IMG/VR virus record: IMGVR_UViG_3300046724_000534
Coordinates: 1-55,514 of that record
Reading direction: 5' to 3' (one strand)
Origin: a virus
Length of the DNA stretch: 55,514 bases
The position numbers and the translations under genes are program-made. The notes beneath the pieces are model-generated. The model was not told the origin of the DNA and did not search any database. It worked only from the letters and a program-made list of their open reading frames with translations. How positions within the stretch are numbered: the first letter of the stretch is position 1; every line of letters begins with the position of its first letter. This document shows, in pieces, positions 1-55,514 of the stretch.

Positions 1-1
1 C

Positions 2-478
2 TCTAGACTACAGACTACAGAAGAATCTAAAACAAATACACAAACCGTGCTTGTACCCCCTGAAAACGCTTTTCAAACCTTCTGGCGAGGCTATCCGAAA
101 AAGGTCAACGAGAAAGCAGCCTTCCGGGAATGGGTGCATTGTATCGGTATCCATGAGCACCTCGAGGAAATCCTTACCGTCATCATGAAATACGAAACCT
201 CCGGTTTATGGGATGACCCAAAACATATCCCTAACCCGGAAAGTTTTATTCGGGACAGACGGTGGCGCGACGAAGTACCGCAAGGAGGGAACCGTGGCAA
301 ATCTTCAGCCGAACAGCGAACCAAGCGAGTCCGAGAAGCAGCCAAAAATGTTCTCGGAACTGATGGCTCTGTGGGGCGAGCTTTACTCCAGCAATTACTC
401 GAAGGAAGTGACGGAGGCGACCTACACAACTTGGCGCCTGGCCCTGTCGCCCCTTCCAAACTTAAACTGGCTAAATAA
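2..478 (+). CDS. DUF1376-type replication protein, C-terminal part (cut by left edge)
   Basis: The reading frame is open at the left edge and ends at a TAA. It begins with a Thr/Lys/Gln-rich linker, followed by a compact domain with F-W-x-x-Y-P-K-K, a Trp-containing helix and a closing I-P-N-P-x-x-x-I-x-x-x-R-W. This pattern is typical of the C-terminal domain of phage replication proteins that carry DUF1376 at the N-terminus. That N-terminal half lies at 55031-55514, so the two pieces are probably one gene of about 320 residues in a circular genome. The family is thought to act in origin recognition or helicase recruitment; the exact reaction is not established. The last 185 bases also encode the next gene in another frame. 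Confidence 0.75.
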   Translation, partial: SRLQTTEESKTNTQTVLVPPENAFQTFWRGYPKKVNEKAAFREWVHCIGIHEHLEEILTVIMKYETSGLWDDPKHIPNPESFIRDRRWRDEVPQGGNRGKSSAEQRTKRVREAAKNVLGTDGSVGRALLQQLLEGSDGGDLHNLAPGPVAPSKLKLAK

Positions 479-821
479 AGCTTTCCTGCTGGCCATGAAG
501 GAAAGTGCTAACTACATGCCCGCGGTCGGCGTGATTCTCGAGGCATACGAACGCATCGCGGAAAAGGAATCGAAAACCTACTTTGAACCTGAACCTGCGA
601 TGCAAACGGCTGCGGAAGATAAACTGATGTGGGCGCGCCTTATGGCCGAGAATAAAGAATTTCTTAAACAGCCGCCGTGGTATGAAGGCAAGCGCTGGAC
701 GAAAGAGGATGGATGGTTACCACGCGAGGAATCATGGAGACGCGAAGCCGCACGCGAAGCGCAGCAGAAACCAGTGAAATCGTGGCACGCACCGATCAAA
801 GGGCCGAACATTCGGCCATGA
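294..821 (+). CDS. Possible helicase loader (G39P-like), 175 aa
   Basis: I chose GTG at 294 because AAGGAGGG lies 3 bases upstream; an in-frame ATG at 348 is an alternative. After a polar leader, residues about 20-90 are helical and follow the pattern of phage helicase loader/inhibitor N-domains: F-x-E-L followed by a Y-x-x-W-x-x-x-L, a run of small hydrophobics and a Y-M-P-A-V-G-V-I-L-E segment. The C-terminal part is charged and Trp-rich. It lies directly behind the replication protein, the usual place for a loader. The function is inferred from pattern and position only. It overlaps the previous gene by 185 bases, which is unusually long. Confidence 0.6.
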   Translation: MANLQPNSEPSESEKQPKMFSELMALWGELYSSNYSKEVTEATYTTWRLALSPLPNLNWLNKAFLLAMKESANYMPAVGVILEAYERIAEKESKTYFEPEPAMQTAAEDKLMWARLMAENKEFLKQPPWYEGKRWTKEDGWLPREESWRREAAREAQQKPVKSWHAPIKGPNIRP

Positions 822-958
822 AGCGTGGCGGGAAAGATGCGCTCGATACCGGCATCCTGCCCGAGCCCTACCGACCAGTAGAGTTTTATTGCTGCTACCA
901 CCGCTGGATCGCCGCCTGGGTGCCGGCCGTCTGTCCGAAGTGTGGGAGCCGACATTGA
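818..958 (+). CDS. Small Cys/His protein, 46 aa
   Basis: The ATG at 818 overlaps the upstream stop as ATGA, which argues for coupled translation. The protein has a short basic N-terminus, then C-C-Y-H and, 15 residues later, C-P-K-C-G close to the C-terminus. This spacing suits a single zinc site. It belongs to the run of Zn-binding miniproteins in the early block. I do not recognise a named family. Confidence 0.6.
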   Translation: MKRGGKDALDTGILPEPYRPVEFYCCYHRWIAAWVPAVCPKCGSRH

Positions 959-1146
959 TCACCCTAGTCTCATTGGCAGGAAGGCTAAAAGCGCAAATCG
1001 AGCTGCACCGCGACAAGCTGCCCGTGACCGAAGATCAGGCGATGAGCGTCGTACGGCTCTTGGCACCGCACATCATGGACATCATGCGGGACAATGTTGC
1101 CGACGCGAAACGAGACTGGACACAGCGACTGGAGAGGCAAAAGTGA
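955..1146 (+). CDS. Hypothetical helical protein, 63 aa
   Basis: TTG at 955 is chosen because it overlaps the upstream TGA (TTGA) and has GTGGGAG just upstream; an in-frame ATG at 889 would add 22 residues but overlap the previous gene more. The product is predicted to be mostly helical (residues 5-60), amphipathic and without Cys. It ends in a basic stretch. Nothing in it points to a function. Confidence 0.55.
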   Translation: MITLVSLAGRLKAQIELHRDKLPVTEDQAMSVVRLLAPHIMDIMRDNVADAKRDWTQRLERQK

Positions 1147-1565
1147 AGGCAAAGAAGAACGAAGCCGAGATTCTGATGTGGCAGCACTTACAAGAAACCG
1201 CTGTTATGAATCTATGGTCGATTGATAGGGAATTTCAGTTCGCTCCGCCGCGTCGGTGGCGTTTCGATTTCGTCGTGTATGACGATTGCCCGGAAATCAA
1301 CGTGGGAATAGAAATCGAAGGCGGCGCTTGGATCAAGGGGGGCGGCGGGCATAACCGTGGGCAGGGATTCATCGACGACATGGAAAAGTACAACCATGCT
1401 GCCCTGATGGGGTATTTGGTTCTGAGATTCACACCCCTGCAAGTTCTAAAGGGGGAAGCCATTGCTTTTATTGTGAAAGTTCTCAATGCGCGCGACGACG
1501 GCGGGTTGCCAAAGTCAGGGCTGGTATTCACGGAACGCTACCACCCAGGAGCCAAGCGGACATGA
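1143..1565 (+). CDS. PD-(D/E)XK-type endonuclease, Holliday-junction resolvase-like
   Basis: GTG at 1143 overlaps the upstream TGA as GTGA. The core reads R-W-R-F-D-F, then I-E-I-E-G-G-A-W, then a Gly/His/Arg loop (G-G-H-N-R-G), D-M-E-K-Y-N and a buried V-L-R-F strand. This is the fold pattern of phage PD-(D/E)XK nucleases that resolve branched DNA, with Asp of R-F-D-F and the E-x-E pair as the likely metal ligands. At 140 residues the length is normal. The replication-block setting agrees with a role in trimming or resolving DNA before packaging. The exact substrate is inferred. Confidence 0.75.
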   Translation: MKAKKNEAEILMWQHLQETAVMNLWSIDREFQFAPPRRWRFDFVVYDDCPEINVGIEIEGGAWIKGGGGHNRGQGFIDDMEKYNHAALMGYLVLRFTPLQVLKGEAIAFIVKVLNARDDGGLPKSGLVFTERYHPGAKRT

Positions 1566-1750
1566 GTGACCGACCGTGTGGATGGTGCTTAGGTGAAGGA
1601 ACTATTCAAGTTTCGTTTCCAGTTGGCAACACGTACTCCAAGCACTATGAACCTTGCCAAGATTACGTAACGGAAGACAGGCTATGCCGCAATTGCAATG
1701 GTACGGGTAGGCAACCCCGCGCCACACAAGAGCAGGGAGGCGACAAGTGA
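1562..1750 (+). CDS. DnaJ-type zinc-finger protein, 62 aa
   Basis: It starts with an ATGA overlap. Two C-x-x-C-x-G-x-G motifs (C-G-W-C-L-G-E-G near residue 6 and C-R-N-C-N-G-T-G near residue 43) are spaced as in half of a DnaJ central domain, so one zinc ion is likely. There is no J domain. Phages often carry such stand-alone fingers; their partners are unknown. A single motif of the same kind recurs at the N-terminus of the gene at 46028-46309. Confidence 0.75.
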   Translation: MSDRPCGWCLGEGTIQVSFPVGNTYSKHYEPCQDYVTEDRLCRNCNGTGRQPRATQEQGGDK

Positions 1751-1860
1751 AGTGGATCGGCTTGTTTCTTCTGATGAATCTAGGCGGCTGGCTTGGAGTA
1801 GGAGTGGCCGTTTTGATACTTCGATTACTTGGGGTGCCGTGGAGTCGCACAGAAGTCTGA
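1747..1860 (+). CDS. Single-span membrane miniprotein, 37 aa
   Basis: GTG at 1747 overlaps the upstream TGA as GTGA and the frame runs to TGA at 1858. The product is a hydrophobic helix from about residue 3 to 29 (Gly/Leu/Val-rich, two Trp) with a short polar C-terminus. It is one of several tiny membrane proteins in the early block. The evidence is the coupled start, the clean hydrophobic profile and its fit between two accepted genes. Confidence 0.55.
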   Translation: MKWIGLFLLMNLGGWLGVGVAVLILRLLGVPWSRTEV

Positions 1861-1888
1861 ACGCGCTCGGTGGGCGCGGAGGTGAAAA

Positions 1889-2083
1889 GTGAAAATAAAA
1901 TGTACAGTTCATCCCCAATATAGGGCACTGCGAAAACCAACCGCAAAGTGTGATGGTTGCGCATTACTGTTTGTATTGCGGTGGCAACATACGAACAGGG
2001 CAGACGAAAAACTTGGGTCTATAAATCCGTACGAGTTTTTTAATGCTGAACACGGCTGCGAAATTATAAAAGCTGAAAGCTAA
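1889..2083 (+). CDS. Small zinc-site protein, 64 aa
   Basis: The GTG at 1889 is preceded by GGAGGTG at a normal distance. Near the N-terminus the motif C-x2-H-x12-C-x2-C gives four zinc ligands, a layout common in phage and actinophage miniproteins. A further Cys lies near the C-terminus. No known enzyme motif is visible; a structural zinc knuckle that binds nucleic acid or a host protein is the simplest guess. Confidence 0.65.
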   Translation: MKIKCTVHPQYRALRKPTAKCDGCALLFVLRWQHTNRADEKLGSINPYEFFNAEHGCEIIKAES

Positions 2084-2116
2084 GGTGAGTTTACCCACCG
2101 GGACATCGAAGGGAGG

Positions 2117-2365
2117 ATGCACTTGAGCTGGGCACCAAGAACAAAACAAGAAGCATTGCAAGTGGCTCAAGATTTAGCCGAAAAGACATGCAAGAACGTC
2201 CGTGAGAAGTATGGTTCGGATCAGAATTTACGTATAGAGCGGCGTGGCAACAGTATTTTCATATTCTGGGATAAAGAAGCGCTTCACGAAGTCAAGGTCC
2301 GTTGGATTGGCAGCAAGGGGTCGATTGAGTTCATAAATCTGCAAGAACGGATACTGGAAAATTGA
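2117..2365 (+). CDS. Hypothetical protein, about 80 aa
   Basis: GGGAGG directly touches the ATG at 2117, which is too close for good initiation. The in-frame TTG at 2123 has the ideal spacing of 6 bases and may be the true start. The product has an N-terminal helix followed by a small beta-rich part (I-E-R-R-G-N-S-I-F-I-F-W). No family is recognised. It belongs to the early block. Confidence 0.6.
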   Translation: MHLSWAPRTKQEALQVAQDLAEKTCKNVREKYGSDQNLRIERRGNSIFIFWDKEALHEVKVRWIGSKGSIEFINLQERILEN

Positions 2366-2421
2366 AAGTCGGGAGCGGGGTTATCAGGCAAACTTCCAAA
2401 CGTCATTCGCGGAGGCTTACC

Positions 2422-2487
2422 ATGACCGAACTAAAATATCTTGACCAGCACTGCCTTACGGTCAACGAATCGCTATGGATGCGGTAA
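2422..2487 (+). CDS. Candidate 21-aa miniprotein
   Basis: An ATG with CGGAGG 7 bases upstream opens a 21-codon frame closed by TAA. The interval between 2366 and 2526 is otherwise free of genes. The peptide is polar with one Cys. It may be a real miniprotein or a leader peptide that couples ribosomes to the next gene. A second short frame, 2475-2558, overlaps it but lacks a ribosome site. Confidence 0.35.
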   Translation: MTELKYLDQHCLTVNESLWMR

Positions 2488-2526
2488 AGATCGAGAAACT
2501 GCGTGCTGGCGCCGAGCCCGGAGAAA

Positions 2527-2832
2527 ATGTCAGTGAAACCAAAAATTCGGCTCCGTAAGAAGTTCGGTAGCTGGTACGTATTGATTCCCGGCGATATGCC
2601 GGAGTTTGTTCGGTTCACACACTGGACCGACGCCGTAGCCAAGATTCAACTGGAAACCAAGGAGAAGCCATGCAAGGAAGACGAGAAGAAGCGGAAACCA
2701 TCGTCCGATTCGACCAAATCGAAGGGAAATGCCACGTCTGCGTCTCCAGTTGGCCAGCCATGGCTCGTAAAATGGCGCGCCTCTATGGAGAACCGCTTCC
2801 GAAAAGCTGCGCGCAAGTCCATTATTGGGTGA
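2527..2832 (+). CDS. Hypothetical basic protein, 101 aa
   Basis: ATG at 2527 has GGAGA just upstream; a GTG at 2503 is also in frame. The first 50 residues look like a small folded beta domain (F-G-S-W-Y-V-L-I-P-G-D followed by R-F-T-H-W). The rest is a Lys/Ser-rich low-complexity tail that shares its DNA with the next gene. The tail may be a by-product of the overlap, since 163 bases are read in two frames. No function assigned. Confidence 0.5.
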   Translation: MSVKPKIRLRKKFGSWYVLIPGDMPEFVRFTHWTDAVAKIQLETKEKPCKEDEKKRKPSSDSTKSKGNATSASPVGQPWLVKWRASMENRFRKAARKSIIG

Positions 2833-2939
2833 TTCCCCTCAAAGCACTCACTTTCCGGCGTCCAAGCTCGATTGGAAAGGTCACAGGGAGACCATTTGTT
2901 GCCGGGAGACGTGCGGCTGGCGCGCAATCTGGCGATTAA
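2670..2939 (+). CDS. Hypothetical Cys-containing protein, 89 aa, last of the early block
   Basis: The ATG at 2670 follows AAGGAG at 6 bases. The protein contains C-H-V-C-V-S-S-W-P-A-M-A, a well-ordered segment, then a Tyr/Trp-rich strand and a basic tail. It overlaps the previous gene by 163 bases in another frame. Its stop overlaps by 4 bases the end of the convergent late gene at 2936, so no terminator fits between the two transcription units. Confidence 0.55.
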   Translation: MQGRREEAETIVRFDQIEGKCHVCVSSWPAMARKMARLYGEPLPKSCAQVHYWVIPLKALTFRRPSSIGKVTGRPFVAGRRAAGAQSGD

Positions 2940-3325
2940 CTGATCGAAACCGTACTTTGCTCCGAATTCGCTTCCGCGGCGTCTAAAGCCTCTTCTATGG
3001 CGTCGATCGCCGGCTGACTCTCATAGATGGTGTAGGCATCAATCCGGTTATCGGCCACGAGGATGCACCCCTCCGAATCGGTCGCTCGATTTCCGCCATG
3101 AATGAGAATGCCGCTGCGCCCCGGAACGTCCAGGTGCGGAGCAATGCGCCCGAGGCGTTCGCTCCACTGAAGTTTCACAGCGTAGGCGCCAGGCGGGACC
3201 ATCAGGGCAGTCGGTTCGAGGGTAAAGCAAACCTGTTCGCCGTCGAGTGAAAGCGTGCCGGTACTGCTGGCCCGGAACTCGGCATTCTCCGGGCCATACC
3301 AGAGGCGTTTCACCTCGAGAAGCAA
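2936..3325 (-). CDS. DUF5675 family protein, 129 aa, end of the late block
   Basis: The order of motifs matches DUF5675: an N-terminal strand with the L-D-G-E-x-x-C-F-T-L-E hairpin, P-P-G-x-Y at about 65, I-L-I-H-G-G-N near 92 and D-S-E-G-C-I-L-V near 102. The His and Cys pair recalls L,D-transpeptidase-like folds, so action on peptidoglycan is possible, but the family has no proven activity. It lies at the end of the lysis-like group, with the peptidase two genes upstream. The length is normal. Confidence 0.75.
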   Translation of the reverse strand: MLLEVKRLWYGPENAEFRASSTGTLSLDGEQVCFTLEPTALMVPPGAYAVKLQWSERLGRIAPHLDVPGRSGILIHGGNRATDSEGCILVADNRIDAYTIYESQPAIDAIEEALDAAEANSEQSTVSIS

Positions 3326-3329
3326 GCGA

Positions 3330-3830
3330 CTAGCGCCGGCGTGAGGGGTTCAGGCTGTAATTCAGCGATGCGCTGACCGCGACGGGCGTAGTCGGCGTAA
3401 CGGTGAAGGCCACCGAATCCGTCAAGCCGTTGCCTGTGTCGAGCGCGGACACGTTGGCTATGCCGGCGCCTTGCAGGGTAGCAATGCCCGTCGAAGCGTC
3501 CACCGTCACAACGGCGGTGTTATCGGACGCATACTGAACAGGTCCAATCGGCGCTACCGATGAACCATCAGCCGCGGATTCGGTGAACGTCGGTGTGGCT
3601 GTGTTTCCTGGTGCTCCGGTTACTGGATTTCCCATGGGGACTCCTCCTATGGAGTACGTAAGATTTGCTGCTACGGCTTCTGGTTCGGGTGGTGGAACAA
3701 GCTCTTGAATAGACTTGGCGATGAGCAGGAGTGCGCGAGCAATATCATCGGTTCCTTCACGAATCGACGCGGCAATGAGTTTTTGGCACTTGCAGTCATC
3801 GTCATCGTGGTGAAAAATCTTTTCGTCCAT
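3330..3830 (-). CDS. Big2-type Ig-like domain protein, 166 aa
   Basis: Residues 1-50 hold an Asp/His-rich stretch with C-K-C and a helical segment. Residues about 60-160 form a bacterial Ig-like group 2 domain: A-S-D-N-T-A-V-V-T-V-D, G-I-A-T-L-Q-G-A-G and V-S-A closing on F-T-V-T-P. Such domains decorate virions or bind cell-surface carbohydrate. No signal peptide is visible. It sits between the peptidase and the DUF5675 protein. A role in attachment is inference. Confidence 0.65.
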   Translation of the reverse strand: MDEKIFHHDDDDCKCQKLIAASIREGTDDIARALLLIAKSIQELVPPPEPEAVAANLTYSIGGVPMGNPVTGAPGNTATPTFTESAADGSSVAPIGPVQYASDNTAVVTVDASTGIATLQGAGIANVSALDTGNGLTDSVAFTVTPTTPVAVSASLNYSLNPSRRR

Positions 3831-3885
3831 ATCGATACCTCAATGTATCCGATCTGCGGGTACTAGGACTGTGCTGTTTTGAACG

Positions 3886-4641
3886 TTATGCCACCACCAT
3901 CGACAAATCTTTTTCCAAATCGCTCAGAAGGATACCACTCGGGTCAAGCCCTCGAGAGTTAATCCAATCGGGAGAGAGCAGCGCGTGACACTCATCCAGG
4001 TAACGTTTATCATTCCAGAAGTCCCAAGACATCAGGAATCGACTACCCCATGTATCGCCGATGAGGTACTGGCTGTTATATCCGCATATCCAAATCGCGT
4101 GCGCTCCGACGATCCCGCCATCGTTCTGAAGTGGGGTAATGGGTTGGCCAGTGGCAAACTGATCCATAAAAGATTGTGGGACCGAAAATCCGATGTATAC
4201 GCCGCCAAACAGGAAAATTGCCTGCTTTACATGCAGGGTTGTGGCTGGATGCGGGTCGGCGTAGGCCATGATCTTATGGCCACCGATGCCGGTTTGCCGG
4301 AAGAAATTCAGAACGTCCAGCTCTACGCCGCCCTGATCGGTGTTCGGGTCGCTGGGATTGTATCCGCAGGCGTCCTCATATCCGGTCAGGATGGCTGAAT
4401 CCGGCAAGGTAATCATGCGGCCATTGCAGAGCGACCATGTTTGAATCGCATGACCACAGGCCGCAATAGTGCAGTCACCGAGGCTGTCATTTAACATGAC
4501 ACCGAAATTTATATTAAATCCGCGGCTGTAATCGACACGTTCCGGTGGCGGCTGCAAAGCAGGGGTTAGATACTTCGCCAGCATTAACGTCCTTGGATCA
4601 TGGCGAGCCGGGTTTTTTCCGAACTTACCTGCTCGTGGCAT
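3886..4641 (-). CDS. Papain-like (C1-type) cysteine peptidase domain protein, 251 aa
   Basis: The catalytic-type segment L-G-D-C-T-I-A-A-C-G-H places a Cys at residue 57. It is followed far downstream by V-G-A-H-A-I-W (His) and G-D-T-W-G-S (Asp/Trp), the order of a papain-like triad. No signal peptide or prodomain is visible. This phage family is usually annotated as hypothetical. Its place among holin-like and DUF5675 genes suggests a part in lysis or in cutting host or virion protein, but the substrate is unknown. An HNH gene lies 56 bases upstream on the other strand. Confidence 0.7.
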   Translation of the reverse strand: MPRAGKFGKNPARHDPRTLMLAKYLTPALQPPPERVDYSRGFNINFGVMLNDSLGDCTIAACGHAIQTWSLCNGRMITLPDSAILTGYEDACGYNPSDPNTDQGGVELDVLNFFRQTGIGGHKIMAYADPHPATTLHVKQAIFLFGGVYIGFSVPQSFMDQFATGQPITPLQNDGGIVGAHAIWICGYNSQYLIGDTWGSRFLMSWDFWNDKRYLDECHALLSPDWINSRGLDPSGILLSDLEKDLSMVVA

Positions 4642-4697
4642 CAGTGTCCTTTATGCTAAAATGCGGCTGGTAGCAACGGTCCATTGGAGGTGAACCG

Positions 4698-5240
4698 ATG
4701 CCAAAGGGAGTTTACCCTCGCCACGTGAAACGCCACGCGGTTATCCAGCCGCAAGATCAATCCTACAAGATTATCGCTCTGACGCAGGGACAGAATACGC
4801 TTGTTGATGCCACCGATTACGAGTGGCTGAATCAATGCTCTTGGACGGCTAGATGGAACCCATGCACTCAAAGCTTTTATGCGTTGAGAACCCGCAAAAA
4901 TAAAACGGTTTACATGGCCCGATATATTTTGAACTGCGGTTTTGGAGAAATTATCGATCATATAAACCACGATACTCTTGACAATCGAAGACAGAATCTT
5001 CGCAAATGCACTGGAACACAAAACAAAACAAACAGCAAAATTTATCGTAACAACAAGTCTGGATTCAAGGGAGTTCACTGGCATAAACGGGATGGAACTT
5101 GGGGAGCGTCCATTGGATATAATGGGAAACAAATTCATATTGGTTATTTCGCCACTCTTGAGGAAGCGGCACGAGCCTACAACGAAACTGCTAGACAACT
5201 TCATGGTGAATTCGCCTACCTCAATGCTATCTCTGGGTGA
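4698..5240 (+). CDS. HNH homing endonuclease with AP2-type DNA-binding domain
   Basis: The HNH core runs around residues 90-115: I-I-D-H-I-N-H-D-T-L-D-N-R-R-Q-N-L-R. It is followed by an AP2-like domain (G-F-K-G-V-H-W, W-G-A-S-I-G-Y-N-G-K, G-Y-F-A-T-L-E-E-A-A-R-A-Y-N). This pairing is classic for free-standing phage homing nucleases. The ribosome site TTGGAGGTG is good. The gene faces against the late transcription unit and its 3' end overlaps the end of the lipoprotein gene by 25 bases, as expected for an invader that settled at a gene boundary. Confidence 0.9.
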   Translation: MPKGVYPRHVKRHAVIQPQDQSYKIIALTQGQNTLVDATDYEWLNQCSWTARWNPCTQSFYALRTRKNKTVYMARYILNCGFGEIIDHINHDTLDNRRQNLRKCTGTQNKTNSKIYRNNKSGFKGVHWHKRDGTWGASIGYNGKQIHIGYFATLEEAARAYNETARQLHGEFAYLNAISG

Positions 5241-5803
5241 TGATTTATAGTGGCCACAGCATTAAAATCAGATTTGAAATCCTTTACATTCTTGTAGTAT
5301 TTAGGTGTGATCGTAAGAGTCTGGTTGCCTATGCGAACAGAAGTAGCCATGGCTGTTGGTCCTGCCGGTAATTGCCCCAAGAATCCTGCCAGCGCATTGA
5401 GAATTATACGGGCAAGCCCCATGACAATAATAACGATTGGGTTCGTTCCCAAATTCAATTGATTCAGGAAAGTACCAAAGTTGTCCGCTATATCTTTCAG
5501 CAGAGTGCGTATTTTCGCTAGCAGCGTTGCCTTGTCCGCAACATTAGTGTCGGCATTGTACTCAGCAACAACGGCGGATAGTGAGGCGAAACCTGCTTTT
5601 ACTAATGTGATAATCGCAGCGGCTCCGGGCGGCACCAGTGGCCCAAGCAGCGCGACAATGCTATCGACCGCCGCGATGCCTACCGGAATCCACGTCATAA
5701 TCTGATCGAAAACACCACAGCCAGTTAGGGCCACCGAGAATCCACCCGCGAAGGCCAAGAGCGCGAAACTACCGATGCGACTTGCAAATGTTCGTCTGTT
5801 CAC
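5216..5803 (-). CDS. Tat-type lipoprotein, 195 aa
   Basis: The N-terminus reads M-N-R-R-T-F-A-S-R, then a hydrophobic stretch and V-A-L-T-G-C, a twin-arginine motif followed by a lipobox with Cys at residue 29. The mature part is Ala/Ile/Leu-rich and helical, with two hydrophobic segments (about 35-75 and 120-145). It would be exported folded and anchored by lipid. The place in the lysis-like group suggests an outer-spanin-like or superinfection-exclusion role, which is only inference. The last 25 bases overlap the HNH gene, so the final residues may have been altered by that insertion. Confidence 0.65.
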   Translation of the reverse strand: MNRRTFASRIGSFALLAFAGGFSVALTGCGVFDQIMTWIPVGIAAVDSIVALLGPLVPPGAAAIITLVKAGFASLSAVVAEYNADTNVADKATLLAKIRTLLKDIADNFGTFLNQLNLGTNPIVIIVMGLARIILNALAGFLGQLPAGPTAMATSVRIGNQTLTITPKYYKNVKDFKSDFNAVATINHHPEIALR

Positions 5804-5810
5804 AGATTCC

Positions 5811-5954
5811 TCATTTCTTCTTGATCTCTAGGTATTCGTATGGGGGCTTTCCACACACAATCAGCCTGCCCGTAGCCAGCCCCCATAAATCTCGAACATG
5901 TCCCCACGGCTCGCAATCCCAGATTGCTTTCAGTAACCTGAACCAATAATTCAT
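5811..5954 (-). CDS. Small Trp-rich protein, 47 aa
   Basis: The ATG at 5954 follows AAGGAG at 9 bases on the minus strand, and the frame ends with TGA at 5811, eight bases before the lipoprotein start. The product is aromatic and basic (four Trp, two Cys, a Lys-rich end). It fits neatly between two accepted genes with a strong ribosome site. No family recognised. Confidence 0.55.
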   Translation of the reverse strand: MNYWFRLLKAIWDCEPWGHVRDLWGLATGRLIVCGKPPYEYLEIKKK

Positions 5955-5966
5955 TCAAGCATCTCC

Positions 5967-6179
5967 TTAGCGGTGAAATTGAAATATTGGTACTACCGGA
6001 ACTCCGGCGATTCCCAGCCACCCAGCCACCGTGAGTATCACCAAAAGCACGCAAAGCACGATCGCGGTCCAGGTAATCAGCGTCTTGAATTGATCGTTGA
6101 TCCAAGGAAAGGATTGCAGGAAATAGACTCCTACTCCGACGACGAACACGATAAACAACAGCGCGAGCACTTGCATCAT
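5967..6179 (-). CDS. Holin-like two-span membrane protein, 70 aa
   Basis: Two hydrophobic helices span about residues 2-22 and 33-58, separated by a short polar loop with Asp and Lys. The C-terminus ends F-H-R. The size and layout suit a class II holin. It lies next to a second two-span protein and upstream of the lipoprotein and peptidase, which supports a lysis group. The assignment rests on topology only. Confidence 0.6.
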   Translation of the reverse strand: MMQVLALLFIVFVVGVGVYFLQSFPWINDQFKTLITWTAIVLCVLLVILTVAGWLGIAGVPVVPIFQFHR

Positions 6180-6192
6180 GACGGTTTCCTCC

Positions 6193-6417
6193 TTAGACTT
6201 TCGGATTTCCAGTGAGAGTCGCTTCCTTCGTCACATGCAGCCGGCCGTACACGGCGCCCGCCCAGCCCACGATCGCCACGATCAGGCCAATCACCGCATC
6301 TTGGTTCGTCGCGTTGAGGCCGAGGACCACCAGCGCCTTCGGGTACACCGCGCCAATGAGTCCAAAAGTGGATGACCAGAACGTGACGCTCGAAAAAATC
6401 GACTTTACTCCGTCCAT
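6193..6417 (-). CDS. Holin-like membrane protein, 74 aa
   Basis: Hydrophobic segments lie at about residues 12-33 and 41-60, with a polar C-terminus (H-V-T-K-E-A-T-L). The N-terminal F-W-S-S-T-F-G-L-I-G-A-V-Y pattern resembles small phage proteins annotated as holins. It is followed 13 bases later by another two-span protein, so the pair may act as holin and antiholin. The exact role is inferred. Confidence 0.6.
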   Translation of the reverse strand: MDGVKSIFSSVTFWSSTFGLIGAVYPKALVVLGLNATNQDAVIGLIVAIVGWAGAVYGRLHVTKEATLTGNPKV

Positions 6418-6426
6418 TAAAGCCTC

Positions 6427-6834
6427 CTAGAGTCTCAAATAGTGTGCCAGTATCCCATACAACCCCATCAGCGCGCCGGCAATTGCGAATCCCTTCACCC
6501 ACACCGACTCAGCCGTTACATGGCTCCCCTGCGCCAAGAAGTTGGACCGCTCCAGAATGACTACTCGGCCTTCGAGAGCACTGCGCTTCGATTCCTCGGT
6601 GTCCATTAAGCCCCGCACCTTATCCTCGGTCATAAAGAGCGCGCGCTGGTCGATATTCTCTTGCCGCCATTCATTCGACGCCGCTTGGCTTCGCTCCAGG
6701 GCTTGCCGTGCCAGCACTAGGGCATTTTCCTGAGCAATGATTTTCTCCTGCATTCGTGCAATCTGAATCTCGAGCGCCTGTATCTTTTCGAGTTTGTCGA
6801 ACCACTTCTGTATCTCATTCGTGGCATCCGGCAT
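6427..6834 (-). CDS. Coiled-coil protein with C-terminal membrane anchor, 135 aa
   Basis: Residues about 5-60 form a long heptad-rich helix and about 70-95 a second one. Residues 112-132 are a hydrophobic span ending in basic and Leu residues. This N-in coiled coil plus tail anchor is common just upstream of holins in phages, where it may be a lysis-timing or spanin-like factor. There is no signal peptide or lipobox. Confidence 0.6.
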   Translation of the reverse strand: MPDATNEIQKWFDKLEKIQALEIQIARMQEKIIAQENALVLARQALERSQAASNEWRQENIDQRALFMTEDKVRGLMDTEESKRSALEGRVVILERSNFLAQGSHVTAESVWVKGFAIAGALMGLYGILAHYLRL

Positions 6835-6852
6835 AAGGTCATGGGTTCCTAG

Positions 6853-7875
6853 TTATTTCGATGTGCCGGTAGCCGTGGCGTTCAATCCGCCCACCGTAGC
6901 ATTCACCGTATAAGGCGATCCCGCTGGTACGTTTGTCGTTTTACCGATACACGTAATTGTATTAGCCGTCGGCGTGCAGGTTAAGGTCAGGGTCGGTGTG
7001 GGTGGCGGGACAGGCGTGACGAGTACCAAGTTGTCCGAACCGACATAGCCTGTACAGTTTGCTGCAATGAGTGCCGCGCCGGCGCACACATCGAACTTCA
7101 CCTGTACCCAGATCCAGCCTCCTGTGTTCGGTACTTGGGCAGCCGTCCCTACGGTTCCCAGCGATCCCTTAGGGACGGTTCCCAACAACGTGCCAAGCCC
7201 GCTGACCGGCGCCGTGCTTCTCACGTTCGCAGTCTGCAAGGTCTTGACCCGATCCCCTGCGGTGAATCCAGAGGCGGGCGCCGCAACCGTCACCGATGCG
7301 CTGGCTGATTTAGTTGAATCGGCCACACTGGTTGCCTTCACCGTGGACACACCCGCTGGTCCCGCGGTAAACAATCCCGCTTGCGTCACCGATCCTGCCG
7401 TGGTGGACCACGTTACCGCCGTATTCGTATTTCCGGTTACGGTGGCTGTGAATTGCTGCTGTTTTCCAGGCGCGACGTTCGCGGAAGGCGGCAAAATCGC
7501 TACGCTCACAACCGGCGTCACATCGGGCGGCGTGGTTACGGAAGCAGTGTTCGAAGCATCGCTGTCTGCGCAGCCCGGCACATTCACAGCGGCCGGACAG
7601 GGGTTGTAAAATGCGGTCACGTAATAGGCGTACGTGGTCGAAGCATTGAGGCCCGTATCCATGTATCCCGGCGTGAGCGGGCTGGCGATAGCGAGGCCGT
7701 TGCGGAAGACGTGATAGTTCACTCCCGGCGTGGTGCTCGCGCCCCAAGTGAGAGTTACGGAATGTGGTCCCGTCGCGGTCGCTCTTACACGCGGCGTCCT
7801 CTCTTTATGCGACTGTGCGTTTGCGCTCGTGCCCACCAGGGCCATGAGCAGCACGATAGGTAATAATGTCCGCAT
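6853..7875 (-). CDS. Exported FN3-Big2-SH3-like protein, 340 aa
   Basis: I start at the ATG at 7875, preceded by GGAG, because it opens a clear Sec signal peptide (about 20 residues ending A-N-A-Q-S). Domains in order: an FN3-like domain (about 28-115, W-G-A-S-T-T-P-G-V-N-Y-H-V-F-R), a Big2-like domain (about 120-200), a bacterial SH3-like domain (about 205-285, with A-N-V-R-S and G-Y-V-G-S-D-N-L) and a Thr-rich C-terminal beta part. The product should leave the cytoplasm before lysis, which is odd for a virion part. Surface attachment or cell-wall binding are the main options. Confidence 0.7.
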   Translation of the reverse strand: MRTLLPIVLLMALVGTSANAQSHKERTPRVRATATGPHSVTLTWGASTTPGVNYHVFRNGLAIASPLTPGYMDTGLNASTTYAYYVTAFYNPCPAAVNVPGCADSDASNTASVTTPPDVTPVVSVAILPPSANVAPGKQQQFTATVTGNTNTAVTWSTTAGSVTQAGLFTAGPAGVSTVKATSVADSTKSASASVTVAAPASGFTAGDRVKTLQTANVRSTAPVSGLGTLLGTVPKGSLGTVGTAAQVPNTGGWIWVQVKFDVCAGAALIAANCTGYVGSDNLVLVTPVPPPTPTLTLTCTPTANTITCIGKTTNVPAGSPYTVNATVGGLNATATGTSK

Positions 7876-8224
7876 TTTGCTCCGCACCTTTCTTTCCCTC
7901 GAAAAACCGCATAACCAGTTCTTGCTTTGTTCGTACAGCGTACCGCTGCAATATGATACTGACATGAAACTTGACTGTACGTTCAGAGACAAATAAAACT
8001 TCGGCCAACTCTTTGTTCGAGAAGGTAGGGTGCGTTTTGATTAGGTTCACGATCTCCATTTGCCGCCTGGTTAACGGCGCCGTCGGCTGTGCTTGCAACT
8101 CCTGAACCAGTTTAGAGGCAAGCTCGGTTTCACGAATCATCAACTCTCTCAGTTTCACTTTGAGCGGTATAATCTGAGCCTTCACTTTCTGCCATTCAAA
8201 CCACGCTTTATCTTCTCGTCTCAT
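7805..8224 (-). CDS. LuxR/GerE-type HTH protein, 139 aa
   Basis: Residues about 50-110 carry a GerE-type DNA-binding domain: L-T-R-R-Q-M-E-I-V-N-L-I, N-K-E-L-A-E-V-L-F-V-S-E-R-T-V-K-F-H-V-S-I-I. The N-terminal 45 residues are a charged helix likely to dimerise; there is no receiver or autoinducer domain. It overlaps the next gene's signal-peptide codons by 71 bases. A DNA-binding regulator inside a tail/lysis run is unusual; it may control late or host genes. The domain call is strong, the role unknown. Confidence 0.75.
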   Translation of the reverse strand: MRREDKAWFEWQKVKAQIIPLKVKLRELMIRETELASKLVQELQAQPTAPLTRRQMEIVNLIKTHPTFSNKELAEVLFVSERTVKFHVSIILQRYAVRTKQELVMRFFEGKKGAEQNADIITYRAAHGPGGHERKRTVA

Positions 8225-8240
8225 GTTCGACTAATCCTTT

Positions 8241-10481
8241 CTAATATGCGAAGCAGCTAATCGCCAGAACGTCGCTATCCACCCAGGCGTGAGTCCCCAC
8301 AACGTCGGTATAATTTTGAAATGTAGCCGAGGCCGTTGTCGATGCGGTTTGCAGGGTCGCGGCAACCAGGGTACTTTTAGTCGTAATGTCGGTGGCGTAG
8401 CAGTTCCAGCCTGTTTTTGCCGCCGGTAAAGCAACTACACCAGTCCCGGTATTCGATGTCCCTACACCCAATCTAAAAGCGGTAGGCCCATTGGGATTCG
8501 CGCTCACGGCTGCGCCTGTTCCGAACCCGCTCGACACCGTAGGCGCCGTAGTTGGTTCTATATTCCCCCACCGACCGTTCATGTAGAAGATCATGCCACC
8601 TGCGCCACTGGCAGCCAGCACACCCGCCGTGCAGTCGGAACAATAAAGTTGAGAACCGTTCCCAGCCGTGGGCAGGGTGGCAAACGTGAAGGAGGAGCTT
8701 AGTTGGATAACAATATCATTAACACCACCACCAGCGGCGTATAAACCAGCCGTACCTAAATTCGTTTCGTTATCTTGATAAATCGTGTGCTCACCAATAG
8801 CATCCGTCCGCACGATGCACGTCGATATCGACATATCAACACACTGATTACCCTCAATACGATTGAAATTAGCTGTTACGTTTCCAAGGCCGTTGTCGAA
8901 GAAAAACCCATGGTCCGTAGCTTTATTATTCGCGTTGATGATGTTATCCTTCACCAAGTTCTGTAAAAAATCACCCATTGCCGGGATCGTAAAGCGAATC
9001 CCATAATTGTCACCACTAGGTGTATCCGCAGTGTTAAACGAGACTTGATTCCCACTTATAATCGCTCCGATACTCGGACCAGCGTTAAGATTAATCGCAC
9101 TGTTTCCACTCAAGCGAGTGAATGAAATTACGTTATTAGTAATTCGTACCGCACCACCACCCGCCTGAATAACGTCAACAGCGTGGCTTGCGTTTGATAT
9201 CTCGTCGTGGTCGAGTTGCAGGATTCCAGTTGATACTACGTCAGCGCCGTGAGTACCACCACCCGAGATATTACTATTTGTGACGATAAGATTTCCCGCA
9301 GGTGAAGTGATCGCAGGGTAGTTATTTGACTGTGAGATGAGTGATTGAGAAATCCACAATCGCTCCGTTGGATTAGAAATCGCAGCGGCTAGACCTACTG
9401 TTTGAATGTTTAAGTTTATGGCCTTGGTAATGATACCTGTACTAACGAGCGCGCTCCCTGTTGAGTCTGAGGAGTCGGTGATACTCACGTTATCTATTAC
9501 GGGTAGGAAGCCACTGGTAACCAACCCGTTAGCACCATAGGTGGCTAGGATACTATCTTTGAAGGTGTTATTCCCACCGCTATCAAGAATGTCGTCGGTA
9601 GCTTGCTGTGAGATGAAAACACCTTCTATAATCGCGTTGAAGGAGTTGCTACTTGTTATAAGACCGCTCCCTGTCTTACCCGTACCTCGATTCCCAATCA
9701 GGTTGATGAAGGAAACGTAGTTACTCGATCCATCGACCGTAAGCTGGTCGATGTTTGCAGTTTTATTAAATGTGCAGATTTGATCTGGCGTAGAGATCAA
9801 ACTAGTTCCTACGAAAGTGAATGTGTTATCACCAAGCACAATCGGCGCACTTTGGTTGATGAAGATACCACCGCAGTTCGTCGTCACAGGACGTGTGATT
9901 GTTACAGCGGTGCTCAGTGTTTGGGGGGAGGTAAAATTGCCCAAACTCACGAGTCCGCCATTAGGCGCAGCCGCTACACACGCGAGCCACTTCGCACCGA
10001 GGTCGGCTCCTGGAAAGGTGCTGCAATCAAGTCCCGCGCCACCTGAACTACCGCCACCACCCCCGCCACCACCCCCACCACTGCCCCCGCGTGCCGAAGG
10101 GAGACCTTGAATAATACTGACGGTAGTGGTGCCGCCGACGAGCGTGGACATGCGCAAGTAAAGGTTGGTGTAGCCGGAAGTGTTGACCTGCCACACGCCC
10201 GTTCCGGTAGTCGATGTGACCGCCGTGGTTGAATTGCTCGGAGTTGCGCTGATGGCTACAACTGTACTGCCACCATCGCCCGAAGCCTCGAACTGGATGG
10301 TATTCCCCGAAGGGTTTGCAGAAATGGTGAAGGTCGCTCCGCCTTGAGTCTGATCGACGGTTACGGAGAGGCATGAAGTTGTGGTGCAAGTGGCGCTTGC
10401 GGCTGACAGCGCTTTTTTTTGTTGTGCTCGAACCAAATTCGGCACGAGCAGAAACAGCAGAATGAGAGCAATGCGCTTCAT
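8241..10481 (-). CDS. Exported beta-helix protein, tailspike-like, 746 aa
   Basis: The ATG at 10481 has AAGGAGGTG at 9 bases and opens a Sec signal peptide ending V-R-A-Q-Q. After a small beta domain (about 20-130) comes a Gly/Ser linker with a run of ten glycines. A long region follows with Asn/Ile/Ser-rich rungs typical of right-handed parallel beta-helices (about 160-620), as in pectate lyases and tailspikes. A C-terminal beta part (about 640-746) could trimerise. It may degrade or bind surface polysaccharide. The export signal is unexpected for a tailspike. No catalytic residues can be named. Confidence 0.7.
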   Translation of the reverse strand: MKRIALILLFLLVPNLVRAQQKKALSAASATCTTTSCLSVTVDQTQGGATFTISANPSGNTIQFEASGDGGSTVVAISATPSNSTTAVTSTTGTGVWQVNTSGYTNLYLRMSTLVGGTTTVSIIQGLPSARGGSGGGGGGGGGGSSGGAGLDCSTFPGADLGAKWLACVAAAPNGGLVSLGNFTSPQTLSTAVTITRPVTTNCGGIFINQSAPIVLGDNTFTFVGTSLISTPDQICTFNKTANIDQLTVDGSSNYVSFINLIGNRGTGKTGSGLITSSNSFNAIIEGVFISQQATDDILDSGGNNTFKDSILATYGANGLVTSGFLPVIDNVSITDSSDSTGSALVSTGIITKAINLNIQTVGLAAAISNPTERLWISQSLISQSNNYPAITSPAGNLIVTNSNISGGGTHGADVVSTGILQLDHDEISNASHAVDVIQAGGGAVRITNNVISFTRLSGNSAINLNAGPSIGAIISGNQVSFNTADTPSGDNYGIRFTIPAMGDFLQNLVKDNIINANNKATDHGFFFDNGLGNVTANFNRIEGNQCVDMSISTCIVRTDAIGEHTIYQDNETNLGTAGLYAAGGGVNDIVIQLSSSFTFATLPTAGNGSQLYCSDCTAGVLAASGAGGMIFYMNGRWGNIEPTTAPTVSSGFGTGAAVSANPNGPTAFRLGVGTSNTGTGVVALPAAKTGWNCYATDITTKSTLVAATLQTASTTASATFQNYTDVVGTHAWVDSDVLAISCFAY

Positions 10482-10497
10482 ATAGTCGGACACCTCC

Positions 10498-11808
10498 TTA
10501 GCGTCCCACACAGATATAGCGAAGATGGTCGGTATTCGCTCCACCTGTCTCAGATATGGTTACCGATGCCGCCAAGTAACTTGTAAACGAGACAACTCCC
10601 GCCGCCGTGGTCAGGTCCGACCCGGTGCAAGAATACAGCGCATCGGTAAACGGCAGTGTGGTAATCGACTGCGTGGTGGCGGTATTCAGCGTGACATCCC
10701 CAAATACCACAATCGGAGTCGTTTGCACCGTCTTCGTACACGCCTGAGTTGCTCCCGAGGTCGCCCCGCAGTATTCCGTCACTCCAACCGTAGGAATCGA
10801 AACCGCTACTGCTCCCGAGGAGCCGGTGTGCGTTACAGTCAGGGTGGTGGTCGGATTCGTGCCTGTTCCCAGGACGTTTTGCAGCAACCAGGTATCCGCC
10901 GCCGATGCCGCGCCGTTCCAGTAATTGCCAATCAGCTTAAAATTGCCGGAATTGAAGTTCGCTATGTTGGTCGCCGCAGATGTTTGCATGGCAAGAACGT
11001 CGGTGGAAGCCGTAATGTCGGAAGCCGAAGCCACTTCCCCTAGATTGGCCATTCCCGCAAAGGTGAAACTTCCAGCGCCCGAGCCTGTATGCGTGATAGT
11101 CAAAGTTGTGGCTGGATTTGTTCCCGCCTGCACGAGATTCTGAAACGTGTAGTCGTCATTCGCGCTTGCCGCACCATTCCAGTACGATCCGCGAAACAGA
11201 GCGATCGGTGAATGCTGGTTCAGGATATTTGTTGCCGCAGTCGGATTGACCAGATTGAAGACATTGCCAGCCGCGGCGTTTTTGAGCGTTAAAAGAGAGT
11301 TTGCCGAAGACCAAACATTATTCGAATCGCAGGTCAGGATGTTGTTCGTGCCGTTTTGGTAAGCTACGCCGCCCGCGGTGGTGCAACTAATCACGCTTCC
11401 CGCATGGCTTCCCGGCAGAAGAACGGAATAGGAGCTGATCTCGGTTGATTCGTTGACCGAAGCGCCAGTAACGCTGGTGATCGTGCCGGTGATGAAAGAA
11501 GTGATCCCGTCCTGCCAGGTGATATGCCATTGATACGAGCATCCTGCCGGCAGAATCGAGTTCACATCGTAAACAACTTGCGTAAACGTGCCATTCCCAT
11601 CGAATCCGGTAATCGTAAACGTGCGCGGCACCGTGAAGCCGTTGAACGTCGGTTGCTGGTTCCCCGGACAAACGAGTGCCGCATAACCCGTGGAAAAGTT
11701 GTAGGCCGTTCCTACCGGATCGGTCACAGTCGCCGTCACGGTGGTCTGCTGCGCGCGCGCGAGGGCCGGAACGAGCAACAGTGCCGCGAGTAGAAGAAAT
11801 CGTCTCAT
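10498..11808 (-). CDS. Exported repeat protein, fibre-like, 436 aa
   Basis: The ATG at 11808 overlaps the previous stop (TAATG) and opens a Sec signal peptide ending A-L-A-R-A-Q-Q. The mature part is Thr/Asn/Gly-rich beta structure. Two units of about 75 residues repeat the pattern Y-W-N-G-A-A-S-A followed by N-P-T-T-T-L-T-V-T-H-T-G (about 190-320). The C-terminus carries four Cys. It is translationally coupled to a basic miniprotein upstream and precedes the beta-helix protein. Fibre or surface protein is the best guess. Confidence 0.65.
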   Translation of the reverse strand: MRRFLLLAALLLVPALARAQQTTVTATVTDPVGTAYNFSTGYAALVCPGNQQPTFNGFTVPRTFTITGFDGNGTFTQVVYDVNSILPAGCSYQWHITWQDGITSFITGTITSVTGASVNESTEISSYSVLLPGSHAGSVISCTTAGGVAYQNGTNNILTCDSNNVWSSANSLLTLKNAAAGNVFNLVNPTAATNILNQHSPIALFRGSYWNGAASANDDYTFQNLVQAGTNPATTLTITHTGSGAGSFTFAGMANLGEVASASDITASTDVLAMQTSAATNIANFNSGNFKLIGNYWNGAASAADTWLLQNVLGTGTNPTTTLTVTHTGSSGAVAVSIPTVGVTEYCGATSGATQACTKTVQTTPIVVFGDVTLNTATTQSITTLPFTDALYSCTGSDLTTAAGVVSFTSYLAASVTISETGGANTDHLRYICVGR

Positions 11809-11939
11809 TAAGACCTCTTGGAAGATCGTTTCCCGTGTTTGCGCTTGCCGCCCTTTTTGGAGAATCGGGCCATCATGTGCTCTTTCGCTTCTTCCTTCGA
11901 CTCGTTCTGTGATCCGGCTATCTTCTTCGATGCGAACAT
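11808..11939 (-). CDS. Basic miniprotein, 43 aa
   Basis: ATG at 11939 is preceded by AGGAGG at 5 bases and overlaps the upstream stop as TAATG; its own stop overlaps the next start in the same way. The first half is acidic to neutral (E-S-K-E-E-A-K-E-H), the second half is strongly basic (K-K-G-G-K-R-K-H-G-K-R-S-S-K-R-S). It joins a group of proteins here that end in Lys/Arg-rich tails. DNA or RNA contact in the virion is a guess. Confidence 0.65.
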   Translation of the reverse strand: MFASKKIAGSQNESKEEAKEHMMARFSKKGGKRKHGKRSSKRS

Positions 11940-12220
11940 TATTTCCTCCTCGATCGTTTCGGCACGACTCTTTCACCACGATGTAATTTATAAACTCCTG
12001 TTTTCTTCACCCGACCGCCCCGCTTGAACGATCCCTGCACCGTGTTGACGTTCCGCTGCCGGTAGGCGTCTTCACCAAGTCCCGCAAGGTCGCTCTTGCC
12101 GCGGGATTCTTCCTCACCCTGGCGGGCAATGAACTTTCGGCGCGCGTCCGGGTCACTCATTCCCGCGGCTACCTGCCCGCGTGTCTTCGACATCGCTGCG
12201 CGTTCTGTTTCGTCGGGCAT
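11939..12220 (-). CDS. Small basic protein with phage K-T-G-x-Y-x-L-H-x-G-E-x-V-V-P motif, 93 aa
   Basis: The ATG at 12220 lies one base after the upstream TAA. The C-terminal 20 residues carry the common phage motif K-T-G-V-Y-K-L-H-R-G-E-R-V-V-P and then K-R-S-R-R-K. The N-terminal half is charged and helical. Proteins with this motif are usually found near tail or internal virion genes, but their job is not known. Confidence 0.7.
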   Translation of the reverse strand: MPDETERAAMSKTRGQVAAGMSDPDARRKFIARQGEEESRGKSDLAGLGEDAYRQRNVNTVQGSFKRGGRVKKTGVYKLHRGERVVPKRSRRK

Positions 12221-12221
12221 G

Positions 12222-12374
12222 TTATCTCCGCTTCGATGGTCGAGTATGATGCACGCGATGACGTTTGCCGGCCACCACTGCATACTTCAGATTCGGTGCT
12301 TCGATGCCGTGAATGTGCCGAAAAGCGTTCCACTTGCGATACGATTCCTTGTCCTTGAAGTGCTCGGTCGGCAT
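12222..12374 (-). CDS. Small phage protein of the H-F-K-x-K-E-x-Y-R-K-W type, 50 aa
   Basis: ATG at 12374 is preceded by CAGGAG at 8 bases. The product begins with a pattern often seen in phages (H-F-K-D-K-E-S-Y-R-K-W, then H-I-H-G-I), followed by K-Y-A-V-V-A-G-K-R-H-R-V and a basic end (P-S-K-R-R). It is followed after one base by the next miniprotein. The role is unknown; its place beside internal virion genes suggests a minor virion part. Confidence 0.65.
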   Translation of the reverse strand: MPTEHFKDKESYRKWNAFRHIHGIEAPNLKYAVVAGKRHRVHHTRPSKRR

Positions 12375-12378
12375 ATAC

Positions 12379-12407
12379 TTGACTCCTGATGCCCAACTTG
12401 TGATACA
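12379..12407 (+). promoter_or_regulatory. Possible promoter for the plus-strand miniprotein at 12416
   Basis: TTGACT is followed by a 17-base spacer and GATACA, and the ATG lies 8 bases further on. The -10 box is weak (three matches to consensus), but the geometry repeats that of the better promoters at 33.3-33.4 and 49.55 kb. Confidence 0.35.
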
Positions 12408-12415
12408 GTCAAACC

Positions 12416-12586
12416 ATGAGCCTAATTGCTTTTGTGATCGGACTCTTTATTGCCATCACCCTGCTGCCTGTTTTGGCTTACGGGTTACTGTTTCTCTGCT
12501 GCTACGCCGCCTATGTGTTCGTTTTGATCTGCGATTTCATCGTTTCACTTAATCCCAAGAATCAATTTCACAAAAGCAGGGTTTGA
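12416..12586 (+). CDS. Candidate two-span membrane protein on the opposite strand, 56 aa
   Basis: The frame opens at ATG 12416 and ends at TGA 12584. Two hydrophobic stretches (about residues 3-20 and 22-43, with paired Cys) are followed by a polar basic tail. It faces against the late block, in the 170-base gap between 12374 and 12545, and its last 42 bases overlap the end of the 701-aa gene. No ribosome site is visible; a leaderless message is possible. Confidence 0.45.
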   Translation: MSLIAFVIGLFIAITLLPVLAYGLLFLCCYAAYVFVLICDFIVSLNPKNQFHKSRV

Positions 12587-14650
12587 ATACAGCGCACTTA
12601 TGGCCCGATAAAATGGCAAACTCGCTAGTTGCCACTTATTTTGCGTTTGTCTAGTTGCCATATTCTCTTGAAATGAGCGTAGTTGCTTTTTTTTCCACTC
12701 CTCCGGGCTGAATGGAGTCGTTGGCTGAACCGCAGGATAAGCAGATTCCGTTGGAAATGGTTCCGAAGTCCGAACCGCTGGATAGCTAGATTGTGTTGGC
12801 AACGGTTGTAACTCCGGTGGGGCTGGTGGCGTTTTGCGCGTCGGCTCCACGAGTTCATCCACTATTTTCGCGCCCGCCGCGCGCAACGCACGAACTTTAC
12901 CGGCAATTTCGGTGTCGCCACCGAATCCGCGGTACTTGTGCAGGACATCAATAAGGTTCTGCCCTTCTTTGCCGGCAATGATCGAAAGTCGGTCTTCCGG
13001 GTTGGTCGCATTCATCAACCTGTAGGCCGGAGAATCTTTGTCTAAAAACCGCTGCGCGTATTCGCTGTAGTCGAACTGGATTTGCTTCCATGCAGCGCCA
13101 GCATTTTTGCTGTCAGCAAAGGTTTGCAGCTCCGTGTCAATGGCTTCCTTAACGCTCTTTAGCGCGCGATACACATCTTGCGGAAGTTGTGATCCGCGAA
13201 GTTTCGCGTTGAGTTCCTGAGCGTATCCCCAAGCGTCTTTATGGGCCAGTTTTATATTCTGGCCGGGAAGCATCTCGATCGGTTCCTGCCCTGGCATAGC
13301 GGTTCTGGCTATGTCTGCCTCGCTAATTCCTTGCGCTGCCAGATTAGCAAGAATCTGCTTGCGCATGTTCGGATTAGCTTTTTGCAGGATCTCTTTCATG
13401 TTCTGCGTTGCTTCGGTGGCCTGCGTGGTCTTGAAGACAGAAGCATCGTCCAGTTGCGGCGATTCCTTCATAATGTTGCGGAACAGCGCGAGGCTATCCG
13501 GAGAGCCTTGCAGGATATTGTCCTCGGCGTTTTTGACGGCTTGCTGTACCGGAGTCCAATCGACCTGCGGATCTGCTCCAAGCGTTCCCCGGAAGGCGTC
13601 ATACCGTTTGTTGAAGGCAGTTTTCAGGTTGTCTCGTGTTTTTCCGGCAATCTCTCCGACCTTATCCGACCAGGCTTGTAACCGTTGCTTGGTTGCTCCG
13701 GCCGCTTCGCTCGTCGCTGATGGACGTGAACCCTTTTCTTGAGAGGTCAACGCTTGCGCGGAGCGGGCTCGCTCGAATTTCTGCATGTCGCGCTTATATT
13801 GTGCTTCCATGAGAAGTTTCTGCTTTTCGTAATCGGCTGCGGTCTGCGCGTTTGCTTCCTCAATCTTTCGTACCGCTTCCTCACTGGTTTGACGGGCACG
13901 CGATACATCCTGAATGTTTTTAGTTGTGATTTCATGGTTCTTTTCGGCGGCTTGGCGGGTCGCTTCCTCGCTCGCTTGGCGGGCGCTACTAATGGCCACC
14001 GCGTTTTCTTGTTGGTTTGTAGCTACTTCCGCCCCATGTTTTTGAGATGCGAATTGTTCCGCCACCCGGCCAATTCCGAGCGGTGCCTGCGCACCTTTGC
14101 GCACGATTCTCCCTTCTACTTCCAGGGTCTTTTTAGCAGCAGGTTCACCCGCGCGCATAAGTGCTAACTGCCCGAGGGAAGATGCCACCTGGGTCAGCCC
14201 TTGATAAAGACCATAGCGGTCGCCCGTGCGGTAGGAGTCATAGGCTTTCTTGCTGCCTTCCTCGATCGCCGTAGCCGTGGCGTCGATGCCTTTGGCAAAT
14301 AGATGTGCAGGAGCCAGAGGACCGGCCTTGGCGAGCGATTCAAACATCTGCTCACCCATCACGTCGGTTGTCTGTCCAGCGCCGGATTTCAATGCGTCCA
14401 CCGTGCTTTTGGCGCTCTCGACTTTTTCAGGATCAATGCCGAACGACTGGAGAATGGTTGACGGGATCGCACGAATCGGATGCTGCTGCTGGAAAGCATT
14501 GAGAATCGGGCCGCCGGGTTTTGTCTGCATCGAGCCAGGCATCATCTGCGGCGTCTGCGGCGGAGCAGGCACCCATTGGTTATTCCGCAGAACAATCTTT
14601 TGCCCTTTATCGTTCTGTAGAACGTCGCCTTCTTTGTATGTTTTTGGCAT
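12545..14650 (-). CDS. Large coiled-coil internal virion protein, 701 aa
   Basis: A Pro/Gln/Met-rich N-terminus (about 25-60) is followed by helical segments and a long Ala/Glu/Lys/Gln-rich coiled coil (about 200-330). The rest is more helix, with a Pro-rich stretch near 600-650. There is no transmembrane cluster. With the three genes upstream it resembles the set of ejected internal proteins of podoviruses, which form a channel for DNA entry. A tape-measure protein is the alternative, but there are no tail-tube or sheath genes. Confidence 0.6.
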   Translation of the reverse strand: MPKTYKEGDVLQNDKGQKIVLRNNQWVPAPPQTPQMMPGSMQTKPGGPILNAFQQQHPIRAIPSTILQSFGIDPEKVESAKSTVDALKSGAGQTTDVMGEQMFESLAKAGPLAPAHLFAKGIDATATAIEEGSKKAYDSYRTGDRYGLYQGLTQVASSLGQLALMRAGEPAAKKTLEVEGRIVRKGAQAPLGIGRVAEQFASQKHGAEVATNQQENAVAISSARQASEEATRQAAEKNHEITTKNIQDVSRARQTSEEAVRKIEEANAQTAADYEKQKLLMEAQYKRDMQKFERARSAQALTSQEKGSRPSATSEAAGATKQRLQAWSDKVGEIAGKTRDNLKTAFNKRYDAFRGTLGADPQVDWTPVQQAVKNAEDNILQGSPDSLALFRNIMKESPQLDDASVFKTTQATEATQNMKEILQKANPNMRKQILANLAAQGISEADIARTAMPGQEPIEMLPGQNIKLAHKDAWGYAQELNAKLRGSQLPQDVYRALKSVKEAIDTELQTFADSKNAGAAWKQIQFDYSEYAQRFLDKDSPAYRLMNATNPEDRLSIIAGKEGQNLIDVLHKYRGFGGDTEIAGKVRALRAAGAKIVDELVEPTRKTPPAPPELQPLPTQSSYPAVRTSEPFPTESAYPAVQPTTPFSPEEWKKKQLRSFQENMATRQTQNKWQLASLPFYRAISALYSNPAFVKLILGIK

Positions 14651-14659
14651 CTACTGTAC

Positions 14660-15565
14660 TCAGTAAAATCCTTCCGGTGGCTGGGGCGCTTCTCTTTGTA
14701 CTCCCTGCTTAATGCTCTTGAGAATGTCTGTATATTCTTGCGCAGTGTAAGCGACAGAGGAATACGGCGCACGCCCCATTGTCCCGATAAACGGATAGCT
14801 GGGAACCCTTCCCCGGCCCATTAAATCCTGCTTGTAAGAGGTACCGCCAAAAACTCGATCCGCAGCGTCGGCAAGCCTTCGACTATCTTCCGCCGTTGGT
14901 TTCTCCGGCACCTTGGAGGAAAGCAAGTTTTGAATATCGGGAGGGATTGGCTTCGGTGGCTTGCTTGCCGCCAACCAATTTTCATAGGTTCTTTGTTCTG
15001 GTGGAACAGTCTGCGCCCACAACAAGAACGGGTTCAGTTGTCCGCCACCTGAACTCTGAATTGGGAACTTGGTATTTACCGGCGCCTGCTTCCACTGTTG
15101 CCCGTTTTTATCGAAATACCACAGTCTTCCGTGCTGATCGACACGTTCGCCTTCAATACCGATCGTCGGTTTCTCAGGTGCGCGGGATAGTTTGTACCAG
15201 TCCTCGAGCGGTGCGTTCGGGTTTTGCGCGCGCCATGCCTCGAACGGCGTCGTAATCTTCGCGGGTGCTTGCGGCCCTGGACCCTTGAGCGGCTGTAAAT
15301 CGTATTTCCCGGTCTGTGGGTTCCAGGTCACGCCCGAAAGTTCTCCCAGCGGTCCTTTTTCGATGCCCGCACCTTGCGCGCTTTTCATCTGCCGGATGCG
15401 CTCTTGCAAGTCCTGCACTTGCAGCGGTCCCATGATGTCGGCGAGTTTCTGGCGCGCGTTCTCCATCGCCATTTGTTGCAGGCGTTCTTTCCAGCCGAGG
15501 TTGATGTCGTACCCTCGACCGACATCGCTGCCGAAATTACCTAATCCTCTGCCAAGCCAGCCCAT
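14660..15565 (-). CDS. Probable internal virion protein, 301 aa
   Basis: The N-terminus has a Gly-rich amphipathic pattern (G-W-L-G-R-G-L-G-N-F-G) and then a helical segment with many Gln/Met (about 25-65). The middle is Pro/Trp-rich with a small beta motif (R-L-W-Y-F-D-K-N-G-Q-Q-W). It lies two bases after the next virion gene and ten before the 701-aa protein, so they are probably made together. The role as ejection protein is inferred from position and composition. Confidence 0.55.
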   Translation of the reverse strand: MGWLGRGLGNFGSDVGRGYDINLGWKERLQQMAMENARQKLADIMGPLQVQDLQERIRQMKSAQGAGIEKGPLGELSGVTWNPQTGKYDLQPLKGPGPQAPAKITTPFEAWRAQNPNAPLEDWYKLSRAPEKPTIGIEGERVDQHGRLWYFDKNGQQWKQAPVNTKFPIQSSGGGQLNPFLLWAQTVPPEQRTYENWLAASKPPKPIPPDIQNLLSSKVPEKPTAEDSRRLADAADRVFGGTSYKQDLMGRGRVPSYPFIGTMGRAPYSSVAYTAQEYTDILKSIKQGVQREAPQPPEGFY

Positions 15566-15566
15566 A

Positions 15567-16223
15567 TCAGTACCCCACGTCCGGAGGTGTCATTTCCGGC
15601 GGTATGTTCTCCTGAAGCGGATTCATTCCCAGCCAATCAATCGGTAGATTCGGTTGCGGCATTGCTCCGCCCGTCGGAATTGGATACGGCATCGTCGGAT
15701 AACTGCCCGCTGCACCGCCCGTCGGAGACTTACCGGGCGTAGAAGTCTTCGGGAAATTACCAGCCCCTTGAAAAAGCATAGCGATCAAAGGAGCCAGTTG
15801 CGCGTTCTGCGGAATGGTCGAAGCAAACTCCGCCGGCAAGCCTAGTTTGCGCATAACCAGTTGCAGGGCAGTCTGCTGGTTCTGCTGCTCCGGTAGCGCC
15901 AAGGCTTGTGCGAGTGTGGTTGCCTGAATCCCCGGTGCCTGCGAAAGTCCCTGCTCGGCGAGATTCGCGTTCACGTTACCAGTAATTGCTTGCACCAATC
16001 CGCGATTCAGTGGTTGCGTGGCCTTTGTGACCATCTCGGAAAGCTGTTGCGGCGTTAGGTTGGCGTTGGCTTGCGCTTCCTTTGCAGCGATGGAGCGCTG
16101 GTGATCCGCCGCAAGGTTGCCGACGAGTCCCGCGCCGGTCGCGCCGAGCCCCGCCACTTCGCCGAGCCCCTTCCCTGCCGGACTGCCGAAGAATGATCCG
16201 ATGTTTCCAAGCATTTCACTCAT
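15567..16223 (-). CDS. Probable internal virion protein, 218 aa
   Basis: The N-terminal 40 residues are Gly/Leu/Ala-rich and amphipathic (G-N-I-G-S-F-F-G-S-P-A-G-K-G-L-G), as in membrane-active ejection proteins. A Gln/Ala-rich helical middle (45-160) and a Pro/Gly/Met-rich C-terminus follow. It sits between a short hydrophobic protein and another internal protein. No catalytic motif is present. Confidence 0.55.
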   Translation of the reverse strand: MSEMLGNIGSFFGSPAGKGLGEVAGLGATGAGLVGNLAADHQRSIAAKEAQANANLTPQQLSEMVTKATQPLNRGLVQAITGNVNANLAEQGLSQAPGIQATTLAQALALPEQQNQQTALQLVMRKLGLPAEFASTIPQNAQLAPLIAMLFQGAGNFPKTSTPGKSPTGGAAGSYPTMPYPIPTGGAMPQPNLPIDWLGMNPLQENIPPEMTPPDVGY

Positions 16224-16231
16224 TTTTTCAC

Positions 16232-16621
16232 CTATACATTATTGATGAAGTCGCTCAAGTTCACGTTTCCGGTGGCCGCGTTGGTCGGTTGCGAATTGGC
16301 CGGCTTAAACACCGTAGCGTTCGCGCCCGCCTGCGATCCTGGTTGACCGAGTGTTCCTGCGTTCAGTTGATCGGTAATCAGCCGGTAAAAATCTCCCGCC
16401 GTACCCGAAGTTTGCCCTTGCGTGTTCGCATCGGCGGTTCCAATCAGCGCTCTTTGCCGCGCGAGTGTCTGCAAATCCGGTGGCGTCGGTGCGGGTGCCC
16501 CTGGCGCCGTTGGTGCCGCGGGGCCACCGCGGTTCGCAATCGCTTCTCCGATTGAAGTCCCGGCTCCCGCAATTCCCGCAATAGACGCAATCGTGGGCAG
16601 CAACGCTATAAGGGGTGGCAT
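16232..16621 (-). CDS. Probable internal virion protein with hydrophobic N-terminus, 129 aa
   Basis: The first 30 residues are hydrophobic and Gly/Ala/Ile-rich, with no basic start typical of a signal peptide; this suggests a membrane-active helix. A Pro/Ala linker and a polar helical part follow. It overlaps the upstream acetyltransferase-like gene by 16 bases. Function inferred from the run of similar proteins downstream. Confidence 0.5.
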   Translation of the reverse strand: MPPLIALLPTIASIAGIAGAGTSIGEAIANRGGPAAPTAPGAPAPTPPDLQTLARQRALIGTADANTQGQTSGTAGDFYRLITDQLNAGTLGQPGSQAGANATVFKPANSQPTNAATGNVNLSDFINNV

Positions 16622-17001
16622 CGTTGTTTCCTTTCGAGTGATCCCACCAGAATCACTTGTGGCGTCTGTAATTGAAGGCCGCCGTATTTTCTACAGGCTC
16701 GCAATAATTTTTGATCCACCGTCGGGTCCAAGTGAAAGAAATAGCCCTTAAAACCCCTTGCCGAGCAATCCTGCCGTGTCTTTTCAATCAAGGCGCGAAC
16801 CACCATGGGACTCGACCCTTTTTTCACGCACAGACGCATGAGATAAATCAATCCGTGGCATGATCCAGCGAGCAAGATTCCTATGATTTGCCCATCCTTT
16901 TCGGCTACCCATGCCCATTGCCGGTCAACCTGCATCGCCTCAAAGCCAGTCCGGAGATGCTGCGGCATCGGTTCATCGTCTCGCAATGTACGCACAATCA
17001 T
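16606..17001 (-). CDS. GNAT-like acetyltransferase fold protein, 131 aa
   Basis: ATG at 17001 overlaps the upstream TGA as ATGA. The product has the GNAT order: a start helix, W-A-W-V-A-E-K-D-G-Q-I-I-G-I-L-L-A-G, then L-Y-L-M-R-L-C-V strand, V-V-R-A-L-I-E-K-T helix and Y-F-F-H-L-D-P strand. The acetyl-CoA loop (R-x-x-G-x-G/A) is not clearly present; K-K-G-S-S-P stands in its place. Similar GNAT-like proteins are found beside podovirus neck genes. Active enzyme or structural relic cannot be told apart here. Confidence 0.6.
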   Translation of the reverse strand: MIVRTLRDDEPMPQHLRTGFEAMQVDRQWAWVAEKDGQIIGILLAGSCHGLIYLMRLCVKKGSSPMVVRALIEKTRQDCSARGFKGYFFHLDPTVDQKLLRACRKYGGLQLQTPQVILVGSLERKQRCHPL

Positions 17002-20000
17002 ATCGCTTGCACCGGAACACCGAACGGCCGCGGCTCTACGGCCCAGTCGATGCCATCCACCTCGACATGCACATTTCCGCTGATGTCGGCATCGAAGCGC
17101 AAGCCCGTAAGTCCGATCGCGGCGAACAGGTCGAAATCCCCGTTCCCCGGTATCGCGTAGCGCACCGCCGCCTGCGCCACGGCGGAAACGCGCGGCTGCA
17201 CCGTGATATTTCCGGCTGCGCCTTCGTTCGTTCCGCGTACGATGACCATGCGAGCCCAGAGACGTTGACTGGACGCCTGCGAAGCGACCGTAATTGTACG
17301 CAACGACCACGCCACTTTTACCTGTGATGTCCCGCCATTGGTATACCAGTCTTCGTCACCTGCCTGCCAACGCTGAATACAGCCATCGTTATATCCGCCG
17401 ATGATGGTCAACGGATTCGACGTGACCGGCTGTACCTGGGCCATACAGCTAATCGGGAAAGGCAGATCCACGTTGGCGGCCCAGCATTTCAGGATCAGAT
17501 CAAACAGGAACATGCGCGTCAGGTGCCCGCCACTGTTGCCGATCGGCGCGGCCATGGCATACATCGGTGGATTGGCGGTCTGTGCGGCCCAAGACAGTGG
17601 AATGTAGTTCGCATCGGCTACGGTAATGTCCGAAGCATCGAAATCGTTGATCGGAAACAGGTAGGGCCGGATTTGTTCTGAAATCACTTCATCCCTGTAC
17701 CCGTTGAACGTGGCAATTCCCAAATGGCAGTAACGCACAAGTCCATATCCCGGCACGAAGATAATGGAGCGCGGCGCGAGGCATCCCATATCCGACGATA
17801 CTGGCTGAATGCCGAAATTGTTCGCGCCGAACACGCCGATAATCTGGTACGGCACGCGATACTTGAAGCAGATGAGAGACCCTTCCGGCGGAATCCCCTG
17901 CGCCGTGATGGTGAATTTCCCCATGCCCATGCCTTCGGCGCCGTCATCCTTGTCGAGAAACGCCTGATTGACCGGATTCCAGCCAAACGGGTTATTGGTG
18001 TTCGACATCCGTAATGACGTGGGGCCATCGAGACCTGTCGATGTGTTCGTGGGGGAAGTATTGAACGCCCACAACGACCCTGCGTAGATCTCGATATGCC
18101 CCGCGCCAGGTGGAGGGGGCGCTGCGGAGTTCAAGAGTCCTGCTACTTTCCAGATGGCCGTGCCATCCGGCTTCTGATTCTCGATAATTGTGGGCCAAGT
18201 TGGTTCGGCGCCGCCCGTTACGCCAGGTTGCACGCAACTAAGGTAAATGTTCGGTGTTGGTTGCGTGACTGGAACGATGATGTCGCCCGCGGCGTAAGCG
18301 CTGTTCGCTTCCCATGTCGGATAGGCCGGAACGAAATTCGAGATGATCGGCGTTGTCGAATCGGTGAAGGTTGCGGTCGTCGCGCCGCCTGAGGCCGTCG
18401 AATTGCGCACCGTGAACGTCCCGCCCGCGCCAGGCGTCACCGCGATCACCACAAATGTGCCGTTATAGGTCGCGTCACTGGCATTCGAGATGATGACGTT
18501 CGTTCCCACGGGCATGAATCCGTTAGCCGTTGGATCGGTGGTGCTGAGAGTAATAGTTCCGGCCACGGTAAAAGTAACTTGGTCGCCAACCACGGCAACC
18601 CCGGTAATTGCACCTGTGGGCGCAGGATTCACGGCGCTGCCGCTTGAATCCCAATAAATCTGCATCGAAAAGCCATTGCCGAGCGCGATAATCACGCGAT
18701 TGGTGAATTGCTTGAACTGCGGCAATGGTCCGACTAGCCCGGCAATCCCGCCAGAAGGTGTAGAACTCGTCGCATTGCTCAAGGTTCCCGGTCCCGTCGT
18801 ACCGCCACCGCCGGATCCGCCGCTCGGTGGAACGCCGAGACTCGATTCTGCGGCCGGATAGTAAGCCACCACATCGGCAAACGAGTAAGGAATTGGCAGA
18901 GCGCCGCTGTTCGGCATCTTGAACAGCACCGTCTGTGAAGTCGTGTCCATGGTCGGCGGATTAGAAGTCGATGAGGTGTTCGACAGAACTAGCGTGCCGC
19001 CTGTGCCCGTGGTGTAATAAATCGTGATGCGCGCAAGACTGACGTTTGGAAATAATGTACTTACCGTATCGTCTTCCCCGGTAACAGCAATCACTCCGCC
19101 AAAATTCACAACGCCATTAAAGTCAGCCGCAGTCCAGGTTGTTCCCCAAAGATCGGTTGGTCCACCATAGATTGAAACTCCCGAAGGAACCCAACCGTCA
19201 GGACTGGAATGGTCGCTACCGACAATGACCCCATTTCTTAGAAGGAAAACTCCCAAGTCGAATACTTCGTCCGCAAAGGTCGAACTTATGGACTTGGTAA
19301 TCTCTACCTTTATTCCCAAGATGGTCGCGCCGCCAGGAATCCCGGCAAAACCAAAATTGGTAAATGCCAGATATTTACTGTTTGGATTGGCATTAGGCAA
19401 AGCTACGCTTGCGGGAGTCCCTACTCCCGTGACGCCACTCGTATCGCTCCAAGCGTTCGTTCCAGGGCCAGTCATGTTTGCGCCGGTTCCGGCTGTATTC
19501 GGACCAATAGAAACGGCTGCGCTTCCTGCCGAACCCGAACCAGGCCCGCCCTTGACAATGACCGACTTGGACGAAGGAACGCTGAACACGGTCCAACTAC
19601 CATTGAACGTCGTCGGATCAAAGGCCGAAGACGTTATCGGCAGGCCAATAATGGATCCGGAGGGAAGCGTATCCGCCGCCGATAGCGTGAACTGGATGTA
19701 AGCCTGGCCACCGTTCGTGAATCCGGTAGCCGTGACATTATTGAACGTGAGCGTCGTAAAAGACGAGATTCCGGTATCGGGGAACGTCACCGTGGCAGTC
19801 AAGGGATTCGGCTGCAAGACCGGAAGCGTCGAGGCTACCAGTCTTACTTCTGTTCCCGCCGAGGTCGATCGGTAGACGTTGTATCCGAAGGCGGTGGGAA
19901 CCGTGTTCCAAGTCAACTGAATGGAAAGATTCGCGCCCGCAGCCGTCTCGCTCAATTCATTCGACGCCACTGTTTCGCCGCCAACGCCATCAATCGCCGT

Positions 20001-20351
20001 GATCACGTAATAGTATTTCGTTCCGTTGGTCAGGCTTCCACCGGCAATCGCCGTGGCAGTCTTCAATAGCGGCGCACCTATGGGTTGCGGCGCTTCTTGC
20101 AGCGCCAGGTAATACGGCGTTACGCCCGTCGGTTCGTACAGGAACGTGCTCAGAAACCGGCCCTGATTGCCGAGAACGATTCCGCCCAGCGCATTAATGA
20201 TGCCCGATCCATCGCAGGGTGTCAGCGCGCCCCGCTCCATCATCACGAGATTCGAGCCGCGCGGAAACGAGCCTTTCGGCTGCGCGAGAGGCTGATTCGA
20301 CGCGACGAGCCCCTTCAGAAAAGGCCCGGAAGGCTGAGGAGTGTACGCCAT
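16998..20351 (-). CDS. Large tail/neck protein (podovirus tail-tubular or stabilisation type), 1117 aa
   Basis: The N-terminal 95 residues recall podovirus tail-tubular proteins (F-P-R-G-S-N-L, a small beta part). An FN3-like insert lies at about 100-190, followed by Gly/Ser/Thr-rich beta repeats (200-760), including two carbohydrate-binding-like stretches. The C-terminal 300 residues resemble the propeller part of such proteins (F-L-F-D-L, G-G-Y-N-D-G-C-I-Q-R-W). The position between neck and internal proteins supports a role in closing the portal and building the short tail. At 1117 residues it is longer than usual because of the inserts. Confidence 0.7.
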   Translation of the reverse strand: MAYTPQPSGPFLKGLVASNQPLAQPKGSFPRGSNLVMMERGALTPCDGSGIINALGGIVLGNQGRFLSTFLYEPTGVTPYYLALQEAPQPIGAPLLKTATAIAGGSLTNGTKYYYVITAIDGVGGETVASNELSETAAGANLSIQLTWNTVPTAFGYNVYRSTSAGTEVRLVASTLPVLQPNPLTATVTFPDTGISSFTTLTFNNVTATGFTNGGQAYIQFTLSAADTLPSGSIIGLPITSSAFDPTTFNGSWTVFSVPSSKSVIVKGGPGSGSAGSAAVSIGPNTAGTGANMTGPGTNAWSDTSGVTGVGTPASVALPNANPNSKYLAFTNFGFAGIPGGATILGIKVEITKSISSTFADEVFDLGVFLLRNGVIVGSDHSSPDGWVPSGVSIYGGPTDLWGTTWTAADFNGVVNFGGVIAVTGEDDTVSTLFPNVSLARITIYYTTGTGGTLVLSNTSSTSNPPTMDTTSQTVLFKMPNSGALPIPYSFADVVAYYPAAESSLGVPPSGGSGGGGTTGPGTLSNATSSTPSGGIAGLVGPLPQFKQFTNRVIIALGNGFSMQIYWDSSGSAVNPAPTGAITGVAVVGDQVTFTVAGTITLSTTDPTANGFMPVGTNVIISNASDATYNGTFVVIAVTPGAGGTFTVRNSTASGGATTATFTDSTTPIISNFVPAYPTWEANSAYAAGDIIVPVTQPTPNIYLSCVQPGVTGGAEPTWPTIIENQKPDGTAIWKVAGLLNSAAPPPPGAGHIEIYAGSLWAFNTSPTNTSTGLDGPTSLRMSNTNNPFGWNPVNQAFLDKDDGAEGMGMGKFTITAQGIPPEGSLICFKYRVPYQIIGVFGANNFGIQPVSSDMGCLAPRSIIFVPGYGLVRYCHLGIATFNGYRDEVISEQIRPYLFPINDFDASDITVADANYIPLSWAAQTANPPMYAMAAPIGNSGGHLTRMFLFDLILKCWAANVDLPFPISCMAQVQPVTSNPLTIIGGYNDGCIQRWQAGDEDWYTNGGTSQVKVAWSLRTITVASQASSQRLWARMVIVRGTNEGAAGNITVQPRVSAVAQAAVRYAIPGNGDFDLFAAIGLTGLRFDADISGNVHVEVDGIDWAVEPRPFGVPVQAI

Positions 20352-21613
20352 TAGTTAATTAAAATCCCTCCTGCGATGTCGGGGAAGTAGACGCCCGGCC
20401 CGCTGGGTCCGCCCACTTGCCGCCGACGCACCACGCCGCGGTTGGTCTGCGCCCAGCTATGGACCTGCTTTTCCATGTCCTGATTGAATGCCGCCATAGA
20501 TTGAAGATCATGTTCAACAATCTTGGCGCGCCCGGCCATGTATTGAATAATCAGTTGGTCCCATCCCGAAGTAACGGGCAGAGTGGCGGTCGATTGCCCG
20601 GGTGAATACTTCTGCGAGGATTGCCGCTTACCCATCCAGGCGATGTTGCACTCGATCACCGGTTCTTCAGCCGTATGCGCGATGGCGCTCGTCCCGCCAA
20701 GCCCTCGAATCAAGCCGGTAAGCTGGTTTCCGTTGATGGTCGCGTAGGCCACAATCTCGGAGCCAATCGAGCAGAACCCAAACGGCAGCACGAAGCTGCA
20801 AAGCGCGAGGCTTGCCGTCGTAGAAGTGGCCGTCATGGGTGCCGCAAGAGAAGTGGTCTGCGACGTGCGCGCCGGTTGCGGGTAGACTTCCAGAATCGTG
20901 CGTCCCGCGTTGTGCGAGATGTGCGCGCTCGATAGCACTTGGCTGGTGATCGAGTTCCGACGCCAGAAGTAGCCTGGGTCGCCGCCCTGCATCCAGTAAC
21001 CGTCATACCAGATGGAAGTGATCGAGTTCCAGGTGGCCGGAATCTGATACAAAGGCTGATTGACGGTCGATCCAATGGCCGAATAGTCCTGAAAGCCGCC
21101 TGTGCCGCGCGCGATGATCTCTAGAGCAGCATTCAGCCAGCGGTAAATTGCCGCAGCCCCGATAAACCCGCCATCCGAGTCAGGAAGCCATGCGGTGTTC
21201 CGTGTCGGTGGAGCTTGCCCCACTTCTCCGGTCAAAGTGGTCAGATTGACGGTTCCGGTATTGTCTACCAAGGTTTGATAGACGAATTGCTGTCCGGTAA
21301 AGAATCCGACGTAGACCCGGAGAGACTGGTAATCCGGAAACCCGGAATAAACGATCTGAATGGCGTTCTGGACGCCGGTCAGCGTAACGCTCATCTCATT
21401 CGACGGTGCCGTTTCGCCCCATTGGTTGACTTCGGTAATGACAATCCAATAGGTTTGCAGGGCAATCGTGCCGCCGCCCACCGTCACACCCGTTAAACTG
21501 GTGATTGACGGAGGAGTGAGCGTTTGTGGCATATCGGGCACAGTTTCGCGTGCCTGAACGATCACATCGCCGATCATGGACCCGGTAAACAGCGCAATAG
21601 GTGTTGTGGCCAT
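20351..21613 (-). CDS. Head-tail connector/neck protein with FN3-like module, 420 aa
   Basis: Residues about 30-120 carry an FN3-like module with Y-W-I-V-I-T, G-E-T-A-P-S-N-E and R-V-Y-V. Residues about 140-240 are helical then beta with many Trp/Tyr (I-W-Y-D-G-Y-W-M-Q-G-G-D-P-G-Y-F-W). A C-terminal helical domain ends in an Arg-rich turn. It overlaps the start of the tail protein by one base. The layout agrees with adaptor proteins that sit under the portal; no enzyme motif is present. Confidence 0.6.
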   Translation of the reverse strand: MATTPIALFTGSMIGDVIVQARETVPDMPQTLTPPSITSLTGVTVGGGTIALQTYWIVITEVNQWGETAPSNEMSVTLTGVQNAIQIVYSGFPDYQSLRVYVGFFTGQQFVYQTLVDNTGTVNLTTLTGEVGQAPPTRNTAWLPDSDGGFIGAAAIYRWLNAALEIIARGTGGFQDYSAIGSTVNQPLYQIPATWNSITSIWYDGYWMQGGDPGYFWRRNSITSQVLSSAHISHNAGRTILEVYPQPARTSQTTSLAAPMTATSTTASLALCSFVLPFGFCSIGSEIVAYATINGNQLTGLIRGLGGTSAIAHTAEEPVIECNIAWMGKRQSSQKYSPGQSTATLPVTSGWDQLIIQYMAGRAKIVEHDLQSMAAFNQDMEKQVHSWAQTNRGVVRRRQVGGPSGPGVYFPDIAGGILIN

Positions 21614-21808
21614 CTATCGCCTCGAACCTCGTTTCAGAAGTCTCTTAAATTCCCGCTTGTGCTGCTTTTCTTCGGAGCGAACATGCTTGAACTTAGACGC
21701 GACCCTGGGTTCGTCCTCGGCCTTGGCCGTATTCGCCGACCGCGCGTAGTCCTTGACCGCCTTACCTTCGTCGCTTACCGCTTTGCGCAAGTTTTTCGTG
21801 GTAGCCAT
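21614..21808 (-). CDS. Basic miniprotein, 64 aa
   Basis: It starts with a TAATG overlap. The first part is a charged helix, the second is Lys/Arg/His-rich (F-K-H-V-R-S-E-E-K-Q-H-K-R-E-F-K-R) and ends in R-G-S-R-R. It is the third of three tandem basic genes after the decoration protein. No fold is recognisable. Confidence 0.65.
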   Translation of the reverse strand: MATTKNLRKAVSDEGKAVKDYARSANTAKAEDEPRVASKFKHVRSEEKQHKREFKRLLKRGSRR

Positions 21809-22032
21809 TATCTTCGCGCGCTCCGTTTCGGTGTCTTCCGATACGCGCCCGCTTCTTTCGCGTTTCGGCGGGCTAGATTCTCGGTCTGTTCCCGCAGCAT
21901 ATCTCCCGGCCCTCGAAACTCCATGTACGGATCACGCACAGCCGCGGCGACTACAGGTTTGGCAGGGCCGGATTCGACCAGGTTCCGGAATCGCGTCTTG
22001 TCGTCGGCTTTCTTGTAGAGGTCATTCGGCAT
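21808..22032 (-). CDS. Basic miniprotein with G-A-Y-R-K-T-x-K-R-S tail, 74 aa
   Basis: The ATG overlaps the upstream stop. The N-terminal two thirds are mixed charged; the C-terminal segment N-A-K-E-A-G-A-Y-R-K-T-P-K-R-S-A-R-R nearly repeats the end of the gene just upstream. The shared tail points to duplication or to a common ligand such as DNA or the capsid interior. Confidence 0.65.
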   Translation of the reverse strand: MPNDLYKKADDKTRFRNLVESGPAKPVVAAAVRDPYMEFRGPGDMLREQTENLARRNAKEAGAYRKTPKRSARR

Positions 22033-22274
22033 TAACGCCTCCCGCTCCTCTTGGCGGTCTTGCGGTATGCACCAGCGCGAGCCGCATTTTTACGCGCGGT
22101 ATCTTCGGCATCCCGAACAGGCAATCTCACAAATTCTTTTTGCCAAGAAGCGTGAGCGTCTCTATCAACATCGCCTCGCTCGCTTGGAGGAGTTCCGGCA
22201 TCGTCGTTCCCATACCGAATTTGGGTCGCTGCATTGCGACGATTTTCCTTAACCACATCCCGCTCTTGCGGCAT
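22032..22274 (-). CDS. Basic miniprotein with G-A-Y-R-K-T-x-K-R-S tail, 80 aa
   Basis: AGGGGG lies 5 bases before the ATG at 22274; an in-frame GTG at 22280 overlaps that ribosome site and is less likely. The body is polar and rich in Asp, Arg and Asn, and the end reads A-A-R-A-G-A-Y-R-K-T-A-K-R-S-G-R-R. The matching tail in the next gene is separated by a single-base TAATG overlap. Confidence 0.65.
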   Translation of the reverse strand: MPQERDVVKENRRNAATQIRYGNDDAGTPPSERGDVDRDAHASWQKEFVRLPVRDAEDTARKNAARAGAYRKTAKRSGRR

Positions 22275-22293
22275 TTTCACCCCCTAAACTGGT

Positions 22294-22332
22294 ACGAGCC
22301 GAAACCGGGCGATTTGCCCAGCCCCGGCTCGT
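22294..22332 (-). other. Intercistronic nested hairpin after the decoration gene
   Basis: A 7-bp outer stem (ACGAGCC/GGCTCGT) encloses an internal loop and an inner GGGC/GCCC stem. It fills the gap between the decoration gene and the basic miniproteins. No T-run follows, so it is more likely a stabilising or processing element than an intrinsic terminator. Confidence 0.45.
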
Positions 22333-22362
22333 TGCCGACCAGTGGAGAAATTGTTTCGCGGT

Positions 22363-22869
22363 CTAAATGAGACCGAACAGTTCCACGTCCATCGTGCAGC
22401 CCGGCCCTGTGCCGGTGAGCGTGACCACGATCTTGACGCACTGCATTCCGCCGTTGCCGGTCACCGCGCTCGCGCCGCCGATCAGATAGCCAACCGCGCC
22501 GCCGCTGGTGGTCGATGGTGCCGTGTCCGGCAGGAGCGTGGCGTTCACGTCGAGCCAACTGGTCGAAGAGAGCGTTACGGCGGTCGAGAAGTTCCAGTCC
22601 GCAATCACCACGGAGTTCGTTCCATCATAGCCGAATACCTGAATCTTCGAGACCGCCGGTGACGTACCGGTGCCGTTGTACACCTTAATGCGGATCTTGC
22701 CGACGGTGATGGTCGGCACGATCAGCCCGGCCACCGTGTTCAGGGTGGTTCCCGGAACGAAATACGAGGTTCCCGAGGTGACCGCGATTCCGGTCGCTAC
22801 CTGGTTCGTGGTGCGCGTGGATACGCCATACCCAGGGAATGTACGCTCCAACCCAACATTGATCGCCAT
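22363..22869 (-). CDS. Probable capsid decoration protein, 168 aa
   Basis: The whole protein is beta-rich, Thr/Gly/Val-dominated, with a jelly-roll-like sequence of strands and no helix-forming stretch except the start. It lies directly after the capsid gene apart from the inserted homing nuclease. Size, composition and position suit a decoration or head-fibre protein. No family motif is recognisable. Confidence 0.55.
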   Translation of the reverse strand: MAINVGLERTFPGYGVSTRTTNQVATGIAVTSGTSYFVPGTTLNTVAGLIVPTITVGKIRIKVYNGTGTSPAVSKIQVFGYDGTNSVVIADWNFSTAVTLSSTSWLDVNATLLPDTAPSTTSGGAVGYLIGGASAVTGNGGMQCVKIVVTLTGTGPGCTMDVELFGLI

Positions 22870-22880
22870 TGAAAGGCTCC

Positions 22881-23369
22881 TTAGTTTACCGACTCGTTGC
22901 TTTTCATTTTTTCGTCAACGAAGTCCAAGGTCCTGAGTTTCTGCATCTGCTCAAAAAGATTATTGCGCTGAGTTCTTATTTCTTCGGGAACGTATTTCCC
23001 TTTGGTGTACACGTTCTTGGTCTTGCTCATCGTTTCGATGTAGGCCAAACCAATTTCAATTTGCTCTCGCTTGATGACACTATACGGAGCGATTCCTTGC
23101 AATATCTCTTTTGTCTTTTTTCCGTACACCGACCAAGTGTAAAGCGATTTCCGTCCACGGTATTGTTTTGCGTAAGTCATCTGAACGCTACCGCCAAACC
23201 TTTGCTGGCACCAATTCGGCAAACGTACATCCGTATTCGCAACACGTACAGAGATGTCGAATGTATGCCAAGCCCACTTGCCTTCTTTGCGAGACTTCCG
23301 CGTAAGGCTGATGTAGCCCTCTCCGTCTACATACGCTGCGAGTTGTGCCCACTCAATTTGCGTAATCAT
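22881..23369 (-). CDS. LAGLIDADG-type homing endonuclease, 162 aa
   Basis: Residues 8-20 read W-A-Q-L-A-A-Y-V-D-G-E-G-Y-I-S, a single LAGLIDADG helix with the catalytic Asp/Glu. The following strands, V-R-V-A-N-T-D and Y-T-W-S-V-Y-G-K, agree with the fold. One motif per chain implies a homodimer. It stands between the major capsid and decoration genes on the same strand, so it is free-standing, not in an intron: both neighbours are intact. The ribosome site is weak. Confidence 0.85.
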   Translation of the reverse strand: MITQIEWAQLAAYVDGEGYISLTRKSRKEGKWAWHTFDISVRVANTDVRLPNWCQQRFGGSVQMTYAKQYRGRKSLYTWSVYGKKTKEILQGIAPYSVIKREQIEIGLAYIETMSKTKNVYTKGKYVPEEIRTQRNNLFEQMQKLRTLDFVDEKMKSNESVN

Positions 23370-23381
23370 CTCGTAAGCATA

Positions 23382-24386
23382 TCACGACAAAGTAGTTAGC
23401 GCGACCTGGGCGAGAGGCCGGTTACATCCTAATTGAGCTATCAAATGTATTCTTGCCGTAATCACGTCCTGGTTCGACGGCATGATCCACGGAGTCATCC
23501 GGAAATAGCTTCCCAGGTTGTAGATCATCCAGATGTACTTCGTGTTCAGCAGGTAACCGGTTCCTGCCGGAAAGTGTTGATCGGCAAGGACTACGGCGTT
23601 CTTGAACCGCATGTGATACCGGAAGGAAGTCTGGATCGGGGCCGTATCCGCGAAGTTGTCCGTCGCGCGGATAATCGTGGTCGAGGCCGAGGCATTCGAG
23701 TTCTGCGTGAACTGCCCTTCGAAGTTCGCAAAGTCGGTGTTGTTCAGAATCAGGAGGTTCGGTTCGTCGTACCCGTAAGTCGTCAGGAAGTACGCCGGAA
23801 GCAGCTTGATCGGCGTCAAGTGTCCGCCGATGGCCTGGTTCGCAGCCGGCTGCCAGAAGGTGTTCGCCGCGCGGTTGATGCCGGCAATCGTGTTGGTGGT
23901 TTGCAGCACCCAGGCATTGATCGAGTCGAGGTCGATCGAGGAGTTGAATGGCGCGTTACCCGCCACCGCTTCGGCCAGCATGTCCAGCATGGAGCCCGCG
24001 GCTGCCTGCACGTAGGTCTTCACGAGGTCGAGACCTACCGGGCCGCCGCGCCCAATCACGATGTCCATGACCGGCAGCGTCACGGCCTGGAAATAGCCGC
24101 GCCACACCTGATCAGCAGGCTGAATGGCGTCGATCGCCGAAGTCGGCAAAAGCTGATCGCCCCAATACGCGCCGCGCGTGGTGATCTTGGTGGTCAGCAA
24201 CGGATACACGATTTCGGCGCCCGCATTGTATTTCTTGGCGTACTGGTTCAGGAAGGAAAAGGTCGGCGAAGGCTGGAACACCAGGTCCGCCACCTTCGGG
24301 TAGATCATTTTCTGCGAGATCGACTGGAGCGTGTTGACAAGGGTCGCGCTCGGCTGGTTAATTCCAGTTCCAGTAATGAAGGCCAT
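23382..24386 (-). CDS. Major capsid protein, 334 aa
   Basis: It follows the scaffold gene, has AAGGAG upstream and shows the pattern of HK97-fold capsids of podoviruses: an N-terminal helix, an extended loop with I-V-Y-P-L-L-T-T-K, a long spine helix (about 125-150) and a beta-rich C-terminal region with W-I-M-P-S-N-Q-D. There is no protease gene or obvious cleavage site nearby. Confidence rests on gene order, size and composition, not on a direct match. Confidence 0.8.
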   Translation of the reverse strand: MAFITGTGINQPSATLVNTLQSISQKMIYPKVADLVFQPSPTFSFLNQYAKKYNAGAEIVYPLLTTKITTRGAYWGDQLLPTSAIDAIQPADQVWRGYFQAVTLPVMDIVIGRGGPVGLDLVKTYVQAAAGSMLDMLAEAVAGNAPFNSSIDLDSINAWVLQTTNTIAGINRAANTFWQPAANQAIGGHLTPIKLLPAYFLTTYGYDEPNLLILNNTDFANFEGQFTQNSNASASTTIIRATDNFADTAPIQTSFRYHMRFKNAVVLADQHFPAGTGYLLNTKYIWMIYNLGSYFRMTPWIMPSNQDVITARIHLIAQLGCNRPLAQVALTTLS

Positions 24387-24418
24387 GTTTTTATGGCTCC
24401 TTTTTCATGTGAGAAAAG

Positions 24419-25237
24419 CTATTGAGTCATGCCCGGCCCAAGCTGCTCGATCAGTTGCCGCAGTTCCGGGTCTTTCAAAGATTCGGCGTACATATCGCCC
24501 AGCACATCCGAGTCGGCATTGATCTTCCTTGCCGGTCCCGCCGGTCCCTGGCCGATGCCGGAGACTCCTGGCGGTGTGACGCGCGCGGCCATCGCTTCCA
24601 TGCGCCCTTCTTCGCGTCCACGTTCCAGCGCTTCCTTGCGCAATTCCTCGAGACGATCGGTTTCCGACATCTTGTTCCAGGCTTCCGAGATCGACGGCAT
24701 CCCGTGCCGGTCCATGAGTTTCTGTTCCTGAGCGTACTTCAGGATTTCGTCGCGGGTCGGCTTCTTCTCGCGCTTGCCGAAGTTAAGCGAACTGTACTCA
24801 CGGTCCCAACGGTCCTGAGCCCATATGCTTGCAGCCTGGGTGAGCGTAGCCTGGAGGTTCTTGGCCGTCGCTCTCAGTTCCTCAATTTCCTTGTCGCGCT
24901 TGGAGAGTGCTTCCTTCACCGGAGACAGCCACGGATCGGCGAACGGGTCAGTGCCGGCGGGCGGCGGTTGTGAACTGACTTTGGCGCGGGCTTCTTCGGC
25001 GGCCTGATACGCCTGTTGCGCCTTTTGCGCGAGATCCACGATCGACTGTTGCCGGGTATTGAGTTCCGCTTCCTTTGTTTCTACACCCTTGAGGCGTTCG
25101 GACAGTGTAGTGCGTTCCGAGGCATTCAACTGCCGCAGCGAACCCAGCGGAATTTCCTGTTCGCCGATACGGATAGGCGTGTTATCCGGGTATTCGGTGG
25201 CCGATTCGAGAAACTTCTTGATCTGGTCTACGCTCAT
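24419..25237 (-). CDS. Scaffolding protein, 272 aa
   Basis: The ATG at 25237 has GGTGGAGG upstream, and the preceding stop lies inside that ribosome site. The protein is almost wholly helical and charged, with long Glu/Lys/Arg/Gln heptads (about 40-150), a central Trp/Arg segment and a Pro/Gly-rich link before the acidic C-terminus. Its place directly before the capsid gene is that of podovirus scaffolds, which guide procapsid assembly and leave. Confidence 0.75.
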   Translation of the reverse strand: MSVDQIKKFLESATEYPDNTPIRIGEQEIPLGSLRQLNASERTTLSERLKGVETKEAELNTRQQSIVDLAQKAQQAYQAAEEARAKVSSQPPPAGTDPFADPWLSPVKEALSKRDKEIEELRATAKNLQATLTQAASIWAQDRWDREYSSLNFGKREKKPTRDEILKYAQEQKLMDRHGMPSISEAWNKMSETDRLEELRKEALERGREEGRMEAMAARVTPPGVSGIGQGPAGPARKINADSDVLGDMYAESLKDPELRQLIEQLGPGMTQ

Positions 25238-25239
25238 GG

Positions 25240-25476
25240 CTACCTCCACCCTGATGCGCCACAGGAGTTGCAAAAATTGACGCCAGCGACGATGACCGTG
25301 CTCAGACTCTTGCACTTCGGGCAGAGGCCGGCGGTCGGAGTTGAACCCGATACCGGAGGCGTGAACGATGTTCCCTGACGGAGCTCTCCGAGCGTGGTTT
25401 TCTTGCCTTCGAACGTGACAACCGTGCTGTCCGGAAAGGACCGCGTATCTCGCAGATATTGGTCTTTGCTGCTCAT
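25240..25476 (-). CDS. Zn-ribbon protein of the head cluster, 78 aa
   Basis: The N-terminal 50 residues are polar with a small beta segment (V-V-T-F-E-G-K-K-T-T-L-G-E-L). The C-terminus carries C-P-K-C-x-S-L-S-T-V-x-V and C-N-S-C-G, a compact zinc ribbon. The same ribbon, including the S-x-S-T-V stretch between the Cys pairs, ends the two glycosyltransferases at 39789 and 40463. The function is unknown. Confidence 0.7.
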   Translation of the reverse strand: MSSKDQYLRDTRSFPDSTVVTFEGKKTTLGELRQGTSFTPPVSGSTPTAGLCPKCKSLSTVIVAGVNFCNSCGASGWR

Positions 25477-25488
25477 ATTCGTTCTCCT

Positions 25489-25920
25489 TTACATGCTTTG
25501 CGGGGCTTCATTCCCGGTCGGCGGTTGCCCCTGCTGTACGGCACTGAAACTGATCGGCTGTGATCCCTGGTTCTCCGAGTTCTTTACCACTTCCCCGACA
25601 TTGCTGGCCTGCTGTCCCTCTTTAATCGCTTTCGTCAGCGCCTTCATCGTGGTGCTAATCTGATTCGCTACGTTCGGCAATGTTTGAAAGGTCTTGACGA
25701 ATAGGACTCCGAGCACTTGATTGACCTGTTCGAGTTGCCGCAGAATCATCGAAGGGTCGGCACCTTGCAGTGCTGCCGACTGTTCGGAGTATTCCTGGCC
25801 GGGATTCGTAGAAGCCCGATTGGACAGAGCGCCTAAAATCGTCCCGAGCATTCCCCCTGGGCCTGGCGGAGCACCGCCACCCTGCCCTTGTCCTTGCAAC
25901 GGATTTGCCGGAGTTGCCAA
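25489..25920 (-). CDS. Hypothetical head-cluster protein, 143 aa
   Basis: A Gly/Pro/Gln-rich N-terminus (1-30) is followed by a helical middle (50-110) with regular Leu/Val and a polar Gln/Pro/Ser-rich end. It sits between two small genes ahead of the scaffold. Composition suggests a flexible structural or assembly protein. No motif recognised. Confidence 0.6.
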   Translation of the reverse strand: MATPANPLQGQGQGGGAPPGPGGMLGTILGALSNRASTNPGQEYSEQSAALQGADPSMILRQLEQVNQVLGVLFVKTFQTLPNVANQISTTMKALTKAIKEGQQASNVGEVVKNSENQGSQPISFSAVQQGQPPTGNEAPQSM

Positions 25921-25926
25921 TCGTCG

Positions 25927-26112
25927 TTACTCCTTGCTCGATGGGCCGATATTTTTGGCCTTAGCTTCTGAAGGCAAGACCCCCATAGGGTCATTGAATT
26001 TGTCGTTCGCTTTTTCAGCGACACCGCCGTAATTGATATCGCCTTCCGCAGCGCCCTTAGGCGGTTGGGTCTCGAGCGGTGTATCAAAATTTGTCCAGTG
26101 ATCTTTTCCCAT
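25927..26112 (-). CDS. Hypothetical head-cluster protein, 61 aa
   Basis: A polar, Asp/Asn/Lys-rich protein without Cys, probably poorly folded. It is the last gene before the inserted HNH nuclease on the opposite strand, whose start lies 33 bases away. No family recognised. Confidence 0.55.
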   Translation of the reverse strand: MGKDHWTNFDTPLETQPPKGAAEGDINYGGVAEKANDKFNDPMGVLPSEAKAKNIGPSSKE

Positions 26113-26145
26113 ATAGTTTGGCGTCCTTTGTATTAGAATCGCTCT

Positions 26146-26619
26146 ATGTCAAAACTTTCACACACTCCCGAATACCAACGAGAATGGCGCAAAAAACATG
26201 CCGATAAAATTGCTGCGTATGCCGAGAGAAGGAAACGATTGCATCGCGCGCGAGACCTTGAAAAAAGGCGTGCTAGATATCGTAAGAATCCCGCACATTT
26301 TAGAGAAGCGTTGCGAGAATTTCATCGTCTCCATCCCGAAAAGTACAGGGAGTATGAATCCAAGCGCAATGATGCAAATAAGCGCAACAAACTCTCTCAG
26401 GAGAGACATCCTGAACGCCGCAAGGCCCGCGATTCTCTCTACAAGGCAATACGCAAACGTAAAATCATTAGGCCCGATAAGTGTTCGAAGTGTAGTGTCA
26501 AGTGCATACCCCATGGCCATCATTACCGAGGATACGAGCATCGTCTTGATGTCCGGTGGCTCTGCCGAAAATGTCACATGCTTGAGCATAGAAAAATTAC
26601 TTCTTCCACCTTGGCATGA
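26146..26619 (+). CDS. Free-standing HNH-type homing endonuclease, 157 aa
   Basis: The N-terminal 105 residues are a highly basic helical arm (many R-x-x-R and Y/H-P-E-K repeats). The C-terminal part holds C-S-K-C, H-G-H-H, a Y-R-G-Y-E-H-R-L-D-V-x-W-L-C-R-K-C-H segment with the HNH His and zinc Cys. It runs against the late genes and overlaps the 3' end of the next late gene by 23 bases. No ribosome site precedes the ATG; TAGAAT ends 6 bases before it, so the message may be leaderless. Confidence 0.85.
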   Translation: MSKLSHTPEYQREWRKKHADKIAAYAERRKRLHRARDLEKRRARYRKNPAHFREALREFHRLHPEKYREYESKRNDANKRNKLSQERHPERRKARDSLYKAIRKRKIIRPDKCSKCSVKCIPHGHHYRGYEHRLDVRWLCRKCHMLEHRKITSSTLA

Positions 26620-26794
26620 AGCCGACCTTATCCTCTGGCAACCTGTCATAGAGCATTTCGCCATATGTTGCTTCTCCGGCCATGATCTCCTCGGTCAGAG
26701 GCCCTTCGTTGGTCGATTCTTCCATCAGGCGCGTATTGCGGTTGATCTGCTCTACGTCAATCCGGTCATCCCTGCCATTATTGTCCTTTGCCAT
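26597..26794 (-). CDS. Hypothetical acidic protein, 65 aa
   Basis: ATG at 26794 is preceded by GAGAGGA at 4 bases; an in-frame ATG at 26851 would add 19 residues of basic and hydrophobic type. The body is acidic and helical (I-D-V-E-Q-I-N-R-N-T-R-L-M-E-E-S). The end overlaps the HNH gene. No family recognised. Confidence 0.55.
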   Translation of the reverse strand: MAKDNNGRDDRIDVEQINRNTRLMEESTNEGPLTEEIMAGEATYGEMLYDRLPEDKVGFMPRWKK

Positions 26795-26876
26795 AATTCC
26801 TCTCGAAAGCAGAAGCGGAAGGACTGAGGGGTGCCTCCCGCTCCGCGCCATATTTCTTAGTGCCTACTGCGCAATG

Positions 26877-26915
26877 CTACTTGCGTTTTGCGTGACGACC
26901 TCGGCGTTTTGCCAT
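26877..26915 (-). CDS. Candidate 12-aa cationic peptide
   Basis: An ATG with AAGGAG at 8 bases opens a frame of 12 codons closed by TAG. Nine of the 12 residues are Lys, Arg or His. It lies alone between a hairpin and the next gene, and the ribosome site is as good as those of accepted genes. It could be a real peptide or a reinitiation leader. Confidence 0.35.
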   Translation of the reverse strand: MAKRRGRHAKRK

Positions 26916-26932
26916 GTGGTTGTCTCCTTTCT

Positions 26933-26970
26933 GGTTGAGCACCCTGCTTTTTCAGGGGAGACCCTCAACC
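26933..26970 (-). other. Intercistronic nested hairpin
   Basis: GGTTGAG pairs with CTCAACC (7 bp), enclosing an internal loop and an inner CCCTG/CAGGG stem with an A-rich loop. It lies between two basic miniprotein genes and has the same plan as the hairpin at 22294-22332. Confidence 0.45.
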
Positions 26971-26981
26971 TAAGCAAACTC

Positions 26982-27062
26982 TTAGTAGCGGCCGGCCTTG
27001 CGTGCGCCGGGGTTTCGTCCCGCCATCTTGGTGTTCATCGAACCGCGTTTTCTGCGCGCCAT
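26982..27062 (-). CDS. Basic miniprotein, 26 aa
   Basis: The ATG at 27062 follows GGGGAGA at 4 bases. The frame ends at TAA 26982. The 26 residues are rich in Arg/Lys/Gly and contain M-A-R-R-K-R-G-S and G-R-N-P-G-A-R-K-A-G-R-Y. It lies ten bases after the upstream stop. Part of the group of cationic miniproteins in the late block. Confidence 0.5.
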   Translation of the reverse strand: MARRKRGSMNTKMAGRNPGARKAGRY

Positions 27063-27072
27063 AATTCTCCCC

Positions 27073-27309
27073 TTAGTTCGTGAGCGCCCGATTAGCCGGG
27101 CCGTTTTCCAAAAGTGCCGCTTCCGCTTCCGACTTCAATCCTTCGAACCAGGCATCTTCTCCGAGTTCCACGCGAGCCTTCTTAGTTGACCAAAAAGGCG
27201 GAGAAACTTTGCCGTCCACGGCAAACTGAACGAGGTAGATCGGCGTTGAATAATCTGGGTGCGTGTGTTCGGAGAGATGAATGAGTTCGTAACGGGCCAC
27301 GCGGGACAC
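27073..27309 (-). CDS. Hypothetical protein, 78 aa
   Basis: It starts at GTG 27309 just after an intrinsic terminator. The product has a short beta half (Y-L-V-Q-F-A-V-D-G-K-V-S-P-P-F-W) and an acidic helical half. No family recognised. It would be the first gene after the terminator, yet no clear promoter is visible, so it is probably read by readthrough. Confidence 0.55.
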   Translation of the reverse strand: MSRVARYELIHLSEHTHPDYSTPIYLVQFAVDGKVSPPFWSTKKARVELGEDAWFEGLKSEAEAALLENGPANRALTN

Positions 27310-27321
27310 AGTGAGGCCGTC

Positions 27322-27345
27322 TAAAAATAGTCACAAGGGGTGACT
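27322..27345 (-). terminator. Weak intrinsic terminator or attenuator after the portal operon
   Basis: On the minus strand AGTCAC pairs with GTGACT around a 5-base loop, followed by ATTTTT. It separates terminase/portal from the head genes and could lower, but not stop, readthrough. Confidence 0.6.
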
Positions 27346-27361
27346 TGGTGGATTTTGTGTA

Positions 27362-27535
27362 TTAGTCGATGCGAGTGGGGAGAAGAATGCGCCAGCGTCC
27401 GTTCGGATCACGCATCACGCGGCAGCCGACACGAACGAGTATTCCTGCTTGGCACCAGTTGCGGATCGTCTGCGTCGTGGTCTGATAATAGCGGGCCGCA
27501 TCACCGACCCTGACCCATTGTGTGCTTGTACTCAT
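27362..27535 (-). CDS. Small MerR/excisionase-type HTH protein, 57 aa
   Basis: ATG at 27535 overlaps the portal stop as ATGA. The sequence V-G-D-A-A-R-Y-Y-Q-T-T-T-Q-T-I-R-N-W-C-Q-A-G is a winged-helix recognition unit of the MerR/excisionase kind, followed by a beta wing (R-x-M-R-D-P-N-G-R-W-R-I). It may regulate, or act as a small terminase-like DNA binder; its place beside the portal is unusual for a regulator. Binding site unknown. Confidence 0.7.
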   Translation of the reverse strand: MSTSTQWVRVGDAARYYQTTTQTIRNWCQAGILVRVGCRVMRDPNGRWRILLPTRID

Positions 27536-29265
27536 CGTGGTTTTCTGAGTTTCGAAATGGCCGCGAGTTCTTGCGCCTGCTGCGATTGCGCCGCAAGTTC
27601 GTCCGCGTTCGGCAAGCCCAAAGTCTCGAAAATAAACTTCGGCGGCAGAGCGCCTGTCTTCGAGAGCGCCATGACCAAGTTCTTCATCATCGACGATGAC
27701 ACGGCTTTCAGGTCCGCTTCGTCCATCTCGATGTCGGCCTCCGCGCCATCCGGTAGCGGCAGCCACTTACTCGATTGCTGTTTGCCGCGCGCCGGGCGCA
27801 ACGTATCTTCCTGCCGCTTGAATCGAGCCATGGTGTAGAAAACCATACGGGAAAGACGCTGATACTGTTCGGCGAGGAGCCGCGCCTTCATGCGTACGAA
27901 GGTTTGACCCTGAAACACGGCTGCGTCGAACAGTTCGGGAGACACGTTCCCCCCGCCGGCCTGCCCCTGCCGTTCGGGTGTGGTGCCGGAATAGCGTGCT
28001 ACCTTGGAAAGCAACAGTTCCGGTATCTGCGTCATGTGCTGCGGCATTTGCGGCGGCGAACTCATGGTCGGAGGTTTGTCGCCGTCGTACACTTGCACTT
28101 CTCCTGGCAACCCGCCGTAAGCGTCAATGTCTATGCCTGAATCCCGCGGAATCCAGCACTGCACGTTGTTGGTGCGAATCATGTTTTCGATGAGTTGGGT
28201 GTACATGCGCTCGGCGATGTCTTGCGGACTTTTGACATAACGCATTGGAGCAGGACCGTACATAGAATTGAGATGCGGCATTGACCAGATTCCAACGAAT
28301 GGGAAAGTTCCGAAATCATCTTCTGGCAGTCGCGGTATAAAATTGGGTCCATCGGCGAGGATAATACCGTTGCATTCCACAATGAAACGACCATTAGGGA
28401 ATTTCCACTTGTGCTTTGGCTGGACAACCAGTTCAAACCCTTCGCCCGCCTTAACCCCAGCAATTTCTTCCACCCGCTCTTTCGCATAGTCTTTCACCCA
28501 TAGGTAGCGGACCCGGACGCGCGGGCCGTTTCTTTGATGCTCGAAGCCTTCCGGGGCGTCCACTCGCAAGGGACCCGGCGGCAACTCCATGGACAGGTCA
28601 AAACGTGACCCTTCCATTTCATTATCTTCGTAATCGTCATACCCTCCGCCAATCTTCACGTACTTGCCGCGATCGGGATACATGCGGCGAATCTCGTCCA
28701 CGTAAAAATGCCGCTCTTTAATCAGGAAAGCCATGCTGCGGTCATCGACGGCGTGCGGATCGGGAAACACCGTGCTCGGATCATCGGCGGCAATCCAAAC
28801 CATGCCCTTGCCGTTGCGCGCGTCGGGCGCGTAGCCCAACTGAATCCAGGCCGGATTGACGAATTGCGACCAGAACACGGCGTCGAAGATCCGGTTATTG
28901 AACATCCCTAGGCGCCACGCCGCATTGAACGCCTTTTCGCGCTCCACGTCGGCCTTGCCATCAACGCTTATATAGACTTTAGGGGTATCGTTTGTTAGGT
29001 CGGTCGCTTCGCAGCACATCAGGAATTGCGCTTCGGGGAGAATCACTTTGGGCCGGAAGGATGGCGAAGCGGTGGTCGGATAATTGTTCAGGTTGTAGAG
29101 CTGCACCATTTCCTGCGCGTGGTCGGAGCCCTGCTTCTGGTCGCGCTCCCGGCGGCTCATCTGCTGCAACTGGTCGATCTGGCGGGAAATCTTTCGTTCT
29201 TCGTTGGAAGGTCCGTAACTCTTTTTCTCGGTGCCCATGAGCACAGGAACGTAGCTGATGCTCAT
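27532..29265 (-). CDS. Portal protein, 577 aa
   Basis: It lies downstream of the terminase and upstream of scaffold and capsid. The sequence shows the portal pattern: an N-terminal helical arm (20-60), an alpha/beta wing with many aromatic residues (80-330), the tunnel-helix region with S-P-Q-D-I-A-E-R-M-Y-T-Q-L-I-E-N near 360 and a long helical C-terminal part (440-577). The length is normal for podovirus portals. The ATG overlaps the upstream stop as ATGA. Confidence 0.85.
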   Translation of the reverse strand: MSISYVPVLMGTEKKSYGPSNEERKISRQIDQLQQMSRRERDQKQGSDHAQEMVQLYNLNNYPTTASPSFRPKVILPEAQFLMCCEATDLTNDTPKVYISVDGKADVEREKAFNAAWRLGMFNNRIFDAVFWSQFVNPAWIQLGYAPDARNGKGMVWIAADDPSTVFPDPHAVDDRSMAFLIKERHFYVDEIRRMYPDRGKYVKIGGGYDDYEDNEMEGSRFDLSMELPPGPLRVDAPEGFEHQRNGPRVRVRYLWVKDYAKERVEEIAGVKAGEGFELVVQPKHKWKFPNGRFIVECNGIILADGPNFIPRLPEDDFGTFPFVGIWSMPHLNSMYGPAPMRYVKSPQDIAERMYTQLIENMIRTNNVQCWIPRDSGIDIDAYGGLPGEVQVYDGDKPPTMSSPPQMPQHMTQIPELLLSKVARYSGTTPERQGQAGGGNVSPELFDAAVFQGQTFVRMKARLLAEQYQRLSRMVFYTMARFKRQEDTLRPARGKQQSSKWLPLPDGAEADIEMDEADLKAVSSSMMKNLVMALSKTGALPPKFIFETLGLPNADELAAQSQQAQELAAISKLRKPR

Positions 29266-29528
29266 GTCTTTTCGACCTCGTAGATACGGCAGATGTCATC
29301 CATCTCTTGATACGAGTTTGGTAAAACAGCATGAATCCGAGTGCCTTCAGGAAGTGCCGGAATCGGATCGTCCTGACCTTGGCAGAAAGAGTCTACCTCG
29401 ACCATATGCGCATTTATAAAAACAACATATCTTTTGTCGGGCTTCGTTTCGTAGGCCACGCCGACTTGTTTCCCGGCAAGCATCACAGGAATTGCGGTCA
29501 GCGCTTGCAGGAGTTTTCGGCGCTCCAT
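29262..29528 (-). CDS. Hypothetical protein with RR-type hydrophobic N-terminus, 88 aa
   Basis: The N-terminus M-E-R-R-K-L-L-Q followed by a hydrophobic stretch of 12 residues resembles a Tat or Sec signal, although no clear cleavage site follows. The rest is a small alpha/beta protein with two Cys. It starts with a TAATG overlap and is coupled to the portal gene. Unknown function. Confidence 0.55.
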   Translation of the reverse strand: MERRKLLQALTAIPVMLAGKQVGVAYETKPDKRYVVFINAHMVEVDSFCQGQDDPIPALPEGTRIHAVLPNSYQEMDDICRIYEVEKT

Positions 29529-29686
29529 TATTTTCTCCCCTGTCGAAGTTCAAGCGGTGGCGACCAACGTGGTTCGTTCTTATAAATCACTGTTCCCTTA
29601 CAGGAGCAAAGATACTGCTGCACCGTCGGCAGGTTAATGGCTGTGTTCGGTTGCATCTCCCGGTTGCAGTGCGGGCATTTCGGCAT
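29528..29686 (-). CDS. Zn-ribbon miniprotein, 52 aa
   Basis: Start and stop both overlap neighbours as TAATG. C-P-H-C near residue 4 and C-S-C near residue 28 form a zinc ribbon; a Pro/Trp-rich basic tail follows (R-W-S-P-P-L-E-L-R-Q-G-R-K). Small ribbons like this are frequent between terminase and portal genes. Partner unknown. Confidence 0.65.
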   Translation of the reverse strand: MPKCPHCNREMQPNTAINLPTVQQYLCSCKGTVIYKNEPRWSPPLELRQGRK

Positions 29687-30027
29687 TATTGAATCTTCCT
29701 TGGCGCTTCGAGGGGAATGCGGCTGAGTTCCTGTTCGCCGCGCAGCCAGGCGCTCATGGTGTCCACGGGATTGCCGGATTCCTCGGGACGTTCCACCGAC
29801 TTCATCTGTTCCTTAACCTTGAACACCATTTCCATGTGGTCCTTCATATTCGTATACACAGGAACGAGTTCGCCGGCATTCTTGCACAAGGCGCGGCGCA
29901 GGTTGCGGCAGGCTTCGGTCCAGTTCGTCTCGCAGTCCTTGTCGAATTTCGCCCACATCTTATCGTAGGCGCGACGGGCGCGAGATGCTGCGCCTTCTTC
30001 TTCCCGAATTGAATCGTCTTCGGCCAT
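29686..30027 (-). CDS. Hypothetical helical protein, 113 aa
   Basis: An all-helical, charged protein with three Cys (C-E-T-N-W-T-E-A-C-R-N-L-R-R-A-L-C) in the middle. It starts with a TAATG overlap. It lies between terminase and portal. No family recognised. Confidence 0.6.
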   Translation of the reverse strand: MAEDDSIREEEGAASRARRAYDKMWAKFDKDCETNWTEACRNLRRALCKNAGELVPVYTNMKDHMEMVFKVKEQMKSVERPEESGNPVDTMSAWLRGEQELSRIPLEAPRKIQ

Positions 30028-30242
30028 TACATTTTGATTCGAGAGATGACTTTCTGTGTGCGTTGTTCTTCCTGATTGATCTCCCGAAGTTTATGCGCCA
30101 GAAGAATCTTTTCCTGATTCTCGAGGGCGCGCTTGGCGCGGTCCAGTATCGACATGGCAAAATCGAGCGGCACGGTCGGCGCGTCGATGTCGAGTTCCAT
30201 GGTGTCGTGATGAAAGGTCAGGATGATCGTTGCGTCTTCCAC
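30027..30242 (-). CDS. Hypothetical protein, 71 aa
   Basis: GTG at 30242 directly follows the upstream TAA without a gap. A short beta N-terminus (I-I-L-T-F-H-H-D-T-M-E-L-D-I-D) precedes a long basic/acidic helix with R-E-I-N-Q-E-E-Q-R-T-Q-K. No family recognised. Confidence 0.6.
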   Translation of the reverse strand: MEDATIILTFHHDTMELDIDAPTVPLDFAMSILDRAKRALENQEKILLAHKLREINQEEQRTQKVISRIKM

Positions 30243-30668
30243 TTAGGCTCCCGTTTGGCGTGCAGCGGCATCGAGTTCTTCACGAATCTTACGCGCTAAC
30301 CTGATTTTGTCCACTTTTTTCTCCAAGTTAGCGGCTTTCTCGTCATCGAGAGACGTTCCGCGAGGACGCATGGGAAGGTTCAACGGCAATTCTTCTTGCC
30401 GTCGGATCGGGTCTGCGGCGATCACTTCCTTGGTCGGCTGCTTCTCGGGAATCGCTCGGAACACTTCGCCAAAACTGCCGAGATGCGTGCGTAGAACAAG
30501 TTCCTGCGACTTCGAATCCCAATCCTTGAGCAGCGTTACCGGCTGGTCGATCACGTCGATCTGGTCGCCCTTGATGCGGATTTCTCCGCCGTTTTGCCGG
30601 CACAGCGCCGCGATGATCTTAACGAGGTAGCTTTCGAGGCTCGCTTCGCCTCGTGTGTACGCTGGCAT
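30243..30668 (-). CDS. Hypothetical protein, 141 aa
   Basis: GGGAGC precedes the ATG at 30668. The N-terminal 60 residues look like a small folded domain (I-I-A-A-L-C-R-Q-N-G-G-E-I-R-I-K-G-D-Q-I), the C-terminal half is a coiled helix (N-L-E-K-K-V-D-K-I-R-L-A-R-K-I-R-E-E-L). It overlaps the end of a small coupled gene by 50 bases. Position behind the terminase only; no function assigned. Confidence 0.6.
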   Translation of the reverse strand: MPAYTRGEASLESYLVKIIAALCRQNGGEIRIKGDQIDVIDQPVTLLKDWDSKSQELVLRTHLGSFGEVFRAIPEKQPTKEVIAADPIRRQEELPLNLPMRPRGTSLDDEKAANLEKKVDKIRLARKIREELDAAARQTGA

Positions 30669-30756
30669 TTTTTTCCGCTCCCTTGTTTTGCTGTTCCTTA
30701 AGTTTTTGAATGAGCAAGTCGAGTTGCAAAATGTACCAAGGATTTGGTGGCATCAT
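30619..30756 (-). CDS. Small coupled protein after the terminase, 45 aa
   Basis: The ATG at 30756 overlaps the terminase stop as ATGA and the frame runs 45 codons to TAA at 30619. The first half is an amphipathic helix (W-Y-I-L-Q-L-D-L-L-I-Q-K-L-K-E-Q-Q), the second half is basic. It fills the otherwise empty 84-base gap after the terminase and then overlaps the next gene. Confidence 0.5.
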   Translation of the reverse strand: MMPPNPWYILQLDLLIQKLKEQQNKGAEKNASVHTRRSEPRKLPR

Positions 30757-32552
30757 ATACCCTGCAATCTGTCGATCTTGCGCTTGCCGGTCCCGCGCAT
30801 GAACGTCGCTTCCCGGCGGCTGAGTCCCGCGCGGGCCATCTCACTCCACATTTCTTTTCGCAAAAATCCGGTCATTTCCTCTTTGATCGGCAATCCTTCG
30901 AGCATCTGTCTCGGATTCTCCGGGTCCATCGTGTTGCGGGGTGCGAACTTCATTCGCGCCGGGGGATATTGTTCCCTTGTTAAGGCCGCGATCATCCACG
31001 CCACCGCAATGTCGTCGTGCCCGCGCATCACTTCCCAGCGCCATTCCTTGATGGTCATGAGCGACAACTGGCTCATCAGCGCTCGATCGTTGATGACGAG
31101 TGCGCCAGGTTCTTTTTTGAGTCCCATGCGGATACCGCTTCTTGCGGCATCGACAATCAATCGGCGCGTAGCCTGGTTCATTTCAAAGCCGAGTGCAATG
31201 CTCTTGCTTTTCCCGCGCTTGCGGTCGTCGCGTCCCTTCCACTGGTAAATCCGTGGATACTTGTATTCGTCGCGCAGCTTCACGAGCGCCCAGCGACCCA
31301 GGTTTCCGGTCAGTTCGATGTTAACCATGGCCATGTTGAAAAAGCGCCCGCACATATCCAGTTGATCGGCCAGCACTTCCGGCGCAATGCGTTCCGCGAA
31401 CCGGCAGGCCAACTCCCCGGTTTCGCCGCAAATGCACACGTAAGAAGCGAAATCACCTTCCTCGGTGCCGAGCGCCGCGTCCGAGCCCACGAAGTAGTGC
31501 AGTCCGTCGGTCTGCTTTCGCTCATTCAGGGGAAACTTCCACAGGAAAACCGGGCCTTGATCGTCCCGAATAAACTTGTATCCCGGCATCGAGCCGATAC
31601 GCGCAAATTTCCCCCGACAAATGGGGTCTTTGATGGTCGATTCGGCGTAGGCCAATTCCTCACGCGGGAAGGCTGGGAAGCCCGACACCTGAAACGCTAC
31701 TTCCGGGCAATGCGGGTAGTCGGTCAGCCACTTCACTTCCTGATCGCGGCAGTCGTCGGCCTTGGTTCGGCGCATCCAGGCGATTTGCTCGCGCGTGGCG
31801 TTGAACGGCGGAAGCATCAGTTCTTTTTCAAGGTCATCTTTTGGGGCGTCGTCAGCTTCTTCCGATGGCCGGCGGCACTGCGGATCATTCAGCCATCCGA
31901 GGAAAATGGGAACGTATCCGTTCCGGCCGGCGACAGCATTCTCCCAATACTCCGAAAACGCTTCTCCTGGCCCTTCCCGCCCATTGGCCGTCGATTCGAT
32001 GACCACCACGCTGCCTTCGCCCTTGGACACTGAGGAGATCATGGCGGTAAAGGATTCGTCCGAGGGATAGAACGCGGCTTCCGAAAGATGTAGTGCCGAG
32101 AGAGTTCCACCACGGCCGGCGGACGGAGTTCCGGCGGTGGCCATGGTCATTTGACTATCGCCTTCGGGATGCGCGAAGCGCAGGCGTTTCTGCTGGATGT
32201 CTTCGTTCTGGAATCCGGGGAAAGCGCGCGAAAGGTCGGTCGGAACGCGAAACAATTCTTCCGCCGATCCTGCAAGGTGAGCCACGACTTTTGTATTCAT
32301 ATGCGGAAAGGCCATGGCAAAACACCAAAACAGGGCATCGGTTTGCGCGGAAACTCCCACGCGGCGGCTTTTGAGGTCGATCACGCGGATTTTACGTTCG
32401 CGCTTCCATTGGTCGCAGATCATGCGCCAGCGTAATTCCTGGTTGGGATTGAACTGAAACGGGGCCATGCGCTGCGTTGAAATGTGACGAATCGGAAGAC
32501 GGGTCAACAGTTGACGGGAACGATCGAGCCACAGTGAGTCAGGCAGCGCCAA
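30753..32552 (-). CDS. terL: Terminase large subunit, 599 aa
   Basis: TTG at 32552 is the start: AGGAG lies 8 bases upstream. The ATPase part shows K-S-R-R-V-G-V-S-A-Q (Walker A-like, 61-70) and L-S-A-L-H-L-S-E-A (Walker B, Glu at 158). The nuclease part has S-D-A-A-L-G near 350, N-I-E-L near 408 and H-D-D-I-A-V-A-W near 525, the three acidic sites of an RNase H-like fold. It cuts and pumps DNA into the procapsid through the portal. The circular permutation implied by the window ends would fit headful packaging. Confidence 0.9.
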   Translation of the reverse strand: MALPDSLWLDRSRQLLTRLPIRHISTQRMAPFQFNPNQELRWRMICDQWKRERKIRVIDLKSRRVGVSAQTDALFWCFAMAFPHMNTKVVAHLAGSAEELFRVPTDLSRAFPGFQNEDIQQKRLRFAHPEGDSQMTMATAGTPSAGRGGTLSALHLSEAAFYPSDESFTAMISSVSKGEGSVVVIESTANGREGPGEAFSEYWENAVAGRNGYVPIFLGWLNDPQCRRPSEEADDAPKDDLEKELMLPPFNATREQIAWMRRTKADDCRDQEVKWLTDYPHCPEVAFQVSGFPAFPREELAYAESTIKDPICRGKFARIGSMPGYKFIRDDQGPVFLWKFPLNERKQTDGLHYFVGSDAALGTEEGDFASYVCICGETGELACRFAERIAPEVLADQLDMCGRFFNMAMVNIELTGNLGRWALVKLRDEYKYPRIYQWKGRDDRKRGKSKSIALGFEMNQATRRLIVDAARSGIRMGLKKEPGALVINDRALMSQLSLMTIKEWRWEVMRGHDDIAVAWMIAALTREQYPPARMKFAPRNTMDPENPRQMLEGLPIKEEMTGFLRKEMWSEMARAGLSRREATFMRGTGKRKIDRLQGI

Positions 32553-32553
32553 A

Positions 32554-33081
32554 TTAACGCTCCTGTAATTCGCGTGCTTCGTCGAGGTGTTTCGCGGTGC
32601 GCATGTCGATGCGCAGTTTGTGGTAGTTCACGACACAGAGTTCGCCGCATAGATCGACGCGGGGAAACAGTCCGGTCTTGGGGTCTTGGTAACTCAGGTC
32701 GGTCATGCCGGGGCGTCCCGCGAAATGCTTGTGGCACATGAAGCAGGTATAGCCATCGTGTTCGGCGGTGTGCCGGGAATTGAGGATTTTACCGGCCTTC
32801 TCAAATTCGTTCTTCAGGATGGCGTAGAGCGATTCAGCTTGAGGCATGGACATGTTCTGCCAATCGACCGACACTTCAATGCTTTTTGAGTCTATTTTGA
32901 GCACTTGGTCGAGCGGCTGAACGGTTGGCGGTATTACATTGTGAGTCGGATTTTCTGCTGTAGCGAACGGCGCTTTAGCAAGGGCTTCTTGCAAGGCGGG
33001 ATCGGCTTTGGCGGCCCTTTTCTTGGCGAGCATGGCTTTCATGCGCTCGGAAGCGGCGGCGCGCTGTTCAGGCGACATCAT
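32554..33081 (-). CDS. Zn-binding protein next to terminase, possible small subunit, 175 aa
   Basis: A basic helical N-terminus (S-P-E-Q-R-A-A-A-S-E-R-M-K-A-M) leads to a middle part with Trp and Glu, and a Cys/His cluster: C-F-M-C-H-K-H-F near 115, then C-G-E-L-C-V-V-N-Y-H. The arrangement recalls HNH-type zinc folds without the catalytic pair. Position directly before the large subunit suggests the small terminase or a DNA-end factor. One base separates it from the terminase start. Confidence 0.55.
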   Translation of the reverse strand: MMSPEQRAAASERMKAMLAKKRAAKADPALQEALAKAPFATAENPTHNVIPPTVQPLDQVLKIDSKSIEVSVDWQNMSMPQAESLYAILKNEFEKAGKILNSRHTAEHDGYTCFMCHKHFAGRPGMTDLSYQDPKTGLFPRVDLCGELCVVNYHKLRIDMRTAKHLDEARELQER

Positions 33082-33343
33082 GTGGTTTTTTCTCCGTTCT
33101 CGTCGGCAACGAGTAGGCAGACCTTGAAGATTCGTATTTTACTTGTGCTTCGCGTGCGGCTTGGTGCTTCATAAACGCATCGAACTTGCCGCGCGCTTCT
33201 TCTTTTTCACGCGGGAAAATATTGATTCCCTTGCAGGTACGGCACTTGATGACGAAACACTCGTGGCGTTCCCCCTCAACGTATGTGTCGCTTCGAGGAC
33301 AGACGCCTTCCAAATGATTCGCGCATGGTGGAACTTGCGGCAT
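33068..33343 (-). CDS. First gene of the late block, Cys-rich protein, 91 aa
   Basis: ATG at 33343 is favoured because the promoter's -10 box ends 8 bases before it; TTG at 33349 would fall upstream of the predicted transcript start. The product has C-x-N-H, C-P-R-S-D, C-F-V-I-K-C-R-T-C (four to six possible zinc ligands) and a charged helical C-terminus. It overlaps the next gene by 14 bases. Role unknown. Confidence 0.65.
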   Translation of the reverse strand: MPQVPPCANHLEGVCPRSDTYVEGERHECFVIKCRTCKGINIFPREKEEARGKFDAFMKHQAAREAQVKYESSRSAYSLPTRTEKKPHDVA

Positions 33344-33351
33344 TCGCAATG

Positions 33352-33380
33352 AACATACGCTTGGGCATTGCCAGTGTCAA
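33352..33380 (-). promoter_or_regulatory. Late-block promoter (minus strand)
   Basis: TTGACA (perfect), 17-base spacer, TATGTT (four of six). The ATG of the first late gene lies 8 bases beyond, leaving no room for a ribosome site, so the message would be leaderless. Confidence 0.65.
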
Positions 33381-33396
33381 TCGTTTCATGTATTGT
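33368..33396 (+). promoter_or_regulatory. Promoter of the fibre block (plus strand)
   Basis: TTGCCA, 17-base spacer, TATTGT, then 6 bases to the ATG at 33403. It overlaps the divergent late promoter; the two -35 boxes are separated by a single base. Confidence 0.65.
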
Positions 33397-33402
33397 TCGG
33401 CA

Positions 33403-33588
33403 ATGCCTAGAGGACTTGGAACTAAAGGAATCTGTCAACTTCACCATCGGCCCTTTCCCTGTTTAGGGTGCCGGGCGGCCAAAGGCGGGCGGGTGTCTTC
33501 GCCTAGAAAAACTGCTGCCAACCGATTAAAGGCAAAAGCCGCAGCGCAAGCCCGTTGGCATCCAGAGAAAAAAGCAGTCGCAAAATAG
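33403..33588 (+). CDS. Small Zn-site basic protein, 61 aa
   Basis: The ATG at 33403 coincides with the predicted transcript start. C-Q-L-H-H-R-P-F-P-C-L-G-C near residue 10 is a likely zinc site; the rest is a Lys/Arg/Ala helix (R-K-T-A-A-N-R-L-K-A-K). The basic helix suggests nucleic-acid contact. First gene of the fibre block; function unknown. Confidence 0.55.
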   Translation: MPRGLGTKGICQLHHRPFPCLGCRAAKGGRVSSPRKTAANRLKAKAAAQARWHPEKKAVAK

Positions 33589-33614
33589 GAGGGCGTATTC
33601 CCGGTTTTGGAGAG

Positions 33615-34004
33615 ATGTGCGTTAGCGGCCACCACGGCGATTGTCATGAATCGCAATGTAGGTGTTTATGCCATCAATCTGTTCAGGAAATGGTTCGCGG
33701 TGCGGCGCAGCGCCCGAAAGTTACTCCCACGCTTTCCTCCATGGTTTGCCCGCAGTGCTCGAAACCCCCTCGAATCGGTGATACCTTTTGTCGTGCCGAT
33801 GGCGCGCGCCTGCTGGCCGGGAAGCAATGTGCCTGCGGAAAAGCTGCGGAACCTGATGATTCTTTCTGCGGCGGCTGCGGTATGCAGTTTGGCGCGGCGG
33901 TTGTTCCGGTTCCGGAACTAAGCGAAGCCGAAATAAAAGCGCTCGAAGAAAAGGCCCGCACCCGCCCGTCCGACGTAGAGGTTGCGCCCGTGGAGGTCCG
34001 GTAA
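33615..34004 (+). CDS. Multiple zinc-site protein, 129 aa
   Basis: ATG at 33615 is chosen because the first Cys cluster follows it; AGGAGG lies 23 bases upstream and a weaker GGAGAG touches the ATG, so initiation may be inefficient. Clusters: C-V-S-G-H-H-G-D-C-x4-C-R-C-L-C-H, then C-P-Q-C, C-A-C-G and C-G-G-C-G. The last three resemble zinc ribbons. The first motif recurs in the gene at 48652. The function is unknown, perhaps a scaffold for contacts. Confidence 0.6.
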   Translation: MCVSGHHGDCHESQCRCLCHQSVQEMVRGAAQRPKVTPTLSSMVCPQCSKPPRIGDTFCRADGARLLAGKQCACGKAAEPDDSFCGGCGMQFGAAVVPVPELSEAEIKALEEKARTRPSDVEVAPVEVR

Positions 34005-34261
34005 TGGCCACCGTCACGAAAAGCCTGTATGACCGGATGATTGCCGACCGTCCCCTGAAATTCGCCGAGGAAGAAGTGAATTACCGGGATTCGACCGAAG
34101 ATGCCCTTTGCGGCAAGTGCGTCCACTTTTTCACGCGCGAAGTAGACAAGCATCACACCTGTGAAATTTTCCGCCCGAAAGATGATGCTTCGATCGAACC
34201 GAACTATGTGTGCGATTTCTTTTCCGCCGACGGTGAGGAATTTCCGTTACTGGACGACTGA
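34004..34261 (+). CDS. Small four-Cys protein, 85 aa
   Basis: It starts with a TAATG overlap. C-G-K-C-V-H-F-F, a single Cys about 13 residues later (H-T-C-E-I-F-R) and V-C-D-F-F form a four-Cys site. Phages often carry such proteins of 70-90 residues; the acidic C-terminus (D-G-E-E-F-P-L-L-D-D) is typical too. Function unknown. Confidence 0.65.
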   Translation: MATVTKSLYDRMIADRPLKFAEEEVNYRDSTEDALCGKCVHFFTREVDKHHTCEIFRPKDDASIEPNYVCDFFSADGEEFPLLDD

Positions 34262-34869
34262 TGCCAGTCTACAAGCAAAAGATCGTCTTCCGAACCAATG
34301 GCGTCAACAATCCCAATCAAACCGTTTTAGACCTTGTAGCCGGATCGAATATCACCCTGACCGTGATGCAGGAAGAAGTTATTATCTCGGCATCGGGCGG
34401 CGGTGGCGGCACGACTGCTACCTTTGTCGATGACGAGACGCCGACCGGAGTGATTGACAGCGCCAACACATCTTTCGCGGTGGCTACGGCACCCGATCCC
34501 CAGGATTCCCTCGAACTGTATCTGAATGGAGTGTTCCAAGACTACGGCGTGGATTACACCTTGGCCGCAACTGCCATCACCTACGCGAATCCTCCGCAAA
34601 CCGGAGATGTGCTCTTGGCCTATTACCGCCTAGCGACCGCAGGGCCAGCTGCGACCTTTGTCGATGATGAAACACCCATGGGCACCATCAACGGCATCAA
34701 CGATACTTTTATGCTGGTGAACGCTCCGAGTCCAGGTAATTCCCTCAAACTGTACTTAAATGGGCTTCTTCAGAATTACGGTGTGGATTACACTCTAGCC
34801 GGGTCCACCATCACGTTCGCAGCGCCGCCACAAACGGGAGACATCTTGCTTTGCAATTATAGGTTCTAA
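34261..34869 (+). CDS. Repeat fibre-tip-like protein, 202 aa
   Basis: An N-terminal unit (D-L-V-A-G-S-N-I-T-L-T, 24-45) matches the repeat of the long fibre protein downstream. After a Gly-rich linker come two tandem units of about 74 residues: T-F-V-D-D-E-T-P-x-G, L-Y-L-N-G-x-x-Q-x-Y-G-V-D-Y-T-L-A and P-P-Q-T-G-D-x-L-L. These units are common in phage fibre and head-fibre proteins. TGATG overlaps the upstream gene. Confidence 0.7.
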   Translation: MPVYKQKIVFRTNGVNNPNQTVLDLVAGSNITLTVMQEEVIISASGGGGGTTATFVDDETPTGVIDSANTSFAVATAPDPQDSLELYLNGVFQDYGVDYTLAATAITYANPPQTGDVLLAYYRLATAGPAATFVDDETPMGTINGINDTFMLVNAPSPGNSLKLYLNGLLQNYGVDYTLAGSTITFAAPPQTGDILLCNYRF

Positions 34870-37614
34870 ATGACAAAAATTAACCTGTCGGAACAAGCCG
34901 CTGCTCTCGGAACAGATGGGCAAGCCATTTACAATAATTTGGGCACTCTTTCGGCAAAGAATTTTCCGACTGGTACGAATTTCTCCCTGAATGGCAGTTC
35001 CTCGAGTGTATCTCTTGTGGCTGGCGCCGGAATCACACTCAATAGTGGCGCATCCAGCATCACCATCGTCGGAGCAACAACCGCAGCCACAGGCACACTC
35101 TATGTTTCAGCCACCTCTGTCGCTGGAGGAGCAACTGCCGGAACAGTCACCTCGGCACCGATTGCCAGCACGCTTTCTCTCGTCGCGGGAACCAATATCA
35201 CCCTCAGTCAAGCGAGCAATGCGGCAATTACCATTATCGGCCCGGCCACCGCTGCCGCAACAAACTTCGCTCTCAACGCATCGACGAGTTCTGTTTCGCT
35301 TGTTGCAGGTGCAGGGATTGGTCTGGCCTCAAATCTTTCGACAATCTCGATTTCCGCGAGTGTGCAGACTTCCTCGATTTCGCTTTCGGCGCGCGGCGTA
35401 ACGACATCCAGTTCAGCAGGAACCTTTTCCAACCTGCTGAACGTCTCTGGTGCCGGGATTATCAGCGTCGGCGTAGGCGCAGGCAGCATAACGATTTCCG
35501 CTACGACTCCCGCGGTGACAAACTTCAGCACCATTTCCCTGACAGCGCTCGGAAATACTACCAGCAGTAATGCCGGTACTTTTAATAATCTGCTTAATTT
35601 CTCGGGAGCGGGAATTGCAAGCGTGGGCGTGGGCGCAGGCGGCACAGTAACTATTTCCGTCCCGGCACCTGCCGCCGCTACGAATTTTTCCCTGAACGCT
35701 TCTTCCTCGAGCGTGTCGCTGGTCGCAGGAGCAGGAATCGGACTCGCCTCCAACCTTTCGACGATTACGATTTCGGTTTCCACGGCGGCTACGAATTTCG
35801 CGCTCAATGGCTCGACCTCTAGCGTTTCGCTTGTGGCCGGCGCCGGGATTGGCCTGGCTTCGAACCTCTCTACCATCTCGATTTCGGCGAGCGTGCAAGC
35901 GGAAGGAACGCAGACCATCAGCGCCTCGGGTACATCGGTCACCGGAACGGCTATTTCTCTTGCTTTGGTTGCTGGAGCGAACGTCACCCTGAATACCGCC
36001 ACGGCAGCCGGCGCTATGACCGTCTCGATCGCCGGTCCCACCGTCCCCGCCGCTACGAATTTCTCGCTGAATGCCAGCTCCTCAAGCGTGTCTCTCGTTG
36101 CTGGCGCGGGCATCGGATTCGCTTCCAACCTCTCGACCATCACGATTTCCGTTTCCACGGCCACGCCGAGCGTCGTGAGCGGTTTCGGAATTAGTTCCAT
36201 TACCGCCGGAGGAGCGACAGCGGGAACAACAACGACTGCCACTGGAACGATTCTTTTAGCTGCTGGATCGAATATCACCCTGTCCTCGTCGGCAGGCGGA
36301 ATCACTGTCATCGGCCCCAATCCGAGCGCTGGCGCAGCCGGAACAAACACGATTTCAGCATCCGGTACGTCGATCGTCGGCACCGCGCTCTCTCTCGCTC
36401 TTGCGGCAGGCGACAACATCAGCTTGCAGACGGCCACCGGCGCCGGTTCCATGACCGTTTCTGTGAGTGGATTGAATGCTCTTTCAGCCAGCGGTTTTGC
36501 CTCCTCGACCGGCACGATGACTCTTGCCGCCGGAACCGGGCTTTCCATAACCACCGCAGCCTCAGTCATTTCGTTTCTGACCTCTGGTACGGCCAGCTTG
36601 CTCGCCTCCAACATCAGCCTGACGCAGAATATGTCGTTGCAAGAAATTGGCGGGTCCATCGCCAGCGCCAGCGGAACGGTCACTGGTACCGCCGGTTTTG
36701 GCAGTTCCCTGTTCCTGCAACGCATGTTTGTGCCGGCAGCCATGACCTTGAGCGAAATAGACCTCGCCCTGGCAATGTCGTTCAATGCCACATCGAACGG
36801 CGCCGGAACCCTCAGTCAATCCTTTGTGGTCTATTCCTTCGTCAACAGTTCGTCGCTAGCCAGCGTAGCCAGCGCATCGGCAACCTTTGCCTGGCAGACC
36901 GGCACATCGACCTCTGGCGCTGTTGTGTCGCTCACGCAGTTTCAAGGTGGCTGGTCGGTGCCGAAGATCCATCCCATGACTTTCGCCACGACCAGCATTC
37001 CGGCAGACGAATATGTGGTCGGCAACCTCCTGAACTTCGCGCAGGCATCGAGCACCTGGACTATCAATCTCCTGGGAGCGGTTGCTTCGGTCACTAACAG
37101 CACAACGATTTCGAATGTGACCAGCATCAACACCACAGCCGTTTCCGGTTTGAGCAATGCGGGAACGGCGCAAGTTGTGGTTCTAAGCAATGCGGGCACA
37201 GCGGCTATTAATAACTACGAACTGAGTTCCAATACGTTTGCAGGATCGGCGGCGAGTGCCATCGCCTCGGCCACGTCGATTTCCACGAAGACATTCAGCA
37301 TTCAACCACGCACCATATTCAGCGCCGCGCCAACGGTAGCCAGCAGGACGGTATTCACCGCTGCACCTACAGCAATCACCGCCGTCAGCACCGTTTCCGG
37401 CGTAACGCAGTCAATCGTGCCGCAATACCTGACCGTGCCGAATCTCGTGTACATCGGAACCGGATCCACGACTTCGGCCTTGCCCAGCGTGTTCCTGGCC
37501 GGGATTATGAGCACGGGCGCTATTCCCGTGTCCATCAACATTACGTCTACAGCGGTTACCTATTGGGGAACGGCGGCGGGCGCTCAACCGTACTTCGCCT
37601 TGGTTGGTAGTTAA
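34870..37614 (+). CDS. Long repetitive tail-fibre-like protein, 914 aa
   Basis: Residues 30-560 consist of about twelve Ser/Thr/Ala-rich units with the core S-V-S-L-V-A-G-A-G-I-G and a closing S-T-I-T-I-S strand. A different beta region (570-720) and a coiled, Ser/Thr-rich part (730-914) follow. There is no Cys or signal peptide. Trimeric fibre of beta-prism type is the best guess. Its high Ser/Thr content and a glycosyltransferase two genes downstream make it a candidate for glycosylation. Confidence 0.7.
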   Translation: MTKINLSEQAAALGTDGQAIYNNLGTLSAKNFPTGTNFSLNGSSSSVSLVAGAGITLNSGASSITIVGATTAATGTLYVSATSVAGGATAGTVTSAPIASTLSLVAGTNITLSQASNAAITIIGPATAAATNFALNASTSSVSLVAGAGIGLASNLSTISISASVQTSSISLSARGVTTSSSAGTFSNLLNVSGAGIISVGVGAGSITISATTPAVTNFSTISLTALGNTTSSNAGTFNNLLNFSGAGIASVGVGAGGTVTISVPAPAAATNFSLNASSSSVSLVAGAGIGLASNLSTITISVSTAATNFALNGSTSSVSLVAGAGIGLASNLSTISISASVQAEGTQTISASGTSVTGTAISLALVAGANVTLNTATAAGAMTVSIAGPTVPAATNFSLNASSSSVSLVAGAGIGFASNLSTITISVSTATPSVVSGFGISSITAGGATAGTTTTATGTILLAAGSNITLSSSAGGITVIGPNPSAGAAGTNTISASGTSIVGTALSLALAAGDNISLQTATGAGSMTVSVSGLNALSASGFASSTGTMTLAAGTGLSITTAASVISFLTSGTASLLASNISLTQNMSLQEIGGSIASASGTVTGTAGFGSSLFLQRMFVPAAMTLSEIDLALAMSFNATSNGAGTLSQSFVVYSFVNSSSLASVASASATFAWQTGTSTSGAVVSLTQFQGGWSVPKIHPMTFATTSIPADEYVVGNLLNFAQASSTWTINLLGAVASVTNSTTISNVTSINTTAVSGLSNAGTAQVVVLSNAGTAAINNYELSSNTFAGSAASAIASATSISTKTFSIQPRTIFSAAPTVASRTVFTAAPTAITAVSTVSGVTQSIVPQYLTVPNLVYIGTGSTTSALPSVFLAGIMSTGAIPVSINITSTAVTYWGTAAGAQPYFALVGS
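34957..36560 (+). repeat. Coding repeats of the fibre gene (about 12 units)
   Basis: Units share the peptide core S-V-S-L-V-A-G-A-G-I but differ at most third codon positions, for example GTGGCTGGCGCC versus GTCGCAGGAGCA for the same four residues. Amino acids are held constant while the DNA is not. Confidence 0.75.
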
Positions 37615-37616
37615 GC

Positions 37617-38582
37617 ATGAAGAAACTTCTTCTACTTCTGGGAGTGCTGCTCGCCATCCCAGCAGCCTCCCGTGCGCAGTCTATGGGAACCTGCTGGGGT
37701 AACGCAATTGCCGGTTCCACATCCACTATCACGGCTGCGGTTACTCCGACTGGCGGATCTGGTCATGCTCTGGTGGCCATGGGGAATCAAGGCACTGGAA
37801 ACACTACGGAAGTTTTCAGCGACAATTCCGGCTCTAATATCTGGAATCATCCCTCGGCGGTACAAGCCAATGCCGTGGCCGGAGTTTGGGGTGTGGACGG
37901 GTATGTGCTCGATCCGGTGGGCGGAAGCTACACCGTGACCTTAACTTTTGGCGCGCCATCTGTCTTTTCATCCATGGAGGTCTGTGAACTTTCAGGACTC
38001 GTCGCACCGGCAACCCTCGATTCCGGAGCAACCACGGCTGGCGTGCTCACCATTTTTAACACGACTTTTACCAGTTCATCCTTTACTACTACCTCTCCCG
38101 ACCTGATTGTCATGCTCGCCGCTGTCAACAGCGGTGCCCGCACCTGGAGTGTTGGAACGATTGCCGGAGTTACAGCAACATTGGGGACTGGAGCCTTCGA
38201 TAATGGCAGGGAGTGGGCTAACGTAAATTCCCCACAAACGGGAACGGCGAGCATGAATTTCGGAACGAATCAGGGATGGGTCGCTTTCACCATGGGATTC
38301 AAGACAAATCCACCACCAACGATTTATATGCTCGTCGCTCGAAGTTTCATTCCGCCGATCCTCGTGGCTCTCAAAGGTGCCATCGGGTTCTTTTTCTACT
38401 TCGTCATGTTTATGGCCTTTGTCTCGATCATCATTTCCAACTGGCACATGGTCAAGAATTTCTTTCTGTCCATCTTCCGGGTGGGAAAGCGCCATACCAA
38501 TCGTCTCCTCGATCGCAACGCTGCCGAAATTAGAAAGCGCATGAACGAAGAGAAGCGCGAAATGGCAAGGATTCGAAAATGA
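37617..38582 (+). CDS. Exported lectin-like membrane protein, 321 aa
   Basis: A Sec signal peptide (about 20 residues, ending A-S-R-A-Q-S) leads to a beta-rich domain with two Cys (22-230), Gly/Thr/Ser-rich and jelly-roll-like. After a Pro linker a hydrophobic segment (about 245-283) spans the membrane, and a basic, coiled tail of about 35 residues ends the protein. The topology would put the beta domain outside and the basic tail inside. Receptor modification or superinfection exclusion are possible roles. Confidence 0.65.
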   Translation: MKKLLLLLGVLLAIPAASRAQSMGTCWGNAIAGSTSTITAAVTPTGGSGHALVAMGNQGTGNTTEVFSDNSGSNIWNHPSAVQANAVAGVWGVDGYVLDPVGGSYTVTLTFGAPSVFSSMEVCELSGLVAPATLDSGATTAGVLTIFNTTFTSSSFTTTSPDLIVMLAAVNSGARTWSVGTIAGVTATLGTGAFDNGREWANVNSPQTGTASMNFGTNQGWVAFTMGFKTNPPPTIYMLVARSFIPPILVALKGAIGFFFYFVMFMAFVSIIISNWHMVKNFFLSIFRVGKRHTNRLLDRNAAEIRKRMNEEKREMARIRK

Positions 38583-39310
38583 AGAAACCCAAACAATTTC
38601 CATCCTGGTTTGTGCCGGAATCTGGCGGGCGGCATAACCGCAATCTCAGCCAGTCCATCGCACGCCTGGAAACGGCCAAGTCCTACAAGGATTTATCGAC
38701 GGTCATGGTCCTGCCGACCCGCGGCATGATTCCCGCCAAGGTCTGCAACGCGCTGTGGGGGATGATTACGCCGATGAATCAGAAGTTTCTGCGCATGGTC
38801 ATCGAAGGCGAGGAAGTCGGCAAAGCGTATAACGATTCGGTGGAGTCGATTCTGGCGCATCCGGAACTGTCCAAATGGAAATACATGCTCACCGTCGAGG
38901 AAGACAATCTTCCGCCGCCGGACGGCCTATTGAAACTGTACGAGTCCATCGACAAGTTCGATGCCGTGGGCGGGCTCTACTGGACCAAGGGAGAAGCTGG
39001 AATGCCCATGATCTACGGTTCTCCCAAGGAAATGCCTAAAGAGTTTAAGCCGCAGGTGCCAATTCCAGAATCAATTCAAGAATGTAACGGCTTAGGAATG
39101 GGCTTTACCTTGTTCCGGATTTCGATGCTGAAAAAGATCGAAAAACCATGGTTCAAGACGGTGCAAGAATACCAGCATGGGCAGGGAGCGCGTTTAATGA
39201 CGCAAGACCTTTTCTTTTTTGAAAAGGCCGGCAAACAAGGGTATCGTTTTGCCTGCGATACGCGCTGCAAAGTCGGGCATCTCGATCCAAATTCGGGAGA
39301 AATCTGGTGA
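38579..39310 (+). CDS. GT-A type glycosyltransferase, 243 aa
   Basis: It starts with an ATGA overlap. V-M-V-L-P-T-R-G opens the nucleotide-binding half; E-E-D-N at 107-110 stands at the DxD position, and G-L-G-M-G-F-T-L-F near 175 and T-Q-D-L-F-F-F near 208 follow the usual order. The donor is unknown. It sits downstream of the fibre and exported proteins on the same strand, and is thus likely to act on one of them or on the host surface. Confidence 0.75.
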   Translation: MKKPKQFPSWFVPESGGRHNRNLSQSIARLETAKSYKDLSTVMVLPTRGMIPAKVCNALWGMITPMNQKFLRMVIEGEEVGKAYNDSVESILAHPELSKWKYMLTVEEDNLPPPDGLLKLYESIDKFDAVGGLYWTKGEAGMPMIYGSPKEMPKEFKPQVPIPESIQECNGLGMGFTLFRISMLKKIEKPWFKTVQEYQHGQGARLMTQDLFFFEKAGKQGYRFACDTRCKVGHLDPNSGEIW

Positions 39311-39792
39311 AGCAAAAACAACTAATCAAGCTGAATATCGGCGACGGCTGCCCCGAAGGATTCAAGGATATTCCTACGCCGATCGACTGGCGATCCCTCA
39401 AGAAAGAAAGCGTCGAGGAGTTTCGCTGCGCCTACTATTTCCAGCAGATACCCGGCAAAGAGCGCGGGCCGTGGATGGATGAACTCTGGCGCGTGCTCGT
39501 TCCCGGCGCGAAAGCCTTGTTCATCACGCAATACTGGACTTCCTTCCGAGCGTTCATGGACTATCGCAGCGAGTGGCCGCCGATTGTCGAGCAAAGCTAT
39601 CTCTATTTCAACAAGGCGTGGCGCGAATCACAGAAGGTCAACTGGTGCCACTGCGATTTCGAGATTGTCGGGCAGGGACACATCCCCGATCCCGAAGCGC
39701 AAGGGAAGGCCCAGGAAGTGCGCGACCACTGGATTAAGCATTACGCGAACGCAGCGCTGGACTTGCATCTCGTCGTACAGAAGAAAGCCTAA
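39307..39792 (+). CDS. SAM methyltransferase-like protein, 161 aa
   Basis: GTG at 39307 overlaps the upstream TGA as GTGA. K-L-N-I-G-D-G near residue 9 looks like motif I and M-D-E-L-W-R-V-L-V-P-G-A-K-A-L-F-I near 57-73 is the usual post-motif helix and strand. The chain is short and the acidic motif II is weak, so it may be degenerate or need a partner. Its stop overlaps the convergent gene at 39789 by 4 bases. Confidence 0.6.
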   Translation: MKQKQLIKLNIGDGCPEGFKDIPTPIDWRSLKKESVEEFRCAYYFQQIPGKERGPWMDELWRVLVPGAKALFITQYWTSFRAFMDYRSEWPPIVEQSYLYFNKAWRESQKVNWCHCDFEIVGQGHIPDPEAQGKAQEVRDHWIKHYANAALDLHLVVQKKA

Positions 39793-40466
39793 GCCCACAA
39801 ACAGGATCTACGTGGGGCGTGAACTTCGCACAAAATTCCGCAACCGTTGCACCAGGTTCCTTGCTCGACAATTACGGTCGATTCGCTCTGGCAGTTGGAA
39901 CAGGGCTCTCCGCGGTTCTTCTGGCTCCGGAAATAGTAGTGGTACATCACCTGCGGGATGACGTGTTCCGTTTTCAGAACGCCGCGCTTTCGCATCCGGT
40001 CGGCCCAGCGTACATCCTCTCCGTGCCCACCTTCGAATGGCTCCGCGAGTGCCAGTTCCCGGCGCATCGGGTTGATGTGGGAAATGTCCCGATAGAATCC
40101 ATCGTCGTTCTCGAACCAGCTACCATACGCGAGCGAATGATATGTCTTCTTGGGAAGACGCATGGCGTTGATGTAGCACTGCACCTGAAAGCCGATATAA
40201 TCGACCCCATTGAGCAGCGGCAGGATCGTTTCAAGGTAGTGTGCATCCGGAAAATCGTCATCGTCAAAAAACGCCACATATTCACTTTGCGAGGAGCGTA
40301 AAAGCATATCCCTGTTTTCGCCGAGCGTGTAGGTCGGGTCGCACATGCGAACGCGCGTTGCGAAACTGTAGTTGTAACCGGAACGCTGCCGGGAAAATTC
40401 CTGAAGGAGTCCGTACAGGAAACCCTTGCGCGTCGGCATGGTCAGGATCAGGAGTTCAAATTTCAT
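39789..40466 (-). CDS. GT2-type glycosyltransferase with C-terminal Zn ribbon, 225 aa
   Basis: The GT-A half has T-R-K at 12, a Leu-rich helix and F-F-D-D-D-D at 66-71, a clear nucleotide-sugar/metal site; G-G-H-G-E-D-V near 146 could be the acceptor side. The last 40 residues hold C-S-N-C-x-S-E-S-T-V-I-V and C-N-G-C-G, the same ribbon as in the gene at 25240 and the next gene. It is the last gene of the modification block. Confidence 0.8.
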   Translation of the reverse strand: MKFELLILTMPTRKGFLYGLLQEFSRQRSGYNYSFATRVRMCDPTYTLGENRDMLLRSSQSEYVAFFDDDDFPDAHYLETILPLLNGVDYIGFQVQCYINAMRLPKKTYHSLAYGSWFENDDGFYRDISHINPMRRELALAEPFEGGHGEDVRWADRMRKRGVLKTEHVIPQVMYHYYFRSQKNRGEPCSNCQSESTVIVEQGTWCNGCGILCEVHAPRRSCLWA

Positions 40467-41314
40467 ATCCTATCCCAAATGCTTCCACAGTGATTGCAAT
40501 GAAACTTACCCACTCCAATCGCCACGGTCGAGAGGCTGTCGCAGTGTGGGCACATGCCGGCGCTGCGAATATTGTTGTGCGGCGGAACCCACTTCGAAGT
40601 ATCGACGCCGCGTTGCATGAGCGCGGCGAGTTTATTGGCATCGCGCTGGCGCTCATTCGCCATTTCCGGGCTGTAATACAGCGTTTCGGGATCGTCCTCG
40701 GCATGGCGCTGCAAGCGTTCTCGGGTGTTCTCGTCCACCGCGGCCATGCCCTGCGAATAGTGATGGTGCTCGATATTGAAGTTCAGGAAGCGTCTCCTGC
40801 CGATCATGTTGGCCAGTTCACAAATCCAGGCGTCCCCAAAATCCGAGGAGAAGTACGGCGGAATAAAATAGCCGAGCGCCGTCACCCATTTTCGATGCAC
40901 GAAGGCGTGCGGTCCGAAGTTGCTGCCATGGCCGAACACATCTGATCCATGCGCCAACATGATTTTGTCGGGCACCTCGGAAAAGGCTTCCTCGAGCATG
41001 GCATCCCAACCGGGTGTCTTGAACACAATGTCATCGTTGGCCTGACAAACAATATCCCCGGAACAAGCGACGAAGCATTCGTTCCAGTAAATCGTCATCT
41101 TGCGCAGACGCGGACCAATGAGTTTAACGATACGCTGACTGTTCGTGGCTGTTATTTTAATATCCGGGCACTCCATGAAACTTTCAATGTCATCTTCATC
41201 GAAGCGCACCACAATTTCAATCTTAGTGAGATCGTCAGCGGTATCGAATACGCTTTCGCACATACGCCTGATAATTTCAGGACGTTTGCGGGAAGGTAAG
41301 AGCAAAGAAATCAT
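40463..41314 (-). CDS. GT2-type glycosyltransferase with C-terminal Zn ribbon, 283 aa
   Basis: L-L-L-P-S-R-K-R-P at the start, Q-A-N-D-D-I-V-F at 91-98 (DxD position) and G-D-A-W-I-C-E near 160 give a GT2 pattern. The C-terminal 35 residues carry C-P-H-C-D-S-L-S-T-V and C-N-H-C-G, the ribbon found in three genes of this phage. It overlaps the next gene as ATGA. Donor and acceptor unknown. Confidence 0.8.
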   Translation of the reverse strand: MISLLLPSRKRPEIIRRMCESVFDTADDLTKIEIVVRFDEDDIESFMECPDIKITATNSQRIVKLIGPRLRKMTIYWNECFVACSGDIVCQANDDIVFKTPGWDAMLEEAFSEVPDKIMLAHGSDVFGHGSNFGPHAFVHRKWVTALGYFIPPYFSSDFGDAWICELANMIGRRRFLNFNIEHHHYSQGMAAVDENTRERLQRHAEDDPETLYYSPEMANERQRDANKLAALMQRGVDTSKWVPPHNNIRSAGMCPHCDSLSTVAIGVGKFHCNHCGSIWDRI

Positions 41315-42285
41315 CGGATAGCCGCCTCGTAGATGGGACGCACCGCTTCAATCGAGAATGTTTGTCTGCCAATTTCCCGGCTGCGCTCACCGCACAGTTG
41401 CGCGTATCGGGGCTTCGATAAACACAAGTCAATAAATTCACACATCCCCTCGAAGCGATCCGTGCAAACGCCGTTGTCCTCGATGTAGTCGGCGTAGGAC
41501 AGTCCTGGCTGATCCCGCGCCACGACTGGCATTCCCGCGCACATGGCTTCGGTGAACGAAGTGCACAAGGGCCGGCCACCCGAGCGATCGAGATTCACGA
41601 ACACCCGGTACTCGCTCATCATCTCCGCCATCTGCCGTGAAGTCTTAAACTCCATGGCTCCATCATGATGGTGCATCTTCCCCGGAAAGCGTTCGCACAA
41701 GCGTTCCCAGAGATCGACGCCGCATATCGTTTTATCCGCGGGACGCCACAAGTCTTTGCCGGCGAGAACGAACAGGGCTTCTTCGCGCTTTCCCGTCCAT
41801 TCACGCTCGAACCACCAGTCGCCGACGGGCACGGGAACGAACTTCGCCTGCGGATATTTTTCCTGCCAATACGGAACCGCCGATGGCATTCCAAGGAAGA
41901 TAGGAAAATCTTTAATCTTTTTCTTGTAGTGCTCCGGGAGATAGTTCGGATGATCGTACCAGCACACAAACACCAGGATGGGGCATTCGACGCGATGGCA
42001 ATGGTTCTTCCAGTCGGCGGCGTAATTGAATGTTTCGACCGATTCGATCAGCAGATCGAACTTCGAGAAGTCGCATTCCGAGTAGGGTTTTTCCTCGAAA
42101 CGAATGTCCAGACCAACTTCCTGCCATTCCGCGATGCGGTCTTTGGCTTTGGCGAGATTGAGAATCTTCTTGTCCCAACTATAAAGCTGATCGCAGGGCG
42201 GGCCGATGACAGTAAGGCCGGGAAAGATCGCAGCCATTTTTTCCACGAGAGCTGCAACCGTTGGGTAAACGAGTCCGACCTTCAT
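41311..42285 (-). CDS. GT1/GT4-type glycosyltransferase, 324 aa
   Basis: ATG at 42285 overlaps the upstream TGA. The two-domain GT-B pattern is visible: M-K-V-G-L-V-Y-P at the start, A-L-F-V-L-A-G-K-D-L-W near 175 and a C-terminal E-A-M-C-A-G-M-P-V-V-A-R-D near 255, with Glu at the UDP-sugar position. The neighbouring GT2 genes suggest ordered addition of sugars. Donor unknown. Confidence 0.8.
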   Translation of the reverse strand: MKVGLVYPTVAALVEKMAAIFPGLTVIGPPCDQLYSWDKKILNLAKAKDRIAEWQEVGLDIRFEEKPYSECDFSKFDLLIESVETFNYAADWKNHCHRVECPILVFVCWYDHPNYLPEHYKKKIKDFPIFLGMPSAVPYWQEKYPQAKFVPVPVGDWWFEREWTGKREEALFVLAGKDLWRPADKTICGVDLWERLCERFPGKMHHHDGAMEFKTSRQMAEMMSEYRVFVNLDRSGGRPLCTSFTEAMCAGMPVVARDQPGLSYADYIEDNGVCTDRFEGMCEFIDLCLSKPRYAQLCGERSREIGRQTFSIEAVRPIYEAAIR

Positions 42286-43022
42286 GTGCCCATCTCCGGT
42301 AATTGCACGTTCACGAGTCCCCAATCGGGCTCATTCCGTTGTCCGACGAGCCGATGAATGTCCGAGGAGTGAATCGACATTCTGCCCACATGCGCGGAGC
42401 GGTCATGCTCCTGGTGGAAGATCGGATTCTTCAGTTCCACTTTGCCCATGCCGATTTTTACCGCGCTCCAGCACAAAAGAGAATCTATGTGCGAATAACT
42501 CACCACGTCGAGATAGCCCGTCAGAAATTTCCACTTGTTCGCGTGCATCAGAATGAAGTCGCCGGGACCGTGAGCAATCTGCACGAGTTTGCCGTCACGG
42601 ATGTCGTGCCGCGCCGCATGATAGAACGCGCCGGGCAAGAGCACATCGGATATTTCCGCGCGCACTTCCGGTGTCAAGAGGATGTCCGGATTCATGCACA
42701 GAATCCATTCGCCGTGTGCGCGACGGATTCCGGCATTCTTGGCGCGATACTCGAAGAATGGCAAGAGGTCAGCGCCGTGCATCTGGTTGTGCAAATCGCG
42801 TTCCACGGTGATTACCCGGATGCCCTTATGCTGGATAACTTTTCGGATGGGCGGACGATCTTCCGGAGGATTCCATTCGACGAAGATAATCTCCGCTTTG
42901 AGCGGCAGGATGGTTTCGATCGAGCGGTTCATACGGTCGAGGAAGTCGCCACAATGGTTATCGTTCCGCCCGGAGAGCACCACGGTCAGGTTCACCGTGC
43001 CCGCTCTCTTACTTTGCGCCAC
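42282..43022 (-). CDS. GT2-type glycosyltransferase, 246 aa
   Basis: V-V-L-S-G-R-N-D begins the nucleotide half; L-C-M-N-P-D-I-L-L at 108-116 occupies the DxD position with one Asp. H-G-P-G-D-F-I-L-M near 152 and a terminal Trp/Asp-rich part follow. There is no zinc ribbon. Its start overlaps the end of an HNH gene by 31 bases, so the N-terminal codons may have been affected by that insertion. Confidence 0.75.
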   Translation of the reverse strand: MAQSKRAGTVNLTVVLSGRNDNHCGDFLDRMNRSIETILPLKAEIIFVEWNPPEDRPPIRKVIQHKGIRVITVERDLHNQMHGADLLPFFEYRAKNAGIRRAHGEWILCMNPDILLTPEVRAEISDVLLPGAFYHAARHDIRDGKLVQIAHGPGDFILMHANKWKFLTGYLDVVSYSHIDSLLCWSAVKIGMGKVELKNPIFHQEHDRSAHVGRMSIHSSDIHRLVGQRNEPDWGLVNVQLPEMGT

Positions 43023-43444
43023 AATCCGCGATAGTTTGGATCTTGAGGCCAGAGTCCAGCGTGATACCAGCGACGAAGATTTTCTTCATGGACACCGAGT
43101 TTATCGGCCCAATCTTGCAGAATCATCGTTTCATTGCCAACAGTGATTCGGATATTTCTTCGGAAGTTGCGACACTGTTCCCAATGTGTGATCCATCGGC
43201 AATTCCCCGGTTCGTAGTTTCCGTCATTGTTAATGCGGTCCAACTGTTTTCCTTTAGGTTTCTCTCCCATGTCAGCAAGGAAGTTTACAAATACTTTCCA
43301 TCGGTCACAGACAGTTATTCCACGAGCACCGTAGTAACGATAAACAGGAGATTTAGAATTAGAGCATCTCTGAATCATATCGGCCCAACAAGTATAGATG
43401 GGGCTTTTACGTCCGGTTACGCAATGAAGGTGCGTTTTTGGCAT
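42992..43444 (-). CDS. HNH-type homing endonuclease, 150 aa
   Basis: The order W-A-D-M-I-Q-R-C-S-N, Y-Y-G-A-R-G-I-T-V-C-D-R-W and L-D-R-I-N-N-D-G-N-Y-E-P-G-N-C-R-W matches a widespread phage HNH group. A C-terminal helix-turn-helix (L-Q-D-W-A-D-K-L-G-V) likely reads the target. It stands between the radical SAM and GT2 genes on the same strand, so it is an insertion into the modification operon. Confidence 0.85.
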   Translation of the reverse strand: MPKTHLHCVTGRKSPIYTCWADMIQRCSNSKSPVYRYYGARGITVCDRWKVFVNFLADMGEKPKGKQLDRINNDGNYEPGNCRWITHWEQCRNFRRNIRITVGNETMILQDWADKLGVHEENLRRWYHAGLWPQDPNYRGLWRKVRERAR

Positions 43445-44803
43445 TTATCTGTTCACTGGACGAAGAGAGATGTTTTCGGTGATCCAGTCGTGAAGCATCT
43501 TCCGAGCCTCATGTAATTCCATTCTGGTCATCGTTGGAATATCCATGGTAATCGTATCCGGGTTCTCTGGGTCCAGCTCCCACATGGATGAAAAGTTACT
43601 TGCTGTTATAGTTACTCCGAACCGTTCCGGATGACTCCATACCTCGCACCCAGGAAATGGTTGAAATTGGTGAAGACTCGCGGCATCTGGACGGCACTTC
43701 TCAAGCCATTCTTGCATTTCGTAAATGGACTCCCAAGTTTCACCGGGAAAGCCGATGAGTAGATAAGCCCTAGTGGCAATACCCGCATCTCGACAAAGTT
43801 CAATACCCTTGGTGTTGGCTTCTGGCGTGGTGCCCTTGTTCATTTCCTTGAGCATCCTCCGACTGCCATGCTCGACGCCAAAACCTAATTCGGTGCAACC
43901 GAGTTTGGCCATATCCCGGAACAGTTGCGGATCGAAAAGATTCACTCTGCTCCAACCGCGCCACAGCATTCCGTAGTCGTGAAAAAGCGCGGCAAGTTCC
44001 CGGCAGCGTTTGGCCTTGATCGTTAGAACATCGTCCCACACACGCAATGCCGTTACGCCGAGTTCGGCGAGCGCTTTGACTTCCGCTTCGATTTGCTCGA
44101 AGGTTTCTTCGCGGAGTTTCGTTCGTGCGTCAGCGCAGAAAGAGCAACCGTAAGGACACCCGCGAGCAGTCCACAGCGATCCAATAGTTCTTTCAGCAGC
44201 GTCGATAGAGTGTCCGTGGATGGAAGCGACTTGGAGTCCACCTTTTTCATAATTCCCCCAAAGATCATAGGCTGGAAGTTTCATCTTGGTTACGTCGGGG
44301 AGCGGCGGCGAGGGATTGTGCTGCATTCCGAACGGGCCGAACCAGGCAACTCCGGCAATGCGCGTCACATCCTCTCCCCGGTCCCAGGCGTTGCAGAAAT
44401 CGACAAACGATTCCTCGCACTCCCCGGTCATCAGGAAATCGAACCCTTCGAAATATTTCTTCTGCTTGAATTGCGCGTGCGGTCCTTCGATGATGTAGGT
44501 GACGTGAGGGCCGCCGGCCACCTTCACCTTGGCCGGCCACAGCGCGGCCAGTTGTCCGCCAAACTCGGCATTGGGAGTGACGATCGACACACCCAGGATG
44601 TCGCACGGTTCCATCTTGTCAGGATCGACTTGCAAGCGATTCGTTTCAGGATCAAATGTCGAGATGCGGTGGCAGTCGATGATTTTGACTTCATGGCCCG
44701 CTTCGCGGAGAGCTGCGCCGAGATACAAAAGACCAAGCGAGGCGTGTAGGCTTGGATTAAAAAGCGCAAACGATGGACCGCCAGCAAGAATCACTTTAGC
44801 CAT
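43445..44803 (-). CDS. B12-binding-type radical SAM enzyme, 452 aa
   Basis: The N-terminal 150 residues have the cobalamin-binding-type fold (L-G-L-L-Y-L-G-A-A-L-R, V-A-G-G-P-H-V). R-G-C-P-Y-G-C-S-F-C near 215-224 binds the 4Fe-4S cluster, followed by the beta-barrel with E-H-G-S-R and G-F-P-G-E-T. Such enzymes methylate or rearrange unactivated carbons. The B12 His motif (D-x-H-x-x-G) is absent, so cobalamin binding is uncertain. It is set among glycosyltransferases; substrate may be a sugar or a nucleobase. Confidence 0.85.
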   Translation of the reverse strand: MAKVILAGGPSFALFNPSLHASLGLLYLGAALREAGHEVKIIDCHRISTFDPETNRLQVDPDKMEPCDILGVSIVTPNAEFGGQLAALWPAKVKVAGGPHVTYIIEGPHAQFKQKKYFEGFDFLMTGECEESFVDFCNAWDRGEDVTRIAGVAWFGPFGMQHNPSPPLPDVTKMKLPAYDLWGNYEKGGLQVASIHGHSIDAAERTIGSLWTARGCPYGCSFCADARTKLREETFEQIEAEVKALAELGVTALRVWDDVLTIKAKRCRELAALFHDYGMLWRGWSRVNLFDPQLFRDMAKLGCTELGFGVEHGSRRMLKEMNKGTTPEANTKGIELCRDAGIATRAYLLIGFPGETWESIYEMQEWLEKCRPDAASLHQFQPFPGCEVWSHPERFGVTITASNFSSMWELDPENPDTITMDIPTMTRMELHEARKMLHDWITENISLRPVNR

Positions 44804-44879
44804 AAATTTGTCGTGCCGATGAAGGAGTGGGAAGGTCTATCCCATTGACATCATACCTGTATAGAGTCAGGCGTGTCAT
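44796..44879 (-). CDS. Candidate miniprotein, 27 aa (downstream half of a coupled pair)
   Basis: ATG at 44879 overlaps the stop of the previous 27-codon frame as ATGA and this frame ends 8 bases into the radical SAM gene. The peptide is of folded type (L-T-L-Y-R-Y-D-V-N-G-I-D-L-P). Together with the upstream frame it looks like one small protein broken in two. Confidence 0.35.
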   Translation of the reverse strand: MTRLTLYRYDVNGIDLPTPSSARQIYG

Positions 44880-44959
44880 GTGATGCGGCCCCACTCTCCC
44901 GAGGAAACGCATAGCTCCATTACGGCAAACGCCTCGGTCCATGCCTTCACTATCCGCAT
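44876..44959 (-). CDS. Candidate miniprotein, 27 aa (upstream half of a coupled pair)
   Basis: The frame runs from ATG 44959 (AAGGGA directly before it) to TGA at 44876. It contains K-A-W-T-E-A-F-A-V-M-E and S-S-G-E-W-G-R-I-T. It lies in the 200-base gap between two large genes and couples by ATGA to the next small frame. A longer alternative frame in this gap, 44796-44978, shows low-quality sequence in comparison. Confidence 0.3.
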   Translation of the reverse strand: MRIVKAWTEAFAVMELCVSSGEWGRIT

Positions 44960-45005
44960 TCCCTTGACGAATCGGCACGTCCCCCTTTCGGGAAATTGAA
45001 TGTAT

Positions 45006-46031
45006 TTACAATATCCTCCTGCACGCCGAAACCCATGCGCGCATGAGTGTAGCAGTTTCGTGATAAAAAGGATTAGACTCCTGGCACAGAAATTCCGCAA
45101 GCGACAAGTAGGCTTCCTCGACCGTGGTTCCCGTGAGTTTTGCTTCGATGAGTTTCGGCAGCAATTCCTCGAGCAGTAGAATCGGCCCAATTTCCTTTTG
45201 CACATCCTTGAGATAGACATGCGAATTTCTTTTGTGCGTCACGACCGGTGACCCGAAGCGAGCGGTCCAACCCATATGCTTCGCTACTTTTAAGGCGAAG
45301 TAACCCTGAAAGATGTCGCCGAAGCGGTCCATCATGCTGGTCATGCGGATAAAATAATACGCGGGCATGAGGTCCCGGTGCACGGCGGTATTTTGAGAGT
45401 TAATGGGGCACCAGGTATTCTTCCCAAGAACCACGGAATCCACCGGGCGCACCGGATGAAAGGGAGTGTACAGCCAAGTCAGGGCATCGAGGTCAGGGTC
45501 ACCAACCCACATTCCGGCATTCAGATAGACAGAATTATCGTTTTTCTTAATTACGGGATAAGAGTTTTCTCCTGTCCTTTCGTAATAGGGAAATCCTCTA
45601 GGATAAACGGACGACCAGCCAAGTAAATTACAATTATTAAACCAGTCTGCGTTTACTTCCCCTTCATTGCTACTTAATAATCCGCGTGCATGTTCACCGA
45701 TAAAATCCTGATCTTCCGGCGAGTAATTATCATCATCGATGGACACAATCATCTCGGCGCCACCCGCAAGAGCCATAAGGTATCCGACGTTGCGGCGATT
45801 GTCGGAGTTCCAGGGGATGTCATCTCTTGAAAAACCAATGCGATCGAGAAACTTTACTTGCTCTAATCCTCGAACTTCTTTTACCCCGCCCGGAACAAAA
45901 AAAGCAGGGGTCTTCGTATCGGTAATCAGGTAGATAGTTGCTTCGCGTCCATACTTGGCGAAATTAGCGAGATAACCGTTCAGGAGTTCCGTGCAATCGT
46001 GGATGCTGGTAACGACGATCGCGGCTTTCAT
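45006..46031 (-). CDS. STELLO/RGP-like glycosyltransferase, 341 aa
   Basis: The N-terminal half has V-V-T-S-I, L-I-T-D-T-K-T-P and S-D-N-R-R-N-V-G-Y-L, then S-I-D-D-D-N-Y at 98-104 as the metal and nucleotide site; N-A-G-M-W-V-G-D-P-D and G-K-N-T-W-C-P-I-N-S-Q-N follow. This order is typical of the STELLO and reversibly glycosylated polypeptide group. The C-terminal part is helical and ends with C-R-R. Donor unknown. Confidence 0.75.
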   Translation of the reverse strand: MKAAIVVTSIHDCTELLNGYLANFAKYGREATIYLITDTKTPAFFVPGGVKEVRGLEQVKFLDRIGFSRDDIPWNSDNRRNVGYLMALAGGAEMIVSIDDDNYSPEDQDFIGEHARGLLSSNEGEVNADWFNNCNLLGWSSVYPRGFPYYERTGENSYPVIKKNDNSVYLNAGMWVGDPDLDALTWLYTPFHPVRPVDSVVLGKNTWCPINSQNTAVHRDLMPAYYFIRMTSMMDRFGDIFQGYFALKVAKHMGWTARFGSPVVTHKRNSHVYLKDVQKEIGPILLLEELLPKLIEAKLTGTTVEEAYLSLAEFLCQESNPFYHETATLMRAWVSACRRIL

Positions 46032-46309
46032 AGGGTGATATCATCTTGTCTCAGGACGCGTCTGCGGCCCCTGGCACTGATAGAAACCAACCGCTTATAT
46101 AGATCCCCGCCCCCTTTAAGCGGTGAATCCCGATTAATGGAATCATACGTTGCGAATGCCAGTTTTCTTTTAGTCGTCGATTTGTAGTCCCACGGAATAT
46201 CGTAAGGTACATGCCACCAAGGGTGACAGGAAGTAGCTTCTGCGATTTCGATGCGATACCTCGTAACATTGGCAATATGTCCCGTTCCCTTGCAGCGAGG
46301 ACATTTCAT
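46028..46309 (-). CDS. Protein with one DnaJ-type C-x-x-C-x-G-x-G motif, 93 aa
   Basis: C-P-R-C-K-G-T-G at residues 3-10 is a half zinc site; the second half may be a partner chain or the later Cys near 28. The rest is mixed and basic. Coupled by ATGA to the glycosyltransferase and by overlap to the methyltransferase. Role unknown. Confidence 0.55.
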   Translation of the reverse strand: MKCPRCKGTGHIANVTRYRIEIAEATSCHPWWHVPYDIPWDYKSTTKRKLAFATYDSINRDSPLKGGGDLYKRLVSISARGRRRVLRQDDITL

Positions 46310-47043
46310 GCCTTCCTCGCAACCAAAAGCAAATGATGGCCGAGGAACGGTTCAAACCAGCGATGCGTCACGAGGTTCCAGGGAAAGGCTTTTTTCCACT
46401 GATGCTGTACGTACTCCTCAATCCGCCATGGGAAAATATGGGTTTTTTTAATCGACACCACTTGAAATCCACAACTTTCGAGGAGCCGCTTCGCTTCGCT
46501 CGCCGAATACCATTTCACCAGGGGACATCCCGCCTGCGCTTCCGGCTGCGCCCCCATTAAATTCTTCCAGCTCCACTTCGCGTAGAGCATGATGCGCAGT
46601 TCCCCGTCATCAGCGAGTTCCCGGTGCGCGAGGCACAAAACCTTTTCCGGATGCGGGGTATGATGCAGGACGCCAAAACTGTAGATCAAATCAAACGGAC
46701 CCGCCGGCAAAAACTCTTCCGCATCAGCTAAAATAAACTTTACGGGGGCGTCGATCTGCGAAGCGCGCGCCGCCGCTAACCGCAAACTCTCGACCGACGC
46801 ATCCACCGCCACGACTTCCGCCCCAGCCCCTAAAAACTGCAACGTGTCGGTGCCGATCCCGCAGCCGATCTCCAAAACCCGCTTGCCTGTCCAGTGAGAA
46901 AAGTCAGCGAAAGAAATAATGTGCGGCTCGACTGTGTACTTCCGGATGGACACTTCTTCCGACCACAGCGGCGTGCCGACGGGCGCCGTGCCATGCCGTA
47001 CGTTACATGGCCTTTTGTTCCAGTAGTCGGTGAGTTCATTCAT
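46306..47043 (-). CDS. Class I SAM methyltransferase, 245 aa
   Basis: ATG at 47043 is favoured because it overlaps the upstream stop by only 8 bases; ATG at 47085 is a longer option. V-L-E-I-G-C-G-I-G-T at 56-65 is motif I, V-V-A-V-D-A-S near 78 motif II, F-D-L-I-Y-S-F-G-V-L-H-H near 117 motif IV. This is the UbiE/small-molecule type, so sugar or lipid methylation is more likely than DNA. It is in line with the glycosyltransferases around it. Confidence 0.85.
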   Translation of the reverse strand: MNELTDYWNKRPCNVRHGTAPVGTPLWSEEVSIRKYTVEPHIISFADFSHWTGKRVLEIGCGIGTDTLQFLGAGAEVVAVDASVESLRLAAARASQIDAPVKFILADAEEFLPAGPFDLIYSFGVLHHTPHPEKVLCLAHRELADDGELRIMLYAKWSWKNLMGAQPEAQAGCPLVKWYSASEAKRLLESCGFQVVSIKKTHIFPWRIEEYVQHQWKKAFPWNLVTHRWFEPFLGHHLLLVARKA

Positions 47044-47233
47044 AGAATGGGGCTTCATGCTCTCCATCAAAAGTGCCTGATTCAATCATGTACCGAAGCG
47101 CCTCTCTTAATTCCGGGGAAGAACGCAGTTTCTTCATTGCCGATTCTTCGGCCCAGCGCGCTTGTTGCAGCGAAATACCCAATTCCTTCGCTACTTCCTT
47201 CAATTCCTTTACGAAGTGAATGTTAGTTCGCAC
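47036..47233 (-). CDS. Sigma-70 region 4-like HTH protein, 65 aa
   Basis: GTG at 47233 has GGAG about 10 bases upstream. L-K-E-V-A-K-E-L-G-I-S-L-Q-Q-A-R-W-A-E-E-S-A-M-K-K-L-R matches the helix-turn-helix of sigma region 4.2, including the final K-L-R. The rest is a short acidic tail. It may bind promoter DNA or the host RNA polymerase flap as a small regulator. It overlaps its neighbours. Confidence 0.55.
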   Translation of the reverse strand: MRTNIHFVKELKEVAKELGISLQQARWAEESAMKKLRSSPELREALRYMIESGTFDGEHEAPFYE

Positions 47234-47844
47234 TGCTCTTTGCTCCGAATCGCTTCATCGTGCCTCTTGAACATATCCATGCGCTCACAAGTCCAGAGCG
47301 GAAAATTAGAATCACAGGAATCCGCTTCGACGGCATGAGCATGTTGCAGTTTCCGCAGCGTGCCAGCTCGCCCGTAGTGAAATTTCCTGCCACAGCCATG
47401 CGCCAGATCACTCCATCGCTGTGCCGTCAACTTGAATTTGTCCGTGCCGCCCAGGAATATGCCGCAGAAAAAATGCAGCACTTCGGACACTTCGGCTGTG
47501 CTCATTCCATCCTGTACAGCCAGATACCAGGGCCAACTATTCCGCAGTTGCAAACGCCAACCCAGCGAAAATTCAAGGGAATTGCGACCACCCGCCACAA
47601 TATCCGGCACCACCGCTATGATTGGATCGGAATTGACTTTTTCCGCTGCGTCCAATCGGCGTAAAAACTGATCGGCAGGAAACGATTCCCCGCGCGTCCA
47701 GGCCACATATGCCCCATTGTCAAATCCCCACGGCTCGAACTCGTATGGAGTAGCTGGCCTGGTGGCGAACATTCGTCCCCATCCCCAAGCCTTCAGGAGT
47801 GCTATATTTTTTCGGCTGCGCGTATCTCCAACCATGATTTTCAT
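47209..47844 (-). CDS. DpdA-like (TGT-family) transglycosylase, 211 aa
   Basis: The order P-W-G-F-D-N-G-A-Y (about 38-46), V-V-P-D (78-81), V-Q-D-G-M (about 110), G-I-F-L-G-G-T (near 130), H-Y-G-R (near 155) and E-A-D-S-C-D (near 174) fits the small TGT-barrel proteins of phages, often called DpdA-like or queuine ribosyltransferase-like. TGT enzymes exchange guanine for a 7-deazaguanine; DpdA does so in DNA. No preQ0 synthesis genes are in the window, so a base would have to come from the host. The family call is from pattern; DNA as substrate is inference. Confidence 0.6.
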   Translation of the reverse strand: MKIMVGDTRSRKNIALLKAWGWGRMFATRPATPYEFEPWGFDNGAYVAWTRGESFPADQFLRRLDAAEKVNSDPIIAVVPDIVAGGRNSLEFSLGWRLQLRNSWPWYLAVQDGMSTAEVSEVLHFFCGIFLGGTDKFKLTAQRWSDLAHGCGRKFHYGRAGTLRKLQHAHAVEADSCDSNFPLWTCERMDMFKRHDEAIRSKEQCELTFTS

Positions 47845-48644
47845 TTAGAAACCATCTGATTCACGAGGTCAGCGGCTTCGGAGAGTGCGGCATCGACCCC
47901 CACTTTCTCCGCGGTGTACCGGAACATGCGGTTGTCGCGGGGAAGGCATGGACCGGAATAGGGTCTGCCTGGTTCCAGATAACACGGATTGATGCGTGGG
48001 TCGGCGCCTACGGCTTCCATGATCTTTTTCGAATCGGCGCCCATTTTCTTGGCCACGAGATGCAACTGATTAGCGAGAGAAATCTTCATGGTGAGCGCGC
48101 AGTTAAGCGTAATCTTAGCCAGTTCCGCCTCTATCAGCGACATCCGGATAATCGGCACATCGTTGATGGCCTGATACAGCCGCTCCGCCCGATCCCCGGC
48201 AGCTTTCGACCCTTCCCCAATCAACGTGAATGCCGGATTCACCAGGTCCGCGTCCACGTACTCGAGCCTGATAAATTCCGGCTTATAAACGATGTTATCG
48301 CCCACAATCTTCCGAAACTCATCGCACGAGCCCGGCACCGTCGTACTCGTCACAATGTAGAGGTAATCACGTTCCATTTGTGGCCTATGCCGTTTGGCAC
48401 TGCTCGCAAATTCGGTTAAGGCAGATAACAGATATTCGTTTGAGAATGATCCATCAGCAAGAGAAGGAGTCTGCACAATGAAGATTGTGGCTGTTGTGAC
48501 CAGTACAGCACTATCGACATCGAGCGTCTCGGAAATATTCTTGTCACGATCGTACCCAACCGCCTTAAACCCCTTGCGGCGCAGCATCCCCAGGATCGGC
48601 CGACCCACCTTCCCCATCCCGCATACGCAAATTCGCTCCGTCAC
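47841..48644 (-). CDS. UDP-glucose dehydrogenase-like protein, shortened, 267 aa
   Basis: GTG at 48644 follows GGGGTG. C-V-C-G-M-G-K-V-G-R-P at 6-16 is the NAD site. K-P-E-F-I-R-L, L-A-K-I-T-L-N-C-A-L-T (catalytic Lys) and Y-S-G-P-C-L-P-R-D-N (catalytic Cys near 230) are kept, so oxidation of a nucleotide sugar is plausible. The chain is about 150 residues shorter than usual and lacks the C-terminal UDP-binding domain. It may supply a uronic acid to the glycosyltransferases of the block. Confidence 0.8.
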   Translation of the reverse strand: MTERICVCGMGKVGRPILGMLRRKGFKAVGYDRDKNISETLDVDSAVLVTTATIFIVQTPSLADGSFSNEYLLSALTEFASSAKRHRPQMERDYLYIVTSTTVPGSCDEFRKIVGDNIVYKPEFIRLEYVDADLVNPAFTLIGEGSKAAGDRAERLYQAINDVPIIRMSLIEAELAKITLNCALTMKISLANQLHLVAKKMGADSKKIMEAVGADPRINPCYLEPGRPYSGPCLPRDNRMFRYTAEKVGVDAALSEAADLVNQMVSK

Positions 48645-48651
48645 CGCTTTT

Positions 48652-48867
48652 TCACCCCGCACAATCGACAATACCCCTTCTCGAACCGGTGCGCGCGCCT
48701 TCGGCGCCCATCGACGATACACGTATTCTTGGATGACACCCGCATAAGCAATTCTTCTTGAAACACAGCCCGTGCCGCCCCGCACGACAATTCCCGCTCT
48801 CCCGTGCCACCGATCGCTGGTCCAGCTTCGCCACCCGCTTCAAGAATGCACCTTCCCAGAAGTCCAC
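48652..48867 (-). CDS. Small zinc protein with C-R-A-G-R-H motif, 71 aa
   Basis: GTG at 48867 has GAGG upstream. The motif C-R-A-G-R-H-G-L-C-x4-C-L-C-G-C-H in the middle equals in plan the first Cys cluster of the gene at 33615. The tails are basic. The motif is widespread in phage miniproteins, with no known role. It overlaps the previous gene by 28 bases. Confidence 0.6.
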   Translation of the reverse strand: MDFWEGAFLKRVAKLDQRSVARESGNCRAGRHGLCFKKNCLCGCHPRIRVSSMGAEGARTGSRRGIVDCAG

Positions 48868-49007
48868 TTTACCTCGTTCGTCTCAAACTCAACCTCACCC
48901 AGCGCTCCACACTCCGGACACCAAAAATACTGCCCGCTACTACATGTTCCGCGGGAACACAGATACCAACTCTCCTCATGCTTCCCGTGATGCACCGGAA
49001 AAACCAA
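48840..49007 (-). CDS. Small Zn-ribbon protein, about 55 aa
   Basis: TTG at 49007 is the best start found; AAGG lies upstream but spacing is not ideal. The product has C-S-R-G-T-C and C-P-E-C-G, a compact zinc site, and a terminal beta part with E-V-E-F-E-T-N-E-V-K-W. It lies between two other Cys-rich miniproteins. The start is uncertain. Confidence 0.45.
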   Translation of the reverse strand: MVFPVHHGKHEESWYLCSRGTCSSGQYFWCPECGALGEVEFETNEVKWTSGKVHS

Positions 49008-49020
49008 TTCCTTAAATACC

Positions 49021-49200
49021 TTAGTACCGCTCGTCTTTGCCACGATACGCCGTCCCCCACTTATGCTTCCGTACCTCCCGCATATCCTGGCACGACCTGC
49101 ACCAACATTCTTGCCAAATCGACTCTGCCTTGTGTATCTCGATCCTTTCGTACTTATCGTGCAAATACCCCAACCCCTTATCCACAGGCATCTCATTCAT
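49021..49200 (-). CDS. Small Cys protein, 59 aa
   Basis: ATG at 49200 overlaps the RHH stop as ATGA. The middle has C-W-C-R-S-C and W-G-T-A-Y-R-G-K near the end, with charged helices around. Fewer than four clear ligands are seen, so a partner is needed if zinc is bound. Function unknown. Confidence 0.5.
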   Translation of the reverse strand: MNEMPVDKGLGYLHDKYERIEIHKAESIWQECWCRSCQDMREVRKHKWGTAYRGKDERY

Positions 49201-49550
49201 TCCGTCACCGCCTTCCCCCCACACTGCCAACACCGATAACCCTTCTCAGTCCCATGCTTACACCGCGCCACAGCCTTCGGATTCGCGTTCCGGCAGTGCG
49301 CGTATGGACACTTCCCCGGTCCATACCCGAAGTCATGGTCACATGGCTGACCCATTGCATCGGCAGCAGGCTCCCGTCTCTTTGCCTCTCGTACCGGCTC
49401 AACCCGCTGCACGTCCGGTACTGCACTTCTTTCCTCGTTACACCGCCCTCGTACCCATTCCGATAAACTTTCTCCATTTTCTCCCGCCTTCCGCTTCCAC
49501 TCCTCAAGCTCCGCGCTCGGCAACCGGAACTTGATCGTCGCGTCATTCAT
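49197..49550 (-). CDS. Ribbon-helix-helix regulator with C-terminal zinc site, 117 aa
   Basis: Residues 3-40 (T-I-K-F-R-L-P-S-A-E-L-E-E-W-K-R-K-A, then L-S-E-W-V-R-G-R-C) are a ribbon-helix-helix: a strand that binds DNA followed by two helices. After a linker come two Cys/His groups (C-P-Y-A-H-C, C-K-H, C-W-Q-C-G-G). The gene starts the modification block. Four copies of a 10-base repeat cover its promoter, the last one touching its ATG, so self-repression is likely. Confidence 0.7.
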   Translation of the reverse strand: MNDATIKFRLPSAELEEWKRKAGENGESLSEWVRGRCNEERSAVPDVQRVEPVREAKRREPAADAMGQPCDHDFGYGPGKCPYAHCRNANPKAVARCKHGTEKGYRCWQCGGKAVTE

Positions 49551-49622
49551 GTGGGTACATCTACCCGTTGTGGGTACAGATGTCAAGGTTTTTGTGGGTA
49601 CAATATAGGATTTGTGGGGACA
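49550..49622. repeat. Four operator-like direct repeats
   Basis: TGTGGGTACA occurs at 49550, 49569 and 49593 and TGTGGGGACA at 49613 (plus strand). The spacings are 19, 24 and 20 bases, about two helical turns. A related site in opposite direction lies at 49726-49735. Confidence 0.7.
49558..49586 (-). promoter_or_regulatory. Promoter of the modification block
   Basis: TTGACA (perfect), 17-base spacer and TAGATG on the minus strand; 7 bases further is the ATG of the RHH gene, so the message would be leaderless. One operator repeat lies in the spacer, one between -10 and the start. Confidence 0.6.
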
Positions 49623-49943
49623 ATCTAGTTGGGCAGAAATTCCCACTATTCTCGATGAAGGCCTAGCTGTAGAGATCGACCCCGGACCCGCATTAGTGAC
49701 CCGGCCGGCTCGAAGTTTTCCGTAAGGGTACCCACGAAAATGCCCCCGGACACGCTCGCAGGATACCGCGGTAATCGTCTGCCGATGCGCTGCTAATCCG
49801 CTGCCAGTTATGGAGCTCCCAACTGGCCAGCAATCGGCAAAGCATCGGCGGCTAATTGCCCAACTAACTGCCCAACTAAATGTAGCATGGAATGTAGCAG
49901 GACTATCTAAGTACAGTGGAATGAATGTGTGGCAGAGAGTATA
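49623..49943. other. Non-coding control region with nested palindrome and tandem repeats
   Basis: No convincing gene lies here. GCCGATGC (49781) and GCATCGGC (49842) form an outer inverted repeat; GCCAGTT (49803) and AACTGGC (49821) an inner one; GGAGCTCC (49812) is the centre. TGCCCAACTAA occurs twice in tandem (49857 and 49869), with a near copy in inverse direction at 49625-49635. TGTAGCA occurs twice nearby. It could be an origin, a partition site or a regulatory RNA. Confidence 0.45.
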
Positions 49944-50219
49944 TCATTCTAACCCTAGCATCTTACGCTCGAATTCGCGTTGCTTCTTTTCCGCTCGCAT
50001 CTTGGCCTGAACTGCGCGTGCGATGGCCGTAGGATTGATCCCGCGCTTGCGGTAGTTTGCTTGTGCGCGCCGGCCGTTACGCGTGGCTATCATCATCAGC
50101 GCGTGTGCGCGACGTGCGGATGCGCCTACACTCTTCCACTTTTCGATTCTCGCCAAAATAGCAGCACTTGTCTTCACAGAAGTAAGATCACCTACGTACG
50201 GGGCGGAAAGCAAGGACAA
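49944..50219 (-). CDS. Hypothetical basic helical protein, 91 aa or shorter
   Basis: The frame opens at TTG 50219; GTG in frame 16 codons later is an alternative. The last 60 residues look like a real protein: R-A-H-A-L-M-M-I-A-T-R-N-G-R-R-A-Q-A-N-Y-R-K-R-G-I-N-P-T followed by a Lys/Arg/Glu helix. It stands alone on the minus strand between the control region and the early promoter. Nucleic-acid binding is plausible. Confidence 0.5.
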   Translation of the reverse strand: MSLLSAPYVGDLTSVKTSAAILARIEKWKSVGASARRAHALMMIATRNGRRAQANYRKRGINPTAIARAVQAKMRAEKKQREFERKMLGLE

Positions 50220-50318
50220 AAACGTAATACGCTAACAGAGATAAGAACCTTTAAGTACCGAGAATCGAGTGTATTAGCGCCGAAACTGAGAAATGTTGCG
50301 TTAGTGCGAAGATAATGC

Positions 50319-50347
50319 TTGACATCATGCCTAACTTAATATAGGAT
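50319..50347 (+). promoter_or_regulatory. Early-block promoter
   Basis: TTGACA (perfect), 17-base spacer and TAGGAT. Upstream, between 50225 and 50310, TTAGCG-like half sites occur three times in both directions and could be binding sites of a regulator. Confidence 0.6.
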
Positions 50348-50351
50348 GCGT

Positions 50352-50379
50352 GTAGGTAAGGATAGCGTCCTTAACCTAC
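50352..50379 (+). other. 5'-leader hairpin of the early message
   Basis: GTAGGT and AAGGA pair with TCCTT and ACCTAC around a 5-base loop with one bulged A. The hairpin starts close to the predicted transcript start and ends one base before AGGAGG of the first early gene. Confidence 0.55.
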
Positions 50380-50394
50380 AGGAGGATAAATCGA

Positions 50395-50805
50395 ATGTTT
50401 GAAGCAATTAGCCTTAAATCAGCACCCGAAGTCAAGAAAGTCATTACCGTCGCGTTTCCCAGCTATAAGAAACACAATGCTTTCCTGTCCGAATTTCACC
50501 CGATGCAGATTAACTCGTATTGGGATGGCGGTTCGCGTGATTACTTCGCCATCGTCGAGCTCGCCACCATGCAACGTAAGGATATGCCCACACGCACGCA
50601 TCCTTGCTTTGAAGTGTCGCAACGTGGCCTTGCAAACCAGTCGAATGACGTAGTGGAAATAGACCACGTTGGAAATATCACCTTGAAAATATTGCCGGAA
50701 GGATTCGCGCTTGTTTCCGCTGGTATCTTTTGCGGTAAACCAGGTACCGCGCACGTATACCTGAATCCCGCGAATATGACTAAGCTTTTGGTAGGTGCGC
50801 GATGA
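50395..50805 (+). CDS. First early protein, 136 aa, unknown
   Basis: AGGAGG precedes the ATG at 9 bases, with a hairpin just upstream. The protein is mixed alpha/beta with aromatic strands (I-N-S-Y-W-D-G-G-S-R-D-Y-F-A-I-V) and one Cys near the middle. As the first gene after the strongest-looking promoter it is a candidate for a host take-over factor. No family recognised. Confidence 0.65.
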   Translation: MFEAISLKSAPEVKKVITVAFPSYKKHNAFLSEFHPMQINSYWDGGSRDYFAIVELATMQRKDMPTRTHPCFEVSQRGLANQSNDVVEIDHVGNITLKILPEGFALVSAGIFCGKPGTAHVYLNPANMTKLLVGAR

Positions 50806-51044
50806 AATTCACTCACGAAATATGGGTATTTGGGCCTGATTCGTGGCACGCAAATACGAATAACGGTCACATGATTAGATCATTTGTTTCACCGCATGGT
50901 GCTTTTCGGCCCTATGCTTACCGTGTTTTTCTAGAAACTGCCAAACGTGAATTGGGATGTAAGCCGAGATTCGTACGCGACTGTACGGTAGCAGGTCACC
51001 ACTACTCGAATGCCGATGGCACGATTGTCTTGGAGTTGCATTAG
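50802..51044 (+). CDS. Hypothetical early protein, 80 aa
   Basis: It starts with an ATGA overlap. A small alpha/beta protein with His residues (F-T-H-E-I-W-V-F-G-P and V-A-G-H-H-Y-S-N-A-D-G). No family recognised. It is coupled to the first early gene. Confidence 0.6.
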   Translation: MKFTHEIWVFGPDSWHANTNNGHMIRSFVSPHGAFRPYAYRVFLETAKRELGCKPRFVRDCTVAGHHYSNADGTIVLELH

Positions 51045-51060
51045 TCGTTTGTTCCGGATT

Positions 51061-51098
51061 GTGCTCACGTAGAGCACTTTCCAGAGCGTAACGGCTCT
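51061..51098 (+). other. Two small hairpins between early genes
   Basis: GTGCTC/GAGCAC with a 5-base loop, followed by TTT, and AGAGC/GCTCT with a 6-base loop. They lie in the 100-base gap after 51044 and could attenuate or stabilise the message. Confidence 0.35.
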
Positions 51099-51143
51099 AA
51101 TCCAAAGGCCCGATTAGCTATCGGCGCCGAGAGAGGCAAAGCA

Positions 51144-51392
51144 ATGAAATACACGTATAAACGAATAGACGGTCTGTACTTGCGGTCCGATCGTCAAATA
51201 GCGGTCTCACCGTCCGATATATCTGAGCCATTTAATCGGTCTACCTGGACAGATACGCGATGCACCGCTTGTTTCCTCGGAAACTGCCACACTGTAGACG
51301 CACACGTAGCGAATGTTTCCCGCTATTGCCAATCTTTGCACCCGAACTGGTTTGTTTTGCTCCGATCTGTGTACCGGGACGGTGCCAAGTGA
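51144..51392 (+). CDS. Hypothetical early protein, 82 aa
   Basis: GAGAGG precedes the ATG at 7 bases. The middle has C-T-A-C-F-L-G-N-C-H, a possible zinc site with a fourth Cys near residue 65. The rest is polar. Coupled by a GTGA overlap to the AAA+ gene. Function unknown. Confidence 0.6.
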   Translation: MKYTYKRIDGLYLRSDRQIAVSPSDISEPFNRSTWTDTRCTACFLGNCHTVDAHVANVSRYCQSLHPNWFVLLRSVYRDGAK

Positions 51393-52060
51393 GCACGCAA
51401 ACCCCATTTGAGTCTATGTTCCCAGAGTCTCAACCTGGACTCGCTTTCCCGAAACCACTAGCAGAGAAATACCGGCCGGTTCACATCTCCGATTTTATCG
51501 GACTAGACAAAGTTAAGAAGATTCTCTCGGCATTCTCGATCCGGCCCACTGTAAGCGCGTGGGTATTCGTGGGCCCGGCCGGAACGGGCAAGACCACCAT
51601 GGCGCAAGCTCTGTGCTCTGCTATCCATGGCGAATTTCACCACATTCCAAGCCAAAAGTGCGATGCCAGAGCAATAGACGATGTAGTGCGGCAATGCTGG
51701 TACGCGCCGTTCCATGGCACGTTTCACGTAGTGGTAGTCGATGAATTCGATCATATGACTCAGGGTGCGCAACTGGCATTGCTTTCCAAGCTGGACAGCA
51801 CGGATGCTCCCCCGCAAACCATTTGGATATTTACAGGCAATTCAACCGAGGGAATCGAACCGCGCTTTATGTCCAGGTGTCGCGTACTCGAATTTTCAAG
51901 CTATGGCATGAGGGAATCATTGGCCGATTTGCTGTCAAAGGTATGGCAATCGGAAACTGGACAGTCTTCCGGCCCTAACTTTGAACGAATCGCCAAAGAT
52001 TCAAACAATAATTGCCGAGGCGCTTTGATGCAACTGGAATTGGAATTGCTTGCAAGGTGA
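51389..52060 (+). CDS. Clamp-loader-like AAA+ ATPase, 223 aa
   Basis: GTG at 51389 overlaps the upstream TGA. The order K-Y-R-P (about 25), G-P-A-G-T-G-K-T-T (Walker A, about 62), V-V-V-D-E-F-D (Walker B, about 113), G-N-S-T-E-G (sensor 1) and P-R-F-M-S-R-C-R (arginine-finger SRC) is that of RFC small subunits and DnaX. The collar domain used for oligomers is missing, so it is shorter than usual. No sliding clamp or polymerase is visible in the window. Confidence 0.8.
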   Translation: MSTQTPFESMFPESQPGLAFPKPLAEKYRPVHISDFIGLDKVKKILSAFSIRPTVSAWVFVGPAGTGKTTMAQALCSAIHGEFHHIPSQKCDARAIDDVVRQCWYAPFHGTFHVVVVDEFDHMTQGAQLALLSKLDSTDAPPQTIWIFTGNSTEGIEPRFMSRCRVLEFSSYGMRESLADLLSKVWQSETGQSSGPNFERIAKDSNNNCRGALMQLELELLAR

Positions 52061-52109
52061 TTAGAAATGAATGTTTACGGGTAGCACCCGACAAAGAGAG
52101 GACAAAGCA

Positions 52110-52421
52110 ATGGCAAACGAAACGAAACATACACCTGGACCGTGGACGCCCGCAAAGGAAACGGCACACACCCGCGCTCAGGTATTTGAGGGTGGCGATT
52201 ATGCTCGACAGATTGCAGATGTCTTCGGGGAATCTTATGAAACCCGTGCCGCCAATGCTCGCCTGATCGCAGCCGCACCGGAAATGCTCGCCTGCCTCAA
52301 AGCATGGATCGAAGCCGAACGCGATGCACACTTTGAGGAACAAGCCCATGATCCGGAAGGGTGTCGTTACTGCGAATCTCTCGCCGTCATCGCAGAAGTG
52401 GAAAATTGGGACAAACGGTAG
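52110..52421 (+). CDS. Phage protein with N-A-R-L-I-A-A-A-P-E motif, 103 aa
   Basis: AGAGAGG lies upstream of ATG 52110. H-T-P-G-P-W near the start and A-A-N-A-R-L-I-A-A-A-P-E-M-L near 55 are the signature of a very common phage protein group with unknown function. The C-terminal half has C-R-Y-C and an acidic helix. It is an early gene; no role can be given. Confidence 0.7.
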   Translation: MANETKHTPGPWTPAKETAHTRAQVFEGGDYARQIADVFGESYETRAANARLIAAAPEMLACLKAWIEAERDAHFEEQAHDPEGCRYCESLAVIAEVENWDKR

Positions 52422-52427
52422 GTATCC

Positions 52428-52586
52428 ATGCGCCACGAACACAAACCTGTACCCGAATCGACGCCCGAGCGCGTAGTCTATGCCGCACTCCAGGACATAC
52501 AACGGCTATGCGCACGCGGCGCCGAACTGGATCAAATCTGGGAACGCGCCGAAAAAGCCATTGAACAGGCGAAATCGAGACACTGA
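52428..52586 (+). CDS. Small helical protein, 52 aa
   Basis: ATG at 52428 opens a frame to TGA 52584. The body is a charged helix (A-L-Q-D-I-Q-R-L-C-A-R-G-A-E-L-D-Q-I-W-E-R-A-E-K-A). No strong ribosome site (GGTA) but it fits exactly between two genes. No family recognised. Confidence 0.45.
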   Translation: MRHEHKPVPESTPERVVYAALQDIQRLCARGAELDQIWERAEKAIEQAKSRH

Positions 52587-52598
52587 AAGGACAAACCG

Positions 52599-52754
52599 AT
52601 GATTGGCGACATTGTAGCAGCACTGATTATTTTCTTTTGGGTGATCCCGGCATTGCTCTGGCTCGCCGGCTGGTGCCTGGTGCTGGTCTTCGAACACCCG
52701 AAAGCCGCCTTAGTCTTGGCTGTTATTGCCGGTATCATCATCTGGAGTCACTAA
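52599..52754 (+). CDS. Two-span membrane miniprotein, 51 aa
   Basis: AAAGGA precedes ATG 52599. Two hydrophobic helices (5-30 and 36-49) are split by a polar turn (F-E-H-P-K). It is the last gene before a terminator. No function can be assigned; small early membrane proteins often affect the host envelope. Confidence 0.55.
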   Translation: MIGDIVAALIIFFWVIPALLWLAGWCLVLVFEHPKAALVLAVIAGIIIWSH

Positions 52755-52828
52755 CCTTGTCCACCAGGTAAAGAACGTCCATTCGTCCTCCGCCTGGTCC
52801 AAGACCCTGACCGATAGCTTCGGCTCAT

Positions 52829-52860
52829 GGTTCGGTGGGTAAAGCCGAACCGTATTTTTC
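52829..52860 (+). terminator. Intrinsic terminator inside the early block
   Basis: GGTTCGG pairs with CCGAACC around a 9-base loop and is followed by GTATTTTTC. It ends the first early unit in the 154-base gap before 52909. Confidence 0.65.
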
Positions 52861-52908
52861 TCTTGCTATTGCCGGATTGCATGATACAAACAAGTTGGGC
52901 ATCGACAT

Positions 52909-53040
52909 ATGAGACTAGAACGCGAACGCGACCGCATCGAACGTAAACGCCTGTGGCGCGGATTGATATTTGCTCTTGGTTTTACCGCCATTATCGGCGC
53001 CTGTATCGCCTGGATTATCCTGATTCTCTATGGGAGATAA
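52909..53040 (+). CDS. Membrane miniprotein, 43 aa
   Basis: ATG at 52909 starts a basic N-terminus (R-L-E-R-E-R-D-R-I-E-R-K-R) followed by a single hydrophobic span (residues 19-41). Positive-inside rule puts the N-terminus in the cytoplasm. The stop overlaps the neighbourhood of the next start. No clear ribosome site; assigned from sequence character. Confidence 0.45.
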   Translation: MRLERERDRIERKRLWRGLIFALGFTAIIGACIAWIILILYGR

Positions 53041-53044
53041 GCCG

Positions 53045-53254
53045 ATGGACGCTAAAAAAACAGCCGCACTCGAAGTTATTTTAGCCGCTCTTGCGGTGCG
53101 CGACGAAGACCAGGGGGCCGAGTTTCCCGATGAGCTGCACGCCCGCATGATTGAGATTGCGATAGATGCCGTGACGCCGAAACCCCCGGAAATCGACTGG
53201 CTGCACTATGCCGAAATTATCTGCCATGGCCCGCTTAAACGGAGGGTGCAATGA
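53045..53254 (+). CDS. Hypothetical early protein, 69 aa
   Basis: GGGAG lies 9 bases before ATG 53045; an ATG at 53030 would overlap the previous gene. The product is a small acidic helical protein with one Cys. Coupled by ATGA to the next gene. No family recognised. Confidence 0.55.
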   Translation: MDAKKTAALEVILAALAVRDEDQGAEFPDELHARMIEIAIDAVTPKPPEIDWLHYAEIICHGPLKRRVQ

Positions 53255-53442
53255 TTTGCATTCAATGTGGCCGAACGTTCACCCCTGAAAATAATGGCGA
53301 TGGCAAAAGCCCATGCTGTACCGCCGACGGTAGGGTCGATCGTTCGTGTTGGAAAACGATGGAATGTCTACTCTTGGATGGCCATAAAGGGCCGTGCCAG
53401 TCAAAACGGAGGGCATTGAGGAGACCAGCCGATGACCAATGA
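53251..53442 (+). CDS. Small Cys-rich protein, 63 aa
   Basis: It starts with an ATGA overlap. C-I-Q-C-G-R-T-F near the start and C-C-T near 22, C-W-K and C-L-L later give at least four ligands for zinc. The end is basic. Function unknown. Confidence 0.6.
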   Translation: MICIQCGRTFTPENNGDGKSPCCTADGRVDRSCWKTMECLLLDGHKGPCQSKRRALRRPADDQ

Positions 53443-53623
53443 CGAACAACGCGACGCCTATAACGAGGCCCTGGCCGACCTGCCCGACTGTGCCAATTGC
53501 CGGCATCCGTACCATGCAACTCTTTGCGACATCGAAAGCGAAAATTCGTTTTGCGGGTGCCGAAACTTTGAACCCATGACTCTCGAAGACATCCTGGAAC
53601 GCGAACACCCGGAGGAAATCTAG
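53432..53623 (+). CDS. Small acidic Cys-containing protein, 63 aa
   Basis: The ATG lies within the end of the previous gene. C-A-N-C-R-H-P-Y-H-x4-C and C-G-C form a probable zinc site, flanked by acidic helices (E-D-I-L-E-R-E-H-P-E-E-I). Coupled by TAGTG to the recombinase gene. Unknown partner. Confidence 0.6.
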   Translation: MTNDEQRDAYNEALADLPDCANCRHPYHATLCDIESENSFCGCRNFEPMTLEDILEREHPEEI

Positions 53624-54432
53624 TGAGCGAAGCAAAACCAGCACTCGAAGCCGAAGCGCCGAAGAAACTGAACCTTGCTCAGAAGATCCTTGCGATTCAA
53701 GATGCTGTCGGAGTAGTGAACAAAAAAGGAAAGTTTGATTCCGCTATGGGTGGCGGGAACTACTTGAGGATCGAAGATGCTGTAGTGGCTGTGAACAAAT
53801 TACTGTGCTCAAAGGGACTTATTTTCTATGGGAATCTTTTGAAGGCTGACCGCGTACCCCATGAACGGGTCGGAAAAGACGGCAACCTATCCCGCAGCGG
53901 ATACATTTCTAGTGTGCTCATGGAATGGACTGTCGAGGATACAGAGAGCGGCGAAAAGCGGTCTTGGCAGTTCCCTGGAGATGGATACGACAGTACCGAC
54001 AAATCTATCTATAAATCTATGACCGGATCGCGCAAGTACGCCATCATCTGCATTTTCAACCTACCGATTGGAAACGATGTTGAAGAACATGGCAGCGTGA
54101 CATTCGAGGAAGGCAAAGAGAAGCAGAAGAAGATTGCCGCGAACAAGGTGGCCGAGGCTGCCGCCCGCGGCGTGCCATCAGCGATCGACGCCATGAGCCA
54201 GGCCGAACCCGAAAAGAAGGTCACCATCGCCCGGCCGGAGGAGTATAACGGCCACTACATCATCGTCTCCGGCTATACAGCCATCCCACAACTCGAAACT
54301 TTTTTTGTCGATACCGGATGCAAGCGCATCGACTCCAAGAAAACAGGTAAAACCGGCTGGAAAGTGCCGGCAGAGTATGAAAAGGGCTTGTTGGGCATGT
54401 GTACCAGACTTGGCCTGGAAATTGAAGGCTAA
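53623..54432 (+). CDS. ERF-type single-strand annealing protein, 269 aa
   Basis: GTG at 53623 overlaps the upstream TAG. Residues about 20-160 show the ERF pattern: I-E-D-A-V-V-A-V-N-K-L-L, a beta sheet, then G-D-G-Y-D-S-T-D-K-S-I-Y-K-S-M-T-G-S-R-K-Y-A. ERF proteins bind single strands and anneal them, helping circularise or recombine phage DNA. The C-terminal part (200-269) adds a small domain seen in some members. The nuclease at 1143 may work with it. Confidence 0.85.
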   Translation: MSEAKPALEAEAPKKLNLAQKILAIQDAVGVVNKKGKFDSAMGGGNYLRIEDAVVAVNKLLCSKGLIFYGNLLKADRVPHERVGKDGNLSRSGYISSVLMEWTVEDTESGEKRSWQFPGDGYDSTDKSIYKSMTGSRKYAIICIFNLPIGNDVEEHGSVTFEEGKEKQKKIAANKVAEAAARGVPSAIDAMSQAEPEKKVTIARPEEYNGHYIIVSGYTAIPQLETFFVDTGCKRIDSKKTGKTGWKVPAEYEKGLLGMCTRLGLEIEG

Positions 54433-54441
54433 GGGGGTGGA

Positions 54442-54714
54442 ATGACGGATTCCCAAAGAGAGAAGCCTGTTCCACCCCGCATCGACTCGGATGATGAATG
54501 GAGAACGTGGCGCCGAGTGCTCCCGAGAGATGTGTACGAGGAATTGAAACGCTTCGAGGAGCTTGTGGCCACGCATAGCGGACTGCCACCGCGGTACGAG
54601 GGAATCGGCGCCTCGGTGACCGTCTGGACGATTCTCTGTCAAGCTTTACGCAACTGTGAACCCGAAATCGTTCAATTAGCGAAAGAGTGGAAAGATGGCC
54701 AGGCGGAAACATAA
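54442..54714 (+). CDS. Hypothetical protein, 90 aa
   Basis: ATG at 54442 after GGGGGTGG. The product is helical and charged, with R-R-V-L-P-R-D-V-Y-E-E-L-K-R-F-E-E-L in the middle. It overlaps the next gene by 20 bases. No family recognised. Confidence 0.6.
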   Translation: MTDSQREKPVPPRIDSDDEWRTWRRVLPRDVYEELKRFEELVATHSGLPPRYEGIGASVTVWTILCQALRNCEPEIVQLAKEWKDGQAET

Positions 54715-55018
54715 CTGCGATACCGAGCGCACTACTCTGGCCGGATTCGCAGATCGTCGAAGTTATTGGACGCATCGGGGACACTGCTACCGCTTTGGCG
54801 CCGACGTAAAGCATATCCGTGAGTTTGTCCAAGCCCGGGATCAAGGTTTCTGTCAAGGGTGCAAAGTGCCGCATTATGTCGGACAGGCGGGCGAGATGGA
54901 CCACATCAAAGGCGGAAACACGGACGATCGGTGCGACTGCGCAGAGAACCTCCGATGGGTGTGTGTTCCGTTTCACCGGAAAAAGCATGTCCACATCAAA
55001 TCCGGTAAAAAAGCTTGA
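54695..55018 (+). CDS. HNH-type endonuclease, 107 aa
   Basis: F-V-Q-A-R-D-Q-G-F-C-Q-G-C, then E-M-D-H-I, D-C-A-E-N-L-R-W-V-C-V-P-F-H-R-K-K-H give all parts of an HNH/zinc unit. The N-terminus is basic. It lies inside the early operon with shared overlaps and may be a phage recombination or packaging nuclease; a homing origin is the alternative. Confidence 0.8.
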   Translation: MARRKHNCDTERTTLAGFADRRSYWTHRGHCYRFGADVKHIREFVQARDQGFCQGCKVPHYVGQAGEMDHIKGGNTDDRCDCAENLRWVCVPFHRKKHVHIKSGKKA

Positions 55019-55030
55019 CTCAGGGGCGTG

Positions 55031-55514
55031 ATGAATATACATTCCGTGCGGTTTGGCATCACGTTCTCTCCGGGGAGCCGGTGCCACGAACACCGGCTTT
55101 CCAATCCCTTTCGTGGAGGGGTTCCTACGAATTTTTATCGACGATTTCCGGGCGACTACCTAAGAGACACCCAGCACCTTACCGCGCTTGAACACGGCAT
55201 TTATACACTTCTACTAGACACGCTCTACGCGACTGAAAAGCCAATCCGATCCCGCGAGAACGCCTACCGTATCGTTCGATGCCGGGATGATGATGAGCCA
55301 GTAAGCGAGAGCTTCCCAAGTCGCGCTGAATGCGACAAAATTATTGATGAATTTTTCATCGAAAATCGCAAAGGAATTACACATAAAAGAGTAAAAGAAG
55401 AAATTAAGATGGCCCAAAATAGGGCTAAAATAGCAAGATTCAATGGTTTACACGGTGGTAGACCTAAAACCCAACAGAAACCCAGCGGGTTAGCAAAACC
55501 GAACCCAGAAAAAA
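55031..55514 (+). CDS. DUF1376-type replication protein, N-terminal part (cut by right edge)
   Basis: ATG at 55031 has CAGGGGCG upstream. From residue 35 the text reads N-F-Y-R-R-F-P-G-D-Y-L-R-D-T-Q-H-L, H-G-I-Y-T-L-L-L-D, Y-A-T-E-K-P-I: the DUF1376 signature. A linker with G-G-R-P-K follows and the frame is still open at the edge. The matching C-terminal domain is at 2-478. The first 30 residues are of lower quality, so a later start is possible. Confidence 0.85.
   Translation, partial: MNIHSVRFGITFSPGSRCHEHRLSNPFRGGVPTNFYRRFPGDYLRDTQHLTALEHGIYTLLLDTLYATEKPIRSRENAYRIVRCRDDDEPVSESFPSRAECDKIIDEFFIENRKGITHKRVKEEIKMAQNRAKIARFNGLHGGRPKTQQKPSGLAKPNPEK

Follow-up and report, generated by a model that had tools for sequence, protein, structure and literature searches.

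Why should a small protein encoded among the head genes of a phage and two glycosyltransferases encoded elsewhere in its genome all end in the same zinc ribbon? The question is raised by the 55,514-nucleotide stretch of viral DNA analysed here in its full length, the window (IMG/VR record IMGVR_UViG_3300046724_000534). An initial annotation had recognized the shared motif and taken it as a hint of a common docking tag. All three open reading frames were recovered where it had placed them, on the minus strand, with the same ribbon on each. Sequence comparisons lend its docking idea partial support and broaden it to terminases; it remains a proposal, in which a C-terminal docking module would guide a two-step glycosyltransferase onto the head during assembly, and to which we assign a probability of about 0.42.

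One ribbon on three proteins

The 78-aa ‘free ribbon’ protein (25240..25476) consists of a scaffold-N-terminus-like motif, a linker and a C-terminal zinc ribbon of the type found on the glycosyltransferases (residues 52-73, 25258..25323; CPKCKSLSTVIVAGVNFCNSCG). The two enzymes are GT2 (39789..40466; ribbon at 39837..39902, CSNCQSESTVIVEQGTWCNGCG) and GT1 (40463..41314; ribbon at 40484..40552, CPHCDSLSTVAIGVGKFHCNHCG), whose genes overlap by 4 bp. In all three proteins CxxCxSxSTV...CNxC is C-terminal, and when the 78-aa sequence was searched against the full 55.5-kb record, it matched the GT1 ribbon (E 2.6e-7) in addition to its own gene. The layout is one of two CxxC knuckles, with a spacer of 13-14 residues from the second Cys to the third. 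All four Cys are kept in 33 of the 34 clade ribbons, the exception being GT1 of genome G003, where the fourth is replaced by Asp (CNQDG) and S-T-V is retained. From the sequence we infer that the ribbon binds zinc; there is no conserved Lys or Arg within the clade ribbon, unlike in a typical nucleic-acid binder. No Pfam ribbon model exceeded its cut-off (best 17-19 bits versus cut-offs of 25-27), and assignment to a specific ribbon family was rejected, as Pfam and solved-structure searches returned generic zinc fingers alone. Zn_Ribbon_1, Zn_ribbon_IS1595 and DZR, all matched below the Pfam cut-offs, share the knuckles, whereas only the clade ribbons have the S-T-V core. Separately, a conserved double-zinc-ribbon protein of a type unlike the S-T-V ribbon, with weak matches to PF12773/PF13248, is encoded by the terminase block (33555-34004).

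But is the S-T-V form anything more than a generic ribbon? We scanned 2.9 million IMG/VR viral contigs with the DNA pattern CP.C.S.STV-x(5-10)-CN.CG. Its first two codons are TGC-CCN and its C-N-x-C-G is obligatory, so that it undercounts, missing other codons and CNxCS ends; its degenerate Ser codon admits Cys too and hence C-T-V matches. Thirteen stretches were found: twelve come from the window's phage clade, where they fall on the three proteins described above, and the thirteenth reads C-T-V, as do both matches among 84,980 bacterial and archaeal genomes. With S8 and T9 left free, the pattern yielded 27 further stretches; S-T-V occurs in none of the 25 non-clade ribbons that it returned, and T-V in two. 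To judge from the scan, the S-T-V form is not generic and is confined to the clade within the limits of the pattern. This bears out the initial annotation, as does the recurrence of the motif on glycosyltransferases when phage genomes are searched. No homologue of the ribbon was confirmed in cultured phages, and matches in Aeromonas phages were rejected as chance, since they fall in an unrelated protein without a ribbon. The source phages of the clade are uncultured soil phages.

All 34 ribbons collected from the clade, whether on GT1, GT2 or the free protein, have T9, V10 and an Asn directly behind the third Cys. Ser occupies position 8 in 29 of them; ribbons of G015 and G025 read M-, A- or Q-T-V, so the shared core initially described as S-T-V holds for T-V and gives way at S8. 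The S8 substitution hits GT1, GT2 and the free ribbon within one lineage, a co-change that counts as a single event in a sister pair. Codons for T9 and V10 vary between copies, ribbons within one genome are 42-75% identical over their first 36 bases, and the cores of the window's three ribbons share 53-58% nucleotide identity; recent gene conversion among the three was rejected on this core identity and the differing codons. That T-V-N is nevertheless invariant points to protein-level selection on three long-separated ribbon copies. The catalytic domains of GT2, for their part, diverge within the clade to ~44% identity with that of the window. On these sequence grounds, we regard the ribbon as a real, clade-specific and selected module.

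GT2 matches phrog_14775 (6.1e-31) and GT1 phrog_14945 (8.9e-25). The glycosyltransferases of these two PHROGs have catalytic domains in common with GT1/GT2; both profiles stop before the ribbon, and their relatives in Gilson, HTVC008M and phiAsp2, like those on most IMG/VR contigs, are ribbonless. In GT2, the DDDD acidic metal/nucleotide-binding motif is invariant, and a Foldseek comparison of the AlphaFold model (pLDDT 74, only ~60 in the ribbon part) with solved GT-A enzymes (E 3e-7) supports a GT-A fold. The model of GT1 is poor (pLDDT 54), and ribbon placement from it was not used. Every clade GT1 or GT2 whose end is on the contig bears the ribbon. Ribbon-bearing GT1/GT2 are a new form of phage glycosyltransferase; a literature search gave no paper on a ribbon-bearing phage glycosyltransferase or terminase among its matches.

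The pair sits in a sugar cassette, also on the minus strand, that further comprises a glycosyltransferase-1-like protein (41311..42324) and a ribbonless GT2-family-like protein (42282..43022), both recognized by weak Pfam matches below cut-off, a B12-binding radical SAM enzyme (43445..44803), an RGP family protein (45006..46031; PF03214, 1.4e-14), a SAM methyltransferase (46306..47085) and a UDP-glucose/GDP-mannose dehydrogenase-like enzyme (47841..48785). The RGP protein is a phage-cassette member of the plant reversibly glycosylated polypeptide/UDP-arabinopyranose mutase family. None of the scanned cassette proteins matched a nucleotide-hydroxymethylating family. The initial annotation had stressed that the glycosyltransferases and the 78-aa protein lie 15 kb apart and on different units. 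This is true of the window, where the extra distance is mainly an insertion seen in the window only; in G002, G003, G010 and G013 the glycosyltransferase genes adjoin the terminase/head block. Genes resembling HNH or GIY-YIG homing endonucleases are located between or just beside GT1 and GT2 in G022-G025 (loci L105, L107, L110 and L113).

A chimeric and optional free-ribbon protein

The 78-aa gene is flanked by a small conserved gene of the head cluster (25489-25920) and the gene of a putative scaffolding protein (24419..25237). The same region encodes the major head protein (23382..24386; phrog_9953), the portal protein (27532..29265; phrog_156) and the terminase large subunit (30753..32552; phrog_2), which in this clade has no ribbon; all of these annotated proteins are on the minus strand. 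The scaffolding protein has no PHROG match and is proposed because its gene has the small head-cluster genes on one side and the capsid gene on the other, and because its sequence resembles a coiled coil. Residues 4-35 of the 78-aa protein (25372..25467) resemble residues 6-37 at the N terminus of this scaffold (25127..25222), with a BLASTP E of 4e-4, an hhalign E of 1.5e-4 and a shuffle z of 7, and in the six genomes searched, FPDST...G..TTLGELR is found in just two proteins per genome, the free ribbon and the scaffold. The alignment spans ~32 residues, the remainder being linker and ribbon; as the central and C-terminal scaffold body is missing, we do not call the protein a scaffold. Judged by its two parts, the protein is chimeric, with a GT-type ribbon joined to a scaffold-N-terminus-like motif.

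The protein is not a fixed carrier of the ribbon. Its gene was not found in four complete or near-complete relatives (G003, which is circular, and G023, G024 and G025, which are 54-56 kb), and in G003 the scaffold gene begins just 15 bases beyond the stop codon of the 25489-type gene. All four retain their glycosyltransferase ribbons, that of GT1 in G003 minus one Cys. In G015, whose head cluster is divergent, the free-ribbon gene is found 26 kb away from that cluster, among the lysis genes, and in G010-G013 the protein is shortened to 54-57 aa and lacks the scaffold-like part. The G015 gene (L085:7770-8012) is flanked by a gene for an Ig-like protein and one that resembles the window's gene at 2936-3325. 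The contigs of G002, G003 and G010 each carry, at their two ends, an identical 127-base direct repeat, which marks the assemblies as circular or complete; no such repeat is present in the window. A strict form of docking, in which the glycosyltransferase ribbons bind the free ribbon, was rejected because the free ribbon was not found in four relatives that keep the glycosyltransferase ribbons. The ribbon thus seems to belong mainly to the GT1-GT2 pair, with the 78-aa protein as an optional bearer.

Ribbons on fused glycosyltransferases and terminases

What about phages that do not belong to the clade? A profile search for relatives of GT1 returned 69 loci. Ribbon-bearing GT1 is in tandem with GT2 in the clade and in G030, and fused to GT2 in L153/G019, L156/G027, L159-161/G028-G031-G032, L197/G029 and G018, while none of the ~38 contigs with a GT1 and no GT2 partner has a ribbon. 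Two GT1-GT2 fusions, L162 and L207, are ribbonless. The one clear exception to the usual pair is G026 (180 kb), where a ribbon GT1 lies beside a GT2-like protein with an N-terminal ribbon and which also has several plain GT1 genes without ribbon.

In six ribbon-glycosyltransferase phages (G018, G019, G026, G027, G028 and G029), the terminase large subunit ends in a ribbon too, versus two (G035 and G046) of seven GT1 phages that have a recognisable terminase and no glycosyltransferase ribbons. Ribbons on head-assembly proteins and on the same glycosyltransferase families recur together in several phages, in keeping with the initial annotation. The association has a one-sided Fisher p of 0.016, which weakens to 0.05 once the clade enters as a single negative case. 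Head-protein and glycosyltransferase ribbons also resemble each other more closely in the same genome than across genomes (permutation p 0.009, seven phages), where the clade's free ribbon is taken as the head ribbon; terminases alone give 0.04-0.07. These association and likeness tests are post hoc, with small counts, non-independent contigs and uncorrected relatedness. Moreover, a terminase ribbon without any such glycosyltransferase is present in G017 and in a prophage of an Acidobacteria MAG (L094). From this one prophage terminase, Acidobacteriota may be guessed at as hosts.

Ribbon-bearing terminases were located at L088:972-2774 (G018), L091:8571-10394 (G019), L132:1-1671 (G026) and L093:6332-7858 (G017), as well as at loci L224, L234, L235, L228, L231 and L094. 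Their ribbons (G018, G019, G026-G029, G035, G046 and L094) are of the same length class as those of the clade and near the C terminus; they differ in the 19-44 residues that follow and in having CxV or another sequence in place of S-T-V. BLASTP between distant terminases aligns mainly the C-terminal ribbon region, as if this were a separate module, and the region had no match in annotated phages. One further ribbon from the relaxed pattern forms the end of a ribonucleotide reductase (L092). The G026 terminase frame (L132) begins with an intein-end-like sequence (...FWEHNTF), and the gene may hold an intein.

Proposed docking at the head and competing explanations

We propose that the ribbon is a small C-terminal protein-protein docking module of a two-enzyme GT1-GT2 unit. 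The unit is encoded by overlapping genes in the window and, in other phages, as a single fused polypeptide. Following a catalytic domain that is complete without it, the ribbon would hold GT1 and GT2 on one common partner and so allow sequential action. The likeliest partner would be the assembling head: the same kind of ribbon is also placed on a head-assembly protein, in the window the small scaffold-N-terminus-like protein and elsewhere the C terminus of the terminase large subunit, the prohead-binding end of several terminases. The outcome would be a glycosylated virion. In T3 and lambda, the C terminus of the terminase large subunit contacts the prohead; the primary papers on this contact, by Morita (1995) and by Yeo and Feiss (1995), are cited in PMC10643120.

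The virion is a plausible target of GT1/GT2 by analogy, because GT2 is distantly related to a glycosyltransferase of the Che8 cluster and Che8 virions are glycosylated. GT2 is 32% identical over 133 aa to Che8 gp108 (E 1e-6), which is part of a cluster of three glycosyltransferase genes (gp108-gp110), and is also a distant relative of LittleE gp15, whose gene directly follows the capsid gene. Glycans are present on the capsids of Che8 and Rita (PMC11256854), and a further report identifies the enzymes essential for capsid glycosylation as gp110 in Che8 and gp38 in Corndog (PMC12363180). The relative of the window's GT2 is gp108, whereas the enzyme named as essential is gp110. Unlike in the ribbon phages, Che8 gp108, LittleE gp15 and the C terminus of the Che8 terminase lack the ribbon.

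We infer docking, with the head as partner and the virion as substrate, from several lines of evidence: the invariance of T9-V10-N despite the divergence of the GT2 domains, the confinement of S-T-V to the clade, the tracking of GT2 pairing or fusion by ribbon GT1, the terminase ribbons of the six ribbon-glycosyltransferase phages, the within-genome likeness of ribbons, the chimeric 78-aa protein, the kinship of GT2 to Che8 gp108 and LittleE gp15, the lack of a conserved Lys or Arg, and the S8 change across all three ribbons of one lineage. Against it stand the four relatives without a free ribbon, which with their ribbonless clade terminases have no visible head-borne counterpart, the lysis-gene position in G015 and the missing scaffold-like part in G010-G013, and the terminase ribbons without glycosyltransferase ribbons in G017, G035 and G046. 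T-V is also a good beta-strand sequence in any case, the S8 co-change is one event, and the terminase link weakens once the clade is counted, in post hoc tests on few, non-independent contigs. A wider version, in which a ribbon near the C terminus is in some phages an interchangeable procapsid-docking tag that brings terminase and two-step glycosyltransferase alike to one and the same site on the growing head, coupling the sugar decoration of the virion to head assembly or packaging, with the clade's scaffold-like protein carrying the tag instead of the terminase, strikes us as somewhat unlikely.

Could the ribbon do without the head altogether? It might serve only the assembly or stability of GT1-GT2, pairing the two enzymes until fusion replaced it, with the free ribbon as a by-product copy captured beside the scaffold gene. 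The 4-bp gene overlap, the almost perfect tracking of GT1-GT2 pairing and the absence, relocation or truncation of the free ribbon in relatives all suit this explanation. However, the ribbon persists on enzymes that are already fused, is found on terminases as well, and keeps T-V and all four Cys in the free protein, and we consider such a restricted role unlikely. Alternatively, soil-phage proteins may often acquire generic structural zinc ribbons, whose likeness would reflect common descent and beta-strand preference rather than a common partner; ribbons on many unrelated phage proteins, including the ribonucleotide reductase and the terminases, and the weak or generic Pfam and structure matches would then be expected. 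A clade-restricted S-T-V, a T-V as invariant as the Cys, the tracking of GT1-GT2 pairing and the likeness within genomes are harder to explain in this way and make it quite unlikely.

Many zinc ribbons bind nucleic acid, and terminase handles DNA, so the substrate of the enzymes could be DNA, of phage or host, or an RNA-bound target; with no conserved basic residue in the ribbon and no nucleotide-hydroxymethylating family among the scanned cassette proteins, we find this improbable. Least credible is a redox or metal-sensing tail of four cysteines like the C-terminal CxxC tails known from class II ribonucleotide reductases. The ribonucleotide reductase at L092 does end in such a ribbon, yet glycosyl transfer needs no redox tail, and GT1 of G003 has lost its fourth Cys to Asp and still keeps S-T-V.

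Finally, we would like to return to what docking at the assembling head would mean. We know of no account of how phage glycosyltransferases select virion proteins, and a tag common to the enzymes and to head or packaging proteins would give a direct, testable answer to how this choice is made. If the proposal is true, the contact between terminase and prohead would be linked to the decoration of the virion, and the ribbon could serve as a portable tag with which to target protein glycosylation in bacteria.

Follow-up and report, generated by a model that had tools for sequence, protein, structure and literature searches.

Two convergent sugar-gene modules in a soil phage, with a predicted GDP-furanose mutase and a recurrent fibre-linked glycosyltransferase cassette

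The GT75 mutases MtdL and Hyg20 belong to A201A and hygromycin biosynthesis, and the catalytic set of MtdL comprises Arg159, a DDD motif, D195, S228/Q229, R257, D260 and H287 (PMC9937993). A protein resembling both in its catalytic and metal residues and in its base-selectivity Ser, but about 35 residues shorter and phage-encoded, outside an antibiotic cluster and together with a radical SAM enzyme and glycosyltransferases (GTs), is the product of gene 45006 in a soil phage (IMG/VR record IMGVR_UViG_3300046724_000534), analysed here over a window of 55,514 nt; among the papers listed by a literature search, none dealt with phage pyranose mutases. Soluble phage GTs with inferred virion acceptors underlie the capsid and tail glycosylation of mycobacteriophages, as invoked for cluster F1 Maravista (PMC11256854), and the locus described here likewise has soluble GTs and putative acceptors, with a furanose mutase, a B12 radical SAM enzyme and a truncated dehydrogenase in addition. 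In cyanophage S-T4 (NC_048049, 181-kb genome) a GT75 homologue (31%) lies within a run of GTs, a methyltransferase and nucleotide-sugar genes, with heptose pathway genes in place of the radical SAM and UGDH-like genes found here. PhpK/ApyD-type B12 radical SAM enzymes share their domain layout and CxxxCxxC motif with 43445, which nevertheless falls far under the family cut-offs (123 bits versus 600). The DpdA/TGT deazaguanine enzymes (Hutinet et al. 2019, PMC6884629) share their fold and invariant catalytic-type residues with 47209, which at 211 aa is about half the length of a TGT and has no preQ0 genes beside it in the window. Phage systems that place pentoses on cytosine (Thanatos, RB69; PMC12838424) likewise combine sugar chemistry with GTs, but encode a dCMP hydroxymethylase-type enzyme, and none was found here.

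The sugar genes of the window (Table 1; genes are named by their lower coordinate) had been described in an initial annotation as one tightly coupled island. The enzymes are real, but the single unit is not: the island consists of two convergent (tail-to-tail) sugar gene modules plus strays. Module B (minus strand, 48785-39789) carries the dehydrogenase, methyltransferase, mutase, radical SAM and GT genes, while the cassette of module A (plus strand, 34261-39792) holds a Ser/Thr-rich fibre, a membrane protein, a GT-A enzyme and a degenerate methyltransferase. Tight coupling of the whole set is contradicted by 38579 and 39307, which stand on the plus strand behind the fibre gene, the remaining genes being on the minus strand; when conservation across phages was compared, a check by which that annotation said the island could be refuted, the minus-strand core was kept together, and the DpdA-like, HNH, 38579 and 39307 genes fell outside it.

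Table 1. Genes of the two modules and of the insertions in module B, with the supporting evidence
Feature	Coordinates	Strand	Evidence
Tail-fibre-like protein (DUF4183), opens cassette A	34261..34869	+	phrog_2710 tail fibre 2e-15, PF13799 8.5e-7
914-aa Ser/Thr/Ala/Gly-rich fibre-like protein, 32% S+T	34870..37614	+	composition, repeats
Protein with a single strong hydrophobic segment (KD 2.5, residue 255) and a probable signal peptide	37617..38582	+	sequence, hydropathy
GT-A glycosyltransferase, phrog_1574 family	38579..39310	+	PHROG glycosyltransferase match
Degenerate SAM-methyltransferase-like partner, SAM motif lost	39307..39792	+	33% to ctKR88 methyltransferase
GT2, C-terminal zinc ribbon	39789..40466	-	PF00535 1.4e-5, phrog_14775 6e-31; ribbon in relatives
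GT2-like, C-terminal zinc ribbon	40463..41314	-	phrog_14945 9e-25; ribbon conserved
GT1-type	41311..42324	-	PF13692 5e-5 (under Pfam cut-off); 60-76% identity in relatives
GT2-like protein	42282..43022	-	PF00535 0.0023 (under Pfam cut-off); syntenic in 10/11 relatives
HNH homing endonuclease, insertion outside pathway	42992..43444	-	phrog_3377 1e-44; position varies between relatives
B12-binding radical SAM enzyme	43445..44803	-	PF04055 3e-20, PF02310 1e-8, PhpK-like 1e-35
GT75 NDP-pyranose mutase, predicted GDP-furanose maker	45006..46031	-	PDB 7YUA/7XPR 8e-67, catalytic residues conserved
Class I SAM methyltransferase	46306..47085	-	PF13489 1e-18, phrog_22502 2e-44
Compact DpdA/TGT-fold protein, window-specific insertion	47209..47844	-	AF2 pLDDT 96, top PDB matches TGT
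UGDH-like dehydrogenase without C-terminal domain	47841..48785	-	PF00984 4e-25, PF03721 2e-10

Eleven related IMG/VR contigs carry most or all of module B with the gene order kept, so that the synteny spans 12 phages including the window. Chance is excluded as an explanation because eight block genes keep their order and identity in related phages under purifying selection (dN/dS ~0.04-0.4 where measurable, a set that leaves out the GT1 of L005 for its out-of-frame comparisons). The radical SAM gene is the most conserved of the block, with 78-89% identity in the 11 relatives, while the UGDH and methyltransferase genes are missing from three of them. Portal, GT1 and fibre had no match in 50,697 phage records. 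A GT75 scan of genome contigs gave zero matches and a radical SAM scan only 23-25% partial matches in bacterial MAGs, i.e., no bacterial or host source was found by either.

The earlier STELLO-like call for 45006 is wrong: PF03385 yields E=0.17 and 11.1 bits against a cut-off of 27.8, whereas PF03214 (GT75/RGP) yields 1.4e-14 and 54 bits (cut-off 23.8), and MtdL in the PDB is matched at E=8e-67. Judged by its sequence, 45006 is an MtdL-type sugar-ring mutase and not a polymer-building GT, with GDP-furanose as its predicted product. It keeps the DDD motif (D99-D101), R145 (equivalent to R159 of MtdL), D180, S212/Q213, R236, D239 and H266, all invariant in six phages, and also retains R268 and H271. 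At the base-selectivity site it has S76, a position occupied by Ser in MtdL and by Asp in UDP-using RGPs; among the MtdL residues for GDP choice (T13, N42 and S86), S76 was aligned by the tool, and T8 and K40 (for N42) by eye. A GDP-mannose dehydratase gene near the GT75 of L035 bears on the same choice. The GT75 of L035, a distant 119-kb phage, has (by eye) a His where MtdL has Arg257, which makes its activity uncertain.

The other enzyme calls in module B mostly stand, at the E-values of Table 1. The B12-type radical SAM assignment of 43445 is confirmed by the presence of both the CxxxCxxC motif (C216, C220 and C223 in the alignment) and the B12-binding domain; as a PhpK P-methyltransferase it scores 122.8 bits, below the NCBIfam curated cut-off of 600. 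The UGDH-like oxidase 47841 has its NAD-binding and central domains with the catalytic Cys (GPCLPRD motif), but lacks the C-terminal UDP-binding domain: both here and in six relatives the central domain is the last, and the forms in relatives measure 262-298 aa. The proposed GT2 trio (39789, 40463 and 42282) is upheld, 42282 being weak by profile yet syntenic, as is the GT1-like 41311; an AF2 model of 42282 (pLDDT 45) was set aside. Of two supposed methyltransferase-like proteins, 46306 proved to be a class I enzyme and 39307 to be without a SAM-binding motif. The confirmed families support the suggestion that the set could build and methylate a sugar chain. No NDP-sugar synthase was recognised within block B, and its sugar donor therefore depends on the host, while hydropathy places no clear membrane segment in any block B enzyme, which fits cytosolic acceptors.

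In module A, the GT-A call for 38579 is borne out by PHROG glycosyltransferase matches (the window protein at 0.004, one homologue at 2e-6). Relatives of this GT occur on 231 viral contigs, representing 69 non-redundant loci, with a fibre-like gene at most 3.5 kb from the GT in 57 and a methyltransferase downstream of it in 59; apart from the GT itself, no family but the fibre and methyltransferase clusters is common to more than six cassette loci. Large ORFs are fibre-like in 75/246 cases near the GT versus 6/131 farther away in those loci (p=4e-10, which may overstate the association because the far ORFs belong to different modules of these phages), and in 2/447 cases in control loci. Fibre identity is here by composition, most upstream ORFs having no match to known tail families, and homologues of the 34870 fibre itself are found at 5 of 80 cassette loci. 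The same layout is seen in podovirus ctKR88. These neighbourhood statistics back the initial proposal of a Ser/Thr-rich fibre as target, for the 38579/39307 cassette, and 34870 is the likely sugar acceptor. Since the cassette recurs in many unrelated phages directly behind a Ser/Thr-rich fibre gene, such phages probably sugar-coat their own particles. The GxG SAM-binding motif, retained by 52/69 homologues, is lost in 39307; a recent deletion was rejected as the cause of this short methyltransferase, and the decay must be older, because L138, which shares 99.8% identity over the cassette, also encodes the protein without the motif.

On balance we lean towards two virion-glycosylation modules lying tail to tail, the case being strong for module A acting on the fibre and probable for module B acting on a putative virion target. 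In module A, 38579 would attach a sugar to Ser/Thr of the fibre encoded just upstream, and capping of the glycan would fall to the methyltransferase partner, which is intact in most relatives but looks inactive here. Module B probably makes an unusual ring-contracted, methylated sugar. The protein families, catalytic residues and cassette association are shown, as are synteny and selection; the sugar donor, the acceptor and the order of steps are inferred. The GT75 enzyme would turn an NDP-sugar, most probably a GDP-linked one supplied by the host (e.g., GDP-L-fucose or GDP-L-galactose), into a furanosyl donor by ring contraction; methyl groups on carbon or oxygen would be added by the radical SAM/B12 enzyme and by the class I methyltransferase; the UGDH-like enzyme would oxidise a sugar; and the four soluble GTs would build the chain on some cytosolic product of the phage, most probably a virion protein. 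In favour of this reading, L043 has a cluster of GT75 and GT genes ~2 kb behind its gene for the major head protein; against it, module B in relatives adjoins terminase genes and no constant fibre or capsid gene. We put forward tentatively that a furanosyl, radical-SAM-methylated sugar is new on virions and that the widespread three-gene cassette of Ser/Thr-rich fibre, dedicated GT and methyltransferase is passed among unrelated phages as an independent 'glycosylated fibre' unit. If true, phages contract and methylate sugars, beyond borrowing those of the host, and the fibre-decorating enzyme travels together with its fibre, which would account for many of the GTs now labelled loose "morons", bear on host recognition and on the immune visibility of phages, and make the cassette a genetic handle for testing virion glycosylation directly.

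Module B could also be read differently. P- and C-methyltransferases that act on peptides and natural products (PhpK, ApyD, HpnJ) are among the named families closest to the radical SAM enzyme, and it might modify a protein or other non-sugar substrate while the GTs act separately, adjacency reflecting late expression only. This is rather unlikely, as the radical SAM and GT75 genes lie side by side, or almost, in 11 of the 12 group phages (the relative L031 has no GT75 beside the radical SAM gene) and are neighbours in L035, where the same radical SAM enzyme and a GT75 accompany sugar-nucleotide genes, with a GDP-mannose 4,6-dehydratase (4e-90) and also a C-methyltransferase. O-antigens commonly contain furanose and methylated sugars, and phage GTs are frequently classed as morons, both of which would suit a serotype-conversion-like remodelling of host surface glycans that blocks superinfection or alters receptors. 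We regard that as unlikely, given that none of the block B proteins is a flippase, a polyprenyl-phosphate transferase or a GT that spans the membrane, and that in relatives the block adjoins terminase genes on the same strand, unlike lysogenic gtr operons.

Glycosylation of phage DNA by module B, with zinc-ribbon GTs decorating a modified base and so protecting it from restriction, appears improbable. The conserved ribbons of two GTs are possibly nucleic-acid binding, and DNA-modification-type genes do occur inside the block in single genomes (the DpdA-like gene in the window and, at L039:11080-11745, an ORF resembling a cytosine methyltransferase), but neither of these genes is conserved with the block. 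No homologue of the thymidylate synthase family or dCMP hydroxymethylase was detected in five genomes, with controls recovered in 9/14, and hence there is no hydroxymethylated base as sugar anchor; a Tet/JBP search likewise found nothing, although no positive control was recovered in it. Equally doubtful is a working role for the DpdA-like protein in putting deazaguanine into DNA or, as in Cap10, into protein. Its tRNA-guanine transglycosylase fold, as initially called, is real: each of the top 35 PDB matches of the high-confidence model is a TGT (best E=2.4e-5), the fold matches include Cap10-CdnD (9ntn), and invariant residues (DNG, PD, Q, GG, K, H, R, S.D) are kept. However, the gene is absent from the relatives tested, and QueC and QueD were not found in the window by searches whose controls worked, a result compatible with host supply. 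We therefore rejected it as a pathway part, and the earlier route to DNA through this lone insertion is not supported for the glycan genes.

In the preferred reading of virion glycosylation, both the DpdA-like gene and the HNH gene are passengers. A viral-contig search for the DpdA-like protein gave 0 matches with the single sequence and 87 with an alignment. The HNH homing endonuclease 42992, which lies inside block B, had been overlooked by the initial annotation.

The island described in the initial annotation as a single tightly coupled glycan and modification unit separates by strand into two modules. The glycosyltransferase (GT) gene 38579 and the methyltransferase-like gene 39307 lie on the plus strand downstream of the fibre gene 34870, 38579 overlapping both 39307 and 37617 by 4 bases (module A), while the remaining listed genes do all share the minus strand (module B). 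Profile searches upheld most of the earlier labels, the three exceptions being STELLO for 45006, the C-terminal part of the UGDH-like protein and the SAM motif of 39307. The best explanation is that both modules glycosylate the virion, the acceptor being likely the fibre for module A and most likely a virion protein for module B. Virion glycosylation by phages is as such already known; what is new is the module B combination of a GT75 mutase, a B12 radical SAM enzyme, a truncated dehydrogenase and zinc-ribbon GTs, as well as the recurrent fibre-GT-methyltransferase cassette, neither of which was found described in the literature searched (many subscription journals lie outside it).

Coordinates of features in the window and in compared viral contigs
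Sequence	Position	Feature
Window	34261-39792	Module A, plus strand
Window	48785-39789	Module B, minus strand
Window	42992-43444	HNH homing endonuclease
Window	45006-46031	GT75 enzyme
45006 protein	residues 99-101	DDD motif, required in MtdL
45006 protein	R145	Counterpart of MtdL Arg159, required there
45006 protein	D180, S212/Q213, R236, D239, H266, R268, H271	Counterparts of residues required in MtdL
45006 protein	Ser76	Base-deciding site
L039	11080-11745	ORF with PPCQ motif, between GT75 and radical SAM genes
L035 (IMGVR_UViG_3300021479_000008)	8417-10834	Intein-split radical SAM gene
L035	9243-10025	Nested homing-endonuclease-like ORF, in another frame
G004	27911-28207	Weak PTPS/QueD-like match
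G006	23890-24183	Weak PTPS/QueD-like match

The window, a 55.5-kb IMG/VR virus record, encodes a portal, a terminase and a major head protein, the portal having no match among 50,697 named phage records. GT75 and the radical SAM enzyme, used as queries, gathered 11 related contigs, and three relatives of 54-56 kb carry end repeats of 90-127 bases.

Viral contigs yielded 231 relatives of the 38579 GT, and the top 80 were examined (69 non-redundant loci). With fibre-like ORFs defined by thresholds fixed in the script ahead of counting (length ≥200 aa, Ser+Thr+Ala+Gly+Asn ≥48%, charged residues ≤10%), one lies on the same strand within 3.5 kb of the GT in 57/69 loci, and the closest ORF upstream fits this definition in 44/66. 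Large ORFs are fibre-like in 75/246 cases near the GT versus 6/131 farther away in these loci (Fisher p=4e-10, to be read as strong association rather than proof of function, since the far ORFs belong to different modules of these phages) and in 2/447 at control loci that had been retrieved for the DpdA family. A methyltransferase homologue follows the GT in 59/69 loci; the GxG SAM motif is lost in 39307 and kept in 52/69 of its homologues (full set of 80 loci). When all ORFs at these loci were clustered, only the GT, fibre and methyltransferase families occurred in more than six loci (counts of 63, 57 and 42). Podovirus ctKR88 has the order fibre, methyltransferase, GT, methyltransferase. Over 33939-39310 the window and the viral contig L138 share 99.8% identity, as against ~67% just left of the cassette, 86-93% further left and ~97% to the right, a pattern pointing to the whole cassette having been exchanged recently as one unit.

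In module B, the order recurring among relatives is UGDH, methyltransferase, GT75, radical SAM, GT2, GT1 and two zinc-ribbon GT2s. Genes are lost mostly from the upstream end: three relatives (L034/L038, L025/L039, L033/L040) lack UGDH and methyltransferase, L031 is without GT75 beside the radical SAM gene, and L032 is without the 42282 GT2. Conservation is highest for the radical SAM enzyme (78-89% identity, dN/dS 0.04-0.10), the block's other genes are likewise under purifying selection, and both small GTs keep their zinc ribbons; no clear membrane segment was found in any module B enzyme. In the window and six relatives the UGDH-like protein ends after the central domain (262-298 aa), retaining the catalytic Cys and missing the UDP-binding domain. 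HNH homing endonucleases sit at differing points between the glycan genes of the window, L003, L004, L005, L031, L032 and L033.

Rather than STELLO, 45006 matches RGP (PF03214, 1.4e-14) and, at 8e-67, the structure solved for the GT75 NDP-pyranose mutase MtdL. The residues that MtdL requires, including the glycosylated Arg159 (PMC9937993), all occur in the phage protein and do not vary among the first relatives compared. The base-deciding site, Ser86 in MtdL and Asp in plant UDP enzymes, is likewise Ser in the phage protein, so that the predicted product is probably a GDP-furanose. A GDP-sugar is also supported by L035, a 119-kb phage outside the group, where the radical SAM gene is directly followed by GT75, a C-methyltransferase and GDP-mannose 4,6-dehydratase. 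The intein in this radical SAM gene interrupts the iron-sulfur cluster motif exactly, between TARG and CPYGC. Streptomyces phage SF3 carries, next to genes for thymidylate kinase and a NUDIX protein, a B12 radical SAM gene with 25-30% identity. GT75 also occurs in another phage group (L041-L043), within a GT cluster that follows the major head protein gene at a distance of ~2 kb, and in cyanophage S-T4, within a heptose/GT cluster.

DNA as a target was also considered. The known phages with glycosylated pyrimidines employ a thymidylate-synthase-family hydroxymethylase; none was detected in five genomes, in a search whose controls rang, and Tet/JBP gave no match in a search lacking a positive control. 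In one relative, L039, the PPCQ motif of the ORF resembles that of a cytosine-C5 DNA methyltransferase, indicating that the block has slots collecting DNA-modification genes. The DpdA-like guess was right as to fold, the top 35 PDB matches of the AF2 model (pLDDT 96) all being tRNA-guanine transglycosylases (TGT; best E 2.4e-5). Thirteen residues are invariant across 25 sequences, in an order that fits the TGT active-site motifs. The gene was not found in the relatives tested, and neither QueC nor QueD was found in the window. The QueD-like matches in G004 and G006, two relatives without QueC, are below cut-off (E ~4e-4). An alignment search placed relatives of the DpdA-like protein in 87 viral contigs; this compact DpdA/TGT-fold family (~210 aa, phrog_15826, L055-L134) is widespread, and its fold matches in the PDB include Cap10 complexed with CdnD (9ntn).
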